Below, in pieces: positions 1 to 64,000 of a stretch of DNA of 64,000 nucleotides. The translations under genes were made by a program, and so were the position numbers. This DNA is from Pseudomonadota bacterium (GTDB lineage: Bacteria; Desulfobacterota; Desulfovibrionia; Desulfovibrionales; Desulfomicrobiaceae): contig JAHIQM010000016.1 in the NCBI GenBank assembly GCA_018902545.1, positions 310,001-374,000 on the forward strand, in the 5' to 3' direction. The notes below the pieces were generated by a model that was not told the DNA's origin, did no database searches, and saw nothing but the letters and a program-made list of their open reading frames with translations. Numbering within the stretch: position 1 is the first letter of the stretch; each line of letters starts with the position of its first letter.

Positions 1-181
1 GAGTGACCACCAGGTTCGCGCCCAGTGCGGCTGATTCCTTTTTGATCTGCGCCGTAAGGCTTCCGCCCAAGGCCACGAAGGTGACAAAAGAGGCCATGCC
101 GATGACGATGCCCAGCAGAGTGAAGACGAACCGCCCCCGGCGACGGACGATGTTCTTGAAGACGAGCTTGGCCGGCGTCAT
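1..181 (-). CDS. ABC transporter permease (MacB/FtsX-like), 5' part only
   Basis: The minus strand starts with ATG at 181 and reads MTPAKLVFKNIVRRRGR followed by a hydrophobic segment (FVFTLLGIVIGMASFVTFVA), then runs off the window. A short basic N-terminus followed by one membrane helix is typical of MacB/FtsX-type permeases, which pair with an ATPase for export or lipoprotein handling. The start overlaps the stop of the upstream lipoprotein gene (ATGA type), so the two are translationally coupled. Only about 60 residues are visible, so the substrate cannot be judged. Confidence 0.7.
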   Translation of the reverse strand, partial: MTPAKLVFKNIVRRRGRFVFTLLGIVIGMASFVTFVALGGSLTAQIKKESAALGANLVVT

Positions 182-564
182 TTCGTGGCCCCCAGATTGT
201 GCCGCCTCAAGGTCTGTATCGACTCCGCCTTGAACAGGTAGCCCGAAGCCTCCTTGACCATGGACCCTGTGACCTGAACTTCATCACCTATGGCCGGTCG
301 CGTGCCCTCCACCCTGACCGGAAGCAGCGGCTTGGTGCAGGTGGGGCTTGCACACTGCAGTTCGCCCAAGTCCATGATGCCCATGACGTTTGGATCCGAG
401 CTGGAATAGGCATAGGCGATCCCGATGACATCCATGGATCCGCTGAAAGCGCCGGGGTCGGACACTACCTGGCCGACGCCCAGGGGCGGGTTTTTCTTTT
501 CACAGCCCGTGACGGACAGGGCCAGACCGACAAGGACGAGTCCAATAAAAGTGACAAAGCGCAT
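178..564 (-). CDS. Small lipoprotein, possible OB-fold
   Basis: A 128-residue protein with a signal peptide ending in a lipobox (LALSVTGC, Cys near residue 21), so probably anchored in a membrane facing the periplasm. The mature part, with short beta-rich stretches such as GDEVQVTGSMV, resembles small OB-fold proteins; two cysteines (QCASPTC) may form a disulfide. The gene directly precedes and overlaps an FtsX-type permease gene, suggesting an accessory protein of that ABC system. The function itself is not recognised. Confidence 0.6.
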   Translation of the reverse strand: MRFVTFIGLVLVGLALSVTGCEKKNPPLGVGQVVSDPGAFSGSMDVIGIAYAYSSSDPNVMGIMDLGELQCASPTCTKPLLPVRVEGTRPAIGDEVQVTGSMVKEASGYLFKAESIQTLRRHNLGATK

Positions 565-655
565 GCATTCACTCCTGAAAGAAAAATGGGAAATGATCGC
601 CGGATGGCAACAAAGCGCGCACCAGCGGCCTCAAAAAAAGGGAATCGGGAAAGGA

Positions 656-1003
656 TCAGATGAATTCAGGAGGGAATTCGGCGGCGCGCAACAACGGGTC
701 CGGCGCAGCCAGGACGAGCTGCCATTCAAACCGGCTCGCGGTGCGGCTGACGGTCACGGGAAAACCCTGTTCGGGCAAAAACGAAAGAAAGCCGGAAATC
801 ATCCCGCAGACCGAATCGGCGCACTCGGCCGTCGCGGTGGCGGGCTCAGGGGAGCATTCCTCGGAGCAGCAGGCCTTTTCCAGGCCGTGCAGGAAAACCA
901 CGGTGGACACGGAAACGGACATGAGCATGAGCGCAAGCATCGGCACCAAGACGACCCCAAAGAGACGACTTTGCAACATGCTTCTGTGCCCGCGTTGATT
1001 CAT
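656..1003 (-). CDS. Hypothetical exported or membrane-anchored protein
   Basis: About 115 residues from the ATG at 1003 (MNQRGHRSMLQ); a start at 1048 is possible but would overlap the upstream TPR gene. One hydrophobic segment (residues about 12-36) looks like a signal anchor. It is followed by a cysteine-rich stretch, CCSEEC, and further cysteines (CADSVCGM), which could bind metal or form disulfides. I do not recognise the family. It lies between the TPR gene and the lipoprotein gene on the same strand and may belong to that operon. Confidence 0.45.
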   Translation of the reverse strand: MNQRGHRSMLQSRLFGVVLVPMLALMLMSVSVSTVVFLHGLEKACCSEECSPEPATATAECADSVCGMISGFLSFLPEQGFPVTVSRTASRFEWQLVLAAPDPLLRAAEFPPEFI

Positions 1004-1019
1004 GGATTCACGTCGCGGG

Positions 1020-1664
1020 TCAGTTTGCGGGATTGCTGAGTGGCACAAGCAGCTTCTGTTCGCCGCCGGCCGCGCCCGGCGCCTTACCGGTCATCTCGCG
1101 CAGGACCTCCGCGATGGGCGTGCCGTTGGCGTTCACCGCCTGCGGATTTATGCGCACCAGTTCCTGCCAGGCCGCGATGGCGCCTTCCTTGTCGCCGAGA
1201 TCGTAAAGCAGCACGATGCCGGTGTTCATACGCGCCGTTTCATGCCGGGGATCCACGGCGATGGCCTTGGCAAAGGTGTCCACAGCCTTCTGAAACTCGC
1301 CCAGGGCGCGGTGCATGACGCCCATGTCCGTCAGCACGTTGGGGTTGTCCGGACTGAGTTCCAGGGAGCGGCTGTAGGCCTCGATGGATTTGGCGGGTTG
1401 GCCCGTGTCGAAGTAGAGATTGCCCAGGGTGACCCAGGCGTTCACGTCCTGCGGGTTCAAGGCCACGCGGTCGGAATAGACCTTGATCTGGCCGAGCATA
1501 TCACCACCCTGGGCCTGGACCGGAGCATCACCCTGCCCTTTGGTGGACTGAAAGGCCGTGCTGAAGGCGAAGCCGATGAGCGCCCCGGCCATCAGGATCA
1601 CGATCCCGTAAACCAGGGCATTATTCTTTTTGCCAGCCTGCTCTTTGGCCGATGATTTCGCCAT
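1020..1664 (-). CDS. Membrane-anchored TPR protein
   Basis: Start chosen at 1664 (MAKSSAKEQAGKK) because an AAGGAGG ribosome-binding site lies just upstream; the open frame extends further without one. A lysine-rich N-terminus precedes one transmembrane helix (about residues 17-38). Tetratricopeptide repeats follow (NAWVTLGNLYFDTGQPAKSI, then VLTDMGVMHRALGEFQKAVD and a third copy). TPR proteins of this form are scaffolds in cytochrome c biogenesis or envelope complexes. The partner is not evident here; the downstream genes encode small exported proteins and an ABC permease. Confidence 0.7.
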   Translation of the reverse strand: MAKSSAKEQAGKKNNALVYGIVILMAGALIGFAFSTAFQSTKGQGDAPVQAQGGDMLGQIKVYSDRVALNPQDVNAWVTLGNLYFDTGQPAKSIEAYSRSLELSPDNPNVLTDMGVMHRALGEFQKAVDTFAKAIAVDPRHETARMNTGIVLLYDLGDKEGAIAAWQELVRINPQAVNANGTPIAEVLREMTGKAPGAAGGEQKLLVPLSNPAN

Positions 1665-2016
1665 ACACCCTCCTTGTCTAAATTGTCGCCGGGGGTATCC
1701 GGGCGGACACGGCCTGGACTGCCCGGACCGCATCAGGGCTTCAAGCAAGCATCGGACCAGCCAATGCTACCGTCACGACCGCACATCAACAGGGAAAAGT
1801 TCAAGATAAACGAAAATCTGCACATCAAGTGCATAGCCATGCGACCATATTTGCACATCTGTTGGCAACCTCCGTCGCAGAACACCTGAAACAATGTCAC
1901 TTAAAAAAAGAGCTCCACGCACGGCGCAAAGCGGTTCGACAGATTTTACGCGTTGCGTTAGACATCGTGCATTACGAGCCCATCACGCCACAATCCCCGG
2001 AAATATCGGAGCCCCA
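1665..2016. other. Divergent intergenic region
   Basis: About 350 bases between the TPR gene (minus) and the next gene (plus). It must hold both promoters, but I see no hexamer pair good enough to assign. An open frame runs from 1894 into the plus-strand gene, but its first 41 residues look non-coding (arginine- and histidine-rich, no ribosome-binding site). Confidence 0.4.
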
Positions 2017-3252
2017 ATGCACCTGACCGCCATGACCCATCGCGACGAGCTTTTCAAGCTGACCCTGCGCTGGATGAACGACGACTTTCATCCTGACGAC
2101 GGGGAAACACTGACCCGCATATTCGTGTATGAAAGCGCCATTTCCGCCGTGGTCAGCGAACGCATCCTGCGCCTGCTGGGAGGATTTTGGAACACCAGGC
2201 TGCATGCACGGCGGGTCAAGTTCAAGCAGGAATTGCGCGAACGCATCATCGCACACCTCGGCGCACTCACTCCGCGCATGAATGACCTGGCAAACAGTTT
2301 TCGCCAGAACCCCAAGTATTACTTCCCCTACCTGCCCATCGACGCCTTGGTCATCACCGACCTCGACTCTCACCTGCTCGCGCTGGGCCGTATCAAACGC
2401 ATGGCCCGCGTGGCGGAAAAAGTCTCCTTCAGACTGGTGGAGGCACTGTACAAGGAAATCCGGAGCAAGGCCCGCCACTTTGCCGAACTGCGCGCCGTGC
2501 AGGCGGGTGTGCCGCTCAATGAACTGCTGAGCTCCAAAGAGGCCATGCAGAACGATTTTGTGCAGGCCGAGGAAGCCGTGGCGGGCAGCTTCATGGACAA
2601 AACCATCCATATCGGCACCGAGGCCCTGACCATAAACGACATCATCGGCTTCAAGATCATCGCGCCTCAGGAGGCCCTTGACCGCCTTCCGGCCATGCTG
2701 GGGGACGAAGCAGGGGTGCATATCGCAGAAATTGAAAAGCACACCGGCAACTACAACGCCGTCAACCTGCTGCTGGACGTTGATCTGCCTCCTGCGGACG
2801 TGCTGACCGCAAGGCTTGCCGAAATGGATTGGGACGCGGCCAGCAGGCGGGGGCTGGACCGCGACGAGGTGCGGCGCAATATCGCGGATTACGTGGAGCA
2901 CGGCGCTGATTCGGTGCGCATTGAACTTATTCTGACTACGCCGGAAGAGCTGATGGAGGCGGAATTTGGCCGCTCGATCCATGAACTCCGCGTGCTGCGG
3001 CTGCGGCAAAGGCAGAAATACCGGGGGCCCCTGGGGCAGAACGCGGGCTATCTGATCGAATACATGCTGGCCCTAGCGTCTTCGCCCACGGTCCACATTC
3101 CGGAACTCCCCATCAAGATGTACGGTCGCTATCTGCCGGAAGAGATCTCCGCCCTGAAACGTGGCCTTTACGGCAGCCCCATTGATGACGGCCTGCTCGG
3201 CGCATTCTGTCTGCATGAGGATTGTGCCGAACAATTTTTCCCGGAGGGCTGA
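2017..3252 (+). CDS. Uncharacterised cytosolic protein, weak RelA/SpoT-like features
   Basis: About 411 residues from ATG 2017 (MHLTAMTHRDE), preceded by GGAG; ATG 2032 is an alternative. The N-terminal half is helical and charged with no membrane segment. The central part reads NDIIGFKIIAP, then HTGNYNAVNLLLDVDLP, then an IELILTT strand and a helix with EAEFGRSIHELR. This order (DIxGxRI-type strand, a loop with a Tyr, a beta strand with a Glu, a late His) recalls the RelA/SpoT nucleotidyltransferase fold, but the usual Arg-rich and GYRS motifs are not obvious. The function is unknown. It stands alone and ends in its own terminator. Confidence 0.5.
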   Translation: MHLTAMTHRDELFKLTLRWMNDDFHPDDGETLTRIFVYESAISAVVSERILRLLGGFWNTRLHARRVKFKQELRERIIAHLGALTPRMNDLANSFRQNPKYYFPYLPIDALVITDLDSHLLALGRIKRMARVAEKVSFRLVEALYKEIRSKARHFAELRAVQAGVPLNELLSSKEAMQNDFVQAEEAVAGSFMDKTIHIGTEALTINDIIGFKIIAPQEALDRLPAMLGDEAGVHIAEIEKHTGNYNAVNLLLDVDLPPADVLTARLAEMDWDAASRRGLDRDEVRRNIADYVEHGADSVRIELILTTPEELMEAEFGRSIHELRVLRLRQRQKYRGPLGQNAGYLIEYMLALASSPTVHIPELPIKMYGRYLPEEISALKRGLYGSPIDDGLLGAFCLHEDCAEQFFPEG

Positions 3253-3276
3253 ACGAAAAAGCATGAGAATGGAGAT

Positions 3277-3309
3277 CAGAGTGGTGACGCCGCACTCTGT
3301 CGTTTTTTT
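3277..3309 (+). terminator. Rho-independent terminator
   Basis: Perfect 7-bp inverted repeat (CAGAGTG at 3277-3283, CACTCTG at 3293-3299) followed by a T run from 3303. It ends the plus-strand gene and lies between it and the converging ATPase operon. Confidence 0.7.
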
Positions 3310-3329
3310 CCGACGCGGCGATGTCAGGG

Positions 3330-4223
3330 CTACGGACTTGCCGTTTCCTTGGTCAAGGCTTCGAATCCGGCAATGACATCAAAGAGCTCCGCATCGATCC
3401 CGGCCTGGCGCAGACGATGGAAAGCCCCGGACATATCGGCAAGCAACTCCTCGATATTCTTCTCCGCCCGCTGCATGGCCGCAAGGCGGCTCGCATTCTC
3501 TCCGGCCAGGGATTCGGCGCAGGCCCGGAAAAGAGAAACAAAAACATATTCACGCACCAGTGCGCGCAGAGTGCGCTGCGAATCGCCCGCGATCTCCGGC
3601 AAAATTTTTGTGGGCCATGCCATACTGCCGTAGCGCTGCCGCCAACCTCTATCCAGGGGCAGCAGTTGCAGGTGCCGGGGGTCGCACTGCGTGCTGGCGT
3701 TATGGCAATTGTGAAAAAGATGCACCTGCGCGTCATAGCCGAGCCGAGACTCGATCTCGGCCAGAATGCGCCCGATGAGCGGGGTGATGGCCTCCACGGT
3801 GTTCGGTGCAGGAAACAGCCCGGCGACTTCCAGATCCGCCTCCTGCAGGAAACCCTGAACCCGCTCGCCCATGGCCCAGACAACGGGAGCCTGCGGCAAA
3901 TCCGCCAGAAACTTTTGGGCTCGCTCCGCCACGGCCTCGTTGAACTGCCCCACCAGACCCTGGTCCGACCCGAGCACGATCACGCCGATCGCCCTCTCGC
4001 CTGCCGCCCTGCCTCCAGCATTGCCGGCAGGTTCGTCTCCCGCTTCGCGCAGCGCCAGCCCCAGCCCCAGATTCACGCTTTGGGCGTACTCCTCCAGGGC
4101 TTGCACCGCCTGCTCGTAGCGGACGATATTGGACGAGGCCATGGCCTTCATGGCCCGGACCACGGAATGCAGGTCGCTGGCGCTGCGGATTTTGCGGCGC
4201 AGGCCTACGGTAGTCTCGCTCAT
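3330..4223 (-). CDS. atpG: N-ATPase gamma subunit
   Basis: 297 residues; the central rotor stalk that couples rotation of the c-ring to ATP chemistry in F1. The N-terminal helix ([22 protein letters not shown]) and the C-terminal helix ([13 protein letters not shown]) form the coiled-coil typical of gamma. The mid-region [17 protein letters not shown] matches the family pattern. It is the last gene of the operon and overlaps the alpha gene by 4 nt. There is no separate delta gene anywhere in the cluster, as is usual for N-ATPases. Confidence 0.9.
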
Positions 4224-5746
4224 GGCTGGGTAAGCCCCGCGTCAAGCAGCGCCTGCCGGGCCATGCGGACCAAGGCGGCCCGGTCATCGTCCGTCAGGCC
4301 TTCATGCTCCAGACGCTCCAGCATAGTCCCGGATACCGAAGCCACAGCCTGACGCACGGCCTGCTCGGCTTCGGCCATGCGCGGCAGCGGGACAGCTCGG
4401 AACAGACCCGAGGTCAGGGCCAGAAGCACGGCCAACTGCTCCGGCATGGACACGGGGGCGAACTCCGGTTGCCGCAGACAGGCCCGCAGACGCCGCCCAT
4501 GCTCTAAAGCTTCGAGGCTGGCGTCGTCGAGGCGCGCCCCGAAGCGGGCAAAGCTCTCCAGCTCCTCGAACTGGGCGTAGGCCAGCTTCAGGTCCCCGGC
4601 CACCGCGCGGTAAGCCGCGCGCTGGGCTTTTCCGCCCACCCGCGAGACCGACTTGCCGACATCCACGGCTGGCAGCACACCCAGATGGAACAGAGTGGGC
4701 GAGAGGCTGATCTGCCCGTCGGTGATGGAGATAAGGTTGGTGGGAATGTAGGCGGCCATGTTCTGGGCCTCGGTCTCGATGACAGGCAGGGCGGTGAGGG
4801 ATCCGCCTCCGCGTTCCGGGCGCAGGTGCGTGGCCCGCTCCAGCAGCCGCGAATGGATGTAGAAGATGTCGCCGGGAAAGGCCTCGCGCCCCGGAGGTCT
4901 GCGCAGCAGCAGCGACAGTTCGCGGTAAGACCGGGCGTGATGGGTCAGGTCGTCGTAAACGATGAGCACGTCGCGGCCCTGTTCCATGAAATGTTCGGCA
5001 ATACTGGTGGCCGCGTAAGGCGCGATGTAGGACATGCCCGGCGGATCGCCACCCTCGGCCACAACCACCACAGTGTAGGGCATAGCCCCCTTTTCCTTCA
5101 GCATGGCCACGGCTTTGGCCGTGGCAGCGGCGCGCTGCCCGATGGTGCAATAGACGCAGACGACATCCTTGTCATGCTGATTGAGGATGGCGTCGAGGGC
5201 AATGGCCGACTTGCCGGTCTGGCGGTCGCCAAGGATCAGTTCACGCTGGCCGCGTCCGATGGGGATGAGGGCGTCGACGACCTTGATGCCGGTCATCAGC
5301 GGCTCGGTCACCGGCGCGCGATCCATGATAGGCGGAGCCGGACGTTCAATAGGCAGGCGTTTTTCGCTGATGAGCGGCCCGAGGCCGTCCAGGGGGCGAC
5401 CGAGCGGGTCGATGACCCGGCCCAGCAGCAAGTCGCCCACAGGCACGTCCATGACCCGGCCCGTGCGCTCCACGGTGTCCCCCGCACGCAGATGCCCGTG
5501 ATCCCCGAGAAGCACCACGCCGATCTCATCTGCATCCAGGTTGAAGGCGATGCCGAAAATTCGTCCCGGAAAGGCCAGCATCTCCTCGAATTCAACGCCG
5601 GGCAACCCCGACACCCGCGCAATGCCCGGCGAGACGCTGATGATGCTGCCGATCTCCCGCGCGTCATGCGTCGGGACAAAACCCTCGCGAGCCTCACGCA
5701 GGTTCTGAAAGGTCGTGTCCAGGGTGCTGACGAGGGAACAGGTCAT
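4220..5746 (-). CDS. atpA: N-ATPase alpha subunit
   Basis: 508 residues, the normal length for an F1 alpha subunit, which carries the non-catalytic nucleotide sites. It has the Walker A motif GDRQTGKS, preceded by the family stretch [15 protein letters not shown], and the alpha-type sequence [10 protein letters not shown]. It overlaps atpF by 4 nt and atpG by 4 nt, so translation is probably coupled. Confidence 0.95.
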
Positions 5747-6531
5747 GCACCCCTCCCTTCGTCTGCGGGAGCGGCCCCTGCTGAAGCGGCAAATAGTTCA
5801 TCCATGCTCTTTTGCATTTGGGCCAGATATTCCTCAATGCTCCAGGAAATCTTGCGGTTTCCGGTCAGAATCTCGATGCCGCCGATGAGGTCCGGATCGG
5901 TTTCAAAATGCACCTCAGCGCCCCCTTCCAGGATTTCCTCCAGGGCTGAACGCACAGCGGCCCTGCTTTCTTCGGACAACTCAAAGGCGCTGCGCACCCG
6001 CAACGGCCCGGACTTGGCATCGGCAACCAGATCGGAGCGTGAAGGCTCGTCCAGGGAGCGAACCCGCTCCGCGAAGACCAGGCTGGCACGCTCATCGAAG
6101 TTCGTCCCTGCCAAGTCGGCCAGGGTCTTGCGGGCAATGGCGTAGGTTTCCTCCCGCGTGCGCCGCGCTATCTCATCGAGCAGGCAGTCCCGTTCCCGGT
6201 TCAGAGCCTCGCCCTGCCTGGCGCGCTCGTCTTCGGCTTCCGTACGCACCCGGCCCAAGAGCTTCTGCCGCTCCTCCCTGGCTTCATCCCTGGCCGTTTC
6301 CAGAAACTCCTCGCGGGTATCTTCCAGGGCCTTTTTCCGGCGCTCGAATTCACCCCGCTCCTGGGCGGCCTCGGCCTGCATCCGCTGACCATCGGCCAGC
6401 TCCTTGGCGATGCGCTCCTCGCGGGCGTCGATGGCGCCAAGGATCGGCTTGTACAGAAAGCGTTTCATGAGCCAGACTAGGACGAGAAAATTGACGACCT
6501 GCGCGCCGACGGTGAACCAATCGATGAGCAT
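5743..6531 (-). CDS. atpF: N-ATPase b subunit (peripheral stalk)
   Basis: 262 residues from ATG 6531 ([15 protein letters not shown]); the longer open frame upstream would run through atpE. One N-terminal membrane helix is followed by a long charged helix rich in E, R and A ([20 protein letters not shown]). It is longer than the usual 156-170-residue b subunit. The C-terminal part ([32 protein letters not shown]) resembles the delta/OSCP-like C-terminal region, which would explain the lack of a delta gene. It sits 2 nt after atpE. Confidence 0.9.
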
Positions 6532-6533
6532 GG

Positions 6534-6815
6534 CTACTGCCCCGCTGCCTGCCCGACGGCATGGGTCCAGAACGGATTGGCGAAGAGCAGGATCATCGAC
6601 AGCACGAAACAATAGATGGCCGTGGACTCGATCATGGCTACACCGACAAAGAGGGTGCGGGTGATGGTCATGGAGGCGTCGGGCTGCTGCGCCAGGGCAG
6701 TCAGGGCCTGGGCCACGGCGCGGCCCTCGCCCAGGGCCGGGCCCAGGCAGCCGATGCCCGTGGTCAGGCCGGCGGTGATGATGGAGGCTACGGCGATGAG
6801 GGTCATGCTGTCCAT
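6534..6815 (-). CDS. atpE: N-ATPase c subunit (rotor ring), Na+-type site
   Basis: 93 residues, two hydrophobic helices joined by the polar loop ALAQQPDA. The ion-binding carboxylate is E63 in MIESTAIY. S64, T65 and Y68 match the Na+-ligating positions known in Ilyobacter-type c-rings, and E30 (GEGRA) occupies the position of their Gln32. A second glutamate there is a feature described for N-ATPases. Na+ coupling is therefore likely, though this is inferred from residues only. Confidence 0.93.
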   Translation of the reverse strand: MDSMTLIAVASIITAGLTTGIGCLGPALGEGRAVAQALTALAQQPDASMTITRTLFVGVAMIESTAIYCFVLSMILLFANPFWTHAVGQAAGQ

Positions 6816-6831
6816 GTTCTCTCCTTAATGA

Positions 6832-7521
6832 TCATGTGGTTGTCTCCTTGCGAGCCGAGACGGAGGTGGAGGCCGCGATGTAGACCGTGGCCAGGATGAA
6901 AAAAATGTAGGCCTGGATCATGCCGGTCAGAAGTCCAAGCGCGGTCATGACGATGGGAAAAAAGAACGGGGTCACCAGCAGCAGGATGGCCGCGATCATG
7001 GCCCCGCTCATCATGTTGCCGAAGAGGCGCACGGCCAGGGCCATGGTGCGGGAAAGCTCGCCGATGATATTGAAAGGCAGCATGAACGGGGTCGGCTGGG
7101 CATAGGAGGCGAGATAGCGCCGCAGTCCCTGCTTGCGGATGCCGAACAGCGGCACAGCCACAAACACGCACAGAGCCAGGGCCGTGGTGGTGGACAGCGA
7201 AGCCGTGGGCGCGGAATAGCCGGGGATGACGGAGCACAGGGCGGCCAGAGCCACGAAAAGAAAAAGAGTCGCCAGAAAACCCAGATACTCCCTGGAGCGG
7301 ACGATACCCACTTCGCGAATCTGCTTGTCCAGGGCCGTGACCACGATCTCGATCAGATTCTGCCAGCGCGAGCGATCATCATTGCTGGACAGTCGGCGGG
7401 TGATCAGTATCGCCGCCAGGATCATGGCCAGCATGAGCACCCAGGTGAAGGCGATGGTGGCGTTTATCTTCACAAATCCGTACTGCCACAAGAGTATGGC
7501 GTCGGGGCTGATACGCATCAT
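6832..7521 (-). CDS. atpB: N-ATPase a subunit
   Basis: About 229 residues from ATG 7521 (MMRISPDAILL), which overlaps the atpR stop. The polytopic a subunit provides the ion half-channels next to the c-ring. The sequence ELSRTMALAVRLFGNMMSG contains the invariant arginine of the a subunit in the RLFGN motif. A start upstream of 7521 would read through atpR and gives no membrane-protein-like sequence. Confidence 0.93.
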   Translation of the reverse strand: MMRISPDAILLWQYGFVKINATIAFTWVLMLAMILAAILITRRLSSNDDRSRWQNLIEIVVTALDKQIREVGIVRSREYLGFLATLFLFVALAALCSVIPGYSAPTASLSTTTALALCVFVAVPLFGIRKQGLRRYLASYAQPTPFMLPFNIIGELSRTMALAVRLFGNMMSGAMIAAILLLVTPFFFPIVMTALGLLTGMIQAYIFFILATVYIAASTSVSARKETTT

Positions 7522-7799
7522 TTCCCTCCGTTCATGCAGCTTTTCGTCAGCCGCGTTGCAGCCATGCGCGCCACGACAAACCCAAGCAGACAGGTCGCCA
7601 GCCGCTCCCAATGACCGCCTCCGAGCAGGTAGAACCCGCCCAGCGTGACGCCGGTGCGGACCACAAAGCTACCCATAAACCAGGCCGCAGGATGGCTGGA
7701 GGTCAGTGCCCTGCGGGTGGTCCACCACAGGCCACCGAAAAAAAAGACCCCGAGCCCAAGGCCGGCGGCAAGGGCCAGCGCGAAATCGCTAAGTATCAT
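7518..7799 (-). CDS. atpR: N-ATPase accessory membrane subunit AtpR
   Basis: About 93 residues from ATG 7799 (MILSDFALALAAG). Three hydrophobic helices, with Arg residues near the membrane (WWTTRRAL, FVVRTGVTL). AtpR is found only in N-ATPase operons and is thought to help c-ring assembly or ion specificity by pairing an intramembrane Arg with c-subunit glutamates. Its place between atpQ and atpB is diagnostic of this ATPase type. It overlaps both neighbours. Confidence 0.85.
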   Translation of the reverse strand: MILSDFALALAAGLGLGVFFFGGLWWTTRRALTSSHPAAWFMGSFVVRTGVTLGGFYLLGGGHWERLATCLLGFVVARMAATRLTKSCMNGGK

Positions 7800-8107
7800 C
7801 GTCTTCCTGCTCCTCACGGATGGCCCGGTCCTCCTTGGCCACCCAATACCAGGCGTTCCAGCAGCCCAGAAACAGGCCAGCCACGAGCAGGGCCAGGGTC
7901 CAGGAGCGCCCGCCCGGATAGTTCTGGTCCAGCCAGTAGCCCAGAAACGCGCCCAGGATGGTCGGGATACTCACTGACCAACCGATGATCCCCATCATCC
8001 CCAGCCCGAACCATACCTCGCTCCCGGCGCGGTTTCTGGCCCGCAGCTTGCGCCTGGCCCGCACATCGACTTCGCGCTCCAGATCCGACTTTTGCGGATT
8101 TTCGTGA

Positions 8108-8115
<8 letters not shown>
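7789..8115 (-). CDS. atpQ: N-ATPase AtpQ/AtpI-like membrane protein
   Basis: 108 residues if the GTG at 8115 is the start (MTSHENPQKSDLER), which overlaps the stop of atpC. A charged N-terminus is followed by two helices (WFGLGMMGIIGWSVSIPTIL and LALLVAGLFLGCWNAWYWV) with the loop GYWLDQNYPGG, typical of the AtpI/AtpQ family. The C-terminus is acidic (EEQEDDD). AtpI-like proteins assist c-ring assembly. The longer open frame to 8268 is out of frame with atpC and lacks coding character. Confidence 0.85.
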
Positions 8116-9968
<1,853 letters not shown>

Positions 9969-10008
9969 CTATCCCCCCTTCATTGGCTTGGGTCAAGCTT
10001 CTTTGTGG

Positions 10009-10800
10009 TCACCGGCCCTTTGCGCTCTGGCCTTGCCCGCGAGATGTTCGATACAGGAGCCAGAACCCGGCCAGCACGCAAGGCACGCTCAGCCACTGCC
10101 CCACGGTCAGAAACTGGCCGTATTCATAGGCTGCCTGGGGCATCTTGTAGAATTCAAGGGCAAAGCGCGCCGTAAAAACAAGTACCAGGAAAGTTCCGGC
10201 GAGCAGGCCCCGACGGCGGCGCATGTCTTGCGTTTGATAAGCCAGGAAGAGAACGGCAAAGATAAGCAGGTAGGCCGCCGCCTCGTAAAGTTGCACAGGG
10301 TGCCGGGGCAGCGGATCGACCCGCTCGAAGATCACGGCCCAGGGCACGATGGTCGGCATGCCGACTATTTCGGAATTCATGAAATTGCCGACACGGATGA
10401 ACGCCCCGCCCAGGGCGGCGGGCACGGCGATGCGGTCCAGCAGCCACAATAACGGATAGTTCCTGGCCCGGGCATAGGCCCACACGGCGAGAAGGATTCC
10501 GACCACCCCGCCGTGGCTGGCCAGCCCGCCTTCCCAGACCTTCAGAATCTCTAAGGGATTCGACAGGTAGTAGGCGGGGTCATAAAACAGACAGTGCCCG
10601 AGCCTGGCCCCCACAAGAGCGCCTACGGCCACGAAGGCGAGCAGTGAGTCCAGGTCGTTTTTATCCCGCTCTTCCCGCACGAACATGCGAGACATGATCT
10701 GCAATCCGGCAATGAAGGCGGCAGCAAAAAACAACCCGTACCAATGGATGGACAGGGGGCCGATGGTCACGGCGAGGGGGTCGGCATTCCAGGAAAACAT
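10009..10800 (-). CDS. lgt: Prolipoprotein diacylglyceryl transferase
   Basis: 263 residues with about seven membrane helices. Lgt transfers diacylglycerol from phosphatidylglycerol to the lipobox cysteine of prelipoproteins at the inner membrane. The family signature is clear: GGAFIRVGNFMNSEIVG, with ASHGGVVGILL upstream and RHPVQLYEA downstream. The gene is 40 bp upstream of atpD on the same strand and may share its transcript. Several lipoproteins in the window (RND components, the lipoprotein near 0.5 kb) are possible substrates. Confidence 0.95.
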   Translation of the reverse strand: MFSWNADPLAVTIGPLSIHWYGLFFAAAFIAGLQIMSRMFVREERDKNDLDSLLAFVAVGALVGARLGHCLFYDPAYYLSNPLEILKVWEGGLASHGGVVGILLAVWAYARARNYPLLWLLDRIAVPAALGGAFIRVGNFMNSEIVGMPTIVPWAVIFERVDPLPRHPVQLYEAAAYLLIFAVLFLAYQTQDMRRRRGLLAGTFLVLVFTARFALEFYKMPQAAYEYGQFLTVGQWLSVPCVLAGFWLLYRTSRGQGQSAKGR

Positions 10801-11033
10801 GTATTTAATCCAGTGGTCAAAATTTTAATAAAGTATCAGCTCTTCGTGACGCAACAATGCCGGGGCACCCCGCATCCTGCGTCCGTCCGCCATGGCCTTT
10901 GAAATATTCATGCAAGGTTTCATTTTTCCTCAAAATTTGTTATTTAGCAAAGAATAATCCAAAACATCATGTGCCCAGCCTCTCACTTTGAGGCAGCCTC
11001 ATTCAATAAACACGACTCAAGGAGATACCCGAA

Positions 11034-12920
11034 ATGCCCACCAGCAAACAACAACTCAAAGCACTCATGTTCGATGCCGCCACCGGATTCTACCGGATGC
11101 AGCGCTACCGTGTCGGCGATTTTTTCGGCCCGGTGGATCTTGGGATTCATCTGGCCTTCAAGCACAACACCCTGACCATTGGCGCTGGCCTTTTCGCCGG
11201 ATCTGTATTCCCGGGGTCGAACAGACTCATTTTCAGCGGAATTTCCCCCTGCTGGCATGGCTTCTATATTTCGTCCATGGGCGGCGCGGCCCTGGTCTTC
11301 GACAACCTGGGCATCAACATGCTGAGCATCATGGGCAAGGCGCCTACCCCGTCCCTGCTCTACCTGAACCGAAGCCACGGGGAAGAAATTGAAATGGAGC
11401 TGCTCCCGGTCGCTCCCGAAGTGCTCTGGTGCCAGGGCAGGACAGGCGTCTATGCAGTCATGGAGGAAGCCCTGCGGATCTTCGGGCCTCGCTACGAAAA
11501 AGACCCGCGCGTGCTCGCCGTCGGCCCGGCATCGAGCACCACGGATTTTGCAGCCATCGCGTCCGCTCCGGTCAAGAAAGGCGTATTGACCTACGTGGAC
11601 ACCTGGGCCGGACGCGGCGGATTCGGCAGCAAGCTCTTTCAGGAGCACGGCATTATCGGCATCATCTATGGCGGCACCCATATTACCGAGGATGTGCTCG
11701 ATCGCTCCGTGGCCGATGAATGGTTCAAGAACAAATTCAATCAGCGCATGGCCGCCAAGGACATGGAAGTCACCACCAAATACCGCTATGATCCGAAACT
11801 CAAGACCGGCGGCACCTTTGGGGTCAATTACGCAGGCATGGACGGAGACATCCTGGCCTTCAACTACCGGACCATCGGCTGGACCCTGGAAGAGCGCAGG
11901 GACCTTCACCAGAGATTCATCCTGGATCACTACCTGAAGCAGTTCAACGAAGAGACGATCATACCCAAGCAGCAGAGCACCTGCGGTGAACCTTGCGCCG
12001 CCGTGTGCAAAAAAATGCACGGCAAATTCAAAAAAGACTACGAACCGTATCAGACCATGGGGCCACTCTGCGGCATCTTCGATCAACGGGCCGCGGAACA
12101 GCTCAACCACGAAGCCGACCGACTCGGCCTCGACGGCATATCGGCCGGAGGCATCCTGGCCTGGCTCATGGACTGCATGGATGAAGGGCTCATCGAACCT
12201 CATGAACTCGGGGTGGAAGCAAAACCGAGGTGGGACATGCAGGGCTTCGACGTGGTGAAGGATTCCATGCACAATGCTAAGCTCGGGATTGCCCTGCTTG
12301 AGCAGATGGTCAGCCCCTGCGGCAAGATCCCCCTCCAGTTCGGAGCCCGCAAGTTCGCACGCCGCCTGGCGCGGGAAAAGGGAAAACAGGTGCTCGACCG
12401 TTTCGTCTCCATCGGCTTCGCGCGGCAGGGATGGGTGGTTCCCAATCAGTACTGGACGCCAGGAGTGTTCTCACCCATGGCCATCATGGGCAAATACTAC
12501 ATGTACTACGGCCGGGATTTCCTGGAGCCGCGCGAACTTGGCCGCGAAAACGCACGCCGGATGCTTAAGGAACTGTCCCTTGACAACCTTGGTGTCTGCC
12601 GCTTCCATCGGGCCTGGGCCGAACAGCTCATGCCCGAGGCGGTGGAAAACATCTTTGGCTGCGGGGAGGAATTCACCCGCTCCATCAACATGACCGCCAG
12701 CCGTATAACCAGCCGCAATGCTTCCGTGTTCTGGGAGTCGGAACGCAACATCGACATGGTTCACACCTTTCTGAAAAACAAAAAACAGGAAGGACTCGAC
12801 AGCAAGGAACTCAACCAGTGGATCGAGTTTTTCGACCGGGACAAACACGCTGCGGCCTATGAGTTCTGGTACGAAATCCACAAAGGCGTTCATGAGATGC
12901 TTCGAGAATATCCAGTGTGA
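11034..12920 (+). CDS. aor: Aldehyde:ferredoxin oxidoreductase family (tungsten enzyme)
   Basis: 628 residues, the usual length for AOR. These enzymes oxidise aldehydes to acids with ferredoxin as acceptor, using a tungsten bis-pterin centre and one [4Fe-4S] cluster. The N-terminal domain (RLIFSGISPCWHG) binds pterin. Probable cluster ligands are C317, C321 and C325 (TCGEPCAAVC) plus C522 (LGVCRFH); the first spacing is x3 rather than the x2 of Pyrococcus AOR, which suggests a divergent subfamily. A good AAGGAG site precedes ATG 11034. It is monocistronic as seen here; the substrate is unknown. Confidence 0.88.
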   Translation: MPTSKQQLKALMFDAATGFYRMQRYRVGDFFGPVDLGIHLAFKHNTLTIGAGLFAGSVFPGSNRLIFSGISPCWHGFYISSMGGAALVFDNLGINMLSIMGKAPTPSLLYLNRSHGEEIEMELLPVAPEVLWCQGRTGVYAVMEEALRIFGPRYEKDPRVLAVGPASSTTDFAAIASAPVKKGVLTYVDTWAGRGGFGSKLFQEHGIIGIIYGGTHITEDVLDRSVADEWFKNKFNQRMAAKDMEVTTKYRYDPKLKTGGTFGVNYAGMDGDILAFNYRTIGWTLEERRDLHQRFILDHYLKQFNEETIIPKQQSTCGEPCAAVCKKMHGKFKKDYEPYQTMGPLCGIFDQRAAEQLNHEADRLGLDGISAGGILAWLMDCMDEGLIEPHELGVEAKPRWDMQGFDVVKDSMHNAKLGIALLEQMVSPCGKIPLQFGARKFARRLAREKGKQVLDRFVSIGFARQGWVVPNQYWTPGVFSPMAIMGKYYMYYGRDFLEPRELGRENARRMLKELSLDNLGVCRFHRAWAEQLMPEAVENIFGCGEEFTRSINMTASRITSRNASVFWESERNIDMVHTFLKNKKQEGLDSKELNQWIEFFDRDKHAAAYEFWYEIHKGVHEMLREYPV

Positions 12921-13010
12921 ATGGGATGATTCAGCCCTGGAAATAATGGAAATATATCGACCAGCGGAAGATACAGTTCTCGCAAAACGCGTTACGCCCA
13001 AAATTTAAGC

Positions 13011-13045
13011 AAAAAAGAGCCCGTACCAGCAAAAGGGTACGGGCT
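13011..13045 (-). terminator. Rho-independent terminator for the permease operon
   Basis: A perfect 10-bp inverted repeat (13018-13027 with 13036-13045). On the minus strand it is followed by a T run (complement of AAAAAA at 13011-13016). It lies just beyond the stop of the small thioredoxin-like gene at 13067 and would end that minus-strand operon. Confidence 0.8.
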
Positions 13046-13066
13046 TCTCCGTAAACTTCCAAATCT

Positions 13067-13300
13067 CTAGCTGCTCAGAATTTTTTTCAATTCATCGACA
13101 GTCGGCACTTTGCCGACAAGCTTGAGTTCTCCGTCCACGACCAGCCCCGGGGTCATCATCACGCCGTAAGCCATGATCTGGTTCACGTCCGTGACCTTCT
13201 CGATCTCATACGCTAGGCTCAGGGAGTCCGCCGCAGTCTTGACGGCCTCCGTCAGTTTCACACACTTGGGGCACCCGGTGCCCAGGATCTGAATCTTCAT
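13067..13300 (-). CDS. Small thioredoxin-like protein (CPKC)
   Basis: 77 residues, minimal thioredoxin/glutaredoxin-like fold: strand MKIQILG, active site CPKC (C10, C13), helix, and a probable cis-proline at MMTPGLVVDG. Proteins of this type (MTH895-like) often accompany ArsR regulators and permeases in arsenic islands, where they may deliver thiols or bind the metalloid. It follows the permease gene by 30 bp in an arsR-permease-trx operon. A similar protein is encoded at 15673 in the divergent unit. Confidence 0.85.
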   Translation of the reverse strand: MKIQILGTGCPKCVKLTEAVKTAADSLSLAYEIEKVTDVNQIMAYGVMMTPGLVVDGELKLVGKVPTVDELKKILSS

Positions 13301-13330
13301 AGTTCCTCCGTATTAAGTTCGATGGGCTGC

Positions 13331-14632
13331 TCAGCCCCAGATTGATCCGTAAAAAAGACCCGAAAACGTGGCCATGACAATGACCAGCGCCACAAAGACG
13401 GCCGTCTTCTTCACGCCCATGATGCTGTTGATGACCAGCATGTTAGGCAGGCTGAGCGCCGGGCCGGCAAGAAGCAGGGCCAGGGCCGGGCCTTTGCCCA
13501 TGCCTGCGCCGATGAGGCCCTGCAGGATGGGCACCTCGGTCAGGGTGGCAAAATACATGAAGGCACCGGCAAAAGAGGCGAAGAAGTTGGCCCAGAGCGA
13601 ATTGCCGCCCACGGCCCCGGCCACCCATTCCGAGGGGATGAGACCTTCGTTGCCCACGCGGCCCAGCAGCGCCCCGGCGACGAGCACACCAAAGAGCAGC
13701 AGCGGCAGGATCTGCTTGGCAAAACCCCAGGAAGACGAAAACCAGTCCCCGACCTCGCCGTCGTCGGTACTGGTGAAGGCGGACAGCCCGATGACGCCGG
13801 CCGTGAAGGCCAGCAGGGGCATCTCGGGAAAAACGAGCGCGAGCAGAACGACGGGCACGGCCGCGACGCCGACCTTCCAGACCTTCACGCCGAACCAGGC
13901 CACGAGCATGGCACCCAGGGCTACGGAAAAAGCCGAGGTCAATATCCACTTGGCATTAAAGATGCCCGCCCACAGCCCGGAATCGGTCTGCGGAGCGCCC
14001 CAGTTGGCGAAAACAAGGATGCCGACCATGGATGCGAAATAGAGGGCGTTCTGCCACAGGGGGCGTTTCACTTCCTCTTCCAGCACGGCCATCTGCATGA
14101 CCTGGCGTTCGGCCTCTTCCTTGCGGAAAATAAAGTGCATCGAAAGGCCGATGATTACGCTGAAAATGATAGCCCCCACGGCGCGGGCGATGCCCATTTC
14201 AGGACCGAGAATACGCGCAGTCATGACGATGGCCAGCACGTTGATGGCCGGGCCGGAGTAGAGAAACGCGCAGGCCGGGCCAAGCCCTGCGCCCATGCGG
14301 TAGATACCGGCAAAAAGCGGCAGCACCGTGCAGGAGCAGACGGCCAGGATGGTGCCCGAAACCGAGGCCACGCCGTAGGCCATGACTTTTTTGGCCTTGG
14401 CTCCCAGGTACTTCATCACCGCCCCTTGGCTGACAAAGACCGAAATGGCTCCGGCAATGAAGAAGGCCGGAATCAGGCACAGCAGCACATGCTCCTGGGC
14501 GTACCATTTGACGAGGTGAAACGCTTCGAGAATGGCATTGTCAAAGCGCGGCAAACCGACGGGCAGATAAAAACAGGCCAGGAATACGACCACAATAATG
14601 GCCAGCGGCTTCCACTCTTCTTTCCAGTTCAT
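13331..14632 (-). CDS. ArsP/DUF318-type permease
   Basis: 433 residues, about ten hydrophobic segments. The family signature is present: CSCTVLPLFAGIYRMGAGLG (about residues 100-120) and LYSGPAINVLAI, repeated in diverged form near the C-terminus (LLLAGPALSLPNML). DUF318 permeases include ArsP, an exporter of trivalent organoarsenicals, but many members are unassigned. The place behind an ArsR with a CVC metal site and ahead of a thioredoxin-like gene supports export of an arsenic or thiol-metalloid species. The exact substrate is inference. Confidence 0.85.
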   Translation of the reverse strand: MNWKEEWKPLAIIVVVFLACFYLPVGLPRFDNAILEAFHLVKWYAQEHVLLCLIPAFFIAGAISVFVSQGAVMKYLGAKAKKVMAYGVASVSGTILAVCSCTVLPLFAGIYRMGAGLGPACAFLYSGPAINVLAIVMTARILGPEMGIARAVGAIIFSVIIGLSMHFIFRKEEAERQVMQMAVLEEEVKRPLWQNALYFASMVGILVFANWGAPQTDSGLWAGIFNAKWILTSAFSVALGAMLVAWFGVKVWKVGVAAVPVVLLALVFPEMPLLAFTAGVIGLSAFTSTDDGEVGDWFSSSWGFAKQILPLLLFGVLVAGALLGRVGNEGLIPSEWVAGAVGGNSLWANFFASFAGAFMYFATLTEVPILQGLIGAGMGKGPALALLLAGPALSLPNMLVINSIMGVKKTAVFVALVIVMATFSGLFYGSIWG

Positions 14633-14641
14633 GACAAACCC

Positions 14642-14986
14642 CTACTTGTTTTGTGGCCGGTCCGAGAGGCCGGTCATTGAAAGATGCTCCTTTGCGCGTG
14701 CGGACAGCACGGCCTCCACGCAATGGATGAAATTCAAAACGCACGGGACCTTGAGGCTGTAATACACCTGCTTACCTCTTTTGTCGTCCTGCACGATACC
14801 TGCCTGCTTAAGTACGGTCAGGTGCTTGGACACGGTGGAAAAATCCGCGTCGATGAGCTCCGCGAATTCGCAAACGCACTTCTCCCCCGATTCAAGGTGC
14901 TCCACCATCCACAATCGGGTCGGATGAGCCAGAGCCTTGAGCACTGCGGCCTTGGCCTCAAAGAATTTCTTGTCTTCAGCTTTCAT
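14642..14986 (-). CDS. arsR: ArsR-family repressor with CVC motif
   Basis: About 114 residues from ATG 14986 (MKAEDKKFFEAKA), a GGGG-containing Shine-Dalgarno upstream. Winged helix-turn-helix: ALAHPTRLWMVEHL, then DFSTVSKHLTVLKQAG (recognition helix), then the wing KRGKQVYYSL. CVC at the start of the sensing helix (EKCVCEFAELI) matches the As(III)-binding ELCVCDL motif of classical ArsR. It probably represses its own arsR-permease-trx operon. Its paralogue at 15153 is transcribed divergently. Confidence 0.88.
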   Translation of the reverse strand: MKAEDKKFFEAKAAVLKALAHPTRLWMVEHLESGEKCVCEFAELIDADFSTVSKHLTVLKQAGIVQDDKRGKQVYYSLKVPCVLNFIHCVEAVLSARAKEHLSMTGLSDRPQNK

Positions 14987-14997
14987 GTGTACCCCTT

Positions 14998-15011
14998 CAT
15001 TTGCACAAATG
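14998..15011. promoter_or_regulatory. Candidate ArsR operator (minus-strand unit)
   Basis: Inverted repeat CATTTG-CA-CAAATG (6-bp arms) 12 bases upstream of the arsR start at 14986. Its position over the leader suits a repressor site for that unit. No -10/-35 pair was assigned. Confidence 0.4.
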
Positions 15012-15100
15012 ACCAAATATGCAAGCTTGTCGGGTTCGTCAATAGCAAAACACGAATTTGGCGATATTTTTCATTTCTGACGAAATTACACGGAAAATAA

Positions 15101-15135
15101 TTGACGCGGGAAACGCTTGGCAATATTGCCAAGCG
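15101..15135 (+). promoter_or_regulatory. Promoter with a perfect 22-bp palindromic operator
   Basis: TTGACG (15101-15106) with a 17-bp spacer to TATTGC (15124-15129) forms a plausible sigma-70 promoter for the arsR at 15153. The perfect palindrome CGCTTGGCAATATTGCCAAGCG (15114-15135, broken here as CGCTTGGCAAT and its complement) covers the -10 region, so a bound dimer would block RNA polymerase. I take it as the operator of the adjacent ArsR protein. Confidence 0.65.
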
Positions 15136-15152
15136 AAAATTCGAGGACAACC

Positions 15153-15473
15153 ATGCTCATGCATTTGCCCCCCACCCGGGAAGACTTTGAGGCCCGCGCC
15201 CGGGTCATGAAGGCCCTGGCCCACCCGACAAGGCTCATGATGATCGAGGAGCTTTCGCGCGGCGAGCGCTGCGTGCGCGACTTGCGCGATCTCGCGGACT
15301 GCGACCTGTCCACGGTCTCAAAGCACCTCTCGCTCCTCAAAGACGCGGGCATGGTGGAGGACGAGAAACGCGGCAAGCAGGTCTACTACCGTCTGCGCGT
15401 GCCCTGTGTGCTGAATTTCTTTCACTGCCTGGACTCGGTGCTCACCGCCAGGGACAGGCTGACAGGCCTTTGA
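15153..15473 (+). CDS. ArsR-family repressor (second, divergent)
   Basis: About 106 residues from ATG 15153 (MLMHLPPTREDFE), GAGG upstream. It is close in sequence to the ArsR at 14986 (ALAHPTRLMMIEEL, STVSKHLSLLKDAGMVEDEKRGKQVYY), but the sensing motif is CVRDL rather than CVC, so only one of the two cysteines remains; others are C-terminal (PCVLNFFHC). It may sense a different ligand. It heads a plus-strand unit with thioredoxin-like genes and ccdA. Its last codons and stop lie within a long inverted-repeat element. Confidence 0.85.
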   Translation: MLMHLPPTREDFEARARVMKALAHPTRLMMIEELSRGERCVRDLRDLADCDLSTVSKHLSLLKDAGMVEDEKRGKQVYYRLRVPCVLNFFHCLDSVLTARDRLTGL

Positions 15474-15587
15474 AAAACGGCGATCTGCTGCGTCAGCGAA
15501 TAAATCCAGACCGCTTATGTATTCGCAATACACCGAACGTCCTGGATTTTTTCGCTTCCTTGCATCTCACCATTTTTGAAAGGCCTG
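15463..15587. repeat. Long imperfect inverted-repeat element
   Basis: Arms of about 46 bases (15463-15509 and 15542-15587) begin CAGGCCTTT and end ATCCAG in both copies when one is reverse-complemented, with scattered mismatches. The centre contains TATTCGCAATAC. The transcript would fold into a long hairpin. The left arm supplies the last codons and stop of the arsR gene. It looks like a dispersed, MITE-like or REP-type element; other copies would have to be sought in the genome. Confidence 0.65.
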
Positions 15588-15672
15588 CAAATTAGAATTT
15601 TTTATGTCAGTCATGTGTAGACTGATTCTTGGCCTAAAGGCCAATCAAACTTCAACCGTTTACGGAGCTGTC

Positions 15673-15909
15673 ATGAAAAAAGTTCACGTCATGGGCCCTG
15701 GCTGCCCCAAGTGCACCGAGACCTTCAAGATCGTCGAAACGGCCATTGCTGAAACCGGCGTGGAAGCAAGCCTCGAAAAAGTCACGGACTTCACCGAGAT
15801 CGCCAAATTCGGCGTGTTCACCACCCCTGCCGTGGCCGTGGATGGCACGGTCAAGGTCATGGGCAAGGTGCCCAAGAAGGCCGACGTAGTGGCCTGGCTG
15901 ACCGCCTAG
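15673..15909 (+). CDS. Small thioredoxin-like protein (CPKC)
   Basis: 78 residues from ATG 15673 (MKKVHVMGPGCPKC). Same minimal fold as the protein at 13067: CPKC active site, helix, then VFTTPAVAVDG with a probable cis-proline. It is cytoplasmic, as there is no signal peptide. It lies after the arsR at 15153 and before a periplasmic thioredoxin and CcdA, so it may be the cytosolic electron donor or thiol carrier of that chain. Confidence 0.85.
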   Translation: MKKVHVMGPGCPKCTETFKIVETAIAETGVEASLEKVTDFTEIAKFGVFTTPAVAVDGTVKVMGKVPKKADVVAWLTA

Positions 15910-16026
15910 CACCTCCCGATCACCGCGCATCTTTGTTTTCCGGACTGATTCCGGCCCGATTCCGACCAGGATGCGCCGCCTTGAACAACCCGATCCCAAA
16001 TGGTCCCTTTCACCGAGGTTTGTTGC

Positions 16027-16413
16027 ATGAAAATCCTTCGCCTTCTCCTCACCATTGCGTTCCTGGCCACGGCTTCGCAGGCCCTGGCCGCGCCTTCACC
16101 GCTCATTTCCGGTGACCCCCAGGAAGTCCCCCTCAAGGGCATGGTCACCATGGTTGATATCGGGGCCAAGGCCTGCCTCCCCTGCAAGATGATGATCCCG
16201 ATCATTGAATCTCTGTCCGAAGAATACGAGGGCCGGGCCGGCATCGTATTCATTGATGTCTGGAAAAACCCGAATGAAACTGAAAAATTCGGCGTCAGGG
16301 TCATCCCGACCCAGATCTTCTATGACAAGGATGGCAAAGAGGTCATGCGCCATGAAGGCTATATTTCCAAAGAAGACATCATCAAAATTCTGACCAAGCT
16401 GGGAGTTGAGTGA
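16027..16413 (+). CDS. Periplasmic thioredoxin-like protein
   Basis: 128 residues from ATG 16027 (MKILRLLLTIAFLATA), with a signal peptide ending near ALAA. The mature domain has the active site CLPC (GAKACLPCKMM), a helix, FIDVWKNP, and VIPTQIFYDKDG with the cis-proline, like TlpA/thioredoxin proteins. It probably reduces disulfides or metalloid-thiol adducts in the periplasm, with electrons from the CcdA-like protein encoded directly after it (stop and start overlap, TGATG). Confidence 0.88.
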   Translation: MKILRLLLTIAFLATASQALAAPSPLISGDPQEVPLKGMVTMVDIGAKACLPCKMMIPIIESLSEEYEGRAGIVFIDVWKNPNETEKFGVRVIPTQIFYDKDGKEVMRHEGYISKEDIIKILTKLGVE

Positions 16414-17117
16414 TGGACCAGTTTCTGATCCTCATCCACCAGTGGATGGGGTCCGGACTGGCCTTGGCGGCTCTGGGCTGCTTCTTGTGGGGGATGGTCA
16501 GCGTGCTCTTCAGCCCCTGTCACCTGGCCTCCATCCCCCTGATCGTGGGCTATGTGGCCGGGCAGGACAAACTGGTGGAAGGACGGCAGGCCGCGCTCTA
16601 CGCGGGCCTCTTCACCTTTGGCCTGTTCCTGACCATCGCCGCCATCGGCGTGATCTGCGCCCTGCTTGGCCGGATGCTCGGAGACGTGGGCCCCTACTGG
16701 ACCATCGTCGTCGGGCTCATCCTGTTGTGGGTGGCCATGGACATGCTGGGGGTGTCCAAGTGCTCCATGGGCGGCAACCTCATGGGCCGCTTCAAACTGC
16801 GCGGCATGAGCGGGGCCTTTTTGCTCGGCCTGGCCTACGGAATCCTGTCGGGCTCCTGCACTTTTGGCTTCATCGCGCCCATCCTGGCCATCATCACGGT
16901 GCAGGAAAAGATCATGACCGGCATCATGCTCATCGTCCTCTTCGGCCTTGGGCACTGCATCCCCATCGTCATCGCTGGCAGCTCCACCGCCCTGGTGCGC
17001 CGCCTCATGGCCAACGCCTCCTGGCAGCGCGGCGGCACGGCTTTCCGCCGCATTGCCGGAATCCTCATTGGTCTCATGGGCGTCTACTTCATCGCCCGCC
17101 CGTTCCTGCCCGTCTGA
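16413..17117 (+). CDS. CcdA/DsbD-type transmembrane thiol transporter
   Basis: About 234 residues, six membrane helices. CcdA proteins carry electrons from cytosolic thioredoxin to periplasmic thioredoxins through two membrane cysteines. Here one is in FSPCHLASIPLIVGY and the other in LSGSCTFGFIAPIL, at the expected pseudo-symmetric positions. The preceding gene encodes its likely periplasmic partner. The stop codon lies inside the first unit of a 14-bp tandem array. GTG 16410 is an alternative start. Confidence 0.9.
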   Translation: MDQFLILIHQWMGSGLALAALGCFLWGMVSVLFSPCHLASIPLIVGYVAGQDKLVEGRQAALYAGLFTFGLFLTIAAIGVICALLGRMLGDVGPYWTIVVGLILLWVAMDMLGVSKCSMGGNLMGRFKLRGMSGAFLLGLAYGILSGSCTFGFIAPILAIITVQEKIMTGIMLIVLFGLGHCIPIVIAGSSTALVRRLMANASWQRGGTAFRRIAGILIGLMGVYFIARPFLPV

Positions 17118-17233
17118 ACAGCCTGGCCTGAACATCCCGGCCTGAACATCCTGGCCTGAACATCCTGGCCTGAACATCCTGGCCTGAACATCCTGGCCTG
17201 AACATCCTGGCCTGAACATCCCGACCTGAAAAG
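17114..17233. repeat. Tandem array of eight 14-bp units
   Basis: Units of CTGAACATCCTGGC start at 17114, 17128, 17142, 17156, 17170, 17184, 17198 and 17212, with a partial ninth unit at 17226. Units 3-7 are identical; units 1, 2 and 8 differ by one or two bases. The first unit contains the ccdA stop codon (TGA 17115-17117). The array ends directly before a terminator hairpin. It looks like a slippage-prone minisatellite in the 3' untranslated region. Confidence 0.95.
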
Positions 17234-17264
17234 ATCTTGTCTTTCATTGGACAAGATTTTTTTT
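17234..17264 (+). terminator. Rho-independent terminator after ccdA
   Basis: Perfect 8-bp stem (ATCTTGTC 17234-17241, GACAAGAT 17250-17257), 8-base loop and a run of eight T (17257-17264). It separates the arsR-trx-ccdA unit from the respiratory operon promoter that begins five bases later. Confidence 0.9.
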
Positions 17265-17268
17265 CGCA

Positions 17269-17296
17269 TTGACATATCCACCTATACGGATATGAA
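17269..17296 (+). promoter_or_regulatory. Promoter/operator of the molybdoenzyme operon
   Basis: TTGACA (17269-17274), 16-bp spacer, TATGAA (17291-17296). An inverted repeat CATATCC (17273-17279) - 8 bp - GGATATG (17288-17294) overlaps both hexamers. The same hexamers, arms and spacing recur at 25035-25062 ahead of the arsR that heads the acr3-arsC cluster. I infer that this ArsR represses both promoters. Confidence 0.7.
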
Positions 17297-17623
17297 AGAA
17301 TAATGTTTGGATTCGAACCTTCGGCTAAACGCCGGATTTCCATCTCCGCCAACACGTTGGCGTCCAAGAAAGTTACCTTTTTTTCTCAAAAAGATAACCC
17401 CTCCTATACATCAGCCACACCTCCTCGCAACGCATTGTCGTTAGCGCACACAAAGCAAAACACTCTTCAAAAATACAAAATCAATAAGCAGTTCCTGAAT
17501 CCATTTTTTTTGGATATGGACCTTACTATCCCCCATCGACCAAATCAAAGGAGGGTTTTCACAGCGCCACAAACATAATCTCCCGCCATCGAATCCCAGC
17601 GCAACTCAACGGAGGAGAATACA
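17297..17623 (+). other. Long untranslated leader of the molybdoenzyme operon
   Basis: About 330 bases, richer in A and T than the flanks. It contains an inverted repeat CGCCAAC-AC-GTTGGCG at 17347-17362, a possible second regulator site or RNA hairpin. A 91-codon open frame from 17303 has no ribosome-binding site and looks non-coding. The GGAGGAG site for the first gene lies at the 3' end. Confidence 0.5.
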
Positions 17624-18373
17624 ATGAGGATCCTGCCCAAGGAAGACTTGCTGGTGCGCATGCAGCGCGATCTCGCCCGCTCCCTGGCCGGCGATCATGC
17701 GTCCATCAAATGGGCCATGGTCATCGACCTGGCCAAATGCGTCGGCTGCCATGCCTGCACCGTGGCCTGCGTGGCCGAGAACAAACTTCCGCCCGGCGTG
17801 GTCTACCGCCCGGTGACGGAAGAAGAAATCGGCACCTACCCCAACGTTCGTCGTCGGTTCGTGCCCCGGCCCTGCCTGCAGTGCCAGAACCCACCCTGCG
17901 TCAAGGTCTGTCCGGTGACGGCCACCTACAAGGACGCCCAAGGCATCACCGTCATGGACTACGACCGCTGCATCGGCTGCCGCTACTGTCTGGTGGCCTG
18001 TCCCTACGCGGCCAGGACCTCGGATTTCGGCGAGTGGTACACCAAGGGCACGCCCGAAGAACCGGGCAAGATCGTCGGCAGAAACGCCTGCGCCGACAGC
18101 TATGAGCGGCAACCGGCCATGGAATACGGCAAAGAATGGCCCGAAAGGGGACGCAGCTCGCCCGTCGGCAACGCCCGAAAATGCCATTTCTGCAAGCACC
18201 GCCTGGCTGAGGGCATGCTCCCGGCCTGTGTGACCACCTGTATCGGCCGCGCCACCTTTTTCGGCAACCGCAACGACCCGGAAAGCCTCATCTCGGAACT
18301 CCTGGCCGACCCGCGGGTCTTTGTCCTCAAGCCGGAACTGACCACCAAACCGGCCGTGTACTACCTGAAGTAA
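17624..18373 (+). CDS. Four-cluster ferredoxin subunit of a molybdopterin respiratory reductase
   Basis: 249 residues, Psr/Ttr/ArrB-like electron-transfer subunit with four [4Fe-4S] cysteine groups: [11 protein letters not shown] (about residue 39), [26 protein letters not shown] and [20 protein letters not shown]. It has no Tat signal, so it is probably carried out with the catalytic subunit. It would pass electrons between the NrfD quinone site and the molybdoenzyme. It is the first gene of the operon, preceded by a good GGAGGAG site; the next gene starts 9 bases after its stop. Confidence 0.9.
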
Positions 18374-18382
18374 GGAGGCCCC

Positions 18383-19648
18383 ATGAAATACAAATACTTC
18401 ATACCGCTGCTCATCCTGGCCCTGGCCGGCCTGGCCGTCGGGGCCTTCGGACTGGTGGACAGACTTCAGCACGGCCTGAACCCCACGGCCCTTGGTTCCT
18501 ACATCCCCTGGGGGCTGTGGGTCGCTTTTTACCTGCTCTTTCTGGGTCTTTCCGCCGGGGCGTTCCTGGTGACCATCATGACCTATGTCCTGGGCATGAA
18601 ACAGTTCGAACACATCGGTCCGCTCTCGGCCTTCGTGGTGCTGGTGGCGCTGATCTGCGAGGTGCAGTTCATCCTGCTCGATCTGGGCCAGTGGCACCGC
18701 GCCCTGTACCAGTTCTTCCTCACCCCCAGCTTCACCTCGCTGTTGACCTGGATGTTTATCCTCTTCAACGCCATGCTCGTCATTTATGCCCTGAAAACAT
18801 TCTTCCTCATCCGCGGCGATCTGGTGCGCTGGTCCAAGGATCCAGAAAAGGGCGGCCTGCGCGGGCTCTACGGACTGCTGGCTTTCGGCAAGACGGAATA
18901 TACCAGCACCGACCGTGAAAAAGACATGCACAAGGTGCACATCCTGGCCAAGATCAGCCTACCCGTAGGGCTCATCTTCTACGGCACCAACGGCGCGTTT
19001 TTCGCGGTACTGCTCAGCAGGCCAGTCTGGAACAGCGCCATGACCCCGCTCTTGTTCGTGGTCGCCGCCCTGCTCTCCGGCGGCGCGCTCATCGCCTTTC
19101 TGACCTACATCTTCCGTCAGAAGGACCCGCTGAACCCTGACGGCCTGTGCTACGAGGACCGCATCTGCCTGGATCTGGGCAAGGTCATCCTCTTCCTCCT
19201 GGTCGTCTTCCTCGCGCTTGAAGGCATGCAGTTCTTCGTCGGCTATCAGACCGCCACCATCGCCGTGGTCACCAGCCTCGATCTCATCGTCAAGGGCCCG
19301 CACTGGTGGGTGTTCTGGATCGTACACATCCTGATCGGCAGCCTTATCCCGATGCTGCTCCTCATCTTCCGCGCAGGCGACGTGAAATCCGTAGCCCTGG
19401 CCTGTTTCCTGATCTTCATCACCTTCGCTGCCGTGCGCTACAACTTCGTCATCCCGGATTTGGCCGTGTACAAGCTCGAAGGCCTGGAGGCCACCTTCGC
19501 CCACCCGCGCCTGCGCACCGACTATGTGCCCAACCTGAACGAATGGCTGGTCAGTCTGTGGATCATCTCCACCGGCCTGGTGGTCATGCTCCTGGGCACG
19601 CGCTTTCTGCCCATCGTCACCGAGAACGGAGGTACCGACCATGCCTAG
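18383..19648 (+). CDS. NrfD-type quinone-interacting membrane anchor
   Basis: 421 residues, eight to nine membrane helices, NrfD/PsrC family. These subunits exchange electrons and often protons with the menaquinone pool. Helix motifs such as GSYIPWGLWVAFYLLFLG and FILLDLGQWHRAL are typical. The RBS AAGGAGG lies just upstream. It overlaps the catalytic-subunit gene by 8 bases, so all three subunits are probably made in fixed ratio. Confidence 0.9.
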   Translation: MKYKYFIPLLILALAGLAVGAFGLVDRLQHGLNPTALGSYIPWGLWVAFYLLFLGLSAGAFLVTIMTYVLGMKQFEHIGPLSAFVVLVALICEVQFILLDLGQWHRALYQFFLTPSFTSLLTWMFILFNAMLVIYALKTFFLIRGDLVRWSKDPEKGGLRGLYGLLAFGKTEYTSTDREKDMHKVHILAKISLPVGLIFYGTNGAFFAVLLSRPVWNSAMTPLLFVVAALLSGGALIAFLTYIFRQKDPLNPDGLCYEDRICLDLGKVILFLLVVFLALEGMQFFVGYQTATIAVVTSLDLIVKGPHWWVFWIVHILIGSLIPMLLLIFRAGDVKSVALACFLIFITFAAVRYNFVIPDLAVYKLEGLEATFAHPRLRTDYVPNLNEWLVSLWIISTGLVVMLLGTRFLPIVTENGGTDHA

Positions 19649-22600
19649 CAAGGCCATCAATAAAACCGCCGCCCCGGCTGCCGGAGGGGTGGATCGCAGA
19701 GACTTCCTCAAATACTCGGCCCTCATCGGAGGTTCCGTGGCCGCCTGCGGAGCCATGGGCCCCTTCCTCGGCACGGCGAAAGAAGCCAACGCCGCCATCC
19801 TGGGCAATTCGGCGTTTGTCCACCACAAGCCCGAGAACCAGCTCTATTCCTGCTGCCAGCAGTGCAACACCAACTGCGGCATCAAGGTCAAGCTGCGCGA
19901 CGGCGTGATAGAAAAAATCGAGGGCAACCCCTACAACCCCTTCAACATGACGCCGCAGATTCCGGAGAACACGCCCATCGCCGAAGCGGCCCTGGTCGAA
20001 GGGTCTCTCTGCCCCAAAGGACACGCTGGCATCCAGACCCTGTACGACCCCTATCGTATCGTGCAGGTTTTGAAACGCACGGACAAACGCGGCGCAAACA
20101 AGTGGAAGACGGTCCCCTTTGACCAGGCAGTGCAGGAGATCGTCGAGGGCGGGGACCTCTTCGGCGAAGGCCAGGTGGAAGGTTTGAAGGATATCGTGAC
20201 CCTGCGCGACCCGAAAATCGCCACGGCCCTGGCCGACGACGCCAAGCTCGTAGCCGGCAAAAAGATGCCCATCGAGGATTTCAAGGCCAAGCACGCAGAC
20301 AACCTGCACTACCTCATCGACCCCGACCACCCGGACCTGGGGCCCAAAAACAACCAGTTCTGCTTCAACTGGGGCCGCATCAAGAACGGCCGCGGCGACA
20401 TGATCAAGGACTTCTTCAGCAAGGCCTGCGGCTCCGTGAACTACCACGGCCACACCACGGTCTGCCAGGGCTCCCTGTACTTCGCCGGAAAGGCCATGAG
20501 CGACCAGTTCGACGAGGGCAAGTTCACGGGCGGCAGCAAGTTCTACTGGCAGGCGGACACGGGCAACGCCGAGTTCTGCATCTTCGTCGGTGCCAATCCC
20601 TTCGAGGCCAACTACGGGCCGCCCCTGCGCGTGCAGAAAATCACGGAAGGGACCGTCGACGGCCGCATGAAGATCGCGGTCATCGACCCGCGCTGCTCCA
20701 AGACCGCGTCACGGGCCTGGAAATGGCTCCCCGTGGAACCGGTCAACGGCGTCCCGGCCATCGCCATGGCCCTGATTCAGTGGATCATCGACAACAAGCG
20801 CCATGACGCCCGCTACCTGGCCAACGCCAACAAGGCCGCTTCAAAAAAGGACAACGAGCCAACCTGGAGCCAGGCCGCCTGGCTGGTCAAGATCGACGAC
20901 TACGGACAGCCCGGAAAATACTTGCGCGGCTCGGACCTTGGCCTGGAGAAGGAGATCCGGCCGGCCAAAAAAGAAGGGGAGTGGGAGTTCGACGCCTTCG
21001 CGACCCTGTTTGAAGGCCAGCCCGTATTCTTCGACCCCAATGACGAGGCCAACCCCGTGGAGGGCGAACTGTTCGTCGACACGGTGCTGGAGAACGGCAT
21101 GCGGGTGAAGAGCGTGCTGCAGATCATCATGGAAGAGGCCAAGGCCAAATCCATCGAGGAATGGTGTACCATTGCGGGCGTGCCTGCCGACGATGTTGTC
21201 GAGATCGCCAAGGAATTCACCAGTCATGGCAAGAAGGCCGTGGCCGACCTGCACCGCGGCGTGTCCCAGCACACGGGCGGTTTCTACAACGTCTGCGCCT
21301 GGTACGTGGTCAACGCCCTCATCGGCAACACCGGCTGGCAGGGCGGACTTTGCAAGAACACGGCCTACAATCATACCGGCAACCGCCCAGGCAAGCCCTT
21401 TGACATGACCAAGCAGTACAAGGGCGGGATCAAGAACTTTGGCGTCAACATCATCCGCCACAGCGCGGTCTACGACAAGACCACCCTGTTCGAGGGCTTC
21501 CCGGCCAAACGCACCTGGTACCCCTTCGCCACAGACATCTACCAGGAGGTCATCCCCAGCATCGGGGATATGTACCCCTACCAGGTCAAGGCCCTGCTCC
21601 TGTACATGGGTGCGCCCAACTATTCCCTGCCCTCGGGGCACACCCTGGCGGAAATCCTGACCGACACCAAGAAGCTGCCTCTCTTCATCGCCTCGGACAT
21701 CATCATCGGCGAGACGAGCATGTACGCAGACTACATCTTCCCCGACACCACCTACCTGGAACGCTGGGAATTCCCCGGCGCGCACCCTTCGGTGGCGCCC
21801 AAGATCTTCCCCATCCGCCAGCCCGTGGTCGCCCCGCTGACACCAAACGTCACGGTCTTTGGTGAAGAAATGCCCATGAACATGGAGTCCATGATCCTGG
21901 CCTTTGCCGAAAAACTGGGGGTGCCGGGCTACGGGGACAACGTCTTCGGGCCGGGCAAACACATGAAGCGCGAGGAGGACATGTATCTGCGTATGGTCGC
22001 CAATGCGGCCTTTGGTGACAAGGAGGACGGGTCGGACAAGGTGCCTGCGGCCGATGCCGAAGAGATCCGCATCTTCATCGAATCCAGGCGGCACCTGCCC
22101 AAGACCATGTTCGACGCGGACCGCTGGAAGGCCATCGTCGGCGAAGAACTCTGGCCGCACGTGGTCTACGTGCTGAACCGCGGGGGCCGCTTCCAGGGCT
22201 ACGCCGAGGCTTACAAGAACGAGCAGCTGGTCAACGCCTACAACAAGATGCTCGGCCTCTACTTCGAAAACATGGTCACCACCAAGCACTCCATGACCGG
22301 CAAGCCCTACGTGCCGTATGCGACCTACATGCCCGGCCCCACGGATTGCGCGGGCAACCTCATCGACGACCGGGCGGCGGGCTTTGACATGACGCTCATC
22401 ACCTACAAGTTCATCACCCAGACCAAGAGCCGAACCATCGGCAACTATTGGCTCAACGCCGTCTATCCGGAGAACTTCGTGGAAATCTCCACCAGTGATG
22501 CCCGGCGCATGAGCCTTCAAAACGGCGACATGGTGCGCATTGTTTCCGCCACCAATCCCGAAGGCGTCTGGGATCTTGGCAACGGCACCAAGGTGCCCAT

Positions 22601-22859
22601 GATCGGCAAGGTCAAGGCCATGGAAGGTATCCGCCCCGGCGTGGTCGCCTTCTCCCTTGGCCATGGGCACTGGGCCCAGGGCTCCATGCCCTTTGAAATC
22701 GACGGCAAAACCATCACCATGGACTCGCGCCGTTCCAAGGGCTTCCACGCCAACGCGGCCATGCGCGTGGATCCCATCCTCGGCAACACGACCTTGAGCG
22801 ACGTGGTCGGCGGCAGCGCCGTCTTCTACCAGAGCCAGGTCAAACTGGTTAAGGCGTAA
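19641..22859 (+). CDS. Tat-exported molybdopterin oxidoreductase (TtrA/PsrA/ArrA group)
   Basis: 1072 residues. A twin-arginine signal (RR at 19-20, DRRDFLKYSALIGG) sends it to the periplasm. Cysteines C72, C75, C79 and C124 (CQQCNTNC ... CPKG) bind the FS0 [4Fe-4S] cluster. C275 (TTVCQGS) is the likely molybdenum ligand, as in the polysulfide, thiosulfate, tetrathionate and arsenate reductases. At over 1000 residues it is closer in length to TtrA than to ArrA (about 850). The SQR-like gene downstream points to sulfur chemistry, while the ArsR-type operator points to arsenic. The substrate is unresolved; thioarsenate or polysulfide are worth testing. Confidence 0.85.
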   Translation: MPSKAINKTAAPAAGGVDRRDFLKYSALIGGSVAACGAMGPFLGTAKEANAAILGNSAFVHHKPENQLYSCCQQCNTNCGIKVKLRDGVIEKIEGNPYNPFNMTPQIPENTPIAEAALVEGSLCPKGHAGIQTLYDPYRIVQVLKRTDKRGANKWKTVPFDQAVQEIVEGGDLFGEGQVEGLKDIVTLRDPKIATALADDAKLVAGKKMPIEDFKAKHADNLHYLIDPDHPDLGPKNNQFCFNWGRIKNGRGDMIKDFFSKACGSVNYHGHTTVCQGSLYFAGKAMSDQFDEGKFTGGSKFYWQADTGNAEFCIFVGANPFEANYGPPLRVQKITEGTVDGRMKIAVIDPRCSKTASRAWKWLPVEPVNGVPAIAMALIQWIIDNKRHDARYLANANKAASKKDNEPTWSQAAWLVKIDDYGQPGKYLRGSDLGLEKEIRPAKKEGEWEFDAFATLFEGQPVFFDPNDEANPVEGELFVDTVLENGMRVKSVLQIIMEEAKAKSIEEWCTIAGVPADDVVEIAKEFTSHGKKAVADLHRGVSQHTGGFYNVCAWYVVNALIGNTGWQGGLCKNTAYNHTGNRPGKPFDMTKQYKGGIKNFGVNIIRHSAVYDKTTLFEGFPAKRTWYPFATDIYQEVIPSIGDMYPYQVKALLLYMGAPNYSLPSGHTLAEILTDTKKLPLFIASDIIIGETSMYADYIFPDTTYLERWEFPGAHPSVAPKIFPIRQPVVAPLTPNVTVFGEEMPMNMESMILAFAEKLGVPGYGDNVFGPGKHMKREEDMYLRMVANAAFGDKEDGSDKVPAADAEEIRIFIESRRHLPKTMFDADRWKAIVGEELWPHVVYVLNRGGRFQGYAEAYKNEQLVNAYNKMLGLYFENMVTTKHSMTGKPYVPYATYMPGPTDCAGNLIDDRAAGFDMTLITYKFITQTKSRTIGNYWLNAVYPENFVEISTSDARRMSLQNGDMVRIVSATNPEGVWDLGNGTKVPMIGKVKAMEGIRPGVVAFSLGHGHWAQGSMPFEIDGKTITMDSRRSKGFHANAAMRVDPILGNTTLSDVVGGSAVFYQSQVKLVKA

Positions 22860-22878
22860 CTCTCTGCCTCCCCCTCCC

Positions 22879-22910
22879 GGCGGCGGAAGCGAAGTCTTGC
22901 TTCCGCCGCC
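22879..22910 (+). other. Intercistronic hairpin
   Basis: Perfect 12-bp stem (GGCGGCGGAAGC / GCTTCCGCCGCC) with an 8-base loop. There is no T run, so it is more likely an mRNA-stabilising or processing hairpin than a full terminator. It lies between the molybdoenzyme gene and the SQR-like gene. Confidence 0.6.
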
Positions 22911-23003
22911 AACCTCTCACCTTCGACCAGGAGCCTCGCAGCAGCAATTCAACAACAAATCCCTACACGTCGCCATGACAGGCGAACACTCCGGAGGCAG
23001 CGT

Positions 23004-24263
23004 ATGCAAAAGATCGTCATCCTCGGCGCGGGAACCGCCGGCACCATGATGGCCAACAGGCTCTGTGAAAATCTGCGGACAGACATCGAGCAGAACAGAA
23101 TCAGCGTGACCATCGTGGATGAGGACCGCGTCCACATCTACCAGCCGGGCCTGCTCTTCCTGCCCTTTGGAGTGTACCGTTCCAAGGAGGATGTGCTCAA
23201 ACCCCGGGACGTGTTCCTCCCCCTTGAGGCCAAATTCATCGTCTCTAAAATCGAGAAGGTCGATCCCGACGCAAAGAAGGTCGTTTTGCGCACCGGCACC
23301 CTCGACTACGACCTGCTTATCATCGCCAGCGGCTCGCGCCTCGACCCCACGGAAAATGAAGGACTCCTCGGACCCAACTGGCAGAAATCCATTTTCGACT
23401 TCTACACCCTCGATGGGGCCATGAAACTCCAGCGCGCCCTGCGTTCCTTCAAAGGCGGCCGCCTGGTCCTCAATGTCGCCGAAATGCCCGTCAAATGCCC
23501 CGTCGCGCCGCCGGAGTTCGTCATGCTCGCGGACTGGTTCTTCCACGAGCGCGGCATGCGCGACAAGGTCGAGATCGTCTTCGCGACGCCCTTGAGCGGC
23601 CCTTTCACCAAGCCCCTGGCCTCCCAGACCCTCAAGTACGTGTGCGAAGAAAAGAACATCAAGATCGTGCCCGACTTCGTCCTGAGCCACGTGGACAACG
23701 AGCACAAACGCATCGTGGCCCACGACGGCCGCGAAGAGAACTTCGACCTGCTGGTCTCCATCCCGACCATGAAGGGCGCGCAGTTCATCATCGACTCGGA
23801 GATGGGCGACCCCCTGGGCTGGGTGCCCACGGACAACCACACCCTGCGCAGCAAGAACCACCCGGATATCTATGTCATCGGCGACGCCACCAACGTGCCC
23901 ACCTCCAAGGCCGGATCGGTGGCGCACTTCGAGAGCGAGATCCTCATCGAAAACATCCTGCGCCACCTTGACGGCCTCGAACCCCTGCCCAAGTTCGACG
24001 GACACTCCAACTGCTTCATCGAGTCCGGCTTCGGCAAGGCTCTGCTCATCGACTTCAACTACACGACCGAGCCGTTGCCCGGTAAATTCCCGCTGCCCGG
24101 CACAGGCCCCTTCACGTTGCTCAAGGAAACCAAGATGAACCACTACGGGAAGATGATGTTCCGCTGGGCCTACTGGCACCTGCTCTTAAAAGGCAAGGAT
24201 CTGCCCGTCTCCCCGTTTATGACCATGGCCGGCAAGGAAGTGCCCTATCCGGCCAAACCTTGA
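23004..24263 (+). CDS. Sulfide:quinone oxidoreductase-like flavoprotein
   Basis: 419 residues. The N-terminal FAD-binding motif is ILGAGTAG; a second dinucleotide motif region ends in the FAD-contact sequence DIYVIGDATNVP. Cysteines C165 (VKCPVAPPEF) and C337 (SNCFIESGFGK) match the redox-active pair of SQR; C214 is a third. SQR oxidises sulfide to polysulfide and reduces quinone at the membrane. Beside an NrfD/molybdoenzyme it could either feed polysulfide to that enzyme or act as a polysulfide carrier. GGAGG lies seven bases before the start. Confidence 0.85.
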   Translation: MQKIVILGAGTAGTMMANRLCENLRTDIEQNRISVTIVDEDRVHIYQPGLLFLPFGVYRSKEDVLKPRDVFLPLEAKFIVSKIEKVDPDAKKVVLRTGTLDYDLLIIASGSRLDPTENEGLLGPNWQKSIFDFYTLDGAMKLQRALRSFKGGRLVLNVAEMPVKCPVAPPEFVMLADWFFHERGMRDKVEIVFATPLSGPFTKPLASQTLKYVCEEKNIKIVPDFVLSHVDNEHKRIVAHDGREENFDLLVSIPTMKGAQFIIDSEMGDPLGWVPTDNHTLRSKNHPDIYVIGDATNVPTSKAGSVAHFESEILIENILRHLDGLEPLPKFDGHSNCFIESGFGKALLIDFNYTTEPLPGKFPLPGTGPFTLLKETKMNHYGKMMFRWAYWHLLLKGKDLPVSPFMTMAGKEVPYPAKP

Positions 24264-24276
24264 GCGGAGGTGAACC

Positions 24277-24885
24277 ATGAACGCGGAACAACATCTGGAA
24301 AAACTGGCCGCCCTGGAGCACAAACTCGACGCCGTGACAGCCATGACGCGGGAAATGGCGCGCAGTCACGAGATGACCCAGGATCTGTTCAAGGACCTGA
24401 ACATCGTCGGCAATGCCGCCATGTTCTCCCTGCAGGAAGAGCTGGAACTGGAGAACGTGCATGTGGACGGCCGGGAACTGCGGCAGCTCATGATCCTGTT
24501 CCTTAAAAACCTGCACAATTTCAACTACGCCCTGCGCCAGTTCGAGGCCCTGGCGGAGCTCGGCCAGGAGTCTTACGGCGCTATGCGCGGGATGCTCATG
24601 GACTACATCGAGCATGCCACGGTCTGGGAACAAAAAGGATATTTTCAGTCCGCCTCCAAAGCCGTGGAGATTTTGGCCCGGATGCACGAGTCCATGCCCC
24701 GGGACACGTTGGACCGCCTGGAGGCCTCGGCCCCGGAGATCGTCGGCCTCATGTCGGATCTGGCCGACCCCGGCCTGCTGCGCCAGGCCAGACAACTGCT
24801 CAAAATGCAGAAGTATCTCCTTCCGGCCCTGGCCCTGGCGTGGATCGTTCCGGTAGGACTTTTGGTACTTGTGCTCCTCAAATGA
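24277..24885 (+). CDS. Helical protein with C-terminal membrane anchor (DUF1641-like)
   Basis: 202 residues, almost entirely helical, with one hydrophobic C-terminal segment (residues about 182-201). The helix around DLFKDLNIVGNAAMFSLQEEL and the later SDLADPGLLRQARQLL recall DUF1641 proteins, which are commonly encoded beside SQR genes. It probably tethers or assists the SQR-like protein at the membrane. The start at 24277 has GGAGG upstream and lies 13 bases after the previous stop. The family assignment is tentative. Confidence 0.6.
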   Translation: MNAEQHLEKLAALEHKLDAVTAMTREMARSHEMTQDLFKDLNIVGNAAMFSLQEELELENVHVDGRELRQLMILFLKNLHNFNYALRQFEALAELGQESYGAMRGMLMDYIEHATVWEQKGYFQSASKAVEILARMHESMPRDTLDRLEASAPEIVGLMSDLADPGLLRQARQLLKMQKYLLPALALAWIVPVGLLVLVLLK

Positions 24886-24905
24886 GACAGACGCCCGATC
24901 AGGCA

Positions 24906-24948
24906 GGAAAGCGGCCCCCTTTCAACAGAGCGGCCGCTTTTCCTTTTT
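24906..24948 (+). terminator. Terminator of the molybdoenzyme operon
   Basis: AAAGCGGCC (24908-24916) pairs with GGCCGCTTT (24932-24940), followed by TTCCTTTTT. It closes the 17.6-24.9 kb operon before the arsR promoter. Confidence 0.75.
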
Positions 24949-25034
24949 GACGAACATCCGGTGATACAAACGCCGGAGCGCAATCCGGGCCGCCACATCA
25001 GACTTCAGTCATTGGTACTTGGCAAAAGAAGATA

Positions 25035-25062
25035 TTGACATATTCGTTCATGCGGATATGTT
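25035..25062 (+). promoter_or_regulatory. Promoter/operator of arsR-acr3-arsC
   Basis: TTGACA (25035-25040), 16-bp spacer, TATGTT (25057-25062). An inverted repeat CATATTC (25039-25045) - 8 bp - GGATATG (25054-25060) has one mismatch and matches in layout the site at 17269-17296. The start codon of arsR follows six bases after the -10, so the leader would be almost absent. The site is the probable autoregulatory operator. Confidence 0.7.
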
Positions 25063-25068
25063 CATGGC

Positions 25069-25416
25069 ATGGAACGCACCGCTGCTACGCTCAAAGCCCT
25101 GTCCGATCCGACCCGGCTGCGCATCGTCTCCCTGCTCCGGCATGGGGCGATGTGCGTTTGCGATCTGGTGGAAGCACTGCAGACACCGCAATCGAAAATT
25201 TCGCGACACCTCGCCTTTCTGAAGAATGCGGGCTGGGTCGCCTCGGAAAGAAGCGGCAAGTGGACGCATTACTCCCTGGCCGAGGAGGAGTCCTCCCTGC
25301 ACAAACACATGCTTGAGGTTCTCAAGACGGAACTTCCGCTCAACAGTGTCTGCGCGGATGACGACCAACGATTTTTTTTGTACCGCGACGCCAAGCCGTC
25401 GCATTCCTGTGACTGA
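25069..25416 (+). CDS. arsR: Arsenic-responsive repressor ArsR
   Basis: 115 residues. Winged helix-turn-helix with the classical As(III) site: C29 and C31 in MCVCDLVEAL, followed by SKISRHLAFLKNAG as the recognition helix and a wing at RSGKWTHYSL. It lies ahead of acr3 and arsC, so sensing of arsenite or antimonite is very likely. The start is very close to its promoter, with no clear Shine-Dalgarno; initiation on a very short leader is possible. By its matching operator it probably also controls the molybdoenzyme operon. Confidence 0.92.
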   Translation: MERTAATLKALSDPTRLRIVSLLRHGAMCVCDLVEALQTPQSKISRHLAFLKNAGWVASERSGKWTHYSLAEEESSLHKHMLEVLKTELPLNSVCADDDQRFFLYRDAKPSHSCD

Positions 25417-25494
25417 CTGAGCCCACAGTCCCGGAAACGGGACACGGCGCCCTGAAACAACCCGGACCCCATCGCATAAAGGAGACATCCGCCC

Positions 25495-26550
25495 ATGACC
25501 AAAGAAAATACCGCCGGAATCAGCTTTTTTGAGAAGAACCTGACGCTCTGGGTCGCCCTGTGCATGGTCGCGGGCGTGCTGATCGGCAAGTTCCTGCCCT
25601 TCGTTCCGGAATTCCTCAGCAAGTTCGAATACGCCAAGGTCTCCATTCCCATCGCGGTGCTGATCTGGTTCATGATTTACCCGATGATGATGAAGGTTGA
25701 TTTCGCCAGCGTGAAGAACGTTGGCAGGAACCCCACCGGCCTGTACCTGACCTGGATCGTCAACTGGCTGATCAAGCCCTTCACCATGTTCGCCATCGCG
25801 GGCTTTTTCTTTTTCGTGGTCTTCGCGCCCTTCATCGAGCCCGAGCTGGCCAGGGATTATCTGGCCGGGGCCATCCTGCTCGGGGCCGCGCCGTGCACGG
25901 CCATGGTCTTCGTCTGGAGCCACCTGACCAGGGGCAACCCGGCCTACACCGTGGTCCAGGTGGCCACCAATGATCTCATCATCCTGGTCGCCTTCACCCC
26001 CATCGTAGCCTTCCTGCTTGGCGTCAGCGGCGTGAGCATCCCCTGGAACACCCTGTTCATTTCGGTGGTCCTGTTCGTGGTCATCCCCCTGGTCGGAGGC
26101 GTGTTGACCCGCAAGCACGTCATAAAAAGCAAGGGGCTGGACTATTTCAACAACACTTTCATCCCCAAGTTCAACAACGCCACCATCGTCGGCCTGCTGC
26201 TGACCCTGGTGCTCATCTTCTCCTTCCAGGGCGAGGTCATTCTCGGCAACCCGCTGCACATCGTGCTCATCGCCATCCCGCTCATTATCCAGACCGTGCT
26301 CATCTTCTTCCTCGCCTACCTGACGGCCAGAAAATTGAAGCTGTGCCACAGCATCGCCGCTCCGGCGGGCATGATCGGCGCGTCCAATTTCTTCGAACTG
26401 TCCGTGGCCGTGGCCATCACCCTGTTCGGGGCCTCTTCCCCGGTGGTCCTTGCCACCATCGTCGGCGTGCTGGTAGAAGTCCCGGTCATGCTGGCCCTGG
26501 TCAAATACGCCAACCGCACCGCAAGCTGGTTCCCGGACCAGCGAAACTGA
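25495..26550 (+). CDS. acr3: Arsenite efflux permease Acr3
   Basis: 351 residues, ten membrane helices, ACR3 family: the conserved cysteine lies in GAAPCTAMVFVWSHLTRG, and NLIILVAF-type and GASNFFELSVAVAITLFG stretches match the family. It exports arsenite using the proton motive force. RBS AAGGAG upstream. It is second in the arsR-acr3-arsC unit, 78 bases after arsR. Confidence 0.95.
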   Translation: MTKENTAGISFFEKNLTLWVALCMVAGVLIGKFLPFVPEFLSKFEYAKVSIPIAVLIWFMIYPMMMKVDFASVKNVGRNPTGLYLTWIVNWLIKPFTMFAIAGFFFFVVFAPFIEPELARDYLAGAILLGAAPCTAMVFVWSHLTRGNPAYTVVQVATNDLIILVAFTPIVAFLLGVSGVSIPWNTLFISVVLFVVIPLVGGVLTRKHVIKSKGLDYFNNTFIPKFNNATIVGLLLTLVLIFSFQGEVILGNPLHIVLIAIPLIIQTVLIFFLAYLTARKLKLCHSIAAPAGMIGASNFFELSVAVAITLFGASSPVVLATIVGVLVEVPVMLALVKYANRTASWFPDQRN

Positions 26551-26592
26551 CAAGCTGATCTTGCTTTTGAGAAAAAGCACAAGCAGCCCCCG

Positions 26593-26642
26593 GCCCGGAT
26601 CACGCATTACGCTTCACGCATTACGCATCACGCATCACGTAA
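26593..26642. repeat. Short imperfect tandem repeats
   Basis: TCACGCATTACGC occurs twice (26600 and 26614), followed by two further copies of ATCACGC. They directly precede the ribosome-binding site of arsC. This may be a local slippage array without function. Confidence 0.6.
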
Positions 26643-26654
26643 CAAGGAGTTCCC

Positions 26655-27074
26655 ATGAAAATACTCTTCCTCTGCACAGGCAACTCCTGCCGCAGTCAAA
26701 TGGCTGAAGGTTGGGCCAAGCATCTGAAAAAAGGCGAAATCGAGGCAGTTTCCGCCGGTATCGAACGACACGGCATGAACCCCTATGCGGTCAAGGTCAT
26801 GCAGGAGGCGGGGGTGGACATGAGCGCCCACACTTCCAAGACCCTGGACGACCTGCCAAGCCTGGAATTTGACGCCGTGGTCACGCTCTGCGGGCACGCA
26901 AGCGAAACCTGCCCGTTCTTTCCCGGACCGGTCCGCAGAGTACACAAGGGTTTTGACGATCCGCCGAGCCTTTGCGCCCAGATGACGGAAGAGGAAGAGA
27001 TTCTGTCCGTTTATCGCCGGGTCCGCGATGAAATCCGCGCATTCGTTGAAAGCTTGCCCGGAAGTCTTGAATAA
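26655..27074 (+). CDS. arsC: Thioredoxin-coupled arsenate reductase
   Basis: 139 residues, low-molecular-weight phosphatase fold. The P-loop CX5R is C7TGNSCR13. A redox pair C79 and C86 ([11 protein letters not shown]) matches Cys82/Cys89 of Staphylococcus ArsC, which marks the thioredoxin-dependent class. A conserved Asp-Pro lies in KGFDDPP. It reduces arsenate to arsenite for export by Acr3. RBS AAGGAG upstream. Terminated by a strong hairpin. Confidence 0.93.
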
Positions 27075-27121
27075 TCCGGCCAACCGGCAGAATTCATCCG
27101 CATCCAAAGACCATCCTGCAT

Positions 27122-27160
27122 GCGCCGGGAACACCCGTCATAACGGTTCCCGGCGCTTTT
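27122..27160 (+). terminator. Rho-independent terminator of the ars operon
   Basis: Perfect 11-bp stem (GCGCCGGGAAC 27122-27132, GTTCCCGGCGC 27146-27156) and TTTT tail. Confidence 0.85.
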
Positions 27161-27229
27161 CCACCTCAACCACATCGCATCGTCCTCTGTCTCCCCGCGC
27201 AGTCACGACGATCTCGGCACGATATACCC

Positions 27230-28531
27230 ATGCTCACCAATAGCCCTGACTCACCCCGCAAACTCTACGTGGAACTGACCACGCTGTGTAATCTGAACTG
27301 CTCCATGTGCGTCAAGCAATCCCCAGGCTGGGACTGCCCTGACGACCTCATGCCGCGACAGACTTTCCAATCCCTGACGCCACTCTTCAAAAGCCTGGAT
27401 ACGCTCAACCTGAACGGCGTCGGCGAATCCCTGATGCATCCGGAGCTGCCCGCGTTCATTGCGTTTGCCAGGGCTCGCGTTCCGCAGACATGCGTCATCG
27501 GCTTTCAATCAAACGGCATGCTCCTCACCCCGTCCCTGGCCCGGGAACTTTCCAAGGCAGGCCTGGACCGCATCTGCTTTTCCGTGGATTCCCCCGATGC
27601 CGAGCAATTGCGCAGGTACCGCGCCGGAGCGGAACTCAGCACCGTGGGAGAAGCTTTCACCATGATGCGCAAAGCGGCTGGGCGGCCCTCCGCCAGGCCC
27701 TTGAGCCTGGGGGCCGAAACGGTGGTCAATTCGCAGAACCATTCCCGTCTGCCGGACATGATTTCCTGGTGCGCGGACCACGGCGCGCAGTTTGTCATCG
27801 TCTCCAACGTCCTGCCCTATAGCGCAGGAGACGCCGCGCACAGCCTGTTTGAGGCCGTATCGCAGCGCTGTCTCGATTTTTATGAAGAGTGGGAAAAGGT
27901 GTTCCGGGCCGAAGGGATGAACATCCGCGACTCATACCGCGCCTATTACACGGTCTTTCGCACGTCCGGACAAAAAAAGCAGGTGGAGATCATGCTGGCC
28001 ATGCTCGAGGAAGCGCGCAGGCGCAATCTTGAGTTCAGCCTGCCTGGAGTCATGCAGGTGGATTTTGCACGCCTGGAGCGGGCGCGCGAATCCTTTGCCC
28101 GCAGCGCCGAAATCGCCGCCAGCCTGGGGGTACGCCTGGAATTGCCGGAACTCACGGCGCGGGAGCCGAGGCAGTGCCATTTTGTCCAAAGCCCGAGCCT
28201 TTTTGTCGCCGCCGATGGGACCCTGACCCCATGCTACTATCTGTGGCACAGCTATTCGAACTGGCAAGCCGGAACCGAAGTGCGGGTCCGGCAGCGCGCC
28301 TTTGGCAAGGTTCCGCAGGACGATCCCCTCGCGGCCTGGAACTCCGAAGAATTCGTCCGCTTTAGGGAAGAAGCTGCGCAGGAGGAATACGCCCGCTGCG
28401 GAGACTGCAGCGTGACCCCCTGCGACTATGTCCAGGGAGTTCCGGCTCCTTTTTCAAAGGACTGCTACGGAGCTGCCGTCCCGTGCGGAATCTGCCCCTG
28501 GTCCGGGGGCGGATTTTCCTGTCTGCGATGA
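27230..28531 (+). CDS. Radical SAM/SPASM-like protein
   Basis: 433 residues. C20, C24 and C27 (CNLNCSMC) bind the radical SAM [4Fe-4S] cluster; LNGVGESLMHPEL is the usual GGE-type SAM-contact strand. The C-terminal region is rich in cysteine (TPCYYLW, CGDCSVTPCDYV, CGICPWSGGGFSC), as in SPASM domains with auxiliary clusters. Proteins of this form serve as peptide or cofactor maturases; one described subgroup is linked to tungsten aldehyde oxidoreductases, and an AOR lies 14 kb away. The substrate is unknown. No clear ribosome-binding site precedes ATG 27230. Confidence 0.82.
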   Translation: MLTNSPDSPRKLYVELTTLCNLNCSMCVKQSPGWDCPDDLMPRQTFQSLTPLFKSLDTLNLNGVGESLMHPELPAFIAFARARVPQTCVIGFQSNGMLLTPSLARELSKAGLDRICFSVDSPDAEQLRRYRAGAELSTVGEAFTMMRKAAGRPSARPLSLGAETVVNSQNHSRLPDMISWCADHGAQFVIVSNVLPYSAGDAAHSLFEAVSQRCLDFYEEWEKVFRAEGMNIRDSYRAYYTVFRTSGQKKQVEIMLAMLEEARRRNLEFSLPGVMQVDFARLERARESFARSAEIAASLGVRLELPELTAREPRQCHFVQSPSLFVAADGTLTPCYYLWHSYSNWQAGTEVRVRQRAFGKVPQDDPLAAWNSEEFVRFREEAAQEEYARCGDCSVTPCDYVQGVPAPFSKDCYGAAVPCGICPWSGGGFSCLR

Positions 28532-28540
28532 CGTGATCCC

Positions 28541-28993
28541 TCAATTCGCAGCATGCAGCTGCTCCATGGTCCGGGCCACGGCGCTCAGGCTGAAGTTACT
28601 GAGCATATGTACGGGTTTCTTGAACTTCTTGCCCAGACTCTTGACCTTCAGACACGCGCCATGGCTGTTGCAGTTGACCGGACACAGGACGAAGTCCGCC
28701 CGCTGCACGCTGTTTTCAAGACCCTTGCCACCGGATTTCATGTGCCCGGCATGGTATTCGAAAATCCCGCCGCGATCCTCGACCAGCTTCCGGTAGGCCT
28801 TCTCCATGCGCTCGATGCCGCCGACGATGAGCACCCGCTTCTTGCACAGGTCATAGGACGGGCACTGCGGATCACAATCACCGCTTTGGCAAGTCGTACA
28901 CATCAGTTCATCCATATTCGGTTTTAATGATGATCCTTTGCGCAAATGCCGCCGATGCTTTCCCGTGTCGTACTGTTCAACTGACTTGTTCAT
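28541..28993 (-). CDS. DUF2325-family protein
   Basis: About 150 residues from ATG 28993 (MNKSVEQYDTGKH), with GGAGGG upstream. The N-terminal part has a cysteine-rich motif (CTTCQSGDCDPQCPSYDLC) that may bind metal. The C-terminal DUF2325 domain shows RVLIVGGIERMEKAYRKLV and a Cys-rich CPVNCNSHGACLKV before a final strand. The function is unknown; DUF2325 genes often accompany metal- or redox-related loci. It converges with the radical SAM gene, 9 bases apart. Confidence 0.8.
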   Translation of the reverse strand: MNKSVEQYDTGKHRRHLRKGSSLKPNMDELMCTTCQSGDCDPQCPSYDLCKKRVLIVGGIERMEKAYRKLVEDRGGIFEYHAGHMKSGGKGLENSVQRADFVLCPVNCNSHGACLKVKSLGKKFKKPVHMLSNFSLSAVARTMEQLHAAN

Positions 28994-29312
28994 CCTAACC
29001 CTCCGTCTGAGCATGTTTTATCGATCCCACTTCAACCGCCATGCCTTCAACTTGGGCACCAGCAGCAGTGACCCATTCGGTCATCGAAATTTAGTCCTAC
29101 ATAAATAAAAAAAAGAATTTTTATTTATTGTTATTTTAATTCACGAAGTTAATAATTTTTCTATACGAAAATTATTAGCCGCAACTAATAATTAACCCAC
29201 ACAAACTCCTCTTGTCAACACACTATGCCTCTGCTCGTCCAATAGCACGCCGCTTGGACCGCTTTCCCAGGATGACCACATGCCCCAGGTCTTGCATCAA
29301 AAAAATTACTTT
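28994..29312. other. AT-rich intergenic region
   Basis: About 320 bases between two minus-strand genes, with a strongly AT-rich core (29095-29200). It holds an inverted repeat, TAATAATTTTTC (29150-29161) with GAAAATTATTA (29167-29177), which could be a hairpin or a regulator site upstream of the DUF2325 gene. No gene is seen. Confidence 0.5.
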
Positions 29313-30011
29313 TCAGCCCAGGTCCGTGAACACCGCCGCGTCCTTCAGAGCGAGTGCCAGCTTGGCCGGGCAGGCGGACACGGGGGTCGCGGCGTCTTTG
29401 AACCTCTTGAAGGCGCGCCGTTTGGATTCGCCCGCAAAAAGAAGAATCCCGGCTTCGGCGCTTTGCATGAGCGAAAAGGACGAGGTCATGCGTGCGGGCG
29501 GCGGCTTGGGGGAATCGTGCATGACGATGAAGCCGTAGCGGGGATCGGTCACGGAGTGGTGGTCCGGGAACAGGGCCCCGACGTGGCCGTCCTCTCCGGA
29601 ACTCAGCAGGATGATGTCGAAGCGGAAGCCATACCGTGCGAGCACCTGTTCGTAGGCTCGCGTTCCCTGATCCGGGACAGAAGCGTCAAGGAGGAAGGGG
29701 TGGGCGTTGTCAGGCGAAATCCGGCCCTCCCGCGTCAGCGGGATGATGAAATGCTCCTGCAGGAGCCTGTAATTGCTGTCGGGATGGTCCACGGACACAA
29801 GCCGCTCGTCGAGGACGAAGAAATGCGTACGGGACCAATCGGCCTTTTCCTCGCACATGGCCTCAAAAACCTTCGCAACGCTCCTGCCTCCCGGCACCGC
29901 GATGTTCACGCTGTCGCGCGCGGCGAGAGCCTCCCGGATCTTGCGGCCCATGTGCCGGGCGGCCTGCCGCAGTAGCAGGTCCGTATCGGGTTCATGAATG
30001 ATCGTGAGCAT
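29313..30011 (-). CDS. pgl: 6-phosphogluconolactonase-type enzyme
   Basis: 232 residues from ATG 30011 (MLTIIHEPDTDLL), AGGAG upstream. SugarP_isomerase/NagB-fold: VNIAVPGGRSVAKVFEAM is the phosphate-binding loop, FFVLDERLV the DER motif, and LSSGEDGHVGALFP the GEDGHxASLFP motif of 6-phosphogluconolactonase. It would hydrolyse 6-phosphogluconolactone in the oxidative pentose phosphate pathway. No zwf or gnd gene is nearby. NagB-like deaminase is the alternative, but the motifs fit lactonase better. Confidence 0.82.
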   Translation of the reverse strand: MLTIIHEPDTDLLLRQAARHMGRKIREALAARDSVNIAVPGGRSVAKVFEAMCEEKADWSRTHFFVLDERLVSVDHPDSNYRLLQEHFIIPLTREGRISPDNAHPFLLDASVPDQGTRAYEQVLARYGFRFDIILLSSGEDGHVGALFPDHHSVTDPRYGFIVMHDSPKPPPARMTSSFSLMQSAEAGILLFAGESKRRAFKRFKDAATPVSACPAKLALALKDAAVFTDLG

Positions 30012-30260
30012 CGCGTGTCTCCTGTGCAGAAAAGTATTTAAGCCGTGAACCGATCCCTTTCGCTGTCCACCCCTTGCGACGGATTTTCCGCCCAAAAATT
30101 CACCATACCCAAGCAGATCGCATACACAGTAACGCGTACCGCTCAAAAATAACAAGGGGAGTTGTTACCCCGCGAAGGTCTGACGTACTGCGTCCGCATG
30201 AATCCGGCCATGCACAATATTGCAAGCCTGCAACTGGACGTGAACAAGGAGGAAACGATC

Positions 30261-30515
30261 ATGACTCTGGCTGAGCGACTGCGCAAAGAAGGCCGAATGG
30301 AAGGCAAGATGGAAGGCCGAACGGAAGGCAAGAGGGAAGGGGAAGTCCTGGGCCGTCACGCCGTTCTGAAGCGTCAACTCGACAAGCGTTTCGGAAAGGA
30401 CATTCTGGACATCCGCATGCAGGAACGCCTGCGCTGCGCCACCGCCGAACAGCTCGACCTCTGGGCGGAGCGCATCCTCGACGCCAGGACCCTGGAGGAT
30501 GTTTTTCGGGAATAG
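30261..30515 (+). pseudogene. C-terminal remnant of an Rpn-family (YhgA-like) nuclease
   Basis: 84 residues from ATG 30261 (MTLAERLRKEGRMEGKME), with a strong AAGGAGG site. The frame stays open back to 30162 and encodes a stretch (LDVNKEETI) that continues the Rpn pattern, but the catalytic PD-(D/E)XK domain is absent. The remaining segment, with G/E/R/K repeats and a helical tail, is the end of Rpn proteins. In intact Rpn genes an internal start can make a short C-terminal product; this piece may still be translated in that way. Confidence 0.6.
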
Positions 30516-30616
30516 CCCTGCCCGAGACTTTTGCGGGCTCGCGCCAAAGCTTCTCCCGGCCCGAGACCCCATGCACGACATTCTTCGCCGCCGACCCATC
30601 TCCTATAAAAAGCCTC

Positions 30617-32212
30617 TTATTCCCACGAGCCGCCACCTGTCGCATCTGAAACGGGCGGATCGAGCAATGCGCCCCAGTCCGTGCGGCCGCTCATCTCGCG
30701 CAGGATCTCCTGCGGCAGAAAGTCCTTGCCGGACCGGGCTTCCCAACCGCCGCCCAGGGCCTTGTAGGTGGCGATCAGATTGATGAGCACCGAACCCTGC
30801 GTCGCGGTCAGCTGGTCCTGGGCCTGGACCTTGGAGCGCTGCGTGTCCAGAACGCGCTGAAAATCGGCCAGCCCCTCGCGATACTGAATCATGGAAATCT
30901 CCACCGAACGTTTGGCGGAGGCCACCCCCTGCTCCAGAAACGCCACTTCCTCCCGGGAGCGTGAAAACGCGGACAGCGCATCCTCGGTTTCGCGCGCGGC
31001 GGTCAGCACTGTGTTCTTGTACTGCTCCACGAGTTGCTGAAAACGGGCGTCCTGAACGCGGACGTTGTTTGTGATTCGTCCGTAATTGAGGATGTCCCAT
31101 CCAAAGCCCATGCCACCCGAATACTGCAGGCTCTCCGAGCTCCAAAGGTCGCCAAGGCTGCTCCCCCCCGGCTGCCCGGCATAGGTCAGAGCCGCATTGC
31201 TGGCCGAGAGGCCTATGTTCCCGAACAGGGTGAAGCGTGGATAGAGATCTGCTTTGGCCACCCCGATCAGGGCACACTGAGCGGCCATCTGCGCCTCGGC
31301 GGCGCGGATGTCCGGACGCCGCCGCAACAGTTCGGCGGGAACACCCACGGCCACGTCGGACGGCACCTGGGGAATGCCGCCCGGCCCGCCAAGCAGCCGA
31401 TCCGCTTCGCCGGGCAGCATCCCGAGCAAGGCCGAGAGCCCGTTTTTGGCCTGCCGCAGCTGCGCCTCAAGACGCGGGATGGAGGCCTGCGTACCAGCCA
31501 GCAGTGCCCCGGCCTGGGTCACGTCGAGTTCGGTCACGTCCCCACCCTCGTGCAGCGCCCGGGCGATCTGCGAAGACCGCTCCTGCACCGCCACGTTTTC
31601 ACGCGCAATGCCAAGCCTCTCCTCCAGAGTGCGCAAGGTCACGTAGACCCGCGCCACTTCCGCCGTGAGCGTGACCAGCAGGTCATCGTATCCAGCCGTG
31701 GCCGCGTCCACGCTCCACGCCCCGGATTCCACGGCGCGCCGGAACCTGCCCCAGAAATCCAGTTCCCAGGCCGCGTCCAGGGCTACGGAAGCCGTGGCGT
31801 AGTATCTGTCGATGGCCGGGGTGGTGTTGGGGTTGTGCTGGCTCAAACCCGTTTCGGAGACATTGCCCTTGAGCTGCTGCAGCTGCGGAAACTGATTCCC
31901 GGTGGCGATGCCAAGCCTGGCCCGGGCCTCCAGAATGCGCAGCGCCGCAACGTGCAGGGACGGGTTGCGCTCCCCGGCCAGCTCCACCAGTCGGTCCAGC
32001 ACAGGATCATTCAAGCGCTTCCACCAGTCCGCAAGCTCGGCCGGGCCATCATTTACCCCTGCGCCGCCTTGGTCCAGCCACTCCTGCATCTGCGGAGCCT
32101 GGGGACGCACGTAGTCCGGGCCCACGGCGCAACCGGCCATGAAAAAAAGGACGAAACCGAGAGTCACAAACCGGAGCGTCCTGCCGCCCGCCGTCCGCCT
32201 GATATCCTGCAT
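30617..32212 (-). CDS. Outer-membrane efflux lipoprotein (NodT/OprM type)
   Basis: 531 residues. Signal peptide with lipobox (FMAGC, Cys about residue 28). Two repeated TolC-like regions: LVELAGERNPSLHVAALRIL and the later KNTVLTAARETEDALSAFSR, with GWDILNYGRI typical of RND-linked channels. It forms the trimeric channel for the inner-membrane pump encoded just upstream. Its start is 4 bases after the RND stop. Confidence 0.92.
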   Translation of the reverse strand: MQDIRRTAGGRTLRFVTLGFVLFFMAGCAVGPDYVRPQAPQMQEWLDQGGAGVNDGPAELADWWKRLNDPVLDRLVELAGERNPSLHVAALRILEARARLGIATGNQFPQLQQLKGNVSETGLSQHNPNTTPAIDRYYATASVALDAAWELDFWGRFRRAVESGAWSVDAATAGYDDLLVTLTAEVARVYVTLRTLEERLGIARENVAVQERSSQIARALHEGGDVTELDVTQAGALLAGTQASIPRLEAQLRQAKNGLSALLGMLPGEADRLLGGPGGIPQVPSDVAVGVPAELLRRRPDIRAAEAQMAAQCALIGVAKADLYPRFTLFGNIGLSASNAALTYAGQPGGSSLGDLWSSESLQYSGGMGFGWDILNYGRITNNVRVQDARFQQLVEQYKNTVLTAARETEDALSAFSRSREEVAFLEQGVASAKRSVEISMIQYREGLADFQRVLDTQRSKVQAQDQLTATQGSVLINLIATYKALGGGWEARSGKDFLPQEILREMSGRTDWGALLDPPVSDATGGGSWE

Positions 32213-32216
32213 GGCG

Positions 32217-35200
32217 CTACTCCTCGCTCTTCACGTTGAAAAAGATGGCGTACAGCACGGGCACGACAACAAGGGTCAGAACCGTGGCGAAACCGAGACC
32301 GAACATGATGGTCACCGCCATGGACACGAAAAAGGCGTCCTGAACCAGAGGGAGCATGCCAAGGATCGTGGTCAGGGCGGCCATGGACACGGGAATGAGG
32401 CGACTTACGCCGGAATCGAGGACAGCACTGAAGGGCGATTTGCCACTCTCGAATTCTACATCGATCTGATCGATCAGAACGATGGCGTTCTTGATCAGCA
32501 TGCCCGAGAGGCTCATGAGCCCCAAAAGAGACATAAACCCGAAGGGCTGATTGAAAAGAAGCAGGCCCGCGGTCACGCCGATGACGGACAGGGGCACCGT
32601 GAGCCAGATGACCAGGGTCTTCTTGATGGAGTTGAAGAGCACGATGACAATAAGGACCATGAGGCCGAAGAACACGGGAATGGTGCTCGAAAGGCGCGCA
32701 TTGGCCTTGGCCGAGTCTTCGGACTCACCGCCCCAGGCCATGTAATAGCCGGGCATGTCCTTTATGGGCCATTTGTCGGAGTAACCGACCTTGAGGGTCG
32801 AGGCGTCGTAGTCCTTTTGAAAAGGATCATCTGCGGGCGCGAGGGTTTTTCCGAGGACCTGCGCCACGTCCACGTTCAGGACCTGCTCGATCCTGGGCTT
32901 CACGCGCTTCATCAGTTCGCTCGGCAAGCCCTTGCTGGGATCGGCGTGAATACGCAGCATCTTGAAACGGTCCCGGCGCCACAGATAGGCGTCCTCGAAC
33001 TCCACCGGTATCCCGGCAAGCACCTGCCCAATGGGAATCATGGACTGCGCGGCCGGACTCCAGATGGGGATGGCCTCCATGCTGTCCAGGTCGTCGCGCT
33101 CCTCTTCCGGAGCGCGCGTGATGATCGGGAGCAGTTCGTCTCGTTCCTTGAACACGCCCACCCGCGTTCCCTCGAAAACAGACTCGAAAGCCATGGCGAT
33201 CTGCGGTCTCTCGATACCGGCCTTAAGCGCCGGGACTTCGGCCATCTGGGGCCGCACGACCTTGACCTTCTGCCGCCACTCGTTGCGTACTGATTTGGCA
33301 TGGGGGTCATCCAGCAGCACCTGCTCCGCCTTGGCGGCCAGTTCCCTTAGGACCGTCGAATCCGGGCCATAAAGGCGCAGCTGTATTTTGCCGCCCACGG
33401 AGGGGCCGAGCACAAAGAGCCGCACGCTGACCAGGGCCTCAGGGAACATGCGGTCCAGATCCCGTTGAATCTCCTGAGTCAGGCCCGGGATGCTTTTGTA
33501 ATCGTCAACATCCACAAGAATCTGGCCGAAGGTGTCGTAACTCTTCTCCGTCGGGTAGGTCAGCAGAAAACGGACCTGCCCTCCCCCGATCATGGTTGTC
33601 ATGTGGGTCACGCCCTCGCGCTTGCCGATATCCGCTTCGGCCCGCTCCAGTTGCCGCTGGGTTTCACGGATGTCCGTGCCCTCGGCAAACCAGAAATCCA
33701 CGTAGAACTGAGCCCTGGTCGAGTCCGGGAAAAAACTGTTCTTGAGGGTACCGAAACCGACCAGGGACGCGATGAACATGGCAACCACGACCGCCACCGT
33801 AGCCCAGCGCCAACGGATGCACCACGCCAAAAAGACGCGATATGCGCCATAGAATTTCCCGCCATAGGAGTCCGGAGAGCTGCTTGATCCGTCCGCGTTT
33901 TGCGGCCTGACCTTCAGAAATGTCTTGCAAAAGAGCGGGGTGGTGTTCACGGCCGTGACCCAGCTCATGAGCAGGGAAATGAGAATGACATAAAAGAGGG
34001 AACGGGTATATTCGCCCGTGCTGTCCTGGGATGTGCCGATGGCGGCGAAGGCGGCCACAGCCACGAAGGTCGCGCCCAGCAGCGGCACCCCGACCTGTCC
34101 CACGACATCGCGGGCAGCGGTCAGGGCGTCCACGCCCCGGTTCATCTTCTCCTTCATCCCGTCCGTGACCACGATGGCGTTGTCCACCAGCATGCCCAGC
34201 GCTATGACCAGCGCGCCGAGCGAGATCCTCTCCAGGGTGATGTCGCCCAGATCCATGACGATAAAAGTCGCCATGATGGTGATCACCAGGACCGCCCCGA
34301 TGATCAGTCCGCTGCGCAGCCCCATGAATATGAGCAGAACCACGACAACGATGACCACGGCTTCCAGCAGGTTGATCAGAAAACCGTTGATGGCCTCGGT
34401 CACGGCCCGGCTCTGATGCGAGATGACGTGCAGTTCCATGCCCACGGGACGCATGGATTCAAGCTCGCGGAAATGCTGATCCAAGGATTCGCCCATGTTG
34501 ACCACGTTGCCGCCCTGGACCGTGGAAACGGCCAGTCCGATGGCAGGTTTGCCGTCGTAGCGCAGGATGGTGTCCGGCGGGTCGATGTAGTCACGCTTGA
34601 TATCGGCCACATCACGCAGGTACACGGTGCTGTCCGAGCCCGTACCCTTGATGAGCAGTCCGCCGATATCCTGCTCGGAGGAAAATTCACCGGTGGGGCT
34701 GATGGGGATGTATTCGACCCCCAGCGGCAGATGCCCCCCGCTGGCCGGAATGTTCTTGGCCTTCAGAGCACCTGCGATATCGGACGGAGCAACCCCGAAC
34801 TGGGACATCTTTTCGCGGCGCATCTCGATGAAGATGGCCTCCTTCTGCACGCCGTAGAGCATGATCCGCTTCACATCCTTGGCCTTCAGGAGTTCGCGCT
34901 GTAAAAACTTGGCGTATTCGTAGATTTCGCGCGGCGTATAGCCCTCTCCGGTGATGGCCAGGAACACGCCGTAAACGTCACCAAAATCATCGTTGACGAT
35001 GGACGGCCCGGCCCCGGGGGGGAGACTGCGCTGGGCGTCGGAGACCTTGCGCCGCAGTTCGTCCCACACCTGGGGCAAGGTGGCCTTGTCGAAGTTGTCC
35101 TTCATCGAGACCTGCACGATGGACAGATCCCGGGAGGACCGCGATTCCACCCGCTCCAGTTGGCCCATCTCCTGGCAGGCCTTCTCGATCACGTTGGTGA

Positions 35201-35387
35201 CCTCTTCCTCCACCTGCGCCGCCGAGGCCCCCGCATACGGGGTGATGATCACCGCCTCCTTGATGGTGAACTCGGGGTCTTCGAGCCTGCTCAGGTTATT
35301 GAAGGAATGCCAGCCGACCACAAGCAGGACGGCCGTCATCACCCAGCTGATGACGCTCTTTTTGATGCTCCATTCGGCGATGTTCAT
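32217..35387 (-). CDS. RND efflux pump, inner-membrane subunit (HAE1-type)
   Basis: 1056 residues, the normal length for AcrB/MdtB-like pumps, with twelve membrane helices and two large periplasmic loops. Family motifs include LEDPEFTIKEAVIITPYAGAS at the first loop and LGMLVDNAIVVTDGMKEKMNR in TM4 with its proton-relay aspartate. It exports hydrophobic compounds or solvents; the substrate cannot be read from sequence. It is the middle gene of an MFP-RND-OMF operon. Confidence 0.93.
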   Translation of the reverse strand: MNIAEWSIKKSVISWVMTAVLLVVGWHSFNNLSRLEDPEFTIKEAVIITPYAGASAAQVEEEVTNVIEKACQEMGQLERVESRSSRDLSIVQVSMKDNFDKATLPQVWDELRRKVSDAQRSLPPGAGPSIVNDDFGDVYGVFLAITGEGYTPREIYEYAKFLQRELLKAKDVKRIMLYGVQKEAIFIEMRREKMSQFGVAPSDIAGALKAKNIPASGGHLPLGVEYIPISPTGEFSSEQDIGGLLIKGTGSDSTVYLRDVADIKRDYIDPPDTILRYDGKPAIGLAVSTVQGGNVVNMGESLDQHFRELESMRPVGMELHVISHQSRAVTEAINGFLINLLEAVVIVVVVLLIFMGLRSGLIIGAVLVITIMATFIVMDLGDITLERISLGALVIALGMLVDNAIVVTDGMKEKMNRGVDALTAARDVVGQVGVPLLGATFVAVAAFAAIGTSQDSTGEYTRSLFYVILISLLMSWVTAVNTTPLFCKTFLKVRPQNADGSSSSPDSYGGKFYGAYRVFLAWCIRWRWATVAVVVAMFIASLVGFGTLKNSFFPDSTRAQFYVDFWFAEGTDIRETQRQLERAEADIGKREGVTHMTTMIGGGQVRFLLTYPTEKSYDTFGQILVDVDDYKSIPGLTQEIQRDLDRMFPEALVSVRLFVLGPSVGGKIQLRLYGPDSTVLRELAAKAEQVLLDDPHAKSVRNEWRQKVKVVRPQMAEVPALKAGIERPQIAMAFESVFEGTRVGVFKERDELLPIITRAPEEERDDLDSMEAIPIWSPAAQSMIPIGQVLAGIPVEFEDAYLWRRDRFKMLRIHADPSKGLPSELMKRVKPRIEQVLNVDVAQVLGKTLAPADDPFQKDYDASTLKVGYSDKWPIKDMPGYYMAWGGESEDSAKANARLSSTIPVFFGLMVLIVIVLFNSIKKTLVIWLTVPLSVIGVTAGLLLFNQPFGFMSLLGLMSLSGMLIKNAIVLIDQIDVEFESGKSPFSAVLDSGVSRLIPVSMAALTTILGMLPLVQDAFFVSMAVTIMFGLGFATVLTLVVVPVLYAIFFNVKSEE

Positions 35388-35407
35388 GAAATTTCCCCCG
35401 GCCGTTC

Positions 35408-36574
35408 TCAGAAGGTTCCATCAAACGGCTTGACCCGCATGCCATCGCGCAGCTGACCGGCCCCGCTCACCGCCACGGTTTCCCCGGCCGCGAGCCCCTC
35501 GACCACGCGGATGCCCGCATCCCCGGTAAGCTCCCCGGTGACGACCTTGCGGCGCTCTACCGCCATGGTTTCCGGCTGCACCACCCAGACATGGGAGACG
35601 CCCATCTCGTCGCCGAAAACGGCCACGGCGGGGATGATGAAATTGCCATCGTCGTGCACTCCCTGTTGCGCGGAGCCGACGATCAAGGCGGTCATGCCGG
35701 GCAAGATGGAGACATCGTCCGGTTTTTCCATCTCAAAGACGACCTGAAAGGTCTGGGTTTTGGGATCCGCTCTGGTGGAGAATTCCTTGACGATGAGGGG
35801 AAATTTCCGGTCCGGCAGGGCCGCGAACTCCGCATGCACCGGAGCCTGCTTTCCGGTTCTTTCGGACGGCTCGTTTATGCGGGCGACCACGCTCTCGGGC
35901 AGGTCGACCAGAACTTCAAGAGACGAAATGTCATCCAGGCTGACGATGGGCTCCTTGGCCTGCACCTCCTGAAAATTTTCCACGTGCCGCCTGGAGACGA
36001 TGCCGGAAAAAGGAGCGCGCAGGCTCGTGTAGCCAAGCTTGTCCTTGGCCCCATCCACAGCAGCCTGAACGGACTCCAGTTCGGCCGAAGCCCGGTCCAT
36101 GGCCTCGCGCCTTTTGACGACCATGCTCTCGCTGGTCGCGCCGGGGTCCTGTTTCCTGATCCGAAGAATCCGCTCGTACTCGCTCCTGGCGCTCTCAAGG
36201 GCGGCGCGGACATTGCCGAACTGGCCCTGGGCGTTGCGCAGGCTGTTCTCGAAGTCACGCTGGTCCAACTGGGCCAGAACCTCCCCTTCCCGCACTTCCT
36301 GCCCTTCCCCCACGGAGAGTTGGGTGAGGGTCCCGGAAACCTGAAAGGCCAGCTCTGCCCTCCTTGCCGCCCGCACCGTGCCCGGAAACGAACGCTGCGT
36401 AACCGACGCAGCCACACCGACGGTCACCATCTTCACGGGCCGGGGTTCCACGGCCTCGACCTGCCGCTCCGGCGGTCTGTCGCACGCCGCCAGGAGAGTC
36501 AGACAGACAACCACAACGGCCACGCCGGGAAAAAAAAACCAGGGACGGCGAGAATTTTCGTTCATCCTGCTCAT
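35408..36574 (-). CDS. RND membrane-fusion lipoprotein
   Basis: 388 residues (or 385 from ATG 36565). Lipoprotein signal (LTLLAACDRP). Mature part has the biotinyl-lipoyl-like half motifs (LTQLSVGEGQEVREGEVLAQ; YTSLRAPFSGIVSRRHVENF) around a helical hairpin, and a C-terminal beta domain (VVTGELTGDAGIRVVEGL). It links the RND pump to the outer-membrane channel. No regulator gene lies beside the operon. Confidence 0.92.
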   Translation of the reverse strand: MSRMNENSRRPWFFFPGVAVVVVCLTLLAACDRPPERQVEAVEPRPVKMVTVGVAASVTQRSFPGTVRAARRAELAFQVSGTLTQLSVGEGQEVREGEVLAQLDQRDFENSLRNAQGQFGNVRAALESARSEYERILRIRKQDPGATSESMVVKRREAMDRASAELESVQAAVDGAKDKLGYTSLRAPFSGIVSRRHVENFQEVQAKEPIVSLDDISSLEVLVDLPESVVARINEPSERTGKQAPVHAEFAALPDRKFPLIVKEFSTRADPKTQTFQVVFEMEKPDDVSILPGMTALIVGSAQQGVHDDGNFIIPAVAVFGDEMGVSHVWVVQPETMAVERRKVVTGELTGDAGIRVVEGLAAGETVAVSGAGQLRDGMRVKPFDGTF

Positions 36575-37207
36575 GCGGACACCATATCCTTAGTTTAGCT
36601 GCTGCACGTGGACAATCCCGTACGGGCCGCCCGTCTGCAAATTCCGGCATGCCTGCCCGGGCGAGTTTTTTCCTTATTCAGCCTGTATGAATAACGATCT
36701 AAAATTATTCAACCAAGTACAGATCTTTTCGAAAAATGCCAATCCTGAAACGTCAATCGGCCAGTTGCCGAGTCCTAAATATGCCGGGCCCATGCGCAGG
36801 CATCACGGCCATCCTTGAATAGGGATGGTTCGTGCTTGGCATAGTCCACCACCAGAAGACCAGAAGAAATAGTTCATCTGCCATATGGAGCCAAAGTAGG
36901 AATTTTTCAAGACTATATTATAATAAATTACGAAATTTATTGGTCAATATGATCATTATTCGCATAATAACAAAAATTATTAAATTTAATTTTATACTAA
37001 TTTTTTATTCCCATTTATCAAAATAGATGAATTATGACTTGAAATTTTTAATTTTAAATTTTTGTATTACAAAAAATATTTAAAAAAAAGAGGGACAAAA
37101 TTTTTGCTACCAAGTCATGAATTTGTAAGACATATTGCATTTTCAGCATCCATGTGACTAAAGGCACAAGACAAAAATTACCGTCACATTTCACTGCGGA
37201 GATGCCC
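36575..37207. other. Divergent intergenic region with an AT-rich tract
   Basis: About 630 bases between the RND operon (minus) and the chemoreceptor gene (plus). The part at about 36900-37110 is very rich in A and T, unlike the flanks. Short open frames here have no coding character. I see no convincing operator; it may act as a promoter upstream element or nucleoid-protein binding region. Confidence 0.5.
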
Positions 37208-39241
37208 ATGAAAAACATCAAACTTGGCACCAAGCTCATCGGCGGGTTCACTCTTACCGCCATCATCGCCCTAGTCATCGGCATGGTCAGCGTCCTGACC
37301 ATGCGTGACCTGTCAGGGGAAATCGAATCCATGGGCACCGAATCCCTGCCTTCTGTGGAACTCCTGTTGCGCGTCAAGGGAGGCATCGCGGATCTGACCA
37401 CGAACATGCGCAGCCTGCTCAGCACGGAACTGACCGCTCAGGACCGCAAAGAAATTCCGACACAGATCAACAGTGTTCGGCAAGACTACCGCAAATCGGC
37501 GGAGACCTACGCAGCCTTGCCGCACAGTGAGGAAGAGACGGCGCTGTGGAGGGAGATCCAGTCCATCATCACCAGTCTGACCGGAACCAACAACAAGGTG
37601 ATTGGCCTGAACGAACATCTCATCGAACTCGATATCATGAAGCCCGACGATCTCATGGGCAGGCTGCAGCAGTTTCGTGGCGACCACTACAACCTCATGT
37701 CCAACGTCGGTAAACTTCTGGCCACCGGCGAGAATTTCGACGGCGGAACGGATCACCACGGTTGCAATTATGGTAAGTGGTCCGGCGAGCTGACGACCAC
37801 AAATCCCAAAATGAAGAGTGTCCTTGAAACCGTCTACCCCGTGCACCAGTCGTTCCACCAGACCATTGCCGAGATCAAGGAACTTGCCGCCGCAGGGCGA
37901 AACGAAGAGGCGCTGGACCTTTACAAAAAGCTCCTGCCCATCGCGACGGAAGTATTCAAGCACTTCGGCGACATGCGCGGCCAGGCCCAGGAGGCCCAGG
38001 ATGCTTTCCAGGAAATGGGACGGCTGCTGATGGTTGAATCAAGGGCAGACCAGGCGAAGCTCGATCACACCATGCTCCAGGCCGTGGACCTGACCACCCG
38101 CAACAGCGCGCAGGCCGCCACCGCTGCCGGGGAAGAGGCGACGCGAGCCATATCCGTGACCAGCGTAGGTGTCGTACTGGGCGTAATCATCGCCTTGACC
38201 CTGGGTATCGTCCTGACCAGATCCATCACCGGACCGGTGCACAAGGGTGTGGATTTTGCCAAAAAGATTGCCCAGGGAGACCTGACTGCCGAGGTGGACG
38301 TGCACCAGAAGGACGAACTGGGCATCCTGGCCCAGGCCCTGCGTGACATGGTCGCTAAATTGCGCGAGATCGTCGGCGAGGTGCAGTCGGCCTCGGACAA
38401 CGTGGCCTCGGGTTCCGAGGAGCTGAGCGCCTCATCCGAGCAACTCTCCCAGGGGGCAACCGAGCAGGCGGCCTCCGTGGAGGAGGTCTCTTCCAGCATG
38501 GAAGAGATGGGCGCCAACATCCGTCAGAATTCCGAGAACGCCACCCAGACCGAGAAAATCGCCCTCAAGGCCGCCCAAGACGCCGAAGCCGGGGGCAAGG
38601 CCGTGGTCAAAGCTGTGGGCGCGATGAAGAATATCGCCGAGAAGATCTCCATCGTCGAGGAGATCGCCCGCCAGACCAACCTGCTGGCCCTTAACGCCGC
38701 CATCGAGGCTGCGCGCGCCGGGGAACACGGCAAGGGCTTCGCCGTAGTCGCGGCCGAGGTGCGCAAGCTGGCCGAACGCAGCGGTACAGCCGCAGCCGAG
38801 ATCCGCGAGCTGTCATCCTCCACGGTCAGCGTGGCCGACCAGGCCGGACAGATGCTGACCAAGCTGGTTCCGGACATTCAGCGCACGGCCGAACTGGTAC
38901 AGGAGATCTCTGCGGCATCGAACGAACAGAACGCTGGCGCGGAGCAGATCAACAAGGCTTTGCAACAGCTTGACCAGGTCATCCAGCAGAATGCCTCGGC
39001 CTCCGAGGAGATGGCCTCCACCTCCGAAGAATTGTCCAGCCAGGCCGAGCAACTGCAGTCCTCCATCGCCTACTTCCATCTGGGCGCGACCACGGCCCGT
39101 GTCACCCGTCAGACCATCCAAAGAGGCAGCCACCAGCCCGCTCGCAGGGCACCCAAATCCCTGCCCGCCAAGAAAGGGCCCGCCGGCCTGGCCCTTGATA
39201 TGGGACGCGACGCCGAGGACGACGAATTCGAACGCTTCTAA
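37208..39241 (+). CDS. Methyl-accepting chemotaxis protein with a periplasmic CZB-like motif
   Basis: About 677 residues from ATG 37208 ([13 protein letters not shown]), GGAG six bases before it. TM1 is about residues 9-31 and TM2 about 317-338, followed by a HAMP domain and the signalling hairpin ([25 protein letters not shown]). In the periplasmic part, H160, C186 (HHGCNYGKW), H213 and H217 (HQSFH) have the order of the CZB zinc-binding domain, which is mostly known from cytoplasmic positions. It may sense zinc, oxidants or thiol chemistry. It is followed by cheW. Confidence 0.9.
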
Positions 39242-39261
39242 CCAACGAGCTGGAACGATAC

Positions 39262-39747
39262 ATGAGTGACAACACTATCCTACAGTACCTGACCTTCGGC
39301 CTTGGCGAGGAGGTCTTTGCCCTGGAGACGGGATCGGTACGCGAGGTCATCGAACTGGTGCCCGTGACCCGCATCCCCAAGACGCCGCCCTTCATGCGCG
39401 GGGTCATCAACCTGCGCGGTCACGCCGTGCCCGTGGTCGACCTGCGCATCAAGTTCGACATGCCGAGGACCCAAGACACGGTGAACACCTGCATCATCAT
39501 CGTGGATGTCGAGGTCGAAGGCGAAAACTGCTTCATGGGCGCGATAGTCGATTCCGTGCGTGAAGTTTTTGAAATGACAAACGACCAGATCAACCCGCCG
39601 CCGCGCATGGGCACATCCATCAGGACGGACTTCATCCGGGGCATGGGCAAGCAGAACGAGGAGTTCATCATGATCCTCGATATCGGCAAGGTCTTCTCTC
39701 AGGAGGAATTGGCCCTGGTGCTCGAAAATGAAGGAACCGAAGCGTAA
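39262..39747 (+). CDS. cheW: Chemotaxis coupling protein CheW
   Basis: 161 residues, CheW fold: YLTFGLGEEVFALETGSVREV at the N-terminus and the family stretch PPFMRGVINLRGHAVPVVDL. It couples the receptor encoded 20 bases upstream to CheA (not in this window). A separate receptor-cheW pair suggests a dedicated signalling array. Ended by a strong terminator. Confidence 0.94.
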   Translation: MSDNTILQYLTFGLGEEVFALETGSVREVIELVPVTRIPKTPPFMRGVINLRGHAVPVVDLRIKFDMPRTQDTVNTCIIIVDVEVEGENCFMGAIVDSVREVFEMTNDQINPPPRMGTSIRTDFIRGMGKQNEEFIMILDIGKVFSQEELALVLENEGTEA

Positions 39748-39797
39748 TAGTCCGTTTTGCCTGCACTGCGAACTTCAGCAGTCTGATCCACATCTTA

Positions 39798-39835
39798 AAT
39801 AAGCCCCCGCCGGAAGATTCCTGCGGGGGCTTATT
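39798..39835 (+). terminator. Rho-independent terminator after cheW
   Basis: Perfect 13-bp stem (AATAAGCCCCCGC 39798-39810, GCGGGGGCTTATT 39823-39835) with a 12-base loop, followed by TTT. The A-rich 5' side also allows it to act on the minus strand. Confidence 0.9.
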
Positions 39836-39867
39836 TTCAAGCCTGCGTTGGGTGCCACTGCAAAAGT

Positions 39868-39946
39868 CGTCATCCCCTTGAAAAAGGGGATCCATGTCTT
39901 TTTAACTATTTGAAAAGAATGGATTCCCACTTTCGTGGGAATGACG
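39868..39946. repeat. REP/MITE-like inverted repeat
   Basis: The 28-base arms 39868-39895 (CGTCATCCCCTTGAAAAAGG...) and 39919-39946 (complement begins CGTCATTCCCACGAAAGTGG) match at about four of five positions. Each arm is itself a small hairpin. The pattern CGTCATTCCC...GGGAATCCA is common in dispersed elements of many bacteria. It lies between cheW and hcp. Confidence 0.65.
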
Positions 39947-39999
39947 CTCAGGTTCTTTCGGGTCTTTTTACAATGGTCTCTTTTCTGCCTTGGATGCTG

Positions 40000-41661
40000 T
40001 TAGTTTCCGGCCATCATGGCCGCGATGTCGTCCTGAACGGTGCCGATGGCCTTTATGTTGAAGTTCTCGACCAGTACCTTGGCCACATTCGGAGACAGAA
40101 AGCCCGGCAGCGTGGGTCCGAGGCGGATGCCCTTCACGCCCAGGGCCAGTAGGGCCAGAAGCACGGCCACGGCCTTCTGTTCGTACCAGGCGATGTCGTA
40201 GGACACGGGCAGGTCGTTGATGTCATCGAGACCAAAGACCTCTTTAAGTTTCATGGCGATGACGGCCAGGGAATACGAATCGTTGCACTGCCCGGCATCG
40301 AGCACGCGCGGGATGCCGCCGATGTCGCCCAGGTTCAGCTTGTTGTAGCGGAACTTGGCGCACCCGGCCGTGAGAATGATCGTGTCCTTGGGCAGGTTCT
40401 CGGCCACCTCGGTAAAGTAGGAGCGGGTCTTCTGCCGCCCGTCGCAACCGGCCATGACCACGAAGCGTTTGACCGCCCCGGACTTGACCGCTTCCACCAC
40501 CTTGTCGGCCAGTGCCATGACCTGATGGTGCGCAAAGCCCCCGACTATGGAGCCTGTCTCCAGTTCCGTCGGCGGCGGACATTTTTTGGCCTGGGCGACC
40601 AAGGCCGAGAAATCCTTGGCCCCACCCACCGGACGCTCGGGAATGTGTTTGGCGCCTTCGTAACCGACCACGCCCGTGGTATATAGTCTATCCAGATAGG
40701 TGTTGTCTTTCTTGAGCGGAACCAGGCAGTTGGTGGTCAGCAGGATGGGGCCGTTAAAGGCTTCGAATTCGGGGTTCTGCTCCCACCAGGAACCGCCGTA
40801 GTTGCCGACGAAGTGCTTGTACTTCTTGAAAGCCGGATAGTAGTTGGCAGGCAGCATCTCGCCGTGGGTATAGACATCCACGCCCGTGCCCTCGGTCTGC
40901 TTCAGAAGCTCTTCCATGTCCTTAAGATCATGGCCGCTGATGAGGATACCGGGATTCGTGCCCACGCCGATGTTGACCGTGGTGATTTCGGGGTTGCCGT
41001 AGGTGGTGGTGTTGGCCTCGTCCAAAAGGGCCATGGTAGTCACGGCCATATTCCCGGCCTTCATGACCAGGGCGACCATCACGTCCACGGACAGGTCCTT
41101 GGTGGTGGAGGCCAGGGCTTCGAGCATGAAGTCATCGATCTCGGGCTTGCGAAAACCCAGCACCGCCGCGTGCTCCGCATAGGCGGCCACGCCCTTGAGG
41201 CCGATGATCAGAAGTTCGCGCAGGGAGCGCACGTCTTCGTTGGCGGTGGACAGGATGCCTACGCTCCTGGCCTTTTCGGCAAAGGCGGACGAGTCTGCGC
41301 TCCAGGTCGCGGCATCGGGCAGCGGATCGGCGAAGTCCTTGCCATGCGTGGCCTTGTACGCGTCCAGTAATGCGACTTTGAGACGATCCCGGCGCACCAG
41401 CGCGTCCTGGATCAGGGCCATGAAGCGGGAGTCGTCCCAGTTGGCGTTGGTGATGGTGGCGAAAAGCGCCTGCAGCACGAAATCGTCATTGGAGCGGTCC
41501 GGTTGCCCGAGTTCCTTCAGTCTCTCGCCATACACGGCGATACCCCGCAGCACGAAAATGAGCAGATCCTGCAGATTGGCGGTCTCTTCCGGTTTGCCGC
41601 ACATGCCTTTGACCGTGCAGCCCGTATTCTTCGCCGTTTCCTGACACTGAAAGCAAAACAT
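40000..41661 (-). CDS. hcp: Hybrid cluster protein (class I)
   Basis: 553 residues from ATG 41661 ([13 protein letters not shown]), with AAAGGAGG upstream. C3, C6, C15 and C21 (C-x2-C-x8-C-x5-C) bind the proximal [4Fe-4S] cluster, the spacing of class-I enzymes from strict anaerobes. Later cysteines ([29 protein letters not shown]) ligate the hybrid 4Fe-2O-2S cluster. Hcp reduces nitric oxide to nitrous oxide and can act as an S-nitrosylase. It follows roo by about 70 bases on the same strand. Confidence 0.96.
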
Positions 41662-41732
41662 AGTGACCTCCTTTGAATCATTGTTGTTGGTCGCGTGACA
41701 ACGCACGCATCTCAAGCCAATCAATAAAAAAA

Positions 41733-42914
41733 TTAATCCTGAAAGCCGCTCTCCTGGTGCTTGGCGGCAATGGCGTCAGCCAGGCGATCCAAAGCGCCGT
41801 ACGTGTCGTCCGTGGGCAAACCCTTGCACAGCACAGGATCCAGCACCTCGACCTTCAGATTGGGAATCATGCCGGCCAGAGTTTCTACCGTCTTGCCACC
41901 CCACCCGTATGAGCCGACAATGGACAGGTATTTGGCCTTGGGCCGCAAGGCGTTGGCCAGAAATGCCGCATAAGCAGCCATAGGGTGCGGACCGGCAAGA
42001 ACCGTGGGAGTGCCGAGCACGATAGTGCCCGCATCCACCAGGGACATGGCCAGCTTGCCGATGTCGGTCACGGTGAGGTTGAAGAGCTCCACCCGCACCT
42101 CGCGCTCGGACAGGGCCGCCGCCAGGTGATCGACCATGAGCCGGGTGCTGCCGTGCATGGAGACAAAGGGAAAGGCCACCAGATTGTGCGCCGTGCCCGA
42201 AACCCAGTCCTTGTAGGCATCCACGATCCAGCCGGGGCTGTCGTAGATCTGGCCATGGCTGGGGGCGATCATGCGGATGTCGTAGGGGCTGAGTTTTTCC
42301 AGGTTCCTCGCGATTATGGCCCGAAACGGCATCATGATCTCCCCGAAATAGCGTTTGGCGGCTTCATGCACCCGGCCCTGGTCGCGCACAAAAAGATCGC
42401 TCGTGGCGATGTGCGAGCCGAAAAAGTCGCAGCTGAACAGAATCTTGTCCTCGGCCAGATAGGTGGACATGGTCTCCGGCCAGTGCACCCAGGGCGTAAG
42501 AATGAATGTGAGCGTCTTGTCGCCAAGCGAGAGGGTCTCGCCATCCTCGACAACGATGAATTTGTCGTCGGGGATGAGCAAAAGGTCCATAAGCATGGAT
42601 TTGGCCTTGGCGTTGGTAACGACCTTGGCCTCCGGGTACAGGTCCAGCACCAGGGCGATGGTCCCGGAATGATCCTGCTCGGCATGCTGGCAAATGACGT
42701 AGTCGAGCTTTTCCACGCCCTCCAGATGCCCGAGCAAGGTATCGACCATGTCCGGGTCCACGGCGTCGATGAGCGCAGTCTTCTCGCTGCCTTCCACGAG
42801 GTAGGCGTTATAAGTCGTCCCGTCGGGGAGCGGAATCAGGGAATCGAAAAGCCGCCGGTCCCAATCGACAGCGCCCATCCAGAAAACACCGTCAGTGATT
42901 TTTTTCGTATGCAT
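41733..42914 (-). CDS. roo: Flavodiiron protein (rubredoxin:oxygen oxidoreductase)
   Basis: 393 residues. The metallo-beta-lactamase-like domain holds the diiron motif HAEQDHSG with later His/Asp ligands ([27 protein letters not shown]). The C-terminal flavodoxin domain ([31 protein letters not shown]) binds FMN. It reduces oxygen to water, or NO, with electrons from rubredoxin. Encoded upstream of hcp, it forms an oxidative/nitrosative-stress pair; no rubredoxin gene is adjacent. Confidence 0.95.
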
Positions 42915-42927
42915 CGCAAAGTCCTTG

Positions 42928-43180
42928 TCAGGTTTTTAGTTTTGCATGTGTTGGGGGCCTGGTCAGGTGCACGGCCACCGCGGCGGCCAACCAGGGAGTC
43001 GCGCCAAGGGTCTGCTGTGCGCTTACACCAATTAAAGCGGAAAGAACATGCCCCCCCAGCACATTTCTTGGTTGGGCCAAAGGACTGCGGATAGCCCCGT
43101 AAACCAGCACTGCCGTGGCGCCGAAAGAACCGATGAGCAAGGCCTATCCGGTCTGGTCAACCAGCTCGGTCAGGGAGATA
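42928..43180 (-). pseudogene. HPP-family membrane protein remnant
   Basis: The frame reads ALLIGSFGATAVLVYGAIRS then PLAQPRNVLGGHVLSALIGV, the clear centre of HPP-family transporters (linked to nitrite transport). An in-frame TAG lies just before it, with plausible coding upstream (ISLTELVDQTG), and the C-terminal half, including the HPPGG motif, is missing. It is thus a decayed fragment lying 13 bases upstream of roo. Confidence 0.7.
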
Positions 43181-43259
43181 TATGCGCTGGCGTATGACCT
43201 GGCCTTGAAGCGGGTTAAATCCCTGGGCAAGGCCGATGGAACGCATGGCGTCGAGGACA

Positions 43260-43964
43260 TCAATCCACGGACCGCCCTTCTCCGGTCTGTTCCTCGGTGC
43301 GCCCGTCCCGAATCAGGTACAGGCGCTTGAAGGTCGGAACGATTATTTCATCATGGGTCACGACGATGATCGCGGTTTCAAACTGGCTGGCCATCTGGTT
43401 CAGAATCCGAATCACGGCCATGGCCCTTTCGCTGTCCAACGGCGCGGTCGGCTCGTCGGCCAGAACGACAGGCGGCCGATTGACGAGGGCGCGGGCAATA
43501 GACACACGCTGCTGCTCCCCTCCCGAAAGCTGGGAAGGCATGGCCTTGGCCCGGTGCCCAACGTCCAGAGCTTTGAGAAATTCCTGGGCCTTTGTTCTGG
43601 CCTGGGCGTTGGGAACACCGGACAGCATCGGCATCAAGGCCACGTTGTCCGTTACGTCCAAAAAAGGAATGAGATAGGGCGCCTGAAAGATAAATCCGAT
43701 CTTGTCACGCCTGAGCGCCCGCAAGTCGGGAATCTTCCAGACCTGATCGAAAATGACCTCATCCCCCAGCGTCATCCTCCCGGCGCTCGGCTCGATGACC
43801 GCCCCCAGGCATTTGAGCAGCGTGCTTTTGCCTGAACCGGACGGGCCGATAAGGCCAACCACTTCTCCAGGTGCCACGACCATATTCACCCCTTTCAGGG
43901 CATCCACCGCTGTGTCGCCTTGCCCATAGCGTTTGCGCACGTCTTCGATGAGTATTCCAGGCAT
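43260..43964 (-). CDS. ABC transporter ATPase (DevA/LolD-like)
   Basis: 234 residues from ATG 43964 (MPGILIEDVRKRYG); GGAGGG lies six bases upstream, whereas the ATG at 43967 is too close. Walker A GPSGSGKST, signature LSGGEQQRVSIARAL, Walker B VVLADEPTAPLDS and the H-loop VVTHDE are all present. It is the last gene of a TetR-MFP-permease-ATPase operon; the order MFP, permease, ATPase is that of DevBCA exporters. Confidence 0.93.
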   Translation of the reverse strand: MPGILIEDVRKRYGQGDTAVDALKGVNMVVAPGEVVGLIGPSGSGKSTLLKCLGAVIEPSAGRMTLGDEVIFDQVWKIPDLRALRRDKIGFIFQAPYLIPFLDVTDNVALMPMLSGVPNAQARTKAQEFLKALDVGHRAKAMPSQLSGGEQQRVSIARALVNRPPVVLADEPTAPLDSERAMAVIRILNQMASQFETAIIVVTHDEIIVPTFKRLYLIRDGRTEEQTGEGRSVD

Positions 43965-43966
43965 CA

Positions 43967-45166
43967 TCACCCTCCAATGGCTTCGGCCGGATCGACCTTG
44001 AGAGCCGCCCTGATGGCCATGACGCTGGCCAGTGAACAAATGATCATGACGGCAATCAGCCCACGCACCGCATCTTCGGGCAGCAGCAGAACGTATTTCG
44101 GAAAAATGGGAGCCCACAGCGTGGCCGCGATCTTGCCGACCACGAAGCCGATCAGCCCAAGCCCCAGCGCCTGTTGCAGGATCATTGAGGCAATGGTCCT
44201 GTTCCGGGTGCCAATAAGTTTCAGGACCGCGATCTCCCGGATCTTGCCCATGGTCAGCGTATAAATGATAAAAGCGACGATGGCCGCACTGACCACGGAC
44301 AGAATGACCAGAAACATGCCGATCTGACGGGCCGATGTAGCCACGAGCTTTTCGATCAGGATTTCCTCCATCTGCGCCCGCGTATAGACTTGGTACCTGC
44401 TCCAGCGCTGAATGGATTTTGCCACTTCGCCCGGCACATGGCCTGGAGCAAGGCTGACTAGCACGGCGTTGACGTTGGAATTGGTGGACTGGGACGCGAT
44501 GACCGCATCAAGAAGACCCGGAATCGGCCGATTGAATGCCGGATTCTGCGCTGCCCGCTGGCGGGAACGGACGATGGCGTCGTTATCTTTTAAAAACTGC
44601 GCCTCCTGGGCGTCCTTGAGCGGAATGAAAATCATGGGGTCCCCGCCCGAAGAAACCGTCCGCCGGGTCAGCCCGACCACCGTGTAGACATTTCTGCGGA
44701 TGACGATCTGTTGCCCCAGGCTGAAGCCGGTTTTGACATCAGCCACGGCCTCGTAATGGCTGCGGGTGATATGGCGCCCGGCCACCAGAAAAATGGGCTG
44801 TCCCGGCTCTCCGGGCCCACCCGGAACCACCCCGACAACCATCGCCCGCACGTCGCCGCCGTCGTGCCGGACCTGCATGGTCAGGTAGGTCACATTCGAA
44901 GCCCGCTCCACTCCCTCCATGCCGAGAATCGAGCGATAGACGTCATCGGGGATGGTCGAGGATTCCGCGTATGGCCCCAAGGTATCCTGCTGCACAACCC
45001 ACAAGTCCGCCCCGCTGTTGTCCAGAAGAACCTTGGCGTCCTCGACCATGCCTCGATAGATGCCGGCCATGGAAAGCGTCACCCCGATGAGCAGGCCAAG
45101 CCCCACTCCGGTGAAGACGAACTTCCCCCAGGAATGCAGGATATCGCGCCCGGCCAGGCTGATCAT
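43967..45166 (-). CDS. ABC transporter permease (DevC/FtsX-type)
   Basis: 399 residues. N-terminal helix (FVFTGVGLGLLIGVTLSMAG), a large extracytoplasmic domain (about residues 40-270) and three C-terminal helices with GKIREIAVLKLIGTRNRTIA, the usual FtsX/MacB coupling region. It overlaps the MFP gene by 4 bases and abuts the ATPase gene. It probably exports a lipid, peptide or small molecule with the adjacent fusion protein. Confidence 0.92.
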   Translation of the reverse strand: MISLAGRDILHSWGKFVFTGVGLGLLIGVTLSMAGIYRGMVEDAKVLLDNSGADLWVVQQDTLGPYAESSTIPDDVYRSILGMEGVERASNVTYLTMQVRHDGGDVRAMVVGVVPGGPGEPGQPIFLVAGRHITRSHYEAVADVKTGFSLGQQIVIRRNVYTVVGLTRRTVSSGGDPMIFIPLKDAQEAQFLKDNDAIVRSRQRAAQNPAFNRPIPGLLDAVIASQSTNSNVNAVLVSLAPGHVPGEVAKSIQRWSRYQVYTRAQMEEILIEKLVATSARQIGMFLVILSVVSAAIVAFIIYTLTMGKIREIAVLKLIGTRNRTIASMILQQALGLGLIGFVVGKIAATLWAPIFPKYVLLLPEDAVRGLIAVMIICSLASVMAIRAALKVDPAEAIGG

Positions 45167-46353
45167 TCGGGCACCCCCGGAAGGCTGTCCACAATCTTGA
45201 TGCCGCTTCTGTCCGTCAGCGTGGACGCGCTGTGCGAGACGACGGTCTGTCCCGCACGCAGCCCCTTGCGGACCTGCACCATCCCCTCCAGGTCTGCCTG
45301 TCCGAGTTCAACGGGAACGAATTCGATGTTTCCGTCTTCAACCACCCAGACTCCAAGCGTATTTTTGTTTCGCAGCACGCTGCTGCCGGGAATGGCCGGA
45401 GCAGGTGGCAGAGCAGGTAGATCCACGGTCACCTCGGCCAGTTCGCCGATGGCAGGCAGAGGGTCGGGCAGGGATTCAAAAATCACTTTTGCCAGCAACT
45501 CTTCGGTCACGGCGTCCGCAACCGGCTCGACACGGTACACATGTGCCCGAAGCGTTTCCGACGAACGGGAACGCAAAACGACACGCGCCGGCAAACCGGC
45601 CGCAAGCCCGGAAGCCCGGAGCTGATCGAAGCGGGCATTGACCCAGATATGGTCCGGATCGATGATCTCCACCACGGTCTGCCCAGCCACAGCAGTCGTG
45701 CCGGGCTCGATCAGCCTCCTGGTGACCAGACCGGCAACAGGCGAAACCAGCCTGACGGTCTCCCTTTGGCGGGATATGCCAGCCCCTTCGGACTTGAGAC
45801 GGTCGTATTCGTGTTTGGCCGAAGCCACGGTTGCCATGGCGGCCTTGAGCCCGCTCTGCGCGACCTGCAGTTCCTGCTGACGGGCCTCAAAGGCATCCCT
45901 GCTCACCGCTCCGCTCTGCACCAGGGTGTCATAACGGCGGGACTGGGACTCCGCGTAGGTTGTTTTCGCGCGCAGTTCCGAAACCTGAGCTTCGGCGGCC
46001 CGCACCGTCGCAGCTGCGCGCATCAGGGCGGCATCCTGGGCGCCCAGGCGCTCATCAAGGTCCACAGGGTCCATTTCGCCAATGACCTGCCCCGGCTCGA
46101 CCCTGTCCCCGACATCCACTAAAATCTCGAGAACCCGGCCGGAAACTATCGGTCCGATGTTCTGTGTGTACCGAGCCGCCACCGTGCCGATGCCGAAAAG
46201 CGACGGCTCCACGGGCATTTCCTTGACCTCGAACACGACGACCGGAACGGAAGCCAGCGGGCCGGAACGCAACACCACATAAATGAAGGCCCCGGCCAAG
46301 AGGCCAAGAACCACCAGCAGCAGAAATTTATTGCGAGACATGAGACTCATCAT
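45163..46353 (-). CDS. HlyD/DevB-type membrane-fusion protein
   Basis: 396 residues from ATG 46353 (MMSLMSRNKFLLL), AAGGA about eight bases upstream. One N-terminal membrane anchor, then lipoyl half motifs (GRVLEILVDVGDRVEPGQVI and LVSPVAGLVTRRLIEPGTTA) around a long coiled hairpin (residues about 95-190). It connects the inner-membrane ABC permease to an outer-membrane channel, which is not encoded here. Confidence 0.9.
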   Translation of the reverse strand: MMSLMSRNKFLLLVVLGLLAGAFIYVVLRSGPLASVPVVVFEVKEMPVEPSLFGIGTVAARYTQNIGPIVSGRVLEILVDVGDRVEPGQVIGEMDPVDLDERLGAQDAALMRAAATVRAAEAQVSELRAKTTYAESQSRRYDTLVQSGAVSRDAFEARQQELQVAQSGLKAAMATVASAKHEYDRLKSEGAGISRQRETVRLVSPVAGLVTRRLIEPGTTAVAGQTVVEIIDPDHIWVNARFDQLRASGLAAGLPARVVLRSRSSETLRAHVYRVEPVADAVTEELLAKVIFESLPDPLPAIGELAEVTVDLPALPPAPAIPGSSVLRNKNTLGVWVVEDGNIEFVPVELGQADLEGMVQVRKGLRAGQTVVSHSASTLTDRSGIKIVDSLPGVPE

Positions 46354-46958
46354 ATGGATTTCCTTATGGCGCGACAAAACAAGGCAAACGTTTCCGCAGC
46401 ACCGTGTTTCATGCTTTCCATATCACCAAGCAAGAGCGCCTTGATGATCAATCCCTGCACAGCTCCGACAAAAAGGGAGGTCGCGACATCCGTGGGAATC
46501 GTGCTGTCCACCTCGCCACACGACTTCCCCTGCGCAAGCTTCTGAGCCAGGAGCTTTCCGTACTGCTCAAGCAGGGAAGCCACGGCAATTTTAGCCGGAG
46601 TGGATTCGGTTTTCTGAAGCTCTCCGAACAGCATACGCGGAATCCCTGGGTATTCAACAGCAAAAGCGATGTGGGCCATGAACATGGCCTCAAGGGAGGC
46701 AAGCGGGCTGGCAGCGGCCTCGGCCGCACGTGCAACGCGCGAATACAACTCCGTGGCAACCCACTCCATGACAGTGCGCCAGATCTCGTCTTTGCTGGAA
46801 AAATGCCGGAAGATGCCGCCCTGGGACAAGCCCATGCGCGCCGCAATGGCCGTGGTCGTTATGTCCCCCGGATTCTGGACGGCGGCCAATTCAAGCACCG
46901 CCTTGACGGCCATGCCCCGCCTTTCCTCTGCCGAAAGATATTTTGCTGCCTGATTCAT
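46350..46958 (-). CDS. TetR-family repressor
   Basis: 202 residues. The N-terminal helix-turn-helix is DITTTAIAARMGLSQGGIFRHFSS. The C-terminal ligand domain has no assigned effector. It is the first gene of the DevBCA-like export operon (overlapping the MFP gene) and probably represses it through the inverted repeat just upstream of its own start. Confidence 0.9.
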   Translation of the reverse strand: MNQAAKYLSAEERRGMAVKAVLELAAVQNPGDITTTAIAARMGLSQGGIFRHFSSKDEIWRTVMEWVATELYSRVARAAEAAASPLASLEAMFMAHIAFAVEYPGIPRMLFGELQKTESTPAKIAVASLLEQYGKLLAQKLAQGKSCGEVDSTIPTDVATSLFVGAVQGLIIKALLLGDMESMKHGAAETFALFCRAIRKSI

Positions 46959-46967
46959 GATGCCTCC

Positions 46968-46993
46968 AAAGAAAGCGATTGATAACTTTCTTT
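46968..46993. promoter_or_regulatory. Candidate TetR operator
   Basis: Inverted repeat AAAGAAAG (46968-46975) - 10 bp - CTTTCTTT (46986-46993), nine bases upstream of the TetR start, at the place expected for autorepression. Confidence 0.6.
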
Positions 46994-47136
46994 TGGTACC
47001 GTGGTCGTATTTGTCAAGGCCCCGCTTTTTCAGCTTGGCCTATTACGAAGCATAGTAACCACTGTTTTCCCATAACGACGAAGACATTTTCGCTGCCGGA
47101 TCGACATGGAATCCGCCAGTCACCAAAGGAGCGGAT

Positions 47137-47199
47137 ATGCGCTTCAACCAGGGCCAAAGACAGTCGATCTTTGCCGCCATAAACGTTGCAAACGGGTAA
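47137..47199 (+). pseudogene. Truncated leader of a nucleotidyltransferase-like gene (copy A)
   Basis: A 20-codon frame, MRFNQGQRQSIFAAINVANG, with AAAGGAG upstream. The N-terminus resembles minimal nucleotidyltransferase (MNT) proteins of HEPN/MNT modules, but it ends before the catalytic motif. A diverged copy of this segment and of the following ~60 bases (TTCTGG-TGGTTATACTC) occurs at 53018-53140. The family suggestion is tentative. Confidence 0.4.
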
Positions 47200-47445
47200 A
47201 TTGTTTTTTCTTCTGGATGGTTATACTCTAAATTCATATATGACGATTTTTTCGTCAATGCGGTCGCCTCGGAGAGCATTTCGGGGAAATCAGCAACAGG
47301 TCCGCAGCGGCCATTGCCGACATAGCATCATCGACCACGTGGGCGAGTTTCGCTTCAGGTCCGGACAAAGAACACGAGTTTCCCGCCCGGACAAGCCGCC
47401 CCTGTCACATCGGACGCGGAAGCGAGCGACTGACGGAGAATAGCC

Positions 47446-47874
47446 ATGCCAGAGATCAGCATCTACCGGACCGAAAGCGGCGTCATCGAAGTCCATCTTG
47501 GACAGGACACGGTGTGGCTGAATCAGGCGCAAATGGTCGCTTTGTTCGGTCGCGACCAGTCAGTCATTTCACGGCACGTTGGCAACATCTTCAAAGAGGA
47601 TGAATTGATGAGGAAAGGCAATATGCAAAAAATGCATATTGCAAATTCAGACAAGCCTTTAGAATTCTTCAACCTCGACGTCATTATCTCGGTCGGATAC
47701 CGCGTCAAATCCGTGCAGGGCACCCGCTTTCGCCAATGGGCCACCCGCACCCTGCGCGAGCACCTGACCCAAGGGTACACCCTGAACCGGCAGCGCCTCG
47801 AAGCCAACGCCCGCGGGGCTGTGGGCAGAAACACTGGATTTAGACTGACCGCGCTTGCGCAAACAGCATCATGA
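47446..47874 (+). pseudogene. RhuM-family protein, truncated (copy A)
   Basis: 142 codons. The N-terminal 120 match the RhuM (virulence protein) pattern: TVWLNQAQMVALFGRDQSVI, SRHVGNIF, then LEFFNLDVIISVGYRVKS and FRQWATRTLREHLTQGYTLN. Intact RhuM proteins are over 300 residues; here the frame ends in unrelated sequence (VGRNTGFRLTALAQTAS). It is a 3'-deleted gene, possibly still giving a short product. A second, worse-preserved RhuM lies at 53142-53411. Confidence 0.75.
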
Positions 47875-48030
47875 CCGAGCGGGGCCGCATTGCGCCCATT
47901 TTTTTTTGCTCGGAACAACTGGAAATGCCTGGACGTATGAGACATCAATCGAGCGATTCGATCGCAATGCGCGGAATGCATAGATTTTTTCATTTTGACA
48001 GGCGGATTTGCTTACGGTCACAGTGCGCAC

Positions 48031-48828
48031 ATGGGCATGAAAGTAGAGCAGATTCTTGAACAGGGTTCCGGGGCCCAGAATGAAGACTATCTGATCTCGG
48101 ATAACTATGTCTTCGGCGTGTTTGACGGCGCGACGAGTCTGGACGGAGCCTTTTTTGACGGCGGCAGGAGTGGCGGAACGCTGGCGTCATCCATTGCGGG
48201 GCAGACGTTTCTGGACTGCCGCCAGTCTCTGGCTGGACTCGGGGCCCAGGCCAACGACTCGATCAGGACGCAGATGGAGCTTTGCGGGGTGGATTTTTCA
48301 AGGCGCTGCGGCCTGTGGAGCACCAGCGCCGCCGTTGTGCGGCTCAGGGACGGGGCTCTCGAATGGTTTCAGACAGGGGACTCGCAGGTCGTCTTCATCG
48401 GCCGGGACGGCGGCTACAGGGTCGCGGCCAAACGCGAGGATCACGACTTTCAAACCTTGAGCCTGATCAGGGAGAAGGGTCGCCATCACCCCGCGGTGCG
48501 AAAGCTTGTGGAGGTAGTTCGGCAGGACATGAACCGCAGCTACGGAGTGCTCAACGGGGAACGGGAGGCGGAAGGTTTCTTTCGCGCGGGAGTGGAAGAG
48601 GTCTGCAACATAAAGACCGTGCTGCTCTTCACCGACGGACTCGATGTACCCTGCCCGGTCCCGCAAAAATACAAGGACTTTTCATGCCTTATTCGGATGA
48701 GCCGGGAGCTTGGCTTGGAGGGTCTGCGCGACCTCGTGCGCGGCCACGAAGCATCCGACCCGGACATGAAGGCGTTCCCGCGCTTCAAGAAACACGACGA
48801 CATTGCAGCCATCGCCATACATTTCTGA
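48031..48828 (+). CDS. PP2C-family serine/threonine phosphatase
   Basis: 265 residues from ATG 48031 (MGMKVEQILEQGSG); ATG 48037 is possible. Metal-binding motifs of PP2C are in order: QNEDYL, FGVFDGATSL, GDSQVV, LFTDGLD and KHDDIAAIAI. There is no membrane segment or receptor domain. It would dephosphorylate a protein target in the cytosol. It stands alone and converges with the glycosyltransferase gene, 4 bases apart. Confidence 0.82.
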   Translation: MGMKVEQILEQGSGAQNEDYLISDNYVFGVFDGATSLDGAFFDGGRSGGTLASSIAGQTFLDCRQSLAGLGAQANDSIRTQMELCGVDFSRRCGLWSTSAAVVRLRDGALEWFQTGDSQVVFIGRDGGYRVAAKREDHDFQTLSLIREKGRHHPAVRKLVEVVRQDMNRSYGVLNGEREAEGFFRAGVEEVCNIKTVLLFTDGLDVPCPVPQKYKDFSCLIRMSRELGLEGLRDLVRGHEASDPDMKAFPRFKKHDDIAAIAIHF

Positions 48829-48832
48829 TCCT

Positions 48833-50059
48833 CTACCGCGCCAGGGCAGCCCTATTGTAGGCGCCCTCGATTCTCAGAAAAATTTTCTCCCAGGTGAACG
48901 GGTCCGTAATCTTTCGGATGTATTCCTCGTCGGGCTGCACCCCGTTCATCACATCCGCGATGCTCTCCTCCAGCGCCACGGTCAGCCGCGTCTCCAGCAG
49001 CGGCTCATCGGCCTTGTGCGGCCTGTCCACGGTTTCAAGCCCGGGCAGTTCCACCATGCGCACCATGTGCGAGTGCGGCGTGGCGAAAAGCTCCCTGGCC
49101 CCGGGCAGGTCCGTGGTGACGATGAAACAGCCGCAGGCCATGGCCTCCAGCAGGACCAGAGGAAGACCCTCGAAAAAGGAGGGCAGCACGAAGATATCGC
49201 AGCGCCGCATCAGGTCGCCCAGCTTCTCGTGGGAGAGAACGCCATGGACCGTGACCCGGTCACCAAGGCCTGCGGCCAGCTCCAGGCACAGATCCCGTTC
49301 CGGACCGCTGCCCGCCCCCACCAGATGCAGACGCCAGGGTTTGCGGATCCTTTTCAGGCTTCTCAGCAGCCAGGGTACCCCCTTCGAGGAGTCGAGCTTG
49401 CCCGCGTACAGAAGCTGCACGGTCCCGGCATCATCCTCCGCTTCCCCGGAATGAAAGCACAACTCGTTAAATCCGCCGCTGATGACGTCCACCTGGCCGG
49501 GATCGATGCCCAGCAATTCGACGATATCCGCCTTCTGCTGCCCGAAGAGGGCGATGACCCGGTCGATGCCACGCAAAGACTTTTTGAGCGAATCGCCCAG
49601 TTCCGGACACAGGCGGTGCTGACGCAGGCACGAGCCGTGACAGGTGGTCACCAGGGGCAGATGGGGGGCGACCTCGCGGGCCACCGCCGTGACCATCCAC
49701 AGGTGGTTGGAATGGATGAGATCGGGCGCGAAATCGGCAATAGCTGCGGCGATGACCCTGGCGAAGGCCGTCTTGTACTCGATGATCTGCAGTCTGGTCA
49801 GGGAGGAACAGACCGTACTTTCATAGGGCATGACATCGCTCATGCCCATGACGGGAAACCCGAGGTCATGACCATCGAAGCGGATGACCCGGAACCTGCC
49901 CGGCTGCATCAGCTCTTCCGGCACGGCGAAGTCAGCGCACACGCCCGCAATGAGAAACGGCTCATGGCCCCTGCTTCGACCCTGACGGATCATTTCCTGG
50001 ACGTATTTCCCGCTGCCGGTGAAGTCGGGTTTCTGACTGATGAGGTGAAGGATTCGCAT
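48833..50059 (-). CDS. GT4-family glycosyltransferase
   Basis: 408 residues, GT-B fold. N-terminal HLISQKPDFTGSGKYVQEM with the glycine-rich acceptor loop; LIHSNHLWMV and TTCHGSC follow. The C-terminal nucleotide-sugar domain has LLYAGKLDSSKGV, and DIFVLPSFFEGLPLVLLEAM is the EX7E region typical of GT4. It transfers a hexose to lipid or polysaccharide; the substrate is unknown. It is not in a visible polysaccharide cluster. Confidence 0.9.
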   Translation of the reverse strand: MRILHLISQKPDFTGSGKYVQEMIRQGRSRGHEPFLIAGVCADFAVPEELMQPGRFRVIRFDGHDLGFPVMGMSDVMPYESTVCSSLTRLQIIEYKTAFARVIAAAIADFAPDLIHSNHLWMVTAVAREVAPHLPLVTTCHGSCLRQHRLCPELGDSLKKSLRGIDRVIALFGQQKADIVELLGIDPGQVDVISGGFNELCFHSGEAEDDAGTVQLLYAGKLDSSKGVPWLLRSLKRIRKPWRLHLVGAGSGPERDLCLELAAGLGDRVTVHGVLSHEKLGDLMRRCDIFVLPSFFEGLPLVLLEAMACGCFIVTTDLPGARELFATPHSHMVRMVELPGLETVDRPHKADEPLLETRLTVALEESIADVMNGVQPDEEYIRKITDPFTWEKIFLRIEGAYNRAALAR

Positions 50060-50168
50060 GCCGGTCGGCTAGCATTTTCCGTCATGGATATCCATGAGTT
50101 CGGACGAGGCGGGCCGGGCCCCTGTCACACGAAAGCAAGGGCTGCATCCGGCGCACCCGCATGAGAAA

Positions 50169-50342
50169 TCAATCCAGCACCAATGCCGCTTGCTCCACAA
50201 ATCCAAAAATTCTTTGACCGCGGTGACAAGGAATCCGGAGACATACAAAGGCGGCCAGAACTTGCCCGATGACACCGGTCACGGCCAGGGCCACGGCGAA
50301 ACGCTTGAACCAGTTTCGCGGCCAGGGAGTCTTGGGGTTCAT
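50169..50342 (-). CDS. Possible small membrane protein
   Basis: A 57-codon frame starting MNPKTPWPRNWFKRFAVALA with one hydrophobic helix (about residues 15-35) and two cysteines. No good ribosome-binding site is seen. The region 50060-50415 holds nothing else that looks coding. This may be a small gene or a remnant. Confidence 0.25.
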   Translation of the reverse strand: MNPKTPWPRNWFKRFAVALAVTGVIGQVLAAFVCLRIPCHRGQRIFGFVEQAALVLD

Positions 50343-50415
50343 CCGAATGCGCTGACCGTTTCGTCAATGGCTCATTTTAATGTCTCCAGGTACAAGTTGA
50401 AGAAACGGGCTGTTT

Positions 50416-50844
50416 TCAGGAATCGCGCATGCGGCGCTCCCAGTCGAAATCCCGACTGGTGACCACTGCTTCCATCCGGCGGAGACGTCGGTCCAGGTTG
50501 TCGAAGGAGCGTTTCATGCGTTGCAGTACTCCGGTCCGGGAGTTCGCATAGGCATCGTAAAACGTCCGTTCATCCTCGTTGGCAAATGGCACGGCCGGTT
50601 CCACGCGCATGATCATGGCCGCGATAAGATAGAGCAGGCCCACGGGCCATACTCCGGTGACAAAGAACAGAATCAAAACCACGGCGCGCAGCATGTTGAC
50701 CGGAACGTCGAAATGCCGGGCCACACCCTTGCACACGCCGAGAAAAACACCGTCCCGGGCGCGATAAAGAGCTTCCCGCGTGGGTCTGTTCCATCGTGAA
50801 TGAAAAGCTCGTTCCCTGCCGCGTCCTTTGCTGCCGTATCTCAT
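50416..50844 (-). CDS. pspC: PspC-domain membrane protein
   Basis: 142 residues. PspC domain: LYRARDGVFLGVCKGVARHF and the membrane helix AVVLILFFVTGVWPVGLLYL. A charged C-terminal helix follows (RMKRSFDNLDRRLRRME). PspC senses envelope stress with PspB and releases PspF from PspA. It overlaps pspB by 4 bases. Confidence 0.92.
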   Translation of the reverse strand: MRYGSKGRGRERAFHSRWNRPTREALYRARDGVFLGVCKGVARHFDVPVNMLRAVVLILFFVTGVWPVGLLYLIAAMIMRVEPAVPFANEDERTFYDAYANSRTGVLQRMKRSFDNLDRRLRRMEAVVTSRDFDWERRMRDS

Positions 50845-51071
50845 GAGCGTCTCTCCTTGCTGTCCTTTTCCAGAAGAATGGTTTCCAGCGCCTCAATACG
50901 CTCTTCCATGCGCACCAGACCCTGGTACATTTCCTGAATCATTCGGGCTTCGTCCTCTGTGCCCTGACTGCTTGGACGCGAAAACAATTTGAATACTGCG
51001 AAGATGACTCCTCCGACCAGCAGCAAGCCCGCAGTCATGAGGACAAAGACAAATGTAATCATGTGCTCCAT
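50841..51071 (-). CDS. pspB: Phage-shock protein B
   Basis: 76 residues from ATG 51071 (MEHMITFVFVLMTAG), AAGGA upstream. One N-terminal membrane helix, then a charged helix ending EERIEALETILLEKD, as in PspB. It partners PspC at the inner membrane. It sits between pspA and pspC in a pspABC operon. Confidence 0.85.
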   Translation of the reverse strand: MEHMITFVFVLMTAGLLLVGGVIFAVFKLFSRPSSQGTEDEARMIQEMYQGLVRMEERIEALETILLEKDSKERRS

Positions 51072-51139
51072 GTTCCTTGCTCCCTGAATGTTCCAACCAT
51101 GCCTGAACCAAGCCGGTTCATGGCCACCGTCCACGCAAG

Positions 51140-51799
51140 CTACTTCTGCCGCGCGGCGCGCATGGAGGCAAGCTGCGCCTCGACTTCGTCACCGCCCTCA
51201 AGCAGGGCGAATTCCTGATTCAAATCGCGACCTCGGCGAGGGGCGGCCAATTCGGCTTCGACCTCCATGCGCTCGATGCGATGCTCAAACTGGTCAAAAC
51301 GCTTCAGGACATCCGCAGACTGGGCTCTGGTGACGTTGACGCGCGCCTGCATCCTCTGGCCTGCCCGGACCTGGCGTTTGACCAGACTGCGCTGACGCTC
51401 CTTGGCTGATTCCAGCTTGCCTTCCAGCAGCTCTATATCCTCGCGGGCCTGTTCGATGAGCACGCTAAAACGGTCCACTTCCCGCTCCAATCCGTCGGCC
51501 AGCCGCTGCGCCTCGATCTTTTCAAGCAGAGCCTCCCGGGCCAGATCCTCGCGTCCTCTATCCATGGCAAGAGCGGCTCGACCCTCCCAGTGTTCCATGC
51601 GCGCACGATTCTGATCCAGTTCCCGAACGATACGCTTCTGATCAGCCATCAGGCCGGCGCACGAGGCCTTGATCTCGACCAGAGTCTCCTCCATCTCCTG
51701 GATCACGAGCCGGATCATTTTCTCCGGTTCCTCAGCCCGATCAAGCATGGAGTTGATATTAGCACTGACGATGTCTTTAAATCGAGTAAATACGCCCAT
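51140..51799 (-). CDS. pspA: Phage-shock protein A
   Basis: 219 residues, nearly all coiled-coil, PspA/IM30 (ESCRT-III-like) family: MGVFTRFKDIVSANINSMLD, EEPEKMIRLVIQEMEETL and a long heptad region to residue 190. PspA covers damaged inner membrane and inhibits PspF. It is the first gene of the operon, about 40 bases downstream of a sigma-54 promoter. Confidence 0.95.
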   Translation of the reverse strand: MGVFTRFKDIVSANINSMLDRAEEPEKMIRLVIQEMEETLVEIKASCAGLMADQKRIVRELDQNRARMEHWEGRAALAMDRGREDLAREALLEKIEAQRLADGLEREVDRFSVLIEQAREDIELLEGKLESAKERQRSLVKRQVRAGQRMQARVNVTRAQSADVLKRFDQFEHRIERMEVEAELAAPRRGRDLNQEFALLEGGDEVEAQLASMRAARQK

Positions 51800-51839
51800 G
51801 ATGTCCTCCTGAAAAATTTAAAGGCTGGACTTGTTAAAA

Positions 51840-51855
51840 TGCAGCCTCCATGCCA
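51840..51855 (-). promoter_or_regulatory. Sigma-54 promoter of pspABC
   Basis: On the minus strand the sequence is TGGCATGGAGGCTGCA: the GG and GC elements are 12 bases apart, as in the TGGCAYR-N4-TTGCW consensus with one mismatch. It lies 41 bases before pspA, and the divergent gene encodes the sigma-54 activator PspF. Confidence 0.85.
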
Positions 51856-51930
51856 CCCTCAATTAAAAACATAACTATCTGAGAATATGAACTTTCCATT
51901 TTGCACGAGATCAGCTTACTCTGGTTATTA

Positions 51931-51960
51931 TTTACAATATTTGGTTAATCAGGCTATAAT
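51931..51960 (+). promoter_or_regulatory. Sigma-70 promoter of pspF
   Basis: TTTACA (51931-51936), 18-bp spacer, perfect TATAAT (51955-51960). The first ATG of the frame (51961) directly abuts the -10, so transcription should start near 51967, which is the second ATG. Confidence 0.7.
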
Positions 51961-51966
51961 ATGGCT

Positions 51967-52977
51967 ATGAGCACCACTCCCATCCCTGCGCTGCAGGACG
52001 TCATCGGGCAATCGGACGCCTTTCTGAATTTCCAGGAACGCCTGTCCCGGGCGGCTGGCATAGACCGCCCCGTACTGATCATCGGCGAACGCGGCACCGG
52101 CAAGGAGCTGGCTGCAGCCCGCCTGCATTTCCTCTCCCCGCGCTGGCAGGGACCGTACGTCCCCCTCAACTGTGCGGCCATGCCCGGCTCACTGCTGGAT
52201 TCAGAACTCTTCGGACATGAGGCCGGAGCCTTCACGGGCGCCATCTCGCGACGCAAGGGGTACTTTGAACGTGCCGACAACGGTACGCTGTTCCTGGACG
52301 AGATTGCCAACCTTGACCAGCAAGCCCAGTCAAAACTGCTGCGCGTGGCGGAATACGGAACCTTTGACCGTGTGGGCGGTTCCTCGCCGGTGGAAGTCAA
52401 CGTGCGACTCATCGGGGCGACCAATGCAAACTTGCCGCAGCTGGCTCGTGAAGGAAGTTTCAAGAAAGATCTGCTCGACCGCCTCAGCTTCGAAGTGCTG
52501 GCGATCCCGCCGCTACGCCAGCGCGAAGGAGACGTGGACCTGCTTGTCAATCATTTCACCACGCGCATGGCCGTGGGCATGGGACTTGACGTTCGCCCAG
52601 AATTCTCGGCCCAGGCCATGTCGGCTCTGCGTTCATATCAATGGCCCGGCAATGTCCGCGAACTTCGCAACGTTGTGGAACGCGCCGTTTACCGGGCGAG
52701 CGGCAACACCGTGACCTGTATCGATTTCGATCCATTCGGCTCCGACCTTGAAACCCTTCATGCAGGCACTCCGGAAGTCACGGCAACGCCAGCCTACCCC
52801 ACCTGCCCGGTTGACCTGAGCATCCCTCTTCCCGAGGCCGTGCGAAATATTGAAGACGCATACCTGAAAATCGCCTTGGAACGAAGCCGGTACAACCAGA
52901 AGAAGGCAGCCGGACTGATGGGCCTCACCTATCACCAGTTCCGCAGCCTGTACCGCAGACTGAGGCGGGAGAAATAG
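51967..52977 (+). CDS. pspF: Sigma-54-dependent activator PspF
   Basis: 336 residues from ATG 51967 (MSTTPIPALQDVIGQ), chosen because the promoter puts transcription start there; ATG 51961 would lie upstream of the message. AAA+ domain with Walker A GERGTGKE, the sigma-54 loop GAFTGA and Walker B LFLDEI; C-terminal Fis-type helix-turn-helix (KKAAGLMGLTYHQFRSLYRR). It has no receiver domain, as in PspF. It activates pspABC, encoded divergently. Confidence 0.93.
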   Translation: MSTTPIPALQDVIGQSDAFLNFQERLSRAAGIDRPVLIIGERGTGKELAAARLHFLSPRWQGPYVPLNCAAMPGSLLDSELFGHEAGAFTGAISRRKGYFERADNGTLFLDEIANLDQQAQSKLLRVAEYGTFDRVGGSSPVEVNVRLIGATNANLPQLAREGSFKKDLLDRLSFEVLAIPPLRQREGDVDLLVNHFTTRMAVGMGLDVRPEFSAQAMSALRSYQWPGNVRELRNVVERAVYRASGNTVTCIDFDPFGSDLETLHAGTPEVTATPAYPTCPVDLSIPLPEAVRNIEDAYLKIALERSRYNQKKAAGLMGLTYHQFRSLYRRLRREK

Positions 52978-53017
52978 GCCTCCAAGGTTGGAGATGCGCG
53001 ACAAGAGAGCTATTCCC

Positions 53018-53411
53018 ATGCGCATCGACCACGGCCAAAGGCAGCGTTCATTGACGCCCAGAGCGTTGCGAGCGGCAAGTTGTCTTCTGGGTGGTTATAC
53101 TCAAAATTGATACATTCCGGTTTTTTTCACCAATGCGGACGGTCGGGGACCTTTTCAATAATATTTTCATCAGTGGTGAACTGGAACGGACGGCAACTGT
53201 TCCCAAAATGGAAACTGTTCAGCGGGAGGGAGGGCGGTCCGCGAACCGTCGGATTGAATACTTCAATCTTGATGCTGTGATTTCAGTTGGATATCGCGTC
53301 AAAACCGTGCGAGCCACCCGTTTCCGCCAATGGGCCACCCGCCCCTGCGCGAGCACTGACCCAGGGTTACACCCTGAACCGGTAGCGCCTCGAGGTCGAA
53401 TGCGCTCATGA
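53018..53411 (+). pseudogene. Decayed nucleotidyltransferase-like leader plus RhuM fragment (copy B)
   Basis: ATG 53018 starts MRIDHGQRQ, homologous to the short frame at 47137; a one-base shift then gives FIDAQSVASGKL. The following TTCTGGGTGGTTATACTC matches copy A. From about 53142 the frame reads VGDLFNNIF, then IEYFNLDAVISVGYRVKT and FRQWATRP, the RhuM core without its N-terminus, and a frameshift follows near 53345. It is clearly non-functional. Confidence 0.7.
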
Positions 53412-53488
53412 TTTTAGCCCGATCCGGCGACGGTTATCCAATCAGAGGCAAGGCAGGAAGGTGAGTTTCTGACATGAGACGTGGAGCC

Positions 53489-53758
53489 TCAAGAATTGGG
53501 ACGATTCTCTACGTCGGCTTCCAGCAGCATTCGCACGTAGCGCGTATATGGGATTCCCTTGGCCTTGGCCTTGGCTTTCACCGCTTCCAGCAGCCCCACG
53601 GGAATGCGCATGTTGAGCGCCGCAGCCTTGGGTTCAATTTCAAATCGCATCGGTTTGAAACCGGAAAGGTCATACTGCGACAGGTCGGCCTGCTCGACAA
53701 ATTCCTCGGCTTCTGCATCGTTATGCAGCGATGGCATCTGCTTAGATTTGGCTTTCAT
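53489..53758 (-). CDS. brnA: BrnA-type antitoxin
   Basis: 89 residues. N-terminal acidic part and a C-terminal ribbon-helix-helix region (NMRIPVGLLEAVKAKAKAKG, IPYTRYVRMLLE) typical of BrnA. It would bind BrnT and repress the operon. It overlaps brnT by 17 bases, downstream of it, in the usual toxin-first order. Confidence 0.88.
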   Translation of the reverse strand: MKAKSKQMPSLHNDAEAEEFVEQADLSQYDLSGFKPMRFEIEPKAAALNMRIPVGLLEAVKAKAKAKGIPYTRYVRMLLEADVENRPNS

Positions 53759-54026
53759 AGTGAGAAATCTCCTTTTTATGCATGTAGCGGGCGCTGATAG
53801 GACGCAGTTTTATCAAGCCGTCATTCTCCCTCAGCATGAAAACGAGGAAAACATACCGTCCTGCTTGAGTTTTCCCAATGGCCCTCATACGCGATTCATC
53901 GGGGCACGGGTCCGGCAATACTGCTGGCTCGCCAAGCAGCACCTGCTCAATCTCTTCTCGGGATACGCCGTGCTTGCCGCATTTCGGCCAGTTACCGCTA
54001 TCCCACTCGAATCCCGCAATCTTCAT
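53742..54026 (-). CDS. brnT: BrnT-type toxin (RelE-like ribonuclease)
   Basis: 94 residues. N-terminal FEWDSGNWPKCGKHGVSREE is the BrnT hallmark (FEWDxxKxxxNxxKHGV), and the later strands (GRYVFLVFMLRENDGLIKLR, PISARYMHKKE) complete the RelE-like fold. It cleaves RNA and is neutralised by BrnA. The start lies at the edge of a tauE pseudogene, so the module appears to have entered there. Confidence 0.88.
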   Translation of the reverse strand: MKIAGFEWDSGNWPKCGKHGVSREEIEQVLLGEPAVLPDPCPDESRMRAIGKTQAGRYVFLVFMLRENDGLIKLRPISARYMHKKEISHYESQI

Positions 54027-54033
54027 TATTTAA

Positions 54034-54051
54034 GTGTAGTCATTTGTGTAG
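54034..54051. promoter_or_regulatory. Candidate BrnA operator
   Basis: Direct repeat GTGTAG at 54034 and 54046 (12 bases apart), 8-25 bases upstream of brnT. Direct repeats on one helix face suit a ribbon-helix-helix repressor. Confidence 0.4.
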
Positions 54052-54060
54052 ACAAAAGCA

Positions 54061-54330
54061 ACACGCCTGTGGCGATGAAGGCATCCTTGCCAAGGCCAGC
54101 GCCGAGGAGAAAGGCGCTACGGAACGCCCCCTGGTTGCCCGACAGCCCGCCGAAAAAACCGCTGACGACCCCGCCCAGGGGCAGCCAGACCGGCGAAATG
54201 GCCATTTTCTTCCCGCCGCGCAGTTCCAGGGCGACGATGAGCACGCCGACCAGAAGCTTGACCGAGTGACGAATAATTCGCCTCCGGCCAACGAAGAGGA
54301 GAAAAGCGGCTCAAAGTCCGAAACCCTGAC
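54061..54330 (-). pseudogene. Truncated, frameshifted tauE copy
   Basis: The minus strand matches the intact TauE/SafE gene at 58706-59476 over about 270 bases, including WLPLGG-VSGFFGGLSGNQG and AFRSAFLLGAGL. Compared with that gene, one G is missing near 54263, which breaks the frame between SLAGGELFV and the next helix. Homology ends at 54330 and 54061, so both ends of the gene are lost. Confidence 0.85.
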
Positions 54331-54410
54331 TCCCCATCTCCGTTCCAGACCGGATGAAAGCACATAAAATAATATAATTATTCAACTTTATTGCGCCATC
54401 CGCTTTCATC

Positions 54411-54440
54411 TTGACGCAGACATCTCAAAGATGACATATC
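54411..54440 (+). promoter_or_regulatory. Possible promoter/operator of the selenoprotein operon
   Basis: TTGACG (54411-54416) with a weak CATATC -10 at 54435. Between them lies the inverted repeat CATCT-CAA-AGATG (54421-54433). The position suits autoregulation by the ArsR-family gene that follows. Another short palindrome, AATAAT-ATA-ATTATT, lies at 54368-54382. Confidence 0.35.
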
Positions 54441-54483
54441 AATGGTTGTTTATACGCTTATTTTTATGCCGTCCGGAGTCATC

Positions 54484-54813
54484 ATGAATCACGACGCCGA
54501 TCTCACGGGGATGGAGCAGCCCCTGGCCGACCTGGCCTTTCTGGCCCGGGCCCTGTCCGACGAAAACAGGCTGCGCATCCTGCTCCGCATCGGGACCGAC
54601 AGGTTGTCCGTCACCCAGATCGCCGAAGACCTGGGACTGTCCCAGCCGCTGGTCTCGCATCATCTCAAGGAGCTCAAACGGGCCCTGCTGGTTGATGTCG
54701 AACGCCGGGGGCCGTTCATTCATTACGGAATCAGCCGACCGGAGGTCCTCGACGTCCTCCGCGCCATCGGCAACCTGGCCCGGCGGCTCATCGCGAGCAG
54801 GACAAGCTTCTAG
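54484..54813 (+). CDS. ArsR-family regulator without cysteine
   Basis: 109 residues from ATG 54484 (MNHDADLTGMEQ), GGAG six bases upstream. Helix-turn-helix: ARALSDENRLRILLRI, LSVTQIAEDLGLSQPLVSHHLKEL, wing at RRGPFIHYGI. It contains no cysteine at all, so it cannot use the thiol sites of ArsR, SmtB or persulfide sensors such as SqrR. It heads the selenoprotein operon and probably represses it; the signal is unknown. Confidence 0.85.
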   Translation: MNHDADLTGMEQPLADLAFLARALSDENRLRILLRIGTDRLSVTQIAEDLGLSQPLVSHHLKELKRALLVDVERRGPFIHYGISRPEVLDVLRAIGNLARRLIASRTSF

Positions 54814-54887
54814 CAGGTCACCCCAAAATGGCGATCTGCGAATTTTTAATTTTTCAACTGTCCGCCAGGACTGCCAAGGAGAAACAC

Positions 54888-55337
54888 ATGGATGAGCTCA
54901 AAAGCATGCTCGAACGCATGGACCCGGCCCAGGCCGCCACATCCGTGGCCCTGGCGGCACGGGAACTCTTCCCGCTGCTCGGTGAGGAAGATCGGCGCGA
55001 ATTCATCGAACGCATGCTCGGTGAACCCGGCGAGGACAAGGTTGTCGGGATGGTCCATCTCTGACTGGCCGAATGCATGGACGAAGGTGTCGATCCAACA
55101 AAGATGTGTCAGAGTTTAGTGGATAAAGTGGCCCAATCGCGGCAATTGATGGCGCTCGCGCACCCCGAAGTGCTCGGTCTCTTCGAGGATTGGCTCGAAG
55201 AACTGGAAGAGGAGGTTGTCCGGCTCGCGGCCATGGGTCCGCTCAACCCGCAAAACCTTGCTGGCAGAACAGGCCTTTCAAAGGCCGGGGCGCAATTCAT
55301 CCTGACCAAACTGAGGCGCGAACAAAGAATAGAATGA
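54888..55337 (+). CDS. Putative selenoprotein with U59 (unknown family)
   Basis: 149 residues if the in-frame UGA at 55062-55064 is read as selenocysteine (GMVHLU-LAECMDEG). AAGGAG lies six bases before ATG 54888. The frame is open on both sides of the UGA, with similar helical, acidic character. Before it: ERMDPAQAATSVALAARELF; after it: a helix with DEGVDPTKMCQSLVDKVAQS and EVLGLFEDWLEELEEEV. The C-terminal NLAGRTGLSKAGAQFILTKL resembles a short helix-turn-helix. C63 lies four residues after U59. A hairpin at 55078-55097 fits a SECIS. Read as a stop, it would give a 58-residue product and an orphan frame with no ribosome-binding site. Confidence 0.75.
55078..55097 (+). promoter_or_regulatory. 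bSECIS candidate for U59
   Basis: TGGACGA - loop AGGTG - TCG(a)TCCA: seven base pairs with one bulged A. The loop starts 20 nt after the UGA and carries G at positions 2 and 3, within the known limits for bacterial SECIS elements. Confidence 0.7.
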
Positions 55338-55347
55338 GGTGCACGTC

Positions 55348-57081
55348 ATGAACGCCAGAGCCACTTTCGCACTGATCGCCGTCGCGGTGCTTTTGTCCAT
55401 CGGCTTGATCCTGATGACGGACAGAGCCACCACAACCCCCACCTGGGACGACGCCGTTGGGGAAGCCCAGCGTGGAGGCTACAGGCTGCTGACCACCGAT
55501 GATCTGAAAAAACTCTACGAGGACCGGACACCGGACCTGCTTCTGGTGGACACCCGCCAGGATTGGGAACACCGGACCGGCCATATCGAGGGATCGGTCA
55601 ACTTCTCCATGGAGCCCACGGCCTGGGCTCGATGGACCAAGCGCGGGGATATCGAACGGCTGCTCGGACCGGACAAGGACAGGCCCGTCGTCTTCTACTG
55701 AGCGGGTCTGACCTGAGTCCGCAGCGACTCGGCGGCCCGGGTGGCCGTCTCCCTCGGTTACAGGAACGTTTACCGCGACCCCAAGGGCTTTCCCGACTGG
55801 CAGGCCGCCGGACTCCCCGTGGAGACAGGTCCGGTTGCATCACCCTCCGCGCAGGCCGCTGACGATCCGGGACCACTTTCGGGGTGGACCATGGTCTGGA
55901 CCCTGCTCGGCATCTTCCTGGGCGGGATGGCCCTGAACCTGACTCCCTGCGTCTATCCCCTGATCCCCATCACAGTCTCGTATTTCGGCGGCCGGTCGGG
56001 CCACTCCGGGAGCCTTGTGGGGCATGGCATCCTGTACATGGTCGGTCTGGCCCTGACGAACTCGGCCCTGGGCGTCGTCGCCGCCCTGACCGGGGGCATG
56101 ATGGGGGCCATGCTGCAAAGCCCGGTCGTGCTGATCGGCATTTCATCACTCCTAGTAATTTTTGCCACTAGCCTGTTCGGATTCTGGGAACTGCGCCTGC
56201 CGATGGCTCTTACGCGGGTCGCTTCAAAGTCCCATGCGGGCTACTTCGGAACCTTCTTCATGGGCCTGACCCTCGGCGTCGTGGCCGCGCCATGCCTCGG
56301 GCCCTTCGTGCTGGGCCTTTTGACCTGGGTCGCGGGCATGGGCAGCGCCTGGATCGGCTTCGCCGTGTTCTTCACGCTTAGCCTCGGCCTTGGTCTGCCT
56401 CTTTTCGTCCTGGCCATGTTCTCGGGGAGGATCGAAAAACTCCCCCGCTCCGGCGAATGGATGATCTGGGTCCGCAAACTCATGGGCTGGGTTTTGCTGG
56501 GCATGGCCGCATACTTCATCCGCCCGCTCCTGTCCGAAAGCGCCTCGATTCTGACATTGTCCGCCGTCGCTCTGGCCGCGGGCATCCACTTGGGGTGGAT
56601 CGACAAGGCCACGGCAGGCTTTGCGGCTTTCAAATATATCAAGCCCGCAATCGGCGTCCTGGCCATCACCGTCGCAATAGTTCTCTCTGGCTCATGGCTC
56701 CTGCGCGGTCCGGGCGTGACCTGGGAGCAGTATTCACAAACCCTGCTCGACGAGGCCAAGGCGGCGGGAAAGCCGGTCATCATCGACTTTTCGGCCACAT
56801 GGTGCGCGCCTTGCCGCGAGCTTGACGAAAAAACGTTTCGCGACCCGGCGGTAGTGCGCATGACCCAGGACGACTTCATCATGATCAAGGTCGACCTGAC
56901 CCGTGGAGGCAATGCCGAGCACGAACGTCTGATCTCGGCGTACGAGGTGAAAGGCGTCCCGACGGTCATCTTCATTGACGCGCAGGGCAGGGAAAGGAGG
57001 GATTTGCGACTCGTCGACTACCTGCCGCCCGACGCTTTTGTCCAACGCATGGAAAACCTGAAAAAAACGAACGAGGAGTGA
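55348..57081 (+). CDS. Selenocysteine rhodanese-DsbD-thioredoxin fusion protein
   Basis: 577 residues if UGA 55699 and UGA 55714 are read as Sec (U118 and U123). ATG 55348 has GAGG eight bases upstream. Domains: an N-terminal anchor (about 5-24); a periplasmic rhodanese (LLLVDTRQDWEHRTGHIEGS, then VVFYUAGLTUVRS, then LGYRNVYRDPKGFPDW), about residues 45-160; a DsbD-beta membrane domain with C201 (NLTPCVYPLIP) and C316 (VAAPCLGPF); and a C-terminal thioredoxin with C486-x2-C489 (WCAPC) and cis-Pro at GVPTVIF. Both Cys of the usual rhodanese CxxxxC loop are Sec. The rhodanese takes the place of DsbD-alpha, so electrons from the cytosol would reach a selenium-based sulfur-transfer site. Confidence 0.85.
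55713..55732 (+). promoter_or_regulatory. bSECIS candidate for U118
   Basis: CTGAGTC - loop CGCAGC - GACTCGG: seven base pairs including one G-U. The loop starts 18 nt after UGA 55699-55701 and has G at position 2. The left arm contains the second UGA (55714-55716). Confidence 0.65.
55731..55749 (+). promoter_or_regulatory. bSECIS candidate for U123
   Basis: GGCGGCC - loop CGGGT - GGCCGTC: seven base pairs including one G-U. The loop starts 21 nt after UGA 55714-55716 and has G at positions 2-4. It shares two bases with the hairpin for U118, so the two cannot both be fully formed at once. Confidence 0.7.
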
Positions 57082-57083
57082 CG

Positions 57084-57395
57084 ATGCTCAAGGTCCATTT
57101 GTTCCTGAACGAGCCCAACGGCAAACCCTGAAAACATTTTCTGGAGATGCTGCCCAGGTTGGGCGCAAAATATGACATCGAACTGGAAGTGACCTCCCAG
57201 CCCAACGCCCAGTACCAGACTGACGAGTATTTCGACCTTGAGCTCCCTGTAGCTCCGGCCGTCATGGTCGGTGAAGAGGTAGTGACCGAAGGCTCGGACA
57301 TCGCCGAAGATAAGCTCGAAGCCGCAATACGTCGGCACCTCGACCTGCCCGAACTGCCGCGCAAAGGTTTCGTGAGCCGCCTACTGGGCGCATGA
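57084..57395 (+). CDS. Thioredoxin-like selenoprotein with U16
   Basis: 103 residues if UGA 57129-57131 is read as Sec: NGKPUKHFLEMLPRLG. GAGGAG lies just before ATG 57084, two bases after the previous stop. The first strand (KVHLFLN), the redox residue at the start of helix 1, and a proline before a strand (LELPVAPAVMVGEEVV, a cis-Pro position) give a thioredoxin/glutaredoxin-like fold with a lone Sec and no resolving Cys. It is cytoplasmic, and may reduce the DsbD part of the preceding fusion or carry selenium or sulfur. The frame has no Cys at all. Confidence 0.78.
57148..57167 (+). promoter_or_regulatory. bSECIS candidate for U16
   Basis: TGC(t)GCCC - loop AGGTT - GGGCGCA: seven base pairs with one bulged T. 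The loop starts 24 nt after the UGA and closely resembles the loop of the U59 element (AGGTG). Confidence 0.75.
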
Positions 57396-57437
57396 GGCCC
57401 TGACAAGCAGGAAAAACTGGCGTAACACTTGGAAACC

Positions 57438-58244
57438 ATGGATGGGGAAAACATATTCAGACTCGGGGCCTTCATACTGACGGCCATGCTCATGGCCGCC
57501 CTTGAAATCGCCCGGCCGCGCAGACGGCCCGATCCGGACCGCAAGGGCCGCTGGGTGGGCAATCTCGGCGTGGTGGCCGTGTCCACGGTACTCGCGCGCC
57601 TCGTCTTTCCCATCGTACCCATGGCTCTGGCCGCCACGCTCCGGGGCCAGGGCCTGGGAATCTTCCCCTTCCTCGGCCTGCCCCTGGCCGCAGAGTTCCT
57701 TCTGGGCATTCTCATCCTGGACCTGGCCATGTACGCCCAGCACCGCGCTTTCCATGCCTGGCGGCCGCTGTGGAGGTTGCACCGCATGCACCATGCGGAC
57801 ACCTTCTTCGATTTCTCCACCGGCGTTCGCTTCCATCCCTTGGAAATCCTCATCTCCATGGCCTTCAAACTCGCCCTGGTGGCCCTGCTCGCACCGCCTC
57901 CCCTGGCCGTTTTAGCCTTCGAGATCATCCTCAACAGCGCCGCGATGTTCAACCACGCCAACTTCTTCCTGCCCCTCCCCCTGGACCGCGCCCTGCGCCT
58001 CATCCTGGTCACGCCGGACATGCACCGCATCCACCACTCCACCGACGGCAAGGAAATGAACAGGAACTTCGGCTTCAACTTTCCCTGGTGGGACCGGCTC
58101 TTCTCGACCTACCAGGATCAGCCCGCCGGGGGCCACGAGAACATGCCGCTGGGCATGAACATCTTCCGAGAAGCCAGATACCGCTCCCTATTCAGGATGC
58201 TGGCCATGCCATTCATGAATCCCAGCTCAGGACGCAAAAAATAA
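57438..58244 (+). CDS. Fatty acid hydroxylase/sterol desaturase-family membrane protein
   Basis: 268 residues from ATG 57438 (MDGENIFRLGAF); TTG 57429 is a weaker choice. Membrane diiron enzyme: histidine boxes HRAFH, HRMHH (WRLHRMHHADTF) and HRIHH (PDMHRIHHSTDG), with four to six helices. Such enzymes hydroxylate or desaturate lipids with O2, which is unexpected in a strict anaerobe. It lies 42 bases after the selenoprotein operon on the same strand and may be cotranscribed. The substrate is unknown. Confidence 0.85.
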   Translation: MDGENIFRLGAFILTAMLMAALEIARPRRRPDPDRKGRWVGNLGVVAVSTVLARLVFPIVPMALAATLRGQGLGIFPFLGLPLAAEFLLGILILDLAMYAQHRAFHAWRPLWRLHRMHHADTFFDFSTGVRFHPLEILISMAFKLALVALLAPPPLAVLAFEIILNSAAMFNHANFFLPLPLDRALRLILVTPDMHRIHHSTDGKEMNRNFGFNFPWWDRLFSTYQDQPAGGHENMPLGMNIFREARYRSLFRMLAMPFMNPSSGRKK

Positions 58245-58385
58245 TCACGCCTTGCGACCTGCGGCCAGCCGCTGGAAACGTTTTCAGGATAAGAGCGTAT
58301 TGGCACGAGTTGGTCCCACTGAAATGGAAAAACAGGCAAGCTTGATCTCCAACCAAGCCCCCTTCAAAACGGGCCTGCGGATTCT

Positions 58386-58613
58386 CTATTCCCGGCCGGT
58401 TTCGTCACCGGAATTCGTTTGAACCGAAGATTCCCGACGCCTGATCCGCAGCAGCAGGAAGCCGAAGAAGACCATGCTCAGGCCCGGGATCAGAAATACA
58501 TACGGCAACGCGAACATGAGCCCTCCATCGGGCAAAGTCATCAGGCCCATAAGGCACAGGGCTCCGCCTGCAAGCAGAAGAAACCACCCCATCGCTCTCA
58601 GAAAAGTGACCAT
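58386..58613 (-). CDS. Small membrane protein with two helices
   Basis: 75 residues from ATG 58613 (MVTFLRAMGWFLLLAGG), GGAGG upstream; the longer frame to 58658 lacks a site. Two hydrophobic helices, then a basic and polar tail (LRIRRRESSVQTN). The family is not recognised. It lies between two other minus-strand and plus-strand units and converges with the hydroxylase gene. Confidence 0.55.
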   Translation of the reverse strand: MVTFLRAMGWFLLLAGGALCLMGLMTLPDGGLMFALPYVFLIPGLSMVFFGFLLLRIRRRESSVQTNSGDETGRE

Positions 58614-58705
58614 TGCGATTGCCTCCCTGTTTGCTGCGGGCCTGACTGCAAAGCCCAAGGCTCAGCATTGACCGCGTCACATCAACCATTGCGAGATAAT
58701 CTGCC

Positions 58706-59476
58706 CTAGATCAATCCCACAGCCAGCCCCCCGCCCAGCAGCAGGAGCATCGCGCCGACCAGCAGCCTCACCGTCTGGATGGTGATTTTTTTGAGCACCT
58801 TGCGGCTGTAGTGTACGCCCAGGAAGGCCGAGAGAGTGGCGGCGACTACAAGGCCCGCGTTGTCGGTGATCATGTGCGAGCCGGACATGCCCGCGTAGAC
58901 GCCAAGGCGCGTCACGTCGACCACGCAGGCCAGGACCACGCCCGTGGCGATGAAGGTTTCCTTGCTCAGACCCGCGCCAAGAAGGAAGGCGCTGCGGAAG
59001 GCCCCCTGGTTGCCCGACAGGCCGCCGAAGAACCCACTGACGATCCCGCCCAGCGGCAACCATGCGGGCGAAATGGCCTGCTTCTTCCCGCCGCGCAGTT
59101 CCTGGGCGGCGAAAAAGACGATGAGTACGCCAACCAGGAGCTTGACCGGAGTGATGAAGAACTCGCCGCCAGCCAACGAATAGGAGAAAAGCGGCTCAAG
59201 GTCCGAAACCCTGACCAGCAACCACGCTCCGGCGAAACTCGCGACCAGGGCGGGCAGTCCGAAGCGCAGGCTCACACCCCAGTCGGCCTGCCGACCGAAC
59301 AGGGCGAGCTTGAAGAGATTGTTGGCGAAATGCACCACCGCGGTCACGGCCACAGCCGTCTCGATGGGAAAAAAAATGGCCATGACCGGGGTCAGCACCG
59401 TGCCGAGGCCAAAGCCGGAAAAAAGGGTCAGCCCGGAAACGGCCAGACTGGCCAGACAGATGACGAGATAATCCAT
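58706..59476 (-). CDS. TauE/SafE-family sulfite/sulfonate exporter
   Basis: 256 residues, seven to eight helices. TauE/SafE pattern: LFSGFGLGTVLTPVMAIFFP at the N-terminus and GGIVSGFFGGLSGNQGAFRS in the second half. The family moves sulfite, thiosulfate or organosulfonates across the inner membrane. It lies close to two rhodaneses and the selenoprotein operon, so a sulfur link is plausible. A broken copy is at 54061-54330. Confidence 0.85.
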   Translation of the reverse strand: MDYLVICLASLAVSGLTLFSGFGLGTVLTPVMAIFFPIETAVAVTAVVHFANNLFKLALFGRQADWGVSLRFGLPALVASFAGAWLLVRVSDLEPLFSYSLAGGEFFITPVKLLVGVLIVFFAAQELRGGKKQAISPAWLPLGGIVSGFFGGLSGNQGAFRSAFLLGAGLSKETFIATGVVLACVVDVTRLGVYAGMSGSHMITDNAGLVVAATLSAFLGVHYSRKVLKKITIQTVRLLVGAMLLLLGGGLAVGLI

Positions 59477-59568
59477 TTGGTCCCCATGTAATGCGTTTTG
59501 CGGGCTGCAGGGTTTATTTCACCCCGGCGAATCTCAGGTCCGCATGTTTTCGGCTGTGAAGCGCCAGC

Positions 59569-60759
59569 TCACGAATGCCGATCTGCTTTCGCAGCTCCAA
59601 GCCCATGGATGGCGAAGACAATTCCCGCAGCCAGCACGACCAGTCCCGAACAAAAGAAACCGCCCACATTACCGTATACTGCGATGACCATGCCCGCCGC
59701 CAGCGGTCCGGTGGAATGGCCGATGTCCATGATGCTTCCCAAAAGTCCCATGGCGGTGCCGCGCGTTTGGGCCGGGCTTGCGTCCGCGATATAGGCGGTA
59801 CTGGCCGCCAAGGTGAATGACAGCGACAACCCCAGGGCCAGACTGATGGCCCCCAGCGAAACAAGGCTCCCGGCCTGACCCATGGCGAACATGGTCGCGG
59901 CCATGGCCAAGGCCCCGAAAACAATCTGCCGCTCCCGGCCTTTGCGGTCCGAGAGCCTGCCAAAAACGGGCTTGCTCAGGGCAACGGTCAGCACCTGCAT
60001 GGCCATGAGAGCTCCAGCCCAGTGGGGTCCGAAACCCGCGTCCCGGACATGGCGCGGAAAAAACGCCTCGAACGTCCCGAAGGCAAAGAGCGCGGCCGCT
60101 TCCACGACGCAGCCGAGCAGGACCGGACGGTTGCGCAGGACCGCCCAGAGGAGGGCCGCCGGGGGCTCGGCGTCCGCTGCCTTCATTTTGGGTGTTTCCA
60201 CGGGAAGTCGAAAGACAAGGAAGGCCGCGCCCGCGCCAAGAACAAGACAGCCCGCGTACACCCAGGTAAACCCCTCCTTGCCGGGGAGGGTGCCGCCCAA
60301 ACCAAGGAGGATTCCTCCGGCAAGGGGCGCAAGGAAACGGCCAAGCTGCGTGACCGAAGACATGAGCCCAAGCCGCTCGCCCCGGCTGGCGTCGTGCATG
60401 TCCGCCACCTGGGCCATAGCCACGGGCATGAAAATACCCGTGGCCAGACCGTGGATGAAGCGGACCAGGGCCAGTTCCCAGACCGATCCGGCCCAAAGGT
60501 ACCCAAGGGGGCTGAGCGCGAAGAAAAGCCCGGACAGGCGCAGCAGCCTGCCCCGGCCGATCCTGTCGGACAGCATCCCGGCGGGCAGGCTGACCAGCAC
60601 GCCGGCCAGAGGGGACAGGGACGCCACCAGCCCGATGGACCGGGCATCGGCCCCCAGGGACTCGGCGAAAAAGGGAAGGACCGGGTTCTTGGCCATGGTC
60701 GTACCGAAGATGGCCAGGAACCCGGTCAGGCAGAGCAGGTGAAACGGCGAGAGCCTCAT
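59569..60759 (-). CDS. MFS transporter
   Basis: 396 residues, twelve helices in two six-helix halves. The loop-2 motif is GMLSDRIGRGRLLRL, and GRLSDRKGRERQ is the matching motif in the second half. DHA1-like drug exporters have this form; the substrate is unknown. The start overlaps the end of the HD-domain gene by 4 bases, so it is part of a chrB-chrA-HD-MFS transcription unit. Confidence 0.9.
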   Translation of the reverse strand: MRLSPFHLLCLTGFLAIFGTTMAKNPVLPFFAESLGADARSIGLVASLSPLAGVLVSLPAGMLSDRIGRGRLLRLSGLFFALSPLGYLWAGSVWELALVRFIHGLATGIFMPVAMAQVADMHDASRGERLGLMSSVTQLGRFLAPLAGGILLGLGGTLPGKEGFTWVYAGCLVLGAGAAFLVFRLPVETPKMKAADAEPPAALLWAVLRNRPVLLGCVVEAAALFAFGTFEAFFPRHVRDAGFGPHWAGALMAMQVLTVALSKPVFGRLSDRKGRERQIVFGALAMAATMFAMGQAGSLVSLGAISLALGLSLSFTLAASTAYIADASPAQTRGTAMGLLGSIMDIGHSTGPLAAGMVIAVYGNVGGFFCSGLVVLAAGIVFAIHGLGAAKADRHS

Positions 60760-61304
60760 GACCGTGCGGCGATGAGTCCCTGAATCTCCTGATGGTAGCG
60801 CAGGTACCGGTTCAGGGTTGTCTCGTTCTTGCCGTAGCGGACGATGGTCGTGAGGATTTCGGCGAACCGCTCCTCCGCCTTGATCGGGTCGGGCTCCACC
60901 CCGTCACCGATGATATCCACCAGGCGGTCGGCGTATATGATGATGCGCTCCTCCAGCCTGTGCAGGGTGTAATCGATGTCGGGCAGACCAAGCTCCAGGG
61001 CTTCGGCGCGAGTCATGCCGCCACGGATATGCTTCTTCATAATGGCCAGAATTTCCTCGGGCAGGCCCAGCTCGGCCCCCAGGGCGGCTCCAACTTCGCC
61101 ATGCTCGAGCCCGTGGGTGCGGACCTTGCCCAGGTCGTGGAACAGCGCCCCCCGGGCGATGAAGTTCATGTCGAGATCCGCGCCGGTGCGGCCGGCGATG
61201 TCGAGAGCCCGCTCGGCCACGGACAGACTGTGTCCCAGGTCTTCCTCGTTCATCCCTGCCTGTCGCAGTAGGGCTATGTCGTTGTGGTCAATGTGCTGAT
61301 TCAT
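60756..61304 (-). CDS. HD-domain phosphohydrolase
   Basis: 182 residues from ATG 61304 (MNQHIDHNDIALL), AAAGGAG upstream. HD motif: ARGALFHDLGKVRTHGLEHG, with further histidines (IMKKHIRGG) that complete the metal site, as in small HDIG-type proteins that act on nucleotides. The substrate is unknown. It lies between chrA and the MFS gene. Confidence 0.85.
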   Translation of the reverse strand: MNQHIDHNDIALLRQAGMNEEDLGHSLSVAERALDIAGRTGADLDMNFIARGALFHDLGKVRTHGLEHGEVGAALGAELGLPEEILAIMKKHIRGGMTRAEALELGLPDIDYTLHRLEERIIIYADRLVDIIGDGVEPDPIKAEERFAEILTTIVRYGKNETTLNRYLRYHQEIQGLIAARS

Positions 61305-61347
61305 GGCGCACTCCTTTTCTTGTTTGGTGGTAATCGAAACTATCATG

Positions 61348-62661
61348 TCACAGAGCCATCCTCACTACCCAGCCAAGCCCTGCGCATCCAGCCAGGGTCA
61401 TACCCATGCCGAGCTTGAAGCGGATCATGGCCAGGGTCGCGGCTGCCGCCAGGACCAGGGCCCAGACATCCAGGCTGGACAGGACGGGGACCGGCAGGCG
61501 CAGACCAAGGGGACCATCCCATGACCCGACCTGGCCGAAAATCGTGTGCAGTCCGAACCACACGAACAGGTTCAAAATGACCCCGACCACCGCCGCCGTC
61601 ACTCCGGACAGAGCGGCGGAGAGGCTGCGGTTGGCCCGCACGGCCTCCATGTAGGGCGCGCCGAGAAAAATCCACAGAAAGCACGGCGCGAAGGTGACCC
61701 AAACCGTCAAGGTTGCGCCCAGAGCACCGGCGACGAAGGGGTGCAGGGTTCCGGGGCTTGCATAGGCGGCCATGAAGCCGACATATTCAAGGACGAGGAT
61801 GAGGGGGCCGGGAGTGGTTTCGGCCAGGGCCAGACCGCTGATCATGTCCGCCGGGGTCAGCCAGGCGTAGTGCTCCACCGCCTGCTGGGTCACATAGCTC
61901 AGCACGGCGTAAGCTCCGCCGAAGGTGACCACAGCCATCTTGCTGAAAAACACGGCCAGCCGGGCGTACACGTTGTCCCAGCCAAGCAGGAGTCCCGTGA
62001 GCAGGACCGGGCCGAGCCACAGGGGAATCCATGTGGCCAGAACCCGGATGGACCGCGCGGTGCTTGGTCTGGTGTGTTCGGGCGCTTCCTCCTCGTCACC
62101 GCAGGCCACGGTGCATTCCTGCTCCGCAGGTCCGCGCGACTTGATCCAGCCGATCAGCGCGGCTCCAAAAACCACCACAGGAAAGGGCACGCCAAAGGCG
62201 AACAAGGCCACGAATGCGCCTGCGGCCAGCGCCACGGCGAAGCCGGACTTTAACGTCTTGGAGCCCATGCGCAGCACAGCCCCGACGACGATGGCCAGCA
62301 CTGCGGGCTTTAAGCCGTAAAACAGGGCGTCAACCGCCGGCACTTCGCGGTACGCGGCATACACCGCGCTCAGCACCAGGATGACGAAGAACCCCGGCAG
62401 CACGAACAGGCCGCCGGCCATGAGCCCGCCCAGCGTCCGGTGCTTGAGCCAGCCGACATACGTCGCCAGTTGCTGGGCCTCGGGCCCCGGCAGGAAATGG
62501 CAGTAGTTGAGGGCGTGCAGGAAGCGTTCATTGCTGATCCACTTTTTGTCCTCAACCAGCACCCTGTGCATCAAGGCGATCTGTCCGGCAGGACCGCCGA
62601 AGCTGAGGAACCCGATGCGCAACCAGGTCCAAAATGCTTCAGAAAGAGTCGGCTGGTTCAT
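61348..62661 (-). CDS. chrA: Chromate transporter
   Basis: 437 residues, a long-chain ChrA with two homologous halves. Signatures: FLSFGGPAGQIALMHR (first half) and VTFGGAYAVLSYVTQQA (second half), with LPGPEAQQLATYVGW. It exports chromate. GGAG lies just upstream; overlap with chrB is 4 bases. The HD-domain gene follows 43 bases later. Confidence 0.93.
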   Translation of the reverse strand: MNQPTLSEAFWTWLRIGFLSFGGPAGQIALMHRVLVEDKKWISNERFLHALNYCHFLPGPEAQQLATYVGWLKHRTLGGLMAGGLFVLPGFFVILVLSAVYAAYREVPAVDALFYGLKPAVLAIVVGAVLRMGSKTLKSGFAVALAAGAFVALFAFGVPFPVVVFGAALIGWIKSRGPAEQECTVACGDEEEAPEHTRPSTARSIRVLATWIPLWLGPVLLTGLLLGWDNVYARLAVFFSKMAVVTFGGAYAVLSYVTQQAVEHYAWLTPADMISGLALAETTPGPLILVLEYVGFMAAYASPGTLHPFVAGALGATLTVWVTFAPCFLWIFLGAPYMEAVRANRSLSAALSGVTAAVVGVILNLFVWFGLHTIFGQVGSWDGPLGLRLPVPVLSSLDVWALVLAAAATLAMIRFKLGMGMTLAGCAGLGWVVRMAL

Positions 62662-63659
62662 GACTTCTCCTTCCCCACCCGGCCGCAGGTACGGTCGAAA
62701 TGTTCGAAAAGCCTGTCCAGCAGGCGACTTCCCTGCTCGACCCGCTCATAGTCGTTGTCCGTGCACAGGCAGATGCCGTTCAAGAGCGCCGCCACTCCGG
62801 CAGATTCCGCCCGGGCGGGGGCTGACTCGTCCAGGTCGATGTCATGAATGACCTGACTCAGCACAGACAGGGTCGGATCGGATTCAAACCCGAAGCGGCG
62901 GACCATGACCTCGAAGGTGCAGAGGCTCCCCTCATGGGTGAACTCGGCCTCGGTCATGTCGAAACGCACGTCGTTTGGACTCTGGACCTTGGCGTCAAAA
63001 CGAAAGGTCGCTTCGGAATCGATGAAACGGCGTACGAACCAGGCCGAAGCGATGCGATCCACATGCACGCTGGGCCGGGTGACCCAGGCTCGCCCCTGGT
63101 ACAAGCCGGGATCGATTGCTGCGTCGTCCGGCTTGGCGGCAAGGGCGTTCATGCGCAGCCAGCGCCCCGCACCGGCCAGCATGCCCTCGACGACTTCCCG
63201 TGCGGGAGCGCCGAAATAGTCGATGCCCCTGATGGCATCGTAGCGGGCACGGAGTTGATTGACCCAGGCTTGCACGTCGGGAACTTGAGAGGCATCAGCG
63301 GCGTGCGGATCTCCCAGCACTTCAAAAAGGGGCATGAACTCGGCACCAAGACCGCGATAATCCCCTTCACGAGCCTCAACGAAGAGCTTCCTGATGTTCC
63401 CGTCGTCGATTCCGCCTCCGGCCACGTCAAACCGGGCACCGCAGACATAGGCCCTGCCCCCTCCGTCTTCGATCTCCCGGGCCAGCCAGGTCAGGCCATC
63501 ACGCTGACGCTCCCCTTCCGGGAGCACATAGACTGCGTTTTTGAGCGCCACGGCCCCAAGAGCCGCCAGCCTGCGCGCCGACTTGGCCCGCAGGTACGCT
63601 GGCTTGGGCGGGATATTGTGGATGCACAAAAGCCAATTCACGTCGTTGCCACTGACCAT
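62658..63659 (-). CDS. chrB: Chromate-resistance protein ChrB
   Basis: 333 residues from ATG 63659 (MVSGNDVNWLLCIHN), AAAGGTG upstream. Two domains: an N-terminal ChrB domain (PAYLRAKSARRLAALGAVAL) and a C-terminal domain with HVDRIASAWFVRRFID and HEGSLCTFEV, which carry likely metal or chromate ligands. In known operons ChrB senses chromate and regulates chrA. Here it lies between a rhodanese gene and chrA. Confidence 0.9.
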   Translation of the reverse strand: MVSGNDVNWLLCIHNIPPKPAYLRAKSARRLAALGAVALKNAVYVLPEGERQRDGLTWLAREIEDGGGRAYVCGARFDVAGGGIDDGNIRKLFVEAREGDYRGLGAEFMPLFEVLGDPHAADASQVPDVQAWVNQLRARYDAIRGIDYFGAPAREVVEGMLAGAGRWLRMNALAAKPDDAAIDPGLYQGRAWVTRPSVHVDRIASAWFVRRFIDSEATFRFDAKVQSPNDVRFDMTEAEFTHEGSLCTFEVMVRRFGFESDPTLSVLSQVIHDIDLDESAPARAESAGVAALLNGICLCTDNDYERVEQGSRLLDRLFEHFDRTCGRVGKEKS

Positions 63660-63660
63660 G

Positions 63661-63978
63661 TCACGCACCTTTCCCGGAACCCTGAGCATCCCAGGCGGCC
63701 AGACCGCCTTCCACGAACCTGACCTCAAAATCCCTGGATTTCAGCGCGGCCTGTACCGATGCGCTGACGGAACCGCCGCGTACGCAATAGATGACCACAG
63801 GCTTGTCTTTCGACAGCTCTGAAGACCATGCATCAACCTGCTCGGGATCCTTCCAGACGGCTCCGGGGATGCCCGAAGGACCGGACTCGCGATCGCTCTT
63901 ACGGCGAACATCGAGCAACGTAACGTGAGTCGCGCCCATAAGCGCCTTCAATTCCAGAGGGGTAAGCGTATCGGTCAT
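63661..63978 (-). CDS. Rhodanese-like protein (cysteine type)
   Basis: 105 residues from ATG 63978 (MTDTLTPLELKALM), GGAGGA upstream. Single rhodanese domain: VTLLDVRRKSDRES, then the active loop VVIYCVRGGSVS with the catalytic cysteine, then FVEGGLAAW. It is cytosolic. It starts the chrB-chrA operon as seen here; rhodanese plus chrBA is a common arrangement. It is the cysteine counterpart to the Sec rhodanese at 55348. Confidence 0.9.
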   Translation of the reverse strand: MTDTLTPLELKALMGATHVTLLDVRRKSDRESGPSGIPGAVWKDPEQVDAWSSELSKDKPVVIYCVRGGSVSASVQAALKSRDFEVRFVEGGLAAWDAQGSGKGA

Positions 63979-64000
63979 GTGAGATTCCTCCAATGTAGTG

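Follow-up and report, generated by a model that had tools for sequence, protein, structure and literature searches.

In Shewanella ANA-3, the arr genes are reportedly under the control of ArsR. The respiratory arsenate reductase ArrAB is a periplasmic, Tat-exported molybdoenzyme with an FeS subunit, and its genes are described as lying in the order CAB or AB (PMC2500031). The same source tells of several arsenate respirers without arrA, and the Desulfomicrobium strain Ben-RB respired arsenate while PCR found no ArrA (Macy 2000, as told in PMC9751042). Published precedents already exist for TtrA homologues, relatives of the catalytic subunit of tetrathionate reductase (TtrBCA), that act on arsenate. 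One of them, from Anaeromyxobacter sp. PSR-1, was proposed to be a dissimilatory As(V) reductase (Muramatsu et al. 2020, cited in PMC9751629); the citing paper presents it as an arsenate-linked TtrA-type molybdoenzyme without bona fide Ttr function, and its account makes no mention of operator control by ArsR. Another, from Melioribacter roseus, has an arsRPCB locus in its vicinity and a sensor of the ArrT(X)SR type encoded upstream, and its transcripts rose with arsenate, the statistically clear responder being a psr/phs gene (PMC5492636). According to Duval 2008, an ‘Unk’ clade nearest to Arr, with no assigned function, combines the order BCA and a Tat signal on A with the absence of the extra, Ttr-type Tat signal on B (PMC2500031).

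The operon described here encodes a complex that resembles each of these in part. It shares with the ‘Unk’ clade, as described, both the BCA order, which sets it apart from ArrAB, and the Tat signal on A only; with the PSR-1 enzyme the TtrA-type catalytic subunit and the link to arsenic; and with the M. roseus enzyme the neighbouring ars genes and, among its relatives, the type of sensor. Whereas the M. roseus enzyme is described as being under two-component control (PMC5492636), this operon is probably controlled directly by ArsR.

Two promoters with a shared operator

The window, by which we mean the whole 64-kb stretch of DNA that was analysed, contains two promoters with an embedded ArsR-type palindrome, one in front of the molybdoenzyme operon and one in front of arsR (Table 1). 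At the first, TTGACA (17269–17274) and TATGAA (17291–17296) overlap the palindrome arms at 17273–17279 and 17288–17294; at the second, TTGACA (25035–25040) and TATGTT (25057–25062) overlap arms at 25039–25045 and 25054–25060. The hexamers are 16 bp apart in both, so that the positions, hexamers, arms and equal spacing given in a preliminary description of this DNA are all borne out. The pattern CATATYC-N8-GGATATG occurs in the window at these two sites only and in 0 of 100 dinucleotide shuffles of it.

In the whole genome (3,705,538 bases), CATATYCN8GRATATG matches at two places without mismatch, at none with one mismatch and at 42 with two. Across 16 genomes of Desulfomicrobium, to which this bacterium belongs, there are 15 copies of the full 25-bp operator, 12 before arsR/acr3/arsC and 3 before the molybdoenzyme operon, including those of genomes G055 and G079. 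All 15 precede ars genes or this operon and none lies elsewhere, so that the outcome named in the preliminary description as speaking against its reading, occurrence at many unrelated promoters, did not arise; the site is most likely the ArsR operator of the genus, and the same placement rules out an accident of coding sequence. ArsR would bind there, and arsenite would relieve the repression.

Table 1 Features of the two operons and their surroundings in the window
Feature	Position	Strand	Remarks
Flanking cassette	13331..17117	both	minus: ArsP-type permease and ArsR; plus: second ArsR, two thioredoxins, CcdA
Terminator-like hairpin with T run	17229..17258 (about)	+	read by eye and from an inverted-repeat listing
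Promoter with embedded ArsR-type operator	17269..17296	+	5' of molybdoenzyme operon
Four-cluster FeS subunit (B)	17624..18373	+	without Tat signal
NrfD-type membrane quinol subunit (C)	18383..19648	+	PF03916
Molybdopterin catalytic subunit (A), 1072 aa, Tat signal	19641..22859	+	TtrA/ArrA superfamily, below both curated cut-offs
Type III sulfide:quinone reductase (SQR)	23004..24263	+	NF049943, 611 bits (cut-off 525)
202-aa protein, C-terminal hydrophobic segment	24277..24885	+	no accepted Pfam/NCBIfam match
Promoter with embedded ArsR-type operator	25035..25062	+	5' of arsR
ArsR, CVCDL motif	25069..25416	+	NF033788, 96.8 bits (cut-off 55)
Acr3 arsenite efflux permease	25495..26550	+	TIGR00832, 374.5 bits (cut-off 282.8)
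ArsC, thioredoxin type	26655..27074	+	TIGR02691, 155 bits (below cut-off 174)

The genes behind the second promoter are those claimed earlier, an arsR with the CVC motif followed by acr3 and arsC, by profile matches that for ArsC stay below the cut-off. The As(III)-sensing motif of this ArsR lies, as CVCDL, in the DNA-binding helix region. TsoR, a model for sulfur-linked ArsR proteins, was tried for the same protein and rejected (46 bits, cut-off 115).

The hairpin sets the molybdoenzyme operon apart from ccdA upstream, and the leader of roughly 320 nt before 17624 was considered for a riboswitch and has no Rfam match at E values up to 1. The cassette that includes ccdA is conserved beside acr3 in congeners, and in three of them (L153, L154 and L158) a near-identical site lies immediately 3' of ccdA and drives acr3, which makes it plausible that the operon was inserted behind a pre-existing ars promoter. 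The operator before 17624 could then be a relic of that insertion, without functional ArsR control. We regard this as improbable: the site has been retained in three congeners whose enzymes are 93% identical, in other lineages the operon came under ArsR control independently, and even a promoter taken over from ars genes would remain subject to ArsR.

A Ttr-like complex below the TtrA and ArrA cut-offs

Five genes follow the first promoter, and the molybdoenzyme, NrfD and SQR-like assignments of the preliminary description hold for them, whereas the label DUF1641-like for the 202-aa frame does not, as Pfam gave only a sub-threshold RACo_middle match; this frame is also present in a related locus, L047. 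The SQR passes the model for the selenoprotein subtype of type III SQR but carries no selenocysteine, its frame being open with no TGA, and has HSNC at the position of HxxU, the motif of the selenoprotein form (PMC13188914). Selenocysteine was likewise considered for the catalytic subunit and set aside, as the two flags for a single TGA fall outside the stretches read.

The catalytic subunit scores 461 bits against the TtrA model NF011567 (cut-off 1750) and 107.6 bits against the ArrA model NF041714 (cut-off 1600), so that TtrA, not ArrA, is its nearest characterised profile. By curated cut-offs it is neither, and the enzyme is a periplasmic FeS–NrfD–molybdopterin complex in TtrBCA order. A structure prediction of the subunit from 10 sequences reached a mean pLDDT of 45.5, too poor for a fold search. 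Two further differences separate the complex from TtrBCA. The B subunit of the Ttr clade has a Tat signal, as does the true TtrB of locus L175, whereas the product of 17624 has none; and Arg and Tyr residues that we take to be substrate contacts of ArrA are kept in the catalytic subunit and missing from TtrA. Presumably matching the arsenate contacts of ArrA are R246, H271, T272 (Ser in ArrA) and Y302, while a lysine that we take to be a further contact is not retained. Within a 37-row alignment of the clade, only two weak columns (537 and 898) track linkage to ars genes. No ArrA above the cut-off was found in any of the 16 Desulfomicrobium genomes, all 16 of which were examined.

These features bear on whether the operon encodes a sulfur enzyme under arsenic control, that is, a complex that reduces tetrathionate, thiosulfate or polysulfide and is induced through ArsR to provide sulfide that precipitates or thiolates arsenic. 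Sulfide production is, however, already native to sulfate reducers, and the missing Tat signal on B is unlike the Ttr clade. Consistent with such an enzyme are the TtrA profile and the SQR, which is part of the operon, also lies close to relatives of the enzyme in L047, L050 and L104 and fits sulfur chemistry equally well, as well as a TtrBCA-type protein of Desulfolithobacter that is made only in thiosulfate disproportionation and may belong to the same family (PMC9751629). Together with the neighbourhoods and sensors of relatives described below, which also speak against it, we consider a sulfur substrate rather unlikely.

Arsenic genes and sensors beside relatives of the enzyme

Relatives with at least 45% identity to the enzyme occur in 49 of 395 Desulfobacterota genomes, and an ArrA-like match at 1e-150 in 13 of 247. 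Within the order, 14 of the 15 genomes that could be evaluated and have a copy with at least 61% identity carry ars genes close to it, and acr3 lies within 11 kb of it in 10 of 20 genomes where 0.14 would be expected. Outside the order, acr3, usually present once, and the enzyme are no more than 26 kb apart in 14 of 39 genomes (0.60 expected); control enzymes are near acr3 in 2 of 28 cases. This proximity across the phylum argues against a sulfur enzyme. Counting against an arsenic substrate, many relatives outside the order lack ars genes in the roughly 8 kb around them.

In two other lineages, too, this operon is linked to a CVC-type ArsR, either with arsR as the first gene or with the operon divergent from arsR–acr3, and CVCDL is also found in the ArsR proteins adjoining the operon in L052–L056, L058 and L059. 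Mapped on the tree, the association with ArsR calls for a minimum of two changes. With the specificity of the operator across the genus, these recurring links support the earlier proposal that the operator pair ties the molybdoenzyme operon to arsenic.

In 18 of 51 loci, including one whose enzyme is 83% identical, the gene upstream is for an ArrX-type arsenate sensor, as it is in part of the ArrAB members. The sensor of L047 matches ArrX at 2.6e-55, AioX at 1e-44 and a phosphonate-binding protein at 3e-14, and such sensors, which are present in relatives and not in the window, keep the pocket Cys in a FICSGPY-type motif, unlike PhnD. ArrX-type sensors are described as binding the oxyanion of their own molybdoenzyme (PMC5908839), which again points away from sulfur. 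As a side observation, good matches to a sigma-54 promoter (shuffle frequency at most 0.03 under a scoring scheme of our own) lie upstream of 12 of the 18 ArrX-type loci and 1 of 12 ArsR-type loci.

The sensors also bear on antimonate, the natural acceptor if the complex were similar to AnrA, the antimonate reductase reported from Geobacter and Desulfuribacillus (citations in PMC13284237) and considered here by description only. ArsR would in that case also answer to Sb(III), and a distant trio is carried on a plasmid of strain Sb-9 of Lengshuijiang, but the nearest solved sensor, ArrX, binds arsenate, and the account of it lists antimonite among the tested ligands and reports no match (PMC5908839). 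An antimonate reductase is thus a doubtful reading with a low probability.

A candidate arsenic-oxyanion reductase

We propose that the operon at 17624–24885 probably encodes an ArsR-controlled, ArrA-independent reductase of an arsenic oxyanion, arsenate or thioarsenate. ArsR (25069) would sit on the palindrome that spans the −35 to −10 interval at both promoters, and As(III) at its CVC motif would release it and turn both operons on. NrfD would pass electrons from menaquinol to the Tat-exported complex, whose periplasmic substrate for reduction would be an oxyanion of pentavalent arsenic, most likely arsenate and possibly thioarsenate; the As(III) produced would keep the operon of the enzyme itself on and be exported by Acr3, and SQR could feed electrons from sulfide into the same quinone pool. 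As it would reduce an arsenic oxyanion from menaquinol, the complex would match ArrAB in function while being built like TtrBCA. Among the options raised in the preliminary description, which included sulfur respiration induced by arsenic stress, we favour arsenate or thioarsenate, because arsenic genes recur around the enzyme across the phylum and ArrX-type sensors accompany its relatives.

The complex could also run oxidatively and detoxify periplasmic As(III), as enzymes of the ArrA/ArxA type can work both ways and induction by As(III) suits an oxidase. For a sulfate reducer this is very improbable, given that its menaquinone would be too reducing as an acceptor and that no high-potential partner is evident.

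More tentatively, and at a confidence short of even, the clade may represent another class of respiratory reductase for arsenic oxyanions, one that is widespread in Desulfobacterota and outnumbers ArrA in that phylum. Its input would have changed in the course of evolution between the ArrX type, a periplasmic receptor for arsenate acting with a sigma-54 activator, and ArsR, the arsenite repressor of the cytoplasm, with the SQR pairing in Desulfomicrobium and Desulfonatronum forming a short electron chain from sulfide to arsenate.

The operon appears to share its ars-type switch with the resistance genes, and many related bacteria carry relatives of its enzyme close to genes for arsenic. The enzyme is therefore a good candidate for the one that is missing where bacteria respire arsenate without ArrA: a concrete gene candidate with what appears to be a built-in arsenite switch. 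Should the clade prove to reduce arsenate, surveys based on arrA only would overlook a large part of the potential of sulfate-reducing sediments to mobilise arsenic.

Matching operators in Desulfomicrobium

The preliminary description placed one promoter/operator before the operon and another before arsR, and both are present letter for letter, with TTGACA and TATGAA or TATGTT 16 bp apart at either site, which would place any bound repressor over the promoter. Within the window, CATATYC-N8-GGATATG occurs only at these sites (none in 100 shuffles), and CATATYCN8GRATATG has just two perfect places in the 3.7-Mb genome; 42 others differ by two mismatches and none by a single one. The arsR start codon lies only 6 bp past the −10 hexamer, so translation of this gene may start on an mRNA with little or no leader. 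The operon leader would be roughly 320 nt long, with inverted repeats and no Rfam match. Between ccdA and the ccdA terminator, a 15-bp unit (CATCCTGGCCTGAA-like) is repeated head to tail about eight times; this array is absent from the fetched loci L046 and L045.

When up to one mismatch is allowed, 15 of the 16 Desulfomicrobium genomes contain the short palindrome, at 45 places in total. From the places with a conserved spacer, whose flanks we inspected, we built a 25-bp full pattern, TTGACWTATNYNNNYATNCGNATAT, which has 15 copies in the 16 genomes, every one without mismatches, and none when reversed as a control. Directly 3′ lie arsR, acr3 or arsR-arsC in 12 copies and the operon in three (own genome, G055 and G079), and this operator is most likely the ArsR site of the genus. 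In G055, the arsR behind the operator between the operon and acr3 lacks its N-terminal part and an intact arsR with an identical operator lies on another contig, so control would have to act in trans. An arsenic cassette recurring beside acr3 in congeners contains no copy of the 25-bp operator in the window.

Features in the window and in fetched loci
Feature	Locus	Position	Remark
ArsP-type permease, two further ArsR genes, two thioredoxins, CcdA	window	13331-17117	cassette; ArsR genes with CVC (14642) and CVR (15117)
15-bp repeat array	window	17117-17230	
Operon promoter/operator	window	17269	
Operon leader	window	17297-17623	
Operon	window	17624-24885	FeS (B) 17624, NrfD (C) 18383, Mo subunit (A) 19641, SQR 23004, 202-aa ORF 24277
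arsR promoter/operator	window	25035	
−10 hexamer to arsR start	window	25057-25071	ATG at 25069
arsR, acr3, arsC	window	25069, 25495, 26655	CVCDL in ArsR
Truncated arsR	L046 (G055)	12850-13060	first half gone, including CVC and helix-turn-helix region; perfect operator in front
FmdE-like, molybdopterin-binding-domain and MoaA-like radical SAM genes	L097	5878-7594	behind operon
TtrBCA-type operon, then CVC-less ArsR-family gene, YeeE/YedE, OsmC	L177 (Pseudomonas sp. BYT-5 plasmid)	4125-11087	sulfur-type pairing, same architecture

The molybdoenzyme

The Mo subunit scores below the NCBIfam cut-offs of both tetrathionate reductase (TtrA) and respiratory arsenate reductase (ArrA), and ArrA exceeds its cut-off in none of the 16 genus genomes. 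True TtrB has a Tat signal, whereas the operon's B subunit has none. Profile comparisons of the Mo subunit gave E values of 6e-131 with TtrA-type sequences and 1e-47 with ArrA-like sequences, which themselves fall under the curated ArrA cut-off, compared to 5.5e-36 between TtrA-type and ArrA-like sequences. ArrA presumably contacts arsenate through Arg, His, Ser/Thr, Tyr and Lys; the first four positions correspond to R246, H271, T272 and Y302 in both MAFFT and profile alignments, both the Arg and the Tyr are missing from the TtrA-type rows, and the Lys is not conserved in the Mo subunit.

Association with arsenic genes in other lineages

The enzyme is matched at 1e-100 or better in 20 of 199 Desulfovibrionales genomes, and surroundings were fetched for 19 besides our own. 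Seventeen have a copy with at least 61% identity; with G025 and G070 excluded for contig ends, 14 of the remaining 15 carry ArsR, ArsP, Acr3 or ArsC genes nearby, and none lies near the G110 copy. Nor did the fetched stretches of G193, G197 (44%) and G109 (30%) contain ars genes. Other lineages tie the operon to ArsR through arrangements different from that of Desulfomicrobium. In one genus (L053, L056, L058, L059) the operon's first gene is a CVC-type arsR, preceded by TTAATCCG-N6-CGGATTAA or a decayed form; in another (L052, L054, L055) the operon is divergent from arsR-acr3, with ATAT-N12-ATAT palindromes before the FeS gene. L054 and L055 also have AAATTCG...CGAATAC before arsR. An enzyme tree with 39 rows, of which 16 were labelled adjacent, 16 non-adjacent and seven left unlabelled, requires a minimum of five changes in ars adjacency and of two in ArsR control.

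Of 395 genomes sampled evenly across the phylum, 77 have a match at 1e-60, and 49 of them, own genome included, carry a copy with at least 45% identity. We followed up 39 of the 48 others, dropping nine, mostly fragments or low scorers (G395, G324, G466, G301, G504, G510, G575, G239, G496). Window-derived queries found no ars genes within about 8 kb in most of the 39. Nearly every genome has one acr3, which lies within 26 kb of the enzyme in 14/39 (0.60 expected, P 2e-16), within 11 kb in 8/39 (0.25 expected, P 1e-10) and, inside the order, within 11 kb in 10/20 (0.14 expected). For these figures the 26-kb limit was picked after distances were seen, the genomes lack independence, and any case broken up between contigs was scored as a miss. 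Among control genomes, whose only TtrA-like relatives are 30-43% identical (G496 left out, its near copy being 52% identical), acr3 lies within 26 kb in 2/28, both of one genus. Acr3 exceeds its cut-off in 54/59 family genomes versus 13/29 controls (Fisher P 1e-6, computed with 55/59).

Two genomes of one genus, G439 and G567, also have acr3 at a distance of about 4 kb from a TtrA-like enzyme (33-35%) that belongs to another clade. Many relatives of about 50% identity, L113-L115, L117, L118 and L120-L122 among them, have no query-detectable NrfD gene between B and A. Outside the order the operon often precedes FmdE-like, molybdopterin-binding-domain and MoaA-like radical SAM genes (also L099, L104, L112), which suggests a dedicated cofactor supply.

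Enterobacterial plasmids carry a 31%-identical BCA trio. Of 72 matching records, nine share at least 99% identity, and in each of the four of these that we inspected the trio is divergent from arsR-arsDABC. This trio forms a long branch on the TtrA side of the tree, so a TtrBCA-type complex seems to have been paired with ars genes a second time, independently. Plasmids with it come from Citrobacter, Enterobacter and Salmonella (L136, L176, L178, L179). A Pseudomonas plasmid combines a TtrBCA-type operon with YeeE/YedE and an ArsR-family gene without CVC, so such pairings are not always arsenic-related.

Sensor input and proposed function

In L047, from Desulfonatronum (G020), a periplasmic binding protein and a HAMP-GAF-sigma54 activator lie upstream of an operon with an 83% identical enzyme, the same SQR and 202-aa neighbours and an ars cluster behind. 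Among solved proteins, the binding protein best matches the arsenate sensor ArrX (2.6e-55), followed by AioX at about 1e-44; phosphonate-binding proteins match much less well (3e-14). According to PMC5908839, ArrX-type proteins bind the oxyanion used by their molybdoenzyme, arsenate for ArrX, and PhnD lacks their pocket cysteine; the L047 protein has a cysteine at that position. Of 63 loci inspected, upstream sequence extends over 5.5 kb or more in 51 (12 have less), and 18 of the 51 carry an ArrX-type gene there, plus one weak case (L133). At 1e-25, such genes occur in 6/20 genomes of the order and in none of its ArsR-controlled ones, bar a 37% match located far away in G172, so ArsR control seems to have taken the place of the ArrX-type input.

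Some evidence speaks against an arsenic role. PMC9751629 describes a TtrBCA-type protein made only during thiosulfate disproportionation; it may belong to the operon's family, which would favour a sulfur role for some members. In Melioribacter, the clear statistical responder to arsenate is the psr/phs gene, not ttrA (PMC5492636). Arsenate respiration by Ttr-type enzymes without Arr has already been proposed for Pyrobaculum (according to PMC9751042 and PMC5492636), for Melioribacter (PMC5492636) and Anaeromyxobacter (Muramatsu 2020, as cited in PMC9751629). The literature searched, mostly open-access papers, gave no description of ArsR operators before such an operon in sulfate reducers, and this variant would be new. 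The regulatory case, with ArsR binding and induction predicted, is strong, and the proposed function of the enzyme as an arsenic-oxyanion reductase, with direction and substrate predicted, is moderately supported.

What the first reader, a model, noticed from the sequence alone, without database searches (positions are those of the whole stretch)
54888..55337. Unknown selenoprotein with Sec in a VHLU motif
The reading frame passes through UGA 55062 (GMVHLU) and remains open for 91 codons with a consistent acidic helical composition. The sequence before the UGA is not a known redox fold. C63 follows four residues later, a possible U-x3-C partner. The C-terminal segment resembles a helix-turn-helix, so it might be a redox-linked regulator or ligand-binding adaptor rather than an enzyme.
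Basis: partly seen in the sequence, partly recalled or inferred. Interest (0 to 1): 0.8.

Follow-up and report, generated by a model that had tools for sequence, protein, structure and literature searches.

The report
TsoA selenoprotein of the Tso operon
The gene really does appear to read a UGA "stop" as selenocysteine, but the protein is not unknown: it is TsoA, an already catalogued selenoprotein of sulfate-reducer-type bacteria whose biochemical job has not been shown.

Summary
In detail: one 149-codon gene (54888-55337) runs through UGA 55062. The product is TsoA (NCBIfam NF045695, E 2.7e-62, above cut-off), in a standard Tso ('three selenoprotein') operon: TsoR, TsoA, TsoB (two UGA), TsoC (one UGA). 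So it is not an unknown selenoprotein. Sec decoding is well supported: all 33 aligned relatives keep the UGA, a hairpin just downstream has near-frozen codons and a compensatory pair change, and the genome has tRNA-Sec, SelA, SelB and SelD. Frame length alone is weak evidence (16% of comparable TGAs here do the same). No Cys form was found. Function is unproven. A TsoR-type gene lies upstream in 47 of 49 loci; downstream, rhodanese TsoB and DsrE-like Sec proteins largely replace each other, which points to sulfane-sulfur or selenium transfer. Distant relatives have a Met-rich front instead of the Sec site, which points to soft-ligand binding. Residues 93-149 are HTH-like; the Sec region is poorly modelled. 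TsoR has no conserved Cys, so TsoA as its co-sensor is possible but untested. Known family, function open, moderate interest.

The parts
54442..54813 (+). TsoR, ArsR/SmtB-type regulator (likely true start ATG 54484)
   Evidence: NCBIfam NF045707 E 3.4e-38, above cut-off; TsoR-type gene upstream of tsoA in 47 of 49 loci; no conserved Cys in the family
54876..54881 (+). AAGGAG ribosome-binding-site-like sequence of tsoA
   Evidence: read directly from the sequence
54888..55337 (+). tsoA, complete gene, 149 residues with Sec at 59
   Evidence: NF045695 E 2.7e-62 over residues 5-146; 33-row alignment
55062..55064 (+). UGA decoded as Sec59
   Evidence: TGA in 33 of 33 aligned loci and one TGA inside every full-motif hit of the phylum search
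55074..55076 (+). Cys63 codon (U-x3-C)
   Evidence: invariant column
55078..55097 (+). bSECIS-type hairpin UGGACGA-AGGUG-UC(G)AUCCA
   Evidence: 97.4% of cells paired, A-U to G-C exchange in 6 sequences; codons GAC GAA GGT GTC almost frozen
55107..55109 (+). Cys74 codon, third invariant soft residue
   Evidence: invariant column
55164..55334 (+). C-terminal HTH-like three-helix domain of TsoA (residues 93-149)
   Evidence: AlphaFold pLDDT 93-95 per 10-residue block; VIA-align Z about 6-7 to wHTH domains
55348..57081 (+). tsoB: rhodanese - DsbD transmembrane - thioredoxin fusion with two Sec codons (GTG 55339 also possible as start)
   Evidence: NF045694 E 1e-294; Pfam rhodanese, DsbD_TM and thioredoxin domains
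55699..55701 (+). first Sec UGA of tsoB (VVFYUAGLTU, rhodanese active site)
   Evidence: sequence, and NF045694 match across it
55714..55716 (+). second Sec UGA of tsoB
   Evidence: sequence, NF045694 match, hairpin downstream
57084..57395 (+). tsoC, NEPxGxxU selenoprotein
   Evidence: NF045708 E 5e-43
57129..57131 (+). Sec UGA of tsoC
   Evidence: NEPNGKPU motif; hairpin downstream

Best explanation
The finding is tsoA, second gene of a Tso (three selenoprotein) operon, tsoR-tsoA-tsoB-tsoC. Shown here by comparative evidence: UGA 55062 is a Sec codon with a bSECIS-type hairpin just downstream; the protein is one conserved 149-residue chain with invariant U59, C63 and C74 and an HTH-like C-terminal domain; the genome has the Sec machinery. 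Inferred (about 0.35): TsoA is a cytoplasmic soft-ligand protein whose U59-x3-C63 pair on one helix, with C74, takes up sulfane sulfur, selenium or a thiophilic metal(loid) handled by the co-encoded sulfur-transfer selenoproteins (rhodanese TsoB, or DsrE-like Sec proteins in other genomes). TsoB's DsbD-thioredoxin part and TsoC would supply reducing equivalents, and TsoR would switch the operon. The confidence given is for identity and Sec decoding, not for the mechanism.
For: Family hits above curated cut-off for TsoR, TsoA, TsoB and TsoC. UGA in all 33 aligned loci, conservation continuing on both sides. Hairpin at 55078-55097 with loop AGGUG: six sequences changed A-U to G-C, the 3' change being synonymous (GAT to GAC) while the 5' one alters D65 to G; codon identity at GAC/GAA/GGT/GTC is 1.0/0.94/0.94/1.0 against an expected 0.51/0.50/0.27/0.29. 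tRNA-Sec (87 bits), SelA, SelB and a TGA-containing SelD in the same genome. TsoR-type gene upstream in 47 of 49 loci; downstream sulfur-transfer and thiol-redox genes: TsoC 18, DsrE-like Sec 16, TsoB 15, plus TauE-type transporters, SQR-like and SelD in a few. TsoB and DsrE-like genes avoid each other (p 0.007-0.018). Tso operon in the literature: PMC13188914.
Against: Decoding is comparative only, no mass spectrometry. The folding energy of the 61-nt region is not unusual (z -0.56), and only one pair of the helix shows a two-sided change. For the mechanism: no Pfam or PDB relative of the Sec domain, the Sec region is modelled at pLDDT about 50-70, and neighbours in some loci include ArsM-like methyltransferases and DUF5714, so sulfur is not the only reading. 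SelA occurs in 355 of 395 genomes of the phylum, so its presence beside TsoA adds little.
Confidence: 0.93

Rival explanations
1. TsoA is the sensing half of a two-protein switch: it binds or is oxidised by the effector at U59/C63/C74 and acts on TsoR or on DNA through its HTH-like end, since TsoR itself has no conserved cysteines.
For: TsoR-TsoA is the only near-constant pair (47 of 49 loci), also in distant relatives with other downstream genes; 20 of 61 TsoR proteins beside full-length TsoA have no Cys at all and no Cys column is conserved; residues 93-149 are confidently HTH-like.
Against: The domain is three helices ending at the last residue, without a wing or a shown DNA-contact surface; HTH folds also serve protein contacts; non-Cys ligand sites in TsoR were not ruled out.
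Confidence: 0.25
2. TsoA is a soft-metal(loid) binding protein or chaperone (arsenic, copper or mercury type) rather than part of sulfur transfer.
For: Relatives of the C-terminal half have a Met-rich front in place of the Sec site (L083: U59 to M, C63 to M with EGxNPxxMC kept; L084, L088, L090, L101 Met-rich), and those in L083-L090 still lie downstream of an ArsR-type gene; ArsM-like genes lie within 6 kb on the same strand in 7 loci (4 of them with the Met-rich relatives) and DUF5714, part of 'metal-binding double selenoprotein MbdU', in 5.
Against: Homology at the Sec site itself is weak: most of these matches start at residues 58-72. The commonest neighbours of full-length TsoA are sulfur-transfer and thiol-redox proteins.
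Confidence: 0.25
3. The frame ends at UGA 55062 and the rest is a separate gene starting at ATG 55077 or is non-coding.
For: UGA is a stop by default; an ATG-started frame 55077-55337 exists.
Against: In 33 of 33 aligned loci the frame is continuous through TGA; residues 60, 61 and 63, which lie between the UGA and that ATG, are invariant; RNA hairpin conservation; full Sec machinery.
Confidence: 0.02

Closest known systems
NCBIfam NF045695, LULAXC motif selenoprotein TsoA
   Same: Full-length match above the curated cut-off, LULAEC motif, Sec position
   Different: Nothing found that sets this copy apart; it is an ordinary member
Tso 'three selenoprotein operon' (Haft and Tolstoy 2025, as cited in PMC13188914)
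   Same: TsoA, TsoB, TsoC selenoproteins plus TsoR regulator in one run of genes
   Different: No TsoX or TsoY was seen within 6 kb of the window copy, while other loci have them; the original paper could not be read here
Met-rich TsoA-like proteins beside ArsR-type genes (loci L083-L090; also L101)
   Same: C-terminal half about 30-40% identical; ArsR-type gene upstream
   Different: Score below the TsoA cut-off (63.7 and 58.9 against 170 bits); no Sec at position 59; Met-rich front

Membership tests
TsoA (NF045695) | whole-protein score above the curated cut-off of 170 bits | tested here: met
   209.4 bits, residues 5-146 on profile 2-144
TsoA (NF045695) | LULAxC motif with Sec encoded by UGA | tested here: met
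   HLULAEC, TGA 55062; TGA also in all aligned relatives
Tso operon | co-encoded TsoB and TsoC selenoproteins and TsoR | tested here: met
   NF045694, NF045708, NF045707 all above cut-off
bacterial selenoprotein | SECIS-type hairpin shortly downstream of UGA with G in the apical loop | tested here: met
   hairpin 55078-55097, loop AGGUG, covarying pair; rule itself from own knowledge
bacterial selenoprotein | host has tRNA-Sec, SelA, SelB, SelD | tested here: met
   all above cut-off in G000
bacterial selenoprotein | selenium present in the purified protein | not testable with these tools
   needs mass spectrometry
wHTH DNA-binding protein | winged helix-turn-helix fold | tested here: inconclusive
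   three helices match wHTH domains, Z about 6-7 over about 50 residues, but Z under 8 can be a common arrangement and no wing was modelled

The most novel reading that the evidence does not exclude
TsoA is a Sec-based sensor or ligand-delivery partner for an ArsR-type regulator without conserved cysteines, and belongs to a wider family in which the selenol/thiol site is exchanged for methionine thioethers, including an uncatalogued Met-rich branch with its own in-frame UGA at a different position (MVERUMQMC).
Probability: 0.2. Interest if true: 0.65.

Novelty: already known. Interest (0 to 1): 0.33.

Why it matters
It confirms a UGA read-through that ordinary gene calling cuts, and places it in a known but functionally uncharacterised operon. 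The comparison adds leads that I did not take from the annotation: a near-constant TsoR-TsoA core, near-exclusive use of rhodanese TsoB or DsrE-like Sec proteins downstream, no Cys form of TsoA, and Met-rich relatives. Together these make 'what does Tso do?' testable as sulfane-sulfur or selenium transfer against soft-metal handling. Whether the original Tso paper already reports them could not be checked.

Tried and rejected
Rfam found no element in the window at gathering threshold and nothing credible at the relaxed one. Pfam has no family for TsoA (DUF4681 at E 0.085, below cut-off, not accepted). The PDB sequence search gave only protein A helices and the like, judged a composition match. 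Foldseek had no hit at E 0.001 for the whole model or for residues 1-92; the Sec-bearing part is too poorly modelled to name a fold. Co-occurrence with SelA was tested and is uninformative (90% base rate). No TsoA relative in the plasmid collection. Cys homologues (MVHLC) were sought in 395 genomes and not found; matches without TGA start at residue 58 or later, except one Met-rich protein matched from 44. The gene-order table cuts genes at UGA and was replaced. The original Tso paper and the 2023 selenoprotein paper are not held.

Full report
Identity. The frame 54888-55337 translates through TGA 55062 to 149 residues. NCBIfam names it TsoA (NF045695, 209 bits against a cut-off of 170) and names its neighbours TsoR (54442-54813), TsoB (55348-57081, 978 bits) and TsoC (57084-57395), all above cut-off. 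TsoB carries two further in-frame UGAs (55699, 55714) at the rhodanese site VVFYUAGLTU, and TsoC one (57129). A 2026 review lists TsoA, TsoB, TsoC, TsoX and TsoY and describes the Tso operon as 'three selenoprotein operon', citing Haft and Tolstoy 2025 (PMC13188914). The family is therefore already known; I found no report of its function.

Is the UGA a Sec codon? The evidence is comparative. A scan of the GTDB species genomes gave 32 further loci, mostly titled as deltaproteobacterial or Desulfobacterota-type records, all with TGA at the same place. V56, U59, L60, A61, C63, E66-P70 and C74 do not vary. A phylum search found matches in 46 of 395 genomes; every hit that spans the motif holds one TGA, and no hit has Cys there. 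Hits without a TGA cover only the later part of the protein, apart from one Met-rich protein matched from residue 44.

The RNA element. The stretch 55078-55097 folds as UGGACGA-AGGUG-UCGAUCCA with one unpaired base, its loop starting 20 nt after the UGA. Codons GAC GAA GGT GTC are nearly frozen across the alignment, while codons further on vary as expected. Eight sequences have GGC (Gly) in place of GAC (Asp65); six of these also changed the partner codon GAT to GAC, a silent change that restores the pair, and the other two keep a G-U pair. Relatedness among these eight was not corrected for. Some more distant TsoA genes have different hairpins at a similar place, several with GG in the loop. 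The second Sec codon of tsoB and that of tsoC are followed by comparable hairpins. The spacing and the loop G agree with the bacterial SECIS rules as I know them (own knowledge).

The host. The same assembly has tRNA-Sec (87 bits), SelA, SelB, and a SelD that itself contains a TGA. This is necessary but not specific, because SelA occurs in 355 of 395 genomes of the phylum.

Anatomy. AlphaFold with 33 sequences gives an all-helical protein: helices 2-9, 13-30 and 33-44, then a poorly determined region with U59 and C63 on one helix (51-63) and C74 near the start of the next (70-90), then a confident three-helix HTH-like end, 93-149. The end matches wHTH domains at Z about 6-7 over about 50 residues, which is suggestive only. 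Folding residues 1-92 alone did not improve the Sec region enough for a meaningful fold search.

Neighbourhood. In 47 of 49 loci a TsoR-type gene lies within 1.3 kb upstream on the same strand; in L086, L087 and L089 another gene lies between. Of the two exceptions, L099 begins at a contig end and L017 simply gave no TsoR match. Downstream genes vary: TsoC in 18 loci, DsrE-like proteins 16, TsoB 15, ArsM-like 7, TsoX 6, DUF5714 5, fatty-acid hydroxylase 5, TauE-type, SQR-like and DsrE2-like 4 each, TsoY 3, SelD 2 (counts use BLAST at 1e-5 within 6 kb on the same strand, so short or diverged proteins can be missed). TsoB and DsrE-like genes share only one locus (Fisher p 0.007 to 0.018; not corrected for kinship, and the locus sets were entered by hand). 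Both are sulfur-carrier types (own knowledge), so the replacement suggests sulfane sulfur or selenium transfer.

Distant relatives. The C-terminal half also occurs in proteins with a Met-rich front (L083-L090, L101), those in L083-L090 again with an ArsR-type gene upstream. In L083 the positions of U59 and C63 are Met while EGxNPxxMC is kept. In L086, L087 and L089 an in-frame UGA sits in MVERUMQMC; upstream of it synonymous codon differences exceed others (16 to 4 summed over three non-independent pairs), which suggests one coding frame. All three come from two genomes of one genus, so this is a lead only. The alignment has L083 in a wrong frame and should not be used for that row.

Regulator. 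Beside full-length TsoA, 20 of 61 TsoR proteins have no Cys and no Cys column is conserved (the set contains some near-duplicates, including the window itself twice). The label 'metalloregulator' is therefore not supported by a thiol site; other ligand sites were not examined closely.

Mechanism. I favour a cytoplasmic soft-ligand carrier working with the sulfur-transfer partners (about 0.35), with a TsoR co-sensor (about 0.25) and a metal(loid)-binding protein (about 0.25) close behind. These overlap, and none is shown.

Noticed in passing
L086, L087, L089 (TsoA-like gene; e.g. L087:4803-5156): Met-rich TsoA-like protein with an in-frame UGA (MVERUMQMC) followed by a hairpin; synonymous differences dominate upstream of the UGA, so it may be an uncatalogued selenoprotein.
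   Followed up: partly
window 54026-54370 (-) and 58706-59476 (-): A fragment about 80-85% identical to part of the intact TauE/SafE-type transporter lies just upstream of the operon, so the tso genes are flanked by an intact and a broken copy.
   Followed up: partly
window 53489-54026 (-): BrnT-type toxin and CopG-type antitoxin gene pair next to the operon.
   Followed up: no
L006, L010, L011, L012, L018, L022, L024, L030 and others, downstream of tsoA: Small DsrE-like proteins with in-frame UGA (FYVUGVCMK or LQAUGKL motifs). Of three tested, two match Pfam DsrE and none reached a named NCBIfam selenoprotein family (one weak YedF hit).
   Followed up: partly
L007, L023: SelD-like gene with an in-frame UGA (RTCGUAAKIG) near tsoA, followed by a TauE-type transporter gene.
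   Followed up: no

Follow-up and report, generated by a model that had tools for sequence, protein, structure and literature searches.

The locus examined here raises the question of what a small thioredoxin-like protein does with one selenocysteine (Sec) and no cysteine. The initial annotation of the window (the whole 64,000-nucleotide stretch analysed, from a Desulfomicrobiaceae contig) had placed such a protein immediately 3′ of a gene for a rhodanese/DsbD fusion protein, and translation bears out the description. The frame opens with ATG at 57084 and ends with the terminator TGA at 57393-57395, contains GKPUKHF, and encodes Sec16 with no further Cys or Sec (Table 1). The GAGGAG site and the 2-nt distance from the fusion gene, whose stop codon lies at 57079-57081, to the ATG are likewise present in the sequence.

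The protein belongs, with near certainty, to a family that already has a name. Residues 2-87 align to positions 1-86 of the 87-position NCBIfam model NF045708.1 (TsoC) with 144.9 bits, where the curated cut-off is 45 bits, and the family motif NEPxGxxU is present with a TGA-encoded U. In a 2026 review, TsoA, TsoB and TsoC are catalogued and Tso is expanded as "three selenoprotein operon", with credit to Haft and Tolstoy (2025); the TsoC described there shares with the window protein its family, NEPxGxxU, the position of Sec and the operon partners (PMC13188914). The family, the operon, which belongs to bacteria of the sulfate-reducing type, and the Sec site have thus all been described previously. 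A Pfam search of the window TsoC returned no match, and no Rfam family reached its gathering threshold anywhere in the 64-kb window.

Table 1. Features of the tso locus in the window (positions are those of the whole stretch).
Feature	Position	Strand	Description	Basis
tsoR	54442..54813	+	ArsR-type regulator	NF045707.1, 129.6 bits (cut-off 115)
tsoA	54888..55337	+	149-aa selenoprotein, Sec59 in LULAEC, TGA read through	
tsoB	55348..57081	+	Membrane protein: rhodanese/DsbD transmembrane/thioredoxin	NF045694.1, 978 bits (cut-off 805)
tsoB residues			Rhodanese Sec118, Sec123; transmembrane Cys201, Cys316; thioredoxin Cys486, Cys489	
GAGGAG	57073..57078	+	Likely tsoC ribosome binding site, 5 nt 5′ of ATG	Sequence
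tsoC	57084..57395	+	103-aa thioredoxin-fold (predicted) selenoprotein, Sec16, stop included	NF045708.1 match and translation
Sec codon TGA	57129..57131	+	Residue 16, motif NEPNGKPU (context GKPUKHF)	
SECIS hairpin core GCCCAGGUUGGGC	57152..57164	+	Within codons 23-27 of tsoC	
Hydroxylase gene	57429..58244	+	Fatty acid hydroxylase family membrane protein (PF04116), 3′ of tsoC	

Several lines of evidence bear on how codon 16 is read. The TGA is read as selenocysteine because the same genome encodes SelA (617.9 bits), SelB (360.9 bits) and a tRNA-Sec with anticodon UCA (87.4 bits), all of which exceed their cut-offs. Codon 16 is TGA in 45 of the 47 loci read, the exceptions being L043, which has TAA, and L018, a frameshifted tandem copy. 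A phylum-wide search of 395 genomes found a TsoC match in 31, and exactly one TGA is present in 41 of the 42 matches, the remaining one being a 27-bit outlier. Protein conservation in the homologue alignment extends to both flanks of the TGA, and conservation of the in-frame TGA far exceeds chance. The TAA of L043 (at about 6046) stands above an intact hairpin (CCC GGG CTG GGC) in a gene whose C-terminus has diverged, and may reflect sequencing error, decay or unusual recoding. At L006/L018 (G029, 346317-348062) the end of tsoB and tsoC are duplicated in tandem, and the second copy is frameshifted past the Sec codon.

The hairpin downstream of the TGA constrains the codons in which it lies. 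At residues 24-27, proline is encoded by CCC in 43 of 44 cases (background 37%) and arginine by AGG in 37 of 37 (background 13%), while leucine is written only as CTG or TTG and glycine only as GGC or GGT. Pairing of the 5-bp stem is kept in 99.6% of pair cells in the homologue alignment, although such hairpin counts overstate the number of events because related sequences are not independent. Two double compensatory changes were found, C-G to U-A in L017 and G-C to C-G in the second copy of L039. Bacterial SECIS rules call for a loop of 3-9 nt with G in the first two loop positions, a stem of 4-16 bp, a distance of 16-37 nt from the UGA and a minimum free energy of at most -7.5 kcal/mol (PMC13188914); the window hairpin, with its 5-bp stem, loop GGU, spacing of about 25 nt and -14.1 kcal/mol over 51 nt, conforms to them. 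The Sec codon and the hairpin are also altered together: in the first of two tandem tsoC copies at L041 (5610-5867), TGC (Cys) replaces the Sec codon and the stem is broken by a change of CCC to ACC, whereas in L036 the corresponding copy has both the TGA and an unbroken stem.

On this sequence evidence, the TGA is a selenocysteine codon served by its own SECIS hairpin, and the selenoprotein assignment of the initial annotation stands. A mechanically called ORF does exist at 57147-57395, and were the TGA an ordinary stop, the true product would be the 82-residue protein that begins at its ATG. This has next to no probability, as relatives share a conserved stretch over residues 1-15 (with N9, P11 and G13 invariant) and strand 1 would be missing from so short a product. 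The ORF was rejected as a real product on account of this conserved N-terminus, the conserved TGA, the locked SECIS and the substitution of a Cys codon in L041.

The fold of TsoC was approached through an AlphaFold2 model (pLDDT 91), which comprises a strand at 2-10, a helix at 14-29, a strand at 32-40, two strands at 59-62 and 65-69, and a helix at 75-85. A Foldseek search of solved structures found thioredoxins nearest (best E 7e-4), and structural comparison gave thioredoxins Z scores up to 9.6, with E. coli thioredoxin (2trx) at Z 8.6 and rmsd 2.8 over 81 residues. TsoC is thus predicted to have a thioredoxin fold, and Sec16 comes third in the 14-29 helix; the model and the structure matches agree with the fold and with the placement of Sec at the N-terminus of helix 1 that had been proposed earlier. 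Alignment to thioredoxin-like families, which had been suggested as a check, revealed only weak similarity, and a sequence search of solved structures with TsoC returned nothing significant (best E 0.12). Invariant residues in the alignment of relatives include N9, P11, G13, Sec16, P55 and P58. Pro58 falls on the cis-Pro site of Thioredoxin_3 in a weak alignment (42.9% probability); in the predicted beta-alpha-beta/beta-beta-alpha arrangement it would be the cis-Pro that precedes strand 3.

These alignments matter chiefly for the register of Sec16. By comparison with thioredoxin, the third residue of the helix is the expected place of the second position of CxxC. In a non-significant hmmsearch alignment to PDIA4 (E 0.54), the two Cys of CGHC are matched by Gly13 and Sec16, in that order. 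Because this weak alignment, the motif spacing and the position in the model helix agree, Sec16 most likely occupies the second rather than the first position of the ancestral CxxC, with Gly at the first (GxxU). Active sites of 'cxxC' layout are recognised as a class, with peroxiredoxin 5 (TxxC) given as an example (PMC2757866), and the GxxU of TsoC is probably an arrangement of this peroxiredoxin type, with a single reactive residue at the second position.

TsoC can be compared to several thioredoxin-fold families. With thioredoxin and Thioredoxin_3 (PF13192) it shares the fold, the cis-Pro site at Pro58 and weak profile similarity, but these have a dithiol CxxC where TsoC has GKPU. The window protein has no Thioredoxin_3 match at the gathering cut-off, and among 43 relatives there are 16 weak matches, with E 0.0019 at best. 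Elsewhere in the window, two Thioredoxin_3 proteins with an ordinary CxxC are encoded at 13076-13300 (minus strand) and 15679-15900 (plus strand), near a DsbD-like gene at 16440-17114. Selenoprotein W/Rdx (PF10262) is, like TsoC, a small thioredoxin-like protein with Sec last in a four-residue motif, and the SelW-like structure 2p0g matches the TsoC model with Z 9.0 and rmsd 2.0 over 72 residues. The SelW motif is CxxU rather than GxxU, however, and profile-profile comparison of TsoC with PF10262 (hhalign) detected no similarity (probability 0.6%). Monothiol glutaredoxins (CxxS) also combine a thioredoxin-type fold with a single reactive residue, but theirs is at the first position and that of TsoC apparently at the second. 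Since the weak PDIA4 alignment, together with the helix position, puts Sec at the second Cys of the motif, the likeness to monothiol glutaredoxins is probably the wrong comparison.

A lone Sec had been taken to imply a monothiol-type mechanism, with a cysteine elsewhere in homologues named as evidence to the contrary. Such a cysteine does occur, though not universally: position 83, in the last helix, is Cys in 31 of 43 relatives. It is Arg in 11, and Cys83 is therefore not essential. At least one Cys besides Sec is found in 37 of 45 homologous full ORFs, and 8 members, including the window protein, have no Cys at all. Judging from these counts, the lone Sec is the minority state among relatives, most of which carry the Cys83 that the window copy lacks. 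The monothiol picture is weakened by the 37 ORFs with an extra Cys but remains plausible, and in the 8 Cys-free members one-selenol chemistry must at least suffice. In relatives that have it, Cys83 could resolve Sec.

The genomic setting of tsoC provides further clues. As read from the sequence, the window holds a complete TsoR-TsoA-TsoB-TsoC operon, with tsoA-tsoB-tsoC spanning 54888-57395 and TsoR upstream. The order R-A-B-C is repeated among the loci of relatives, which supports the proposed operon with the rhodanese/DsbD fusion. TsoA scored 126.6 bits against NF045695.1 (cut-off 170) in a scan confined to the partial ORF 3′ of its TGA; its LULAEC motif is conserved among homologues, a Pfam search of TsoA gave no match, and its AlphaFold2 model is weak (pLDDT 70, pTM 0.48). 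Wherever the rhodanese motif of TsoB was read it contains two Sec, and TsoB keeps the DsbD-type Cys pair. TsoR has no conserved Cys among relatives, and the window copy is Cys-free. The fatty acid hydroxylase gene recurs 3′ of tsoC at L004, L011, L013, L015, L028, L029, L045, L048, L073 and L085, and has no obvious link to selenium chemistry. A BrnT toxin and a CopG-type antitoxin (PF04365, PF12441) are encoded on the minus strand at 53489-54026, just 5′ of the operon.

The fixed co-production of TsoC and the fusion protein suggested by the initial annotation is not upheld among relatives. Across 63 loci the gap between tsoB and tsoC has a median of 18 nt, does not exceed 30 nt in 50 and is exactly 2 nt in only 10, and in six genomes (G003, G693, G711, G635, G370 and G476) TsoC is present but no TsoB is recognisable. 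One of these, G003, is of the same genus and retains TsoR, TsoA, TsoC and the hydroxylase together with short remnants of the ends of tsoB. At its locus (L015, 952-1505), nearly all of tsoB is deleted between intact tsoA and tsoC. At L045, tsoB is reduced to a C-terminal fragment, and G574 and G348 have just a Sec-free DsbD-like part in place of TsoB. A Nitrospirae contig carries two tsoC beside ArsR genes with tsoB absent, and a tandem second tsoC is common among loci. At L044 (1384-2061), an ArsR-rhodanese fusion adjoins tsoC on a contig without adjacent tsoB, which is found elsewhere in that genome. Since TsoC is present where no TsoB can be recognised, it is more than a mere TsoB accessory.

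The reading preferred here, held at a probability of about 0.5 from sequence and model, is that TsoC would act, by means of one selenol, as a reductase or carrier within a pathway of thiols or persulfides. A scan for hydrophobic segments found none in TsoC, and the protein is presumably cytosolic, since it has no signal or membrane segment. The selenolate of Sec16 would attack a substrate at an electrophilic group, either sulfur, selenium or a peroxide, and the intermediate so formed would be a selenosulfide or a selenenyl species. As the window protein has no resolving residue, regeneration would fall to an outside thiol or selenol, which could be that of TsoA (LULAEC), of cellular thioredoxin or, where present, of the TsoB DsbD-type relay. 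Gene order is what suggests TsoA as a partner.

Other roles for TsoC can be envisaged. A dedicated cytosolic electron donor to the TsoB DsbD-type relay, substituting for thioredoxin, would account for the position of tsoC directly 3′ of tsoB in most loci (the 50 of 63 with a short gap) and for the paired transmembrane Cys that TsoB retains from DsbD (Cys201 and Cys316). This role is nonetheless unlikely, as the six genomes without a recognisable TsoB speak against it and one residue alone cannot carry two electrons in the window protein. Selenocysteine is a strong peroxidatic nucleophile, which would favour a peroxidase in which Sec16 is reduced by an outside thiol in a one-residue mechanism. 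GxxU would fit the cxxC layout of peroxiredoxin 5 (PMC2757866), but TsoC is much smaller than peroxiredoxins, lacks their PxxxT/SxxC motif (Asn9 stands at -7 and Gly13 at -3) and has neither an invariant Arg near the site nor a Pfam peroxiredoxin match, all of which make a peroxidase rather improbable.

Sec16 might instead be a metal or metalloid ligand, a role suspected for other selenoproteins from SAO-like systems, and TsoC a small metallochaperone or a sensor partner governed by the ArsR-type regulator. A regulator of ArsR/SmtB type would suit this role, one soft ligand carried by a thioredoxin fold could serve, and metal binding is held possible for the Sec of SaoB, SaoC and UXX-star proteins (PMC13188914). 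Against it, TsoR has no conserved Cys, unlike Cys-based metal sensors, no second invariant metal-binding residue was seen in the TsoC alignment, and both the fold and the neighbouring TsoB point to redox chemistry; metal binding is accordingly judged doubtful. Finally, TsoC and TsoA could form the core of a cytosolic selenol relay (GxxU and LULAxC) to which TsoB is optional, with the lone Sec at the peroxiredoxin position carrying persulfide or selenide between proteins, so that TsoC would be a sulfur/selenium transfer protein and not a reductase; this is rather improbable.

Whichever substrate the proposed one-selenol reductase or carrier would serve, what the analysis adds to the named family is evidence for the SECIS, a pair of copies with Cys and Sec, a Cys83 that is optional, and the occurrence of TsoC independently of TsoB. 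These details narrow the tests to be made of TsoC, in which no redox residue but Sec is near-universal and Sec probably occupies a peroxiredoxin-type position. The window copy, where Sec stands alone, would be a clean object for asking whether one selenol suffices.
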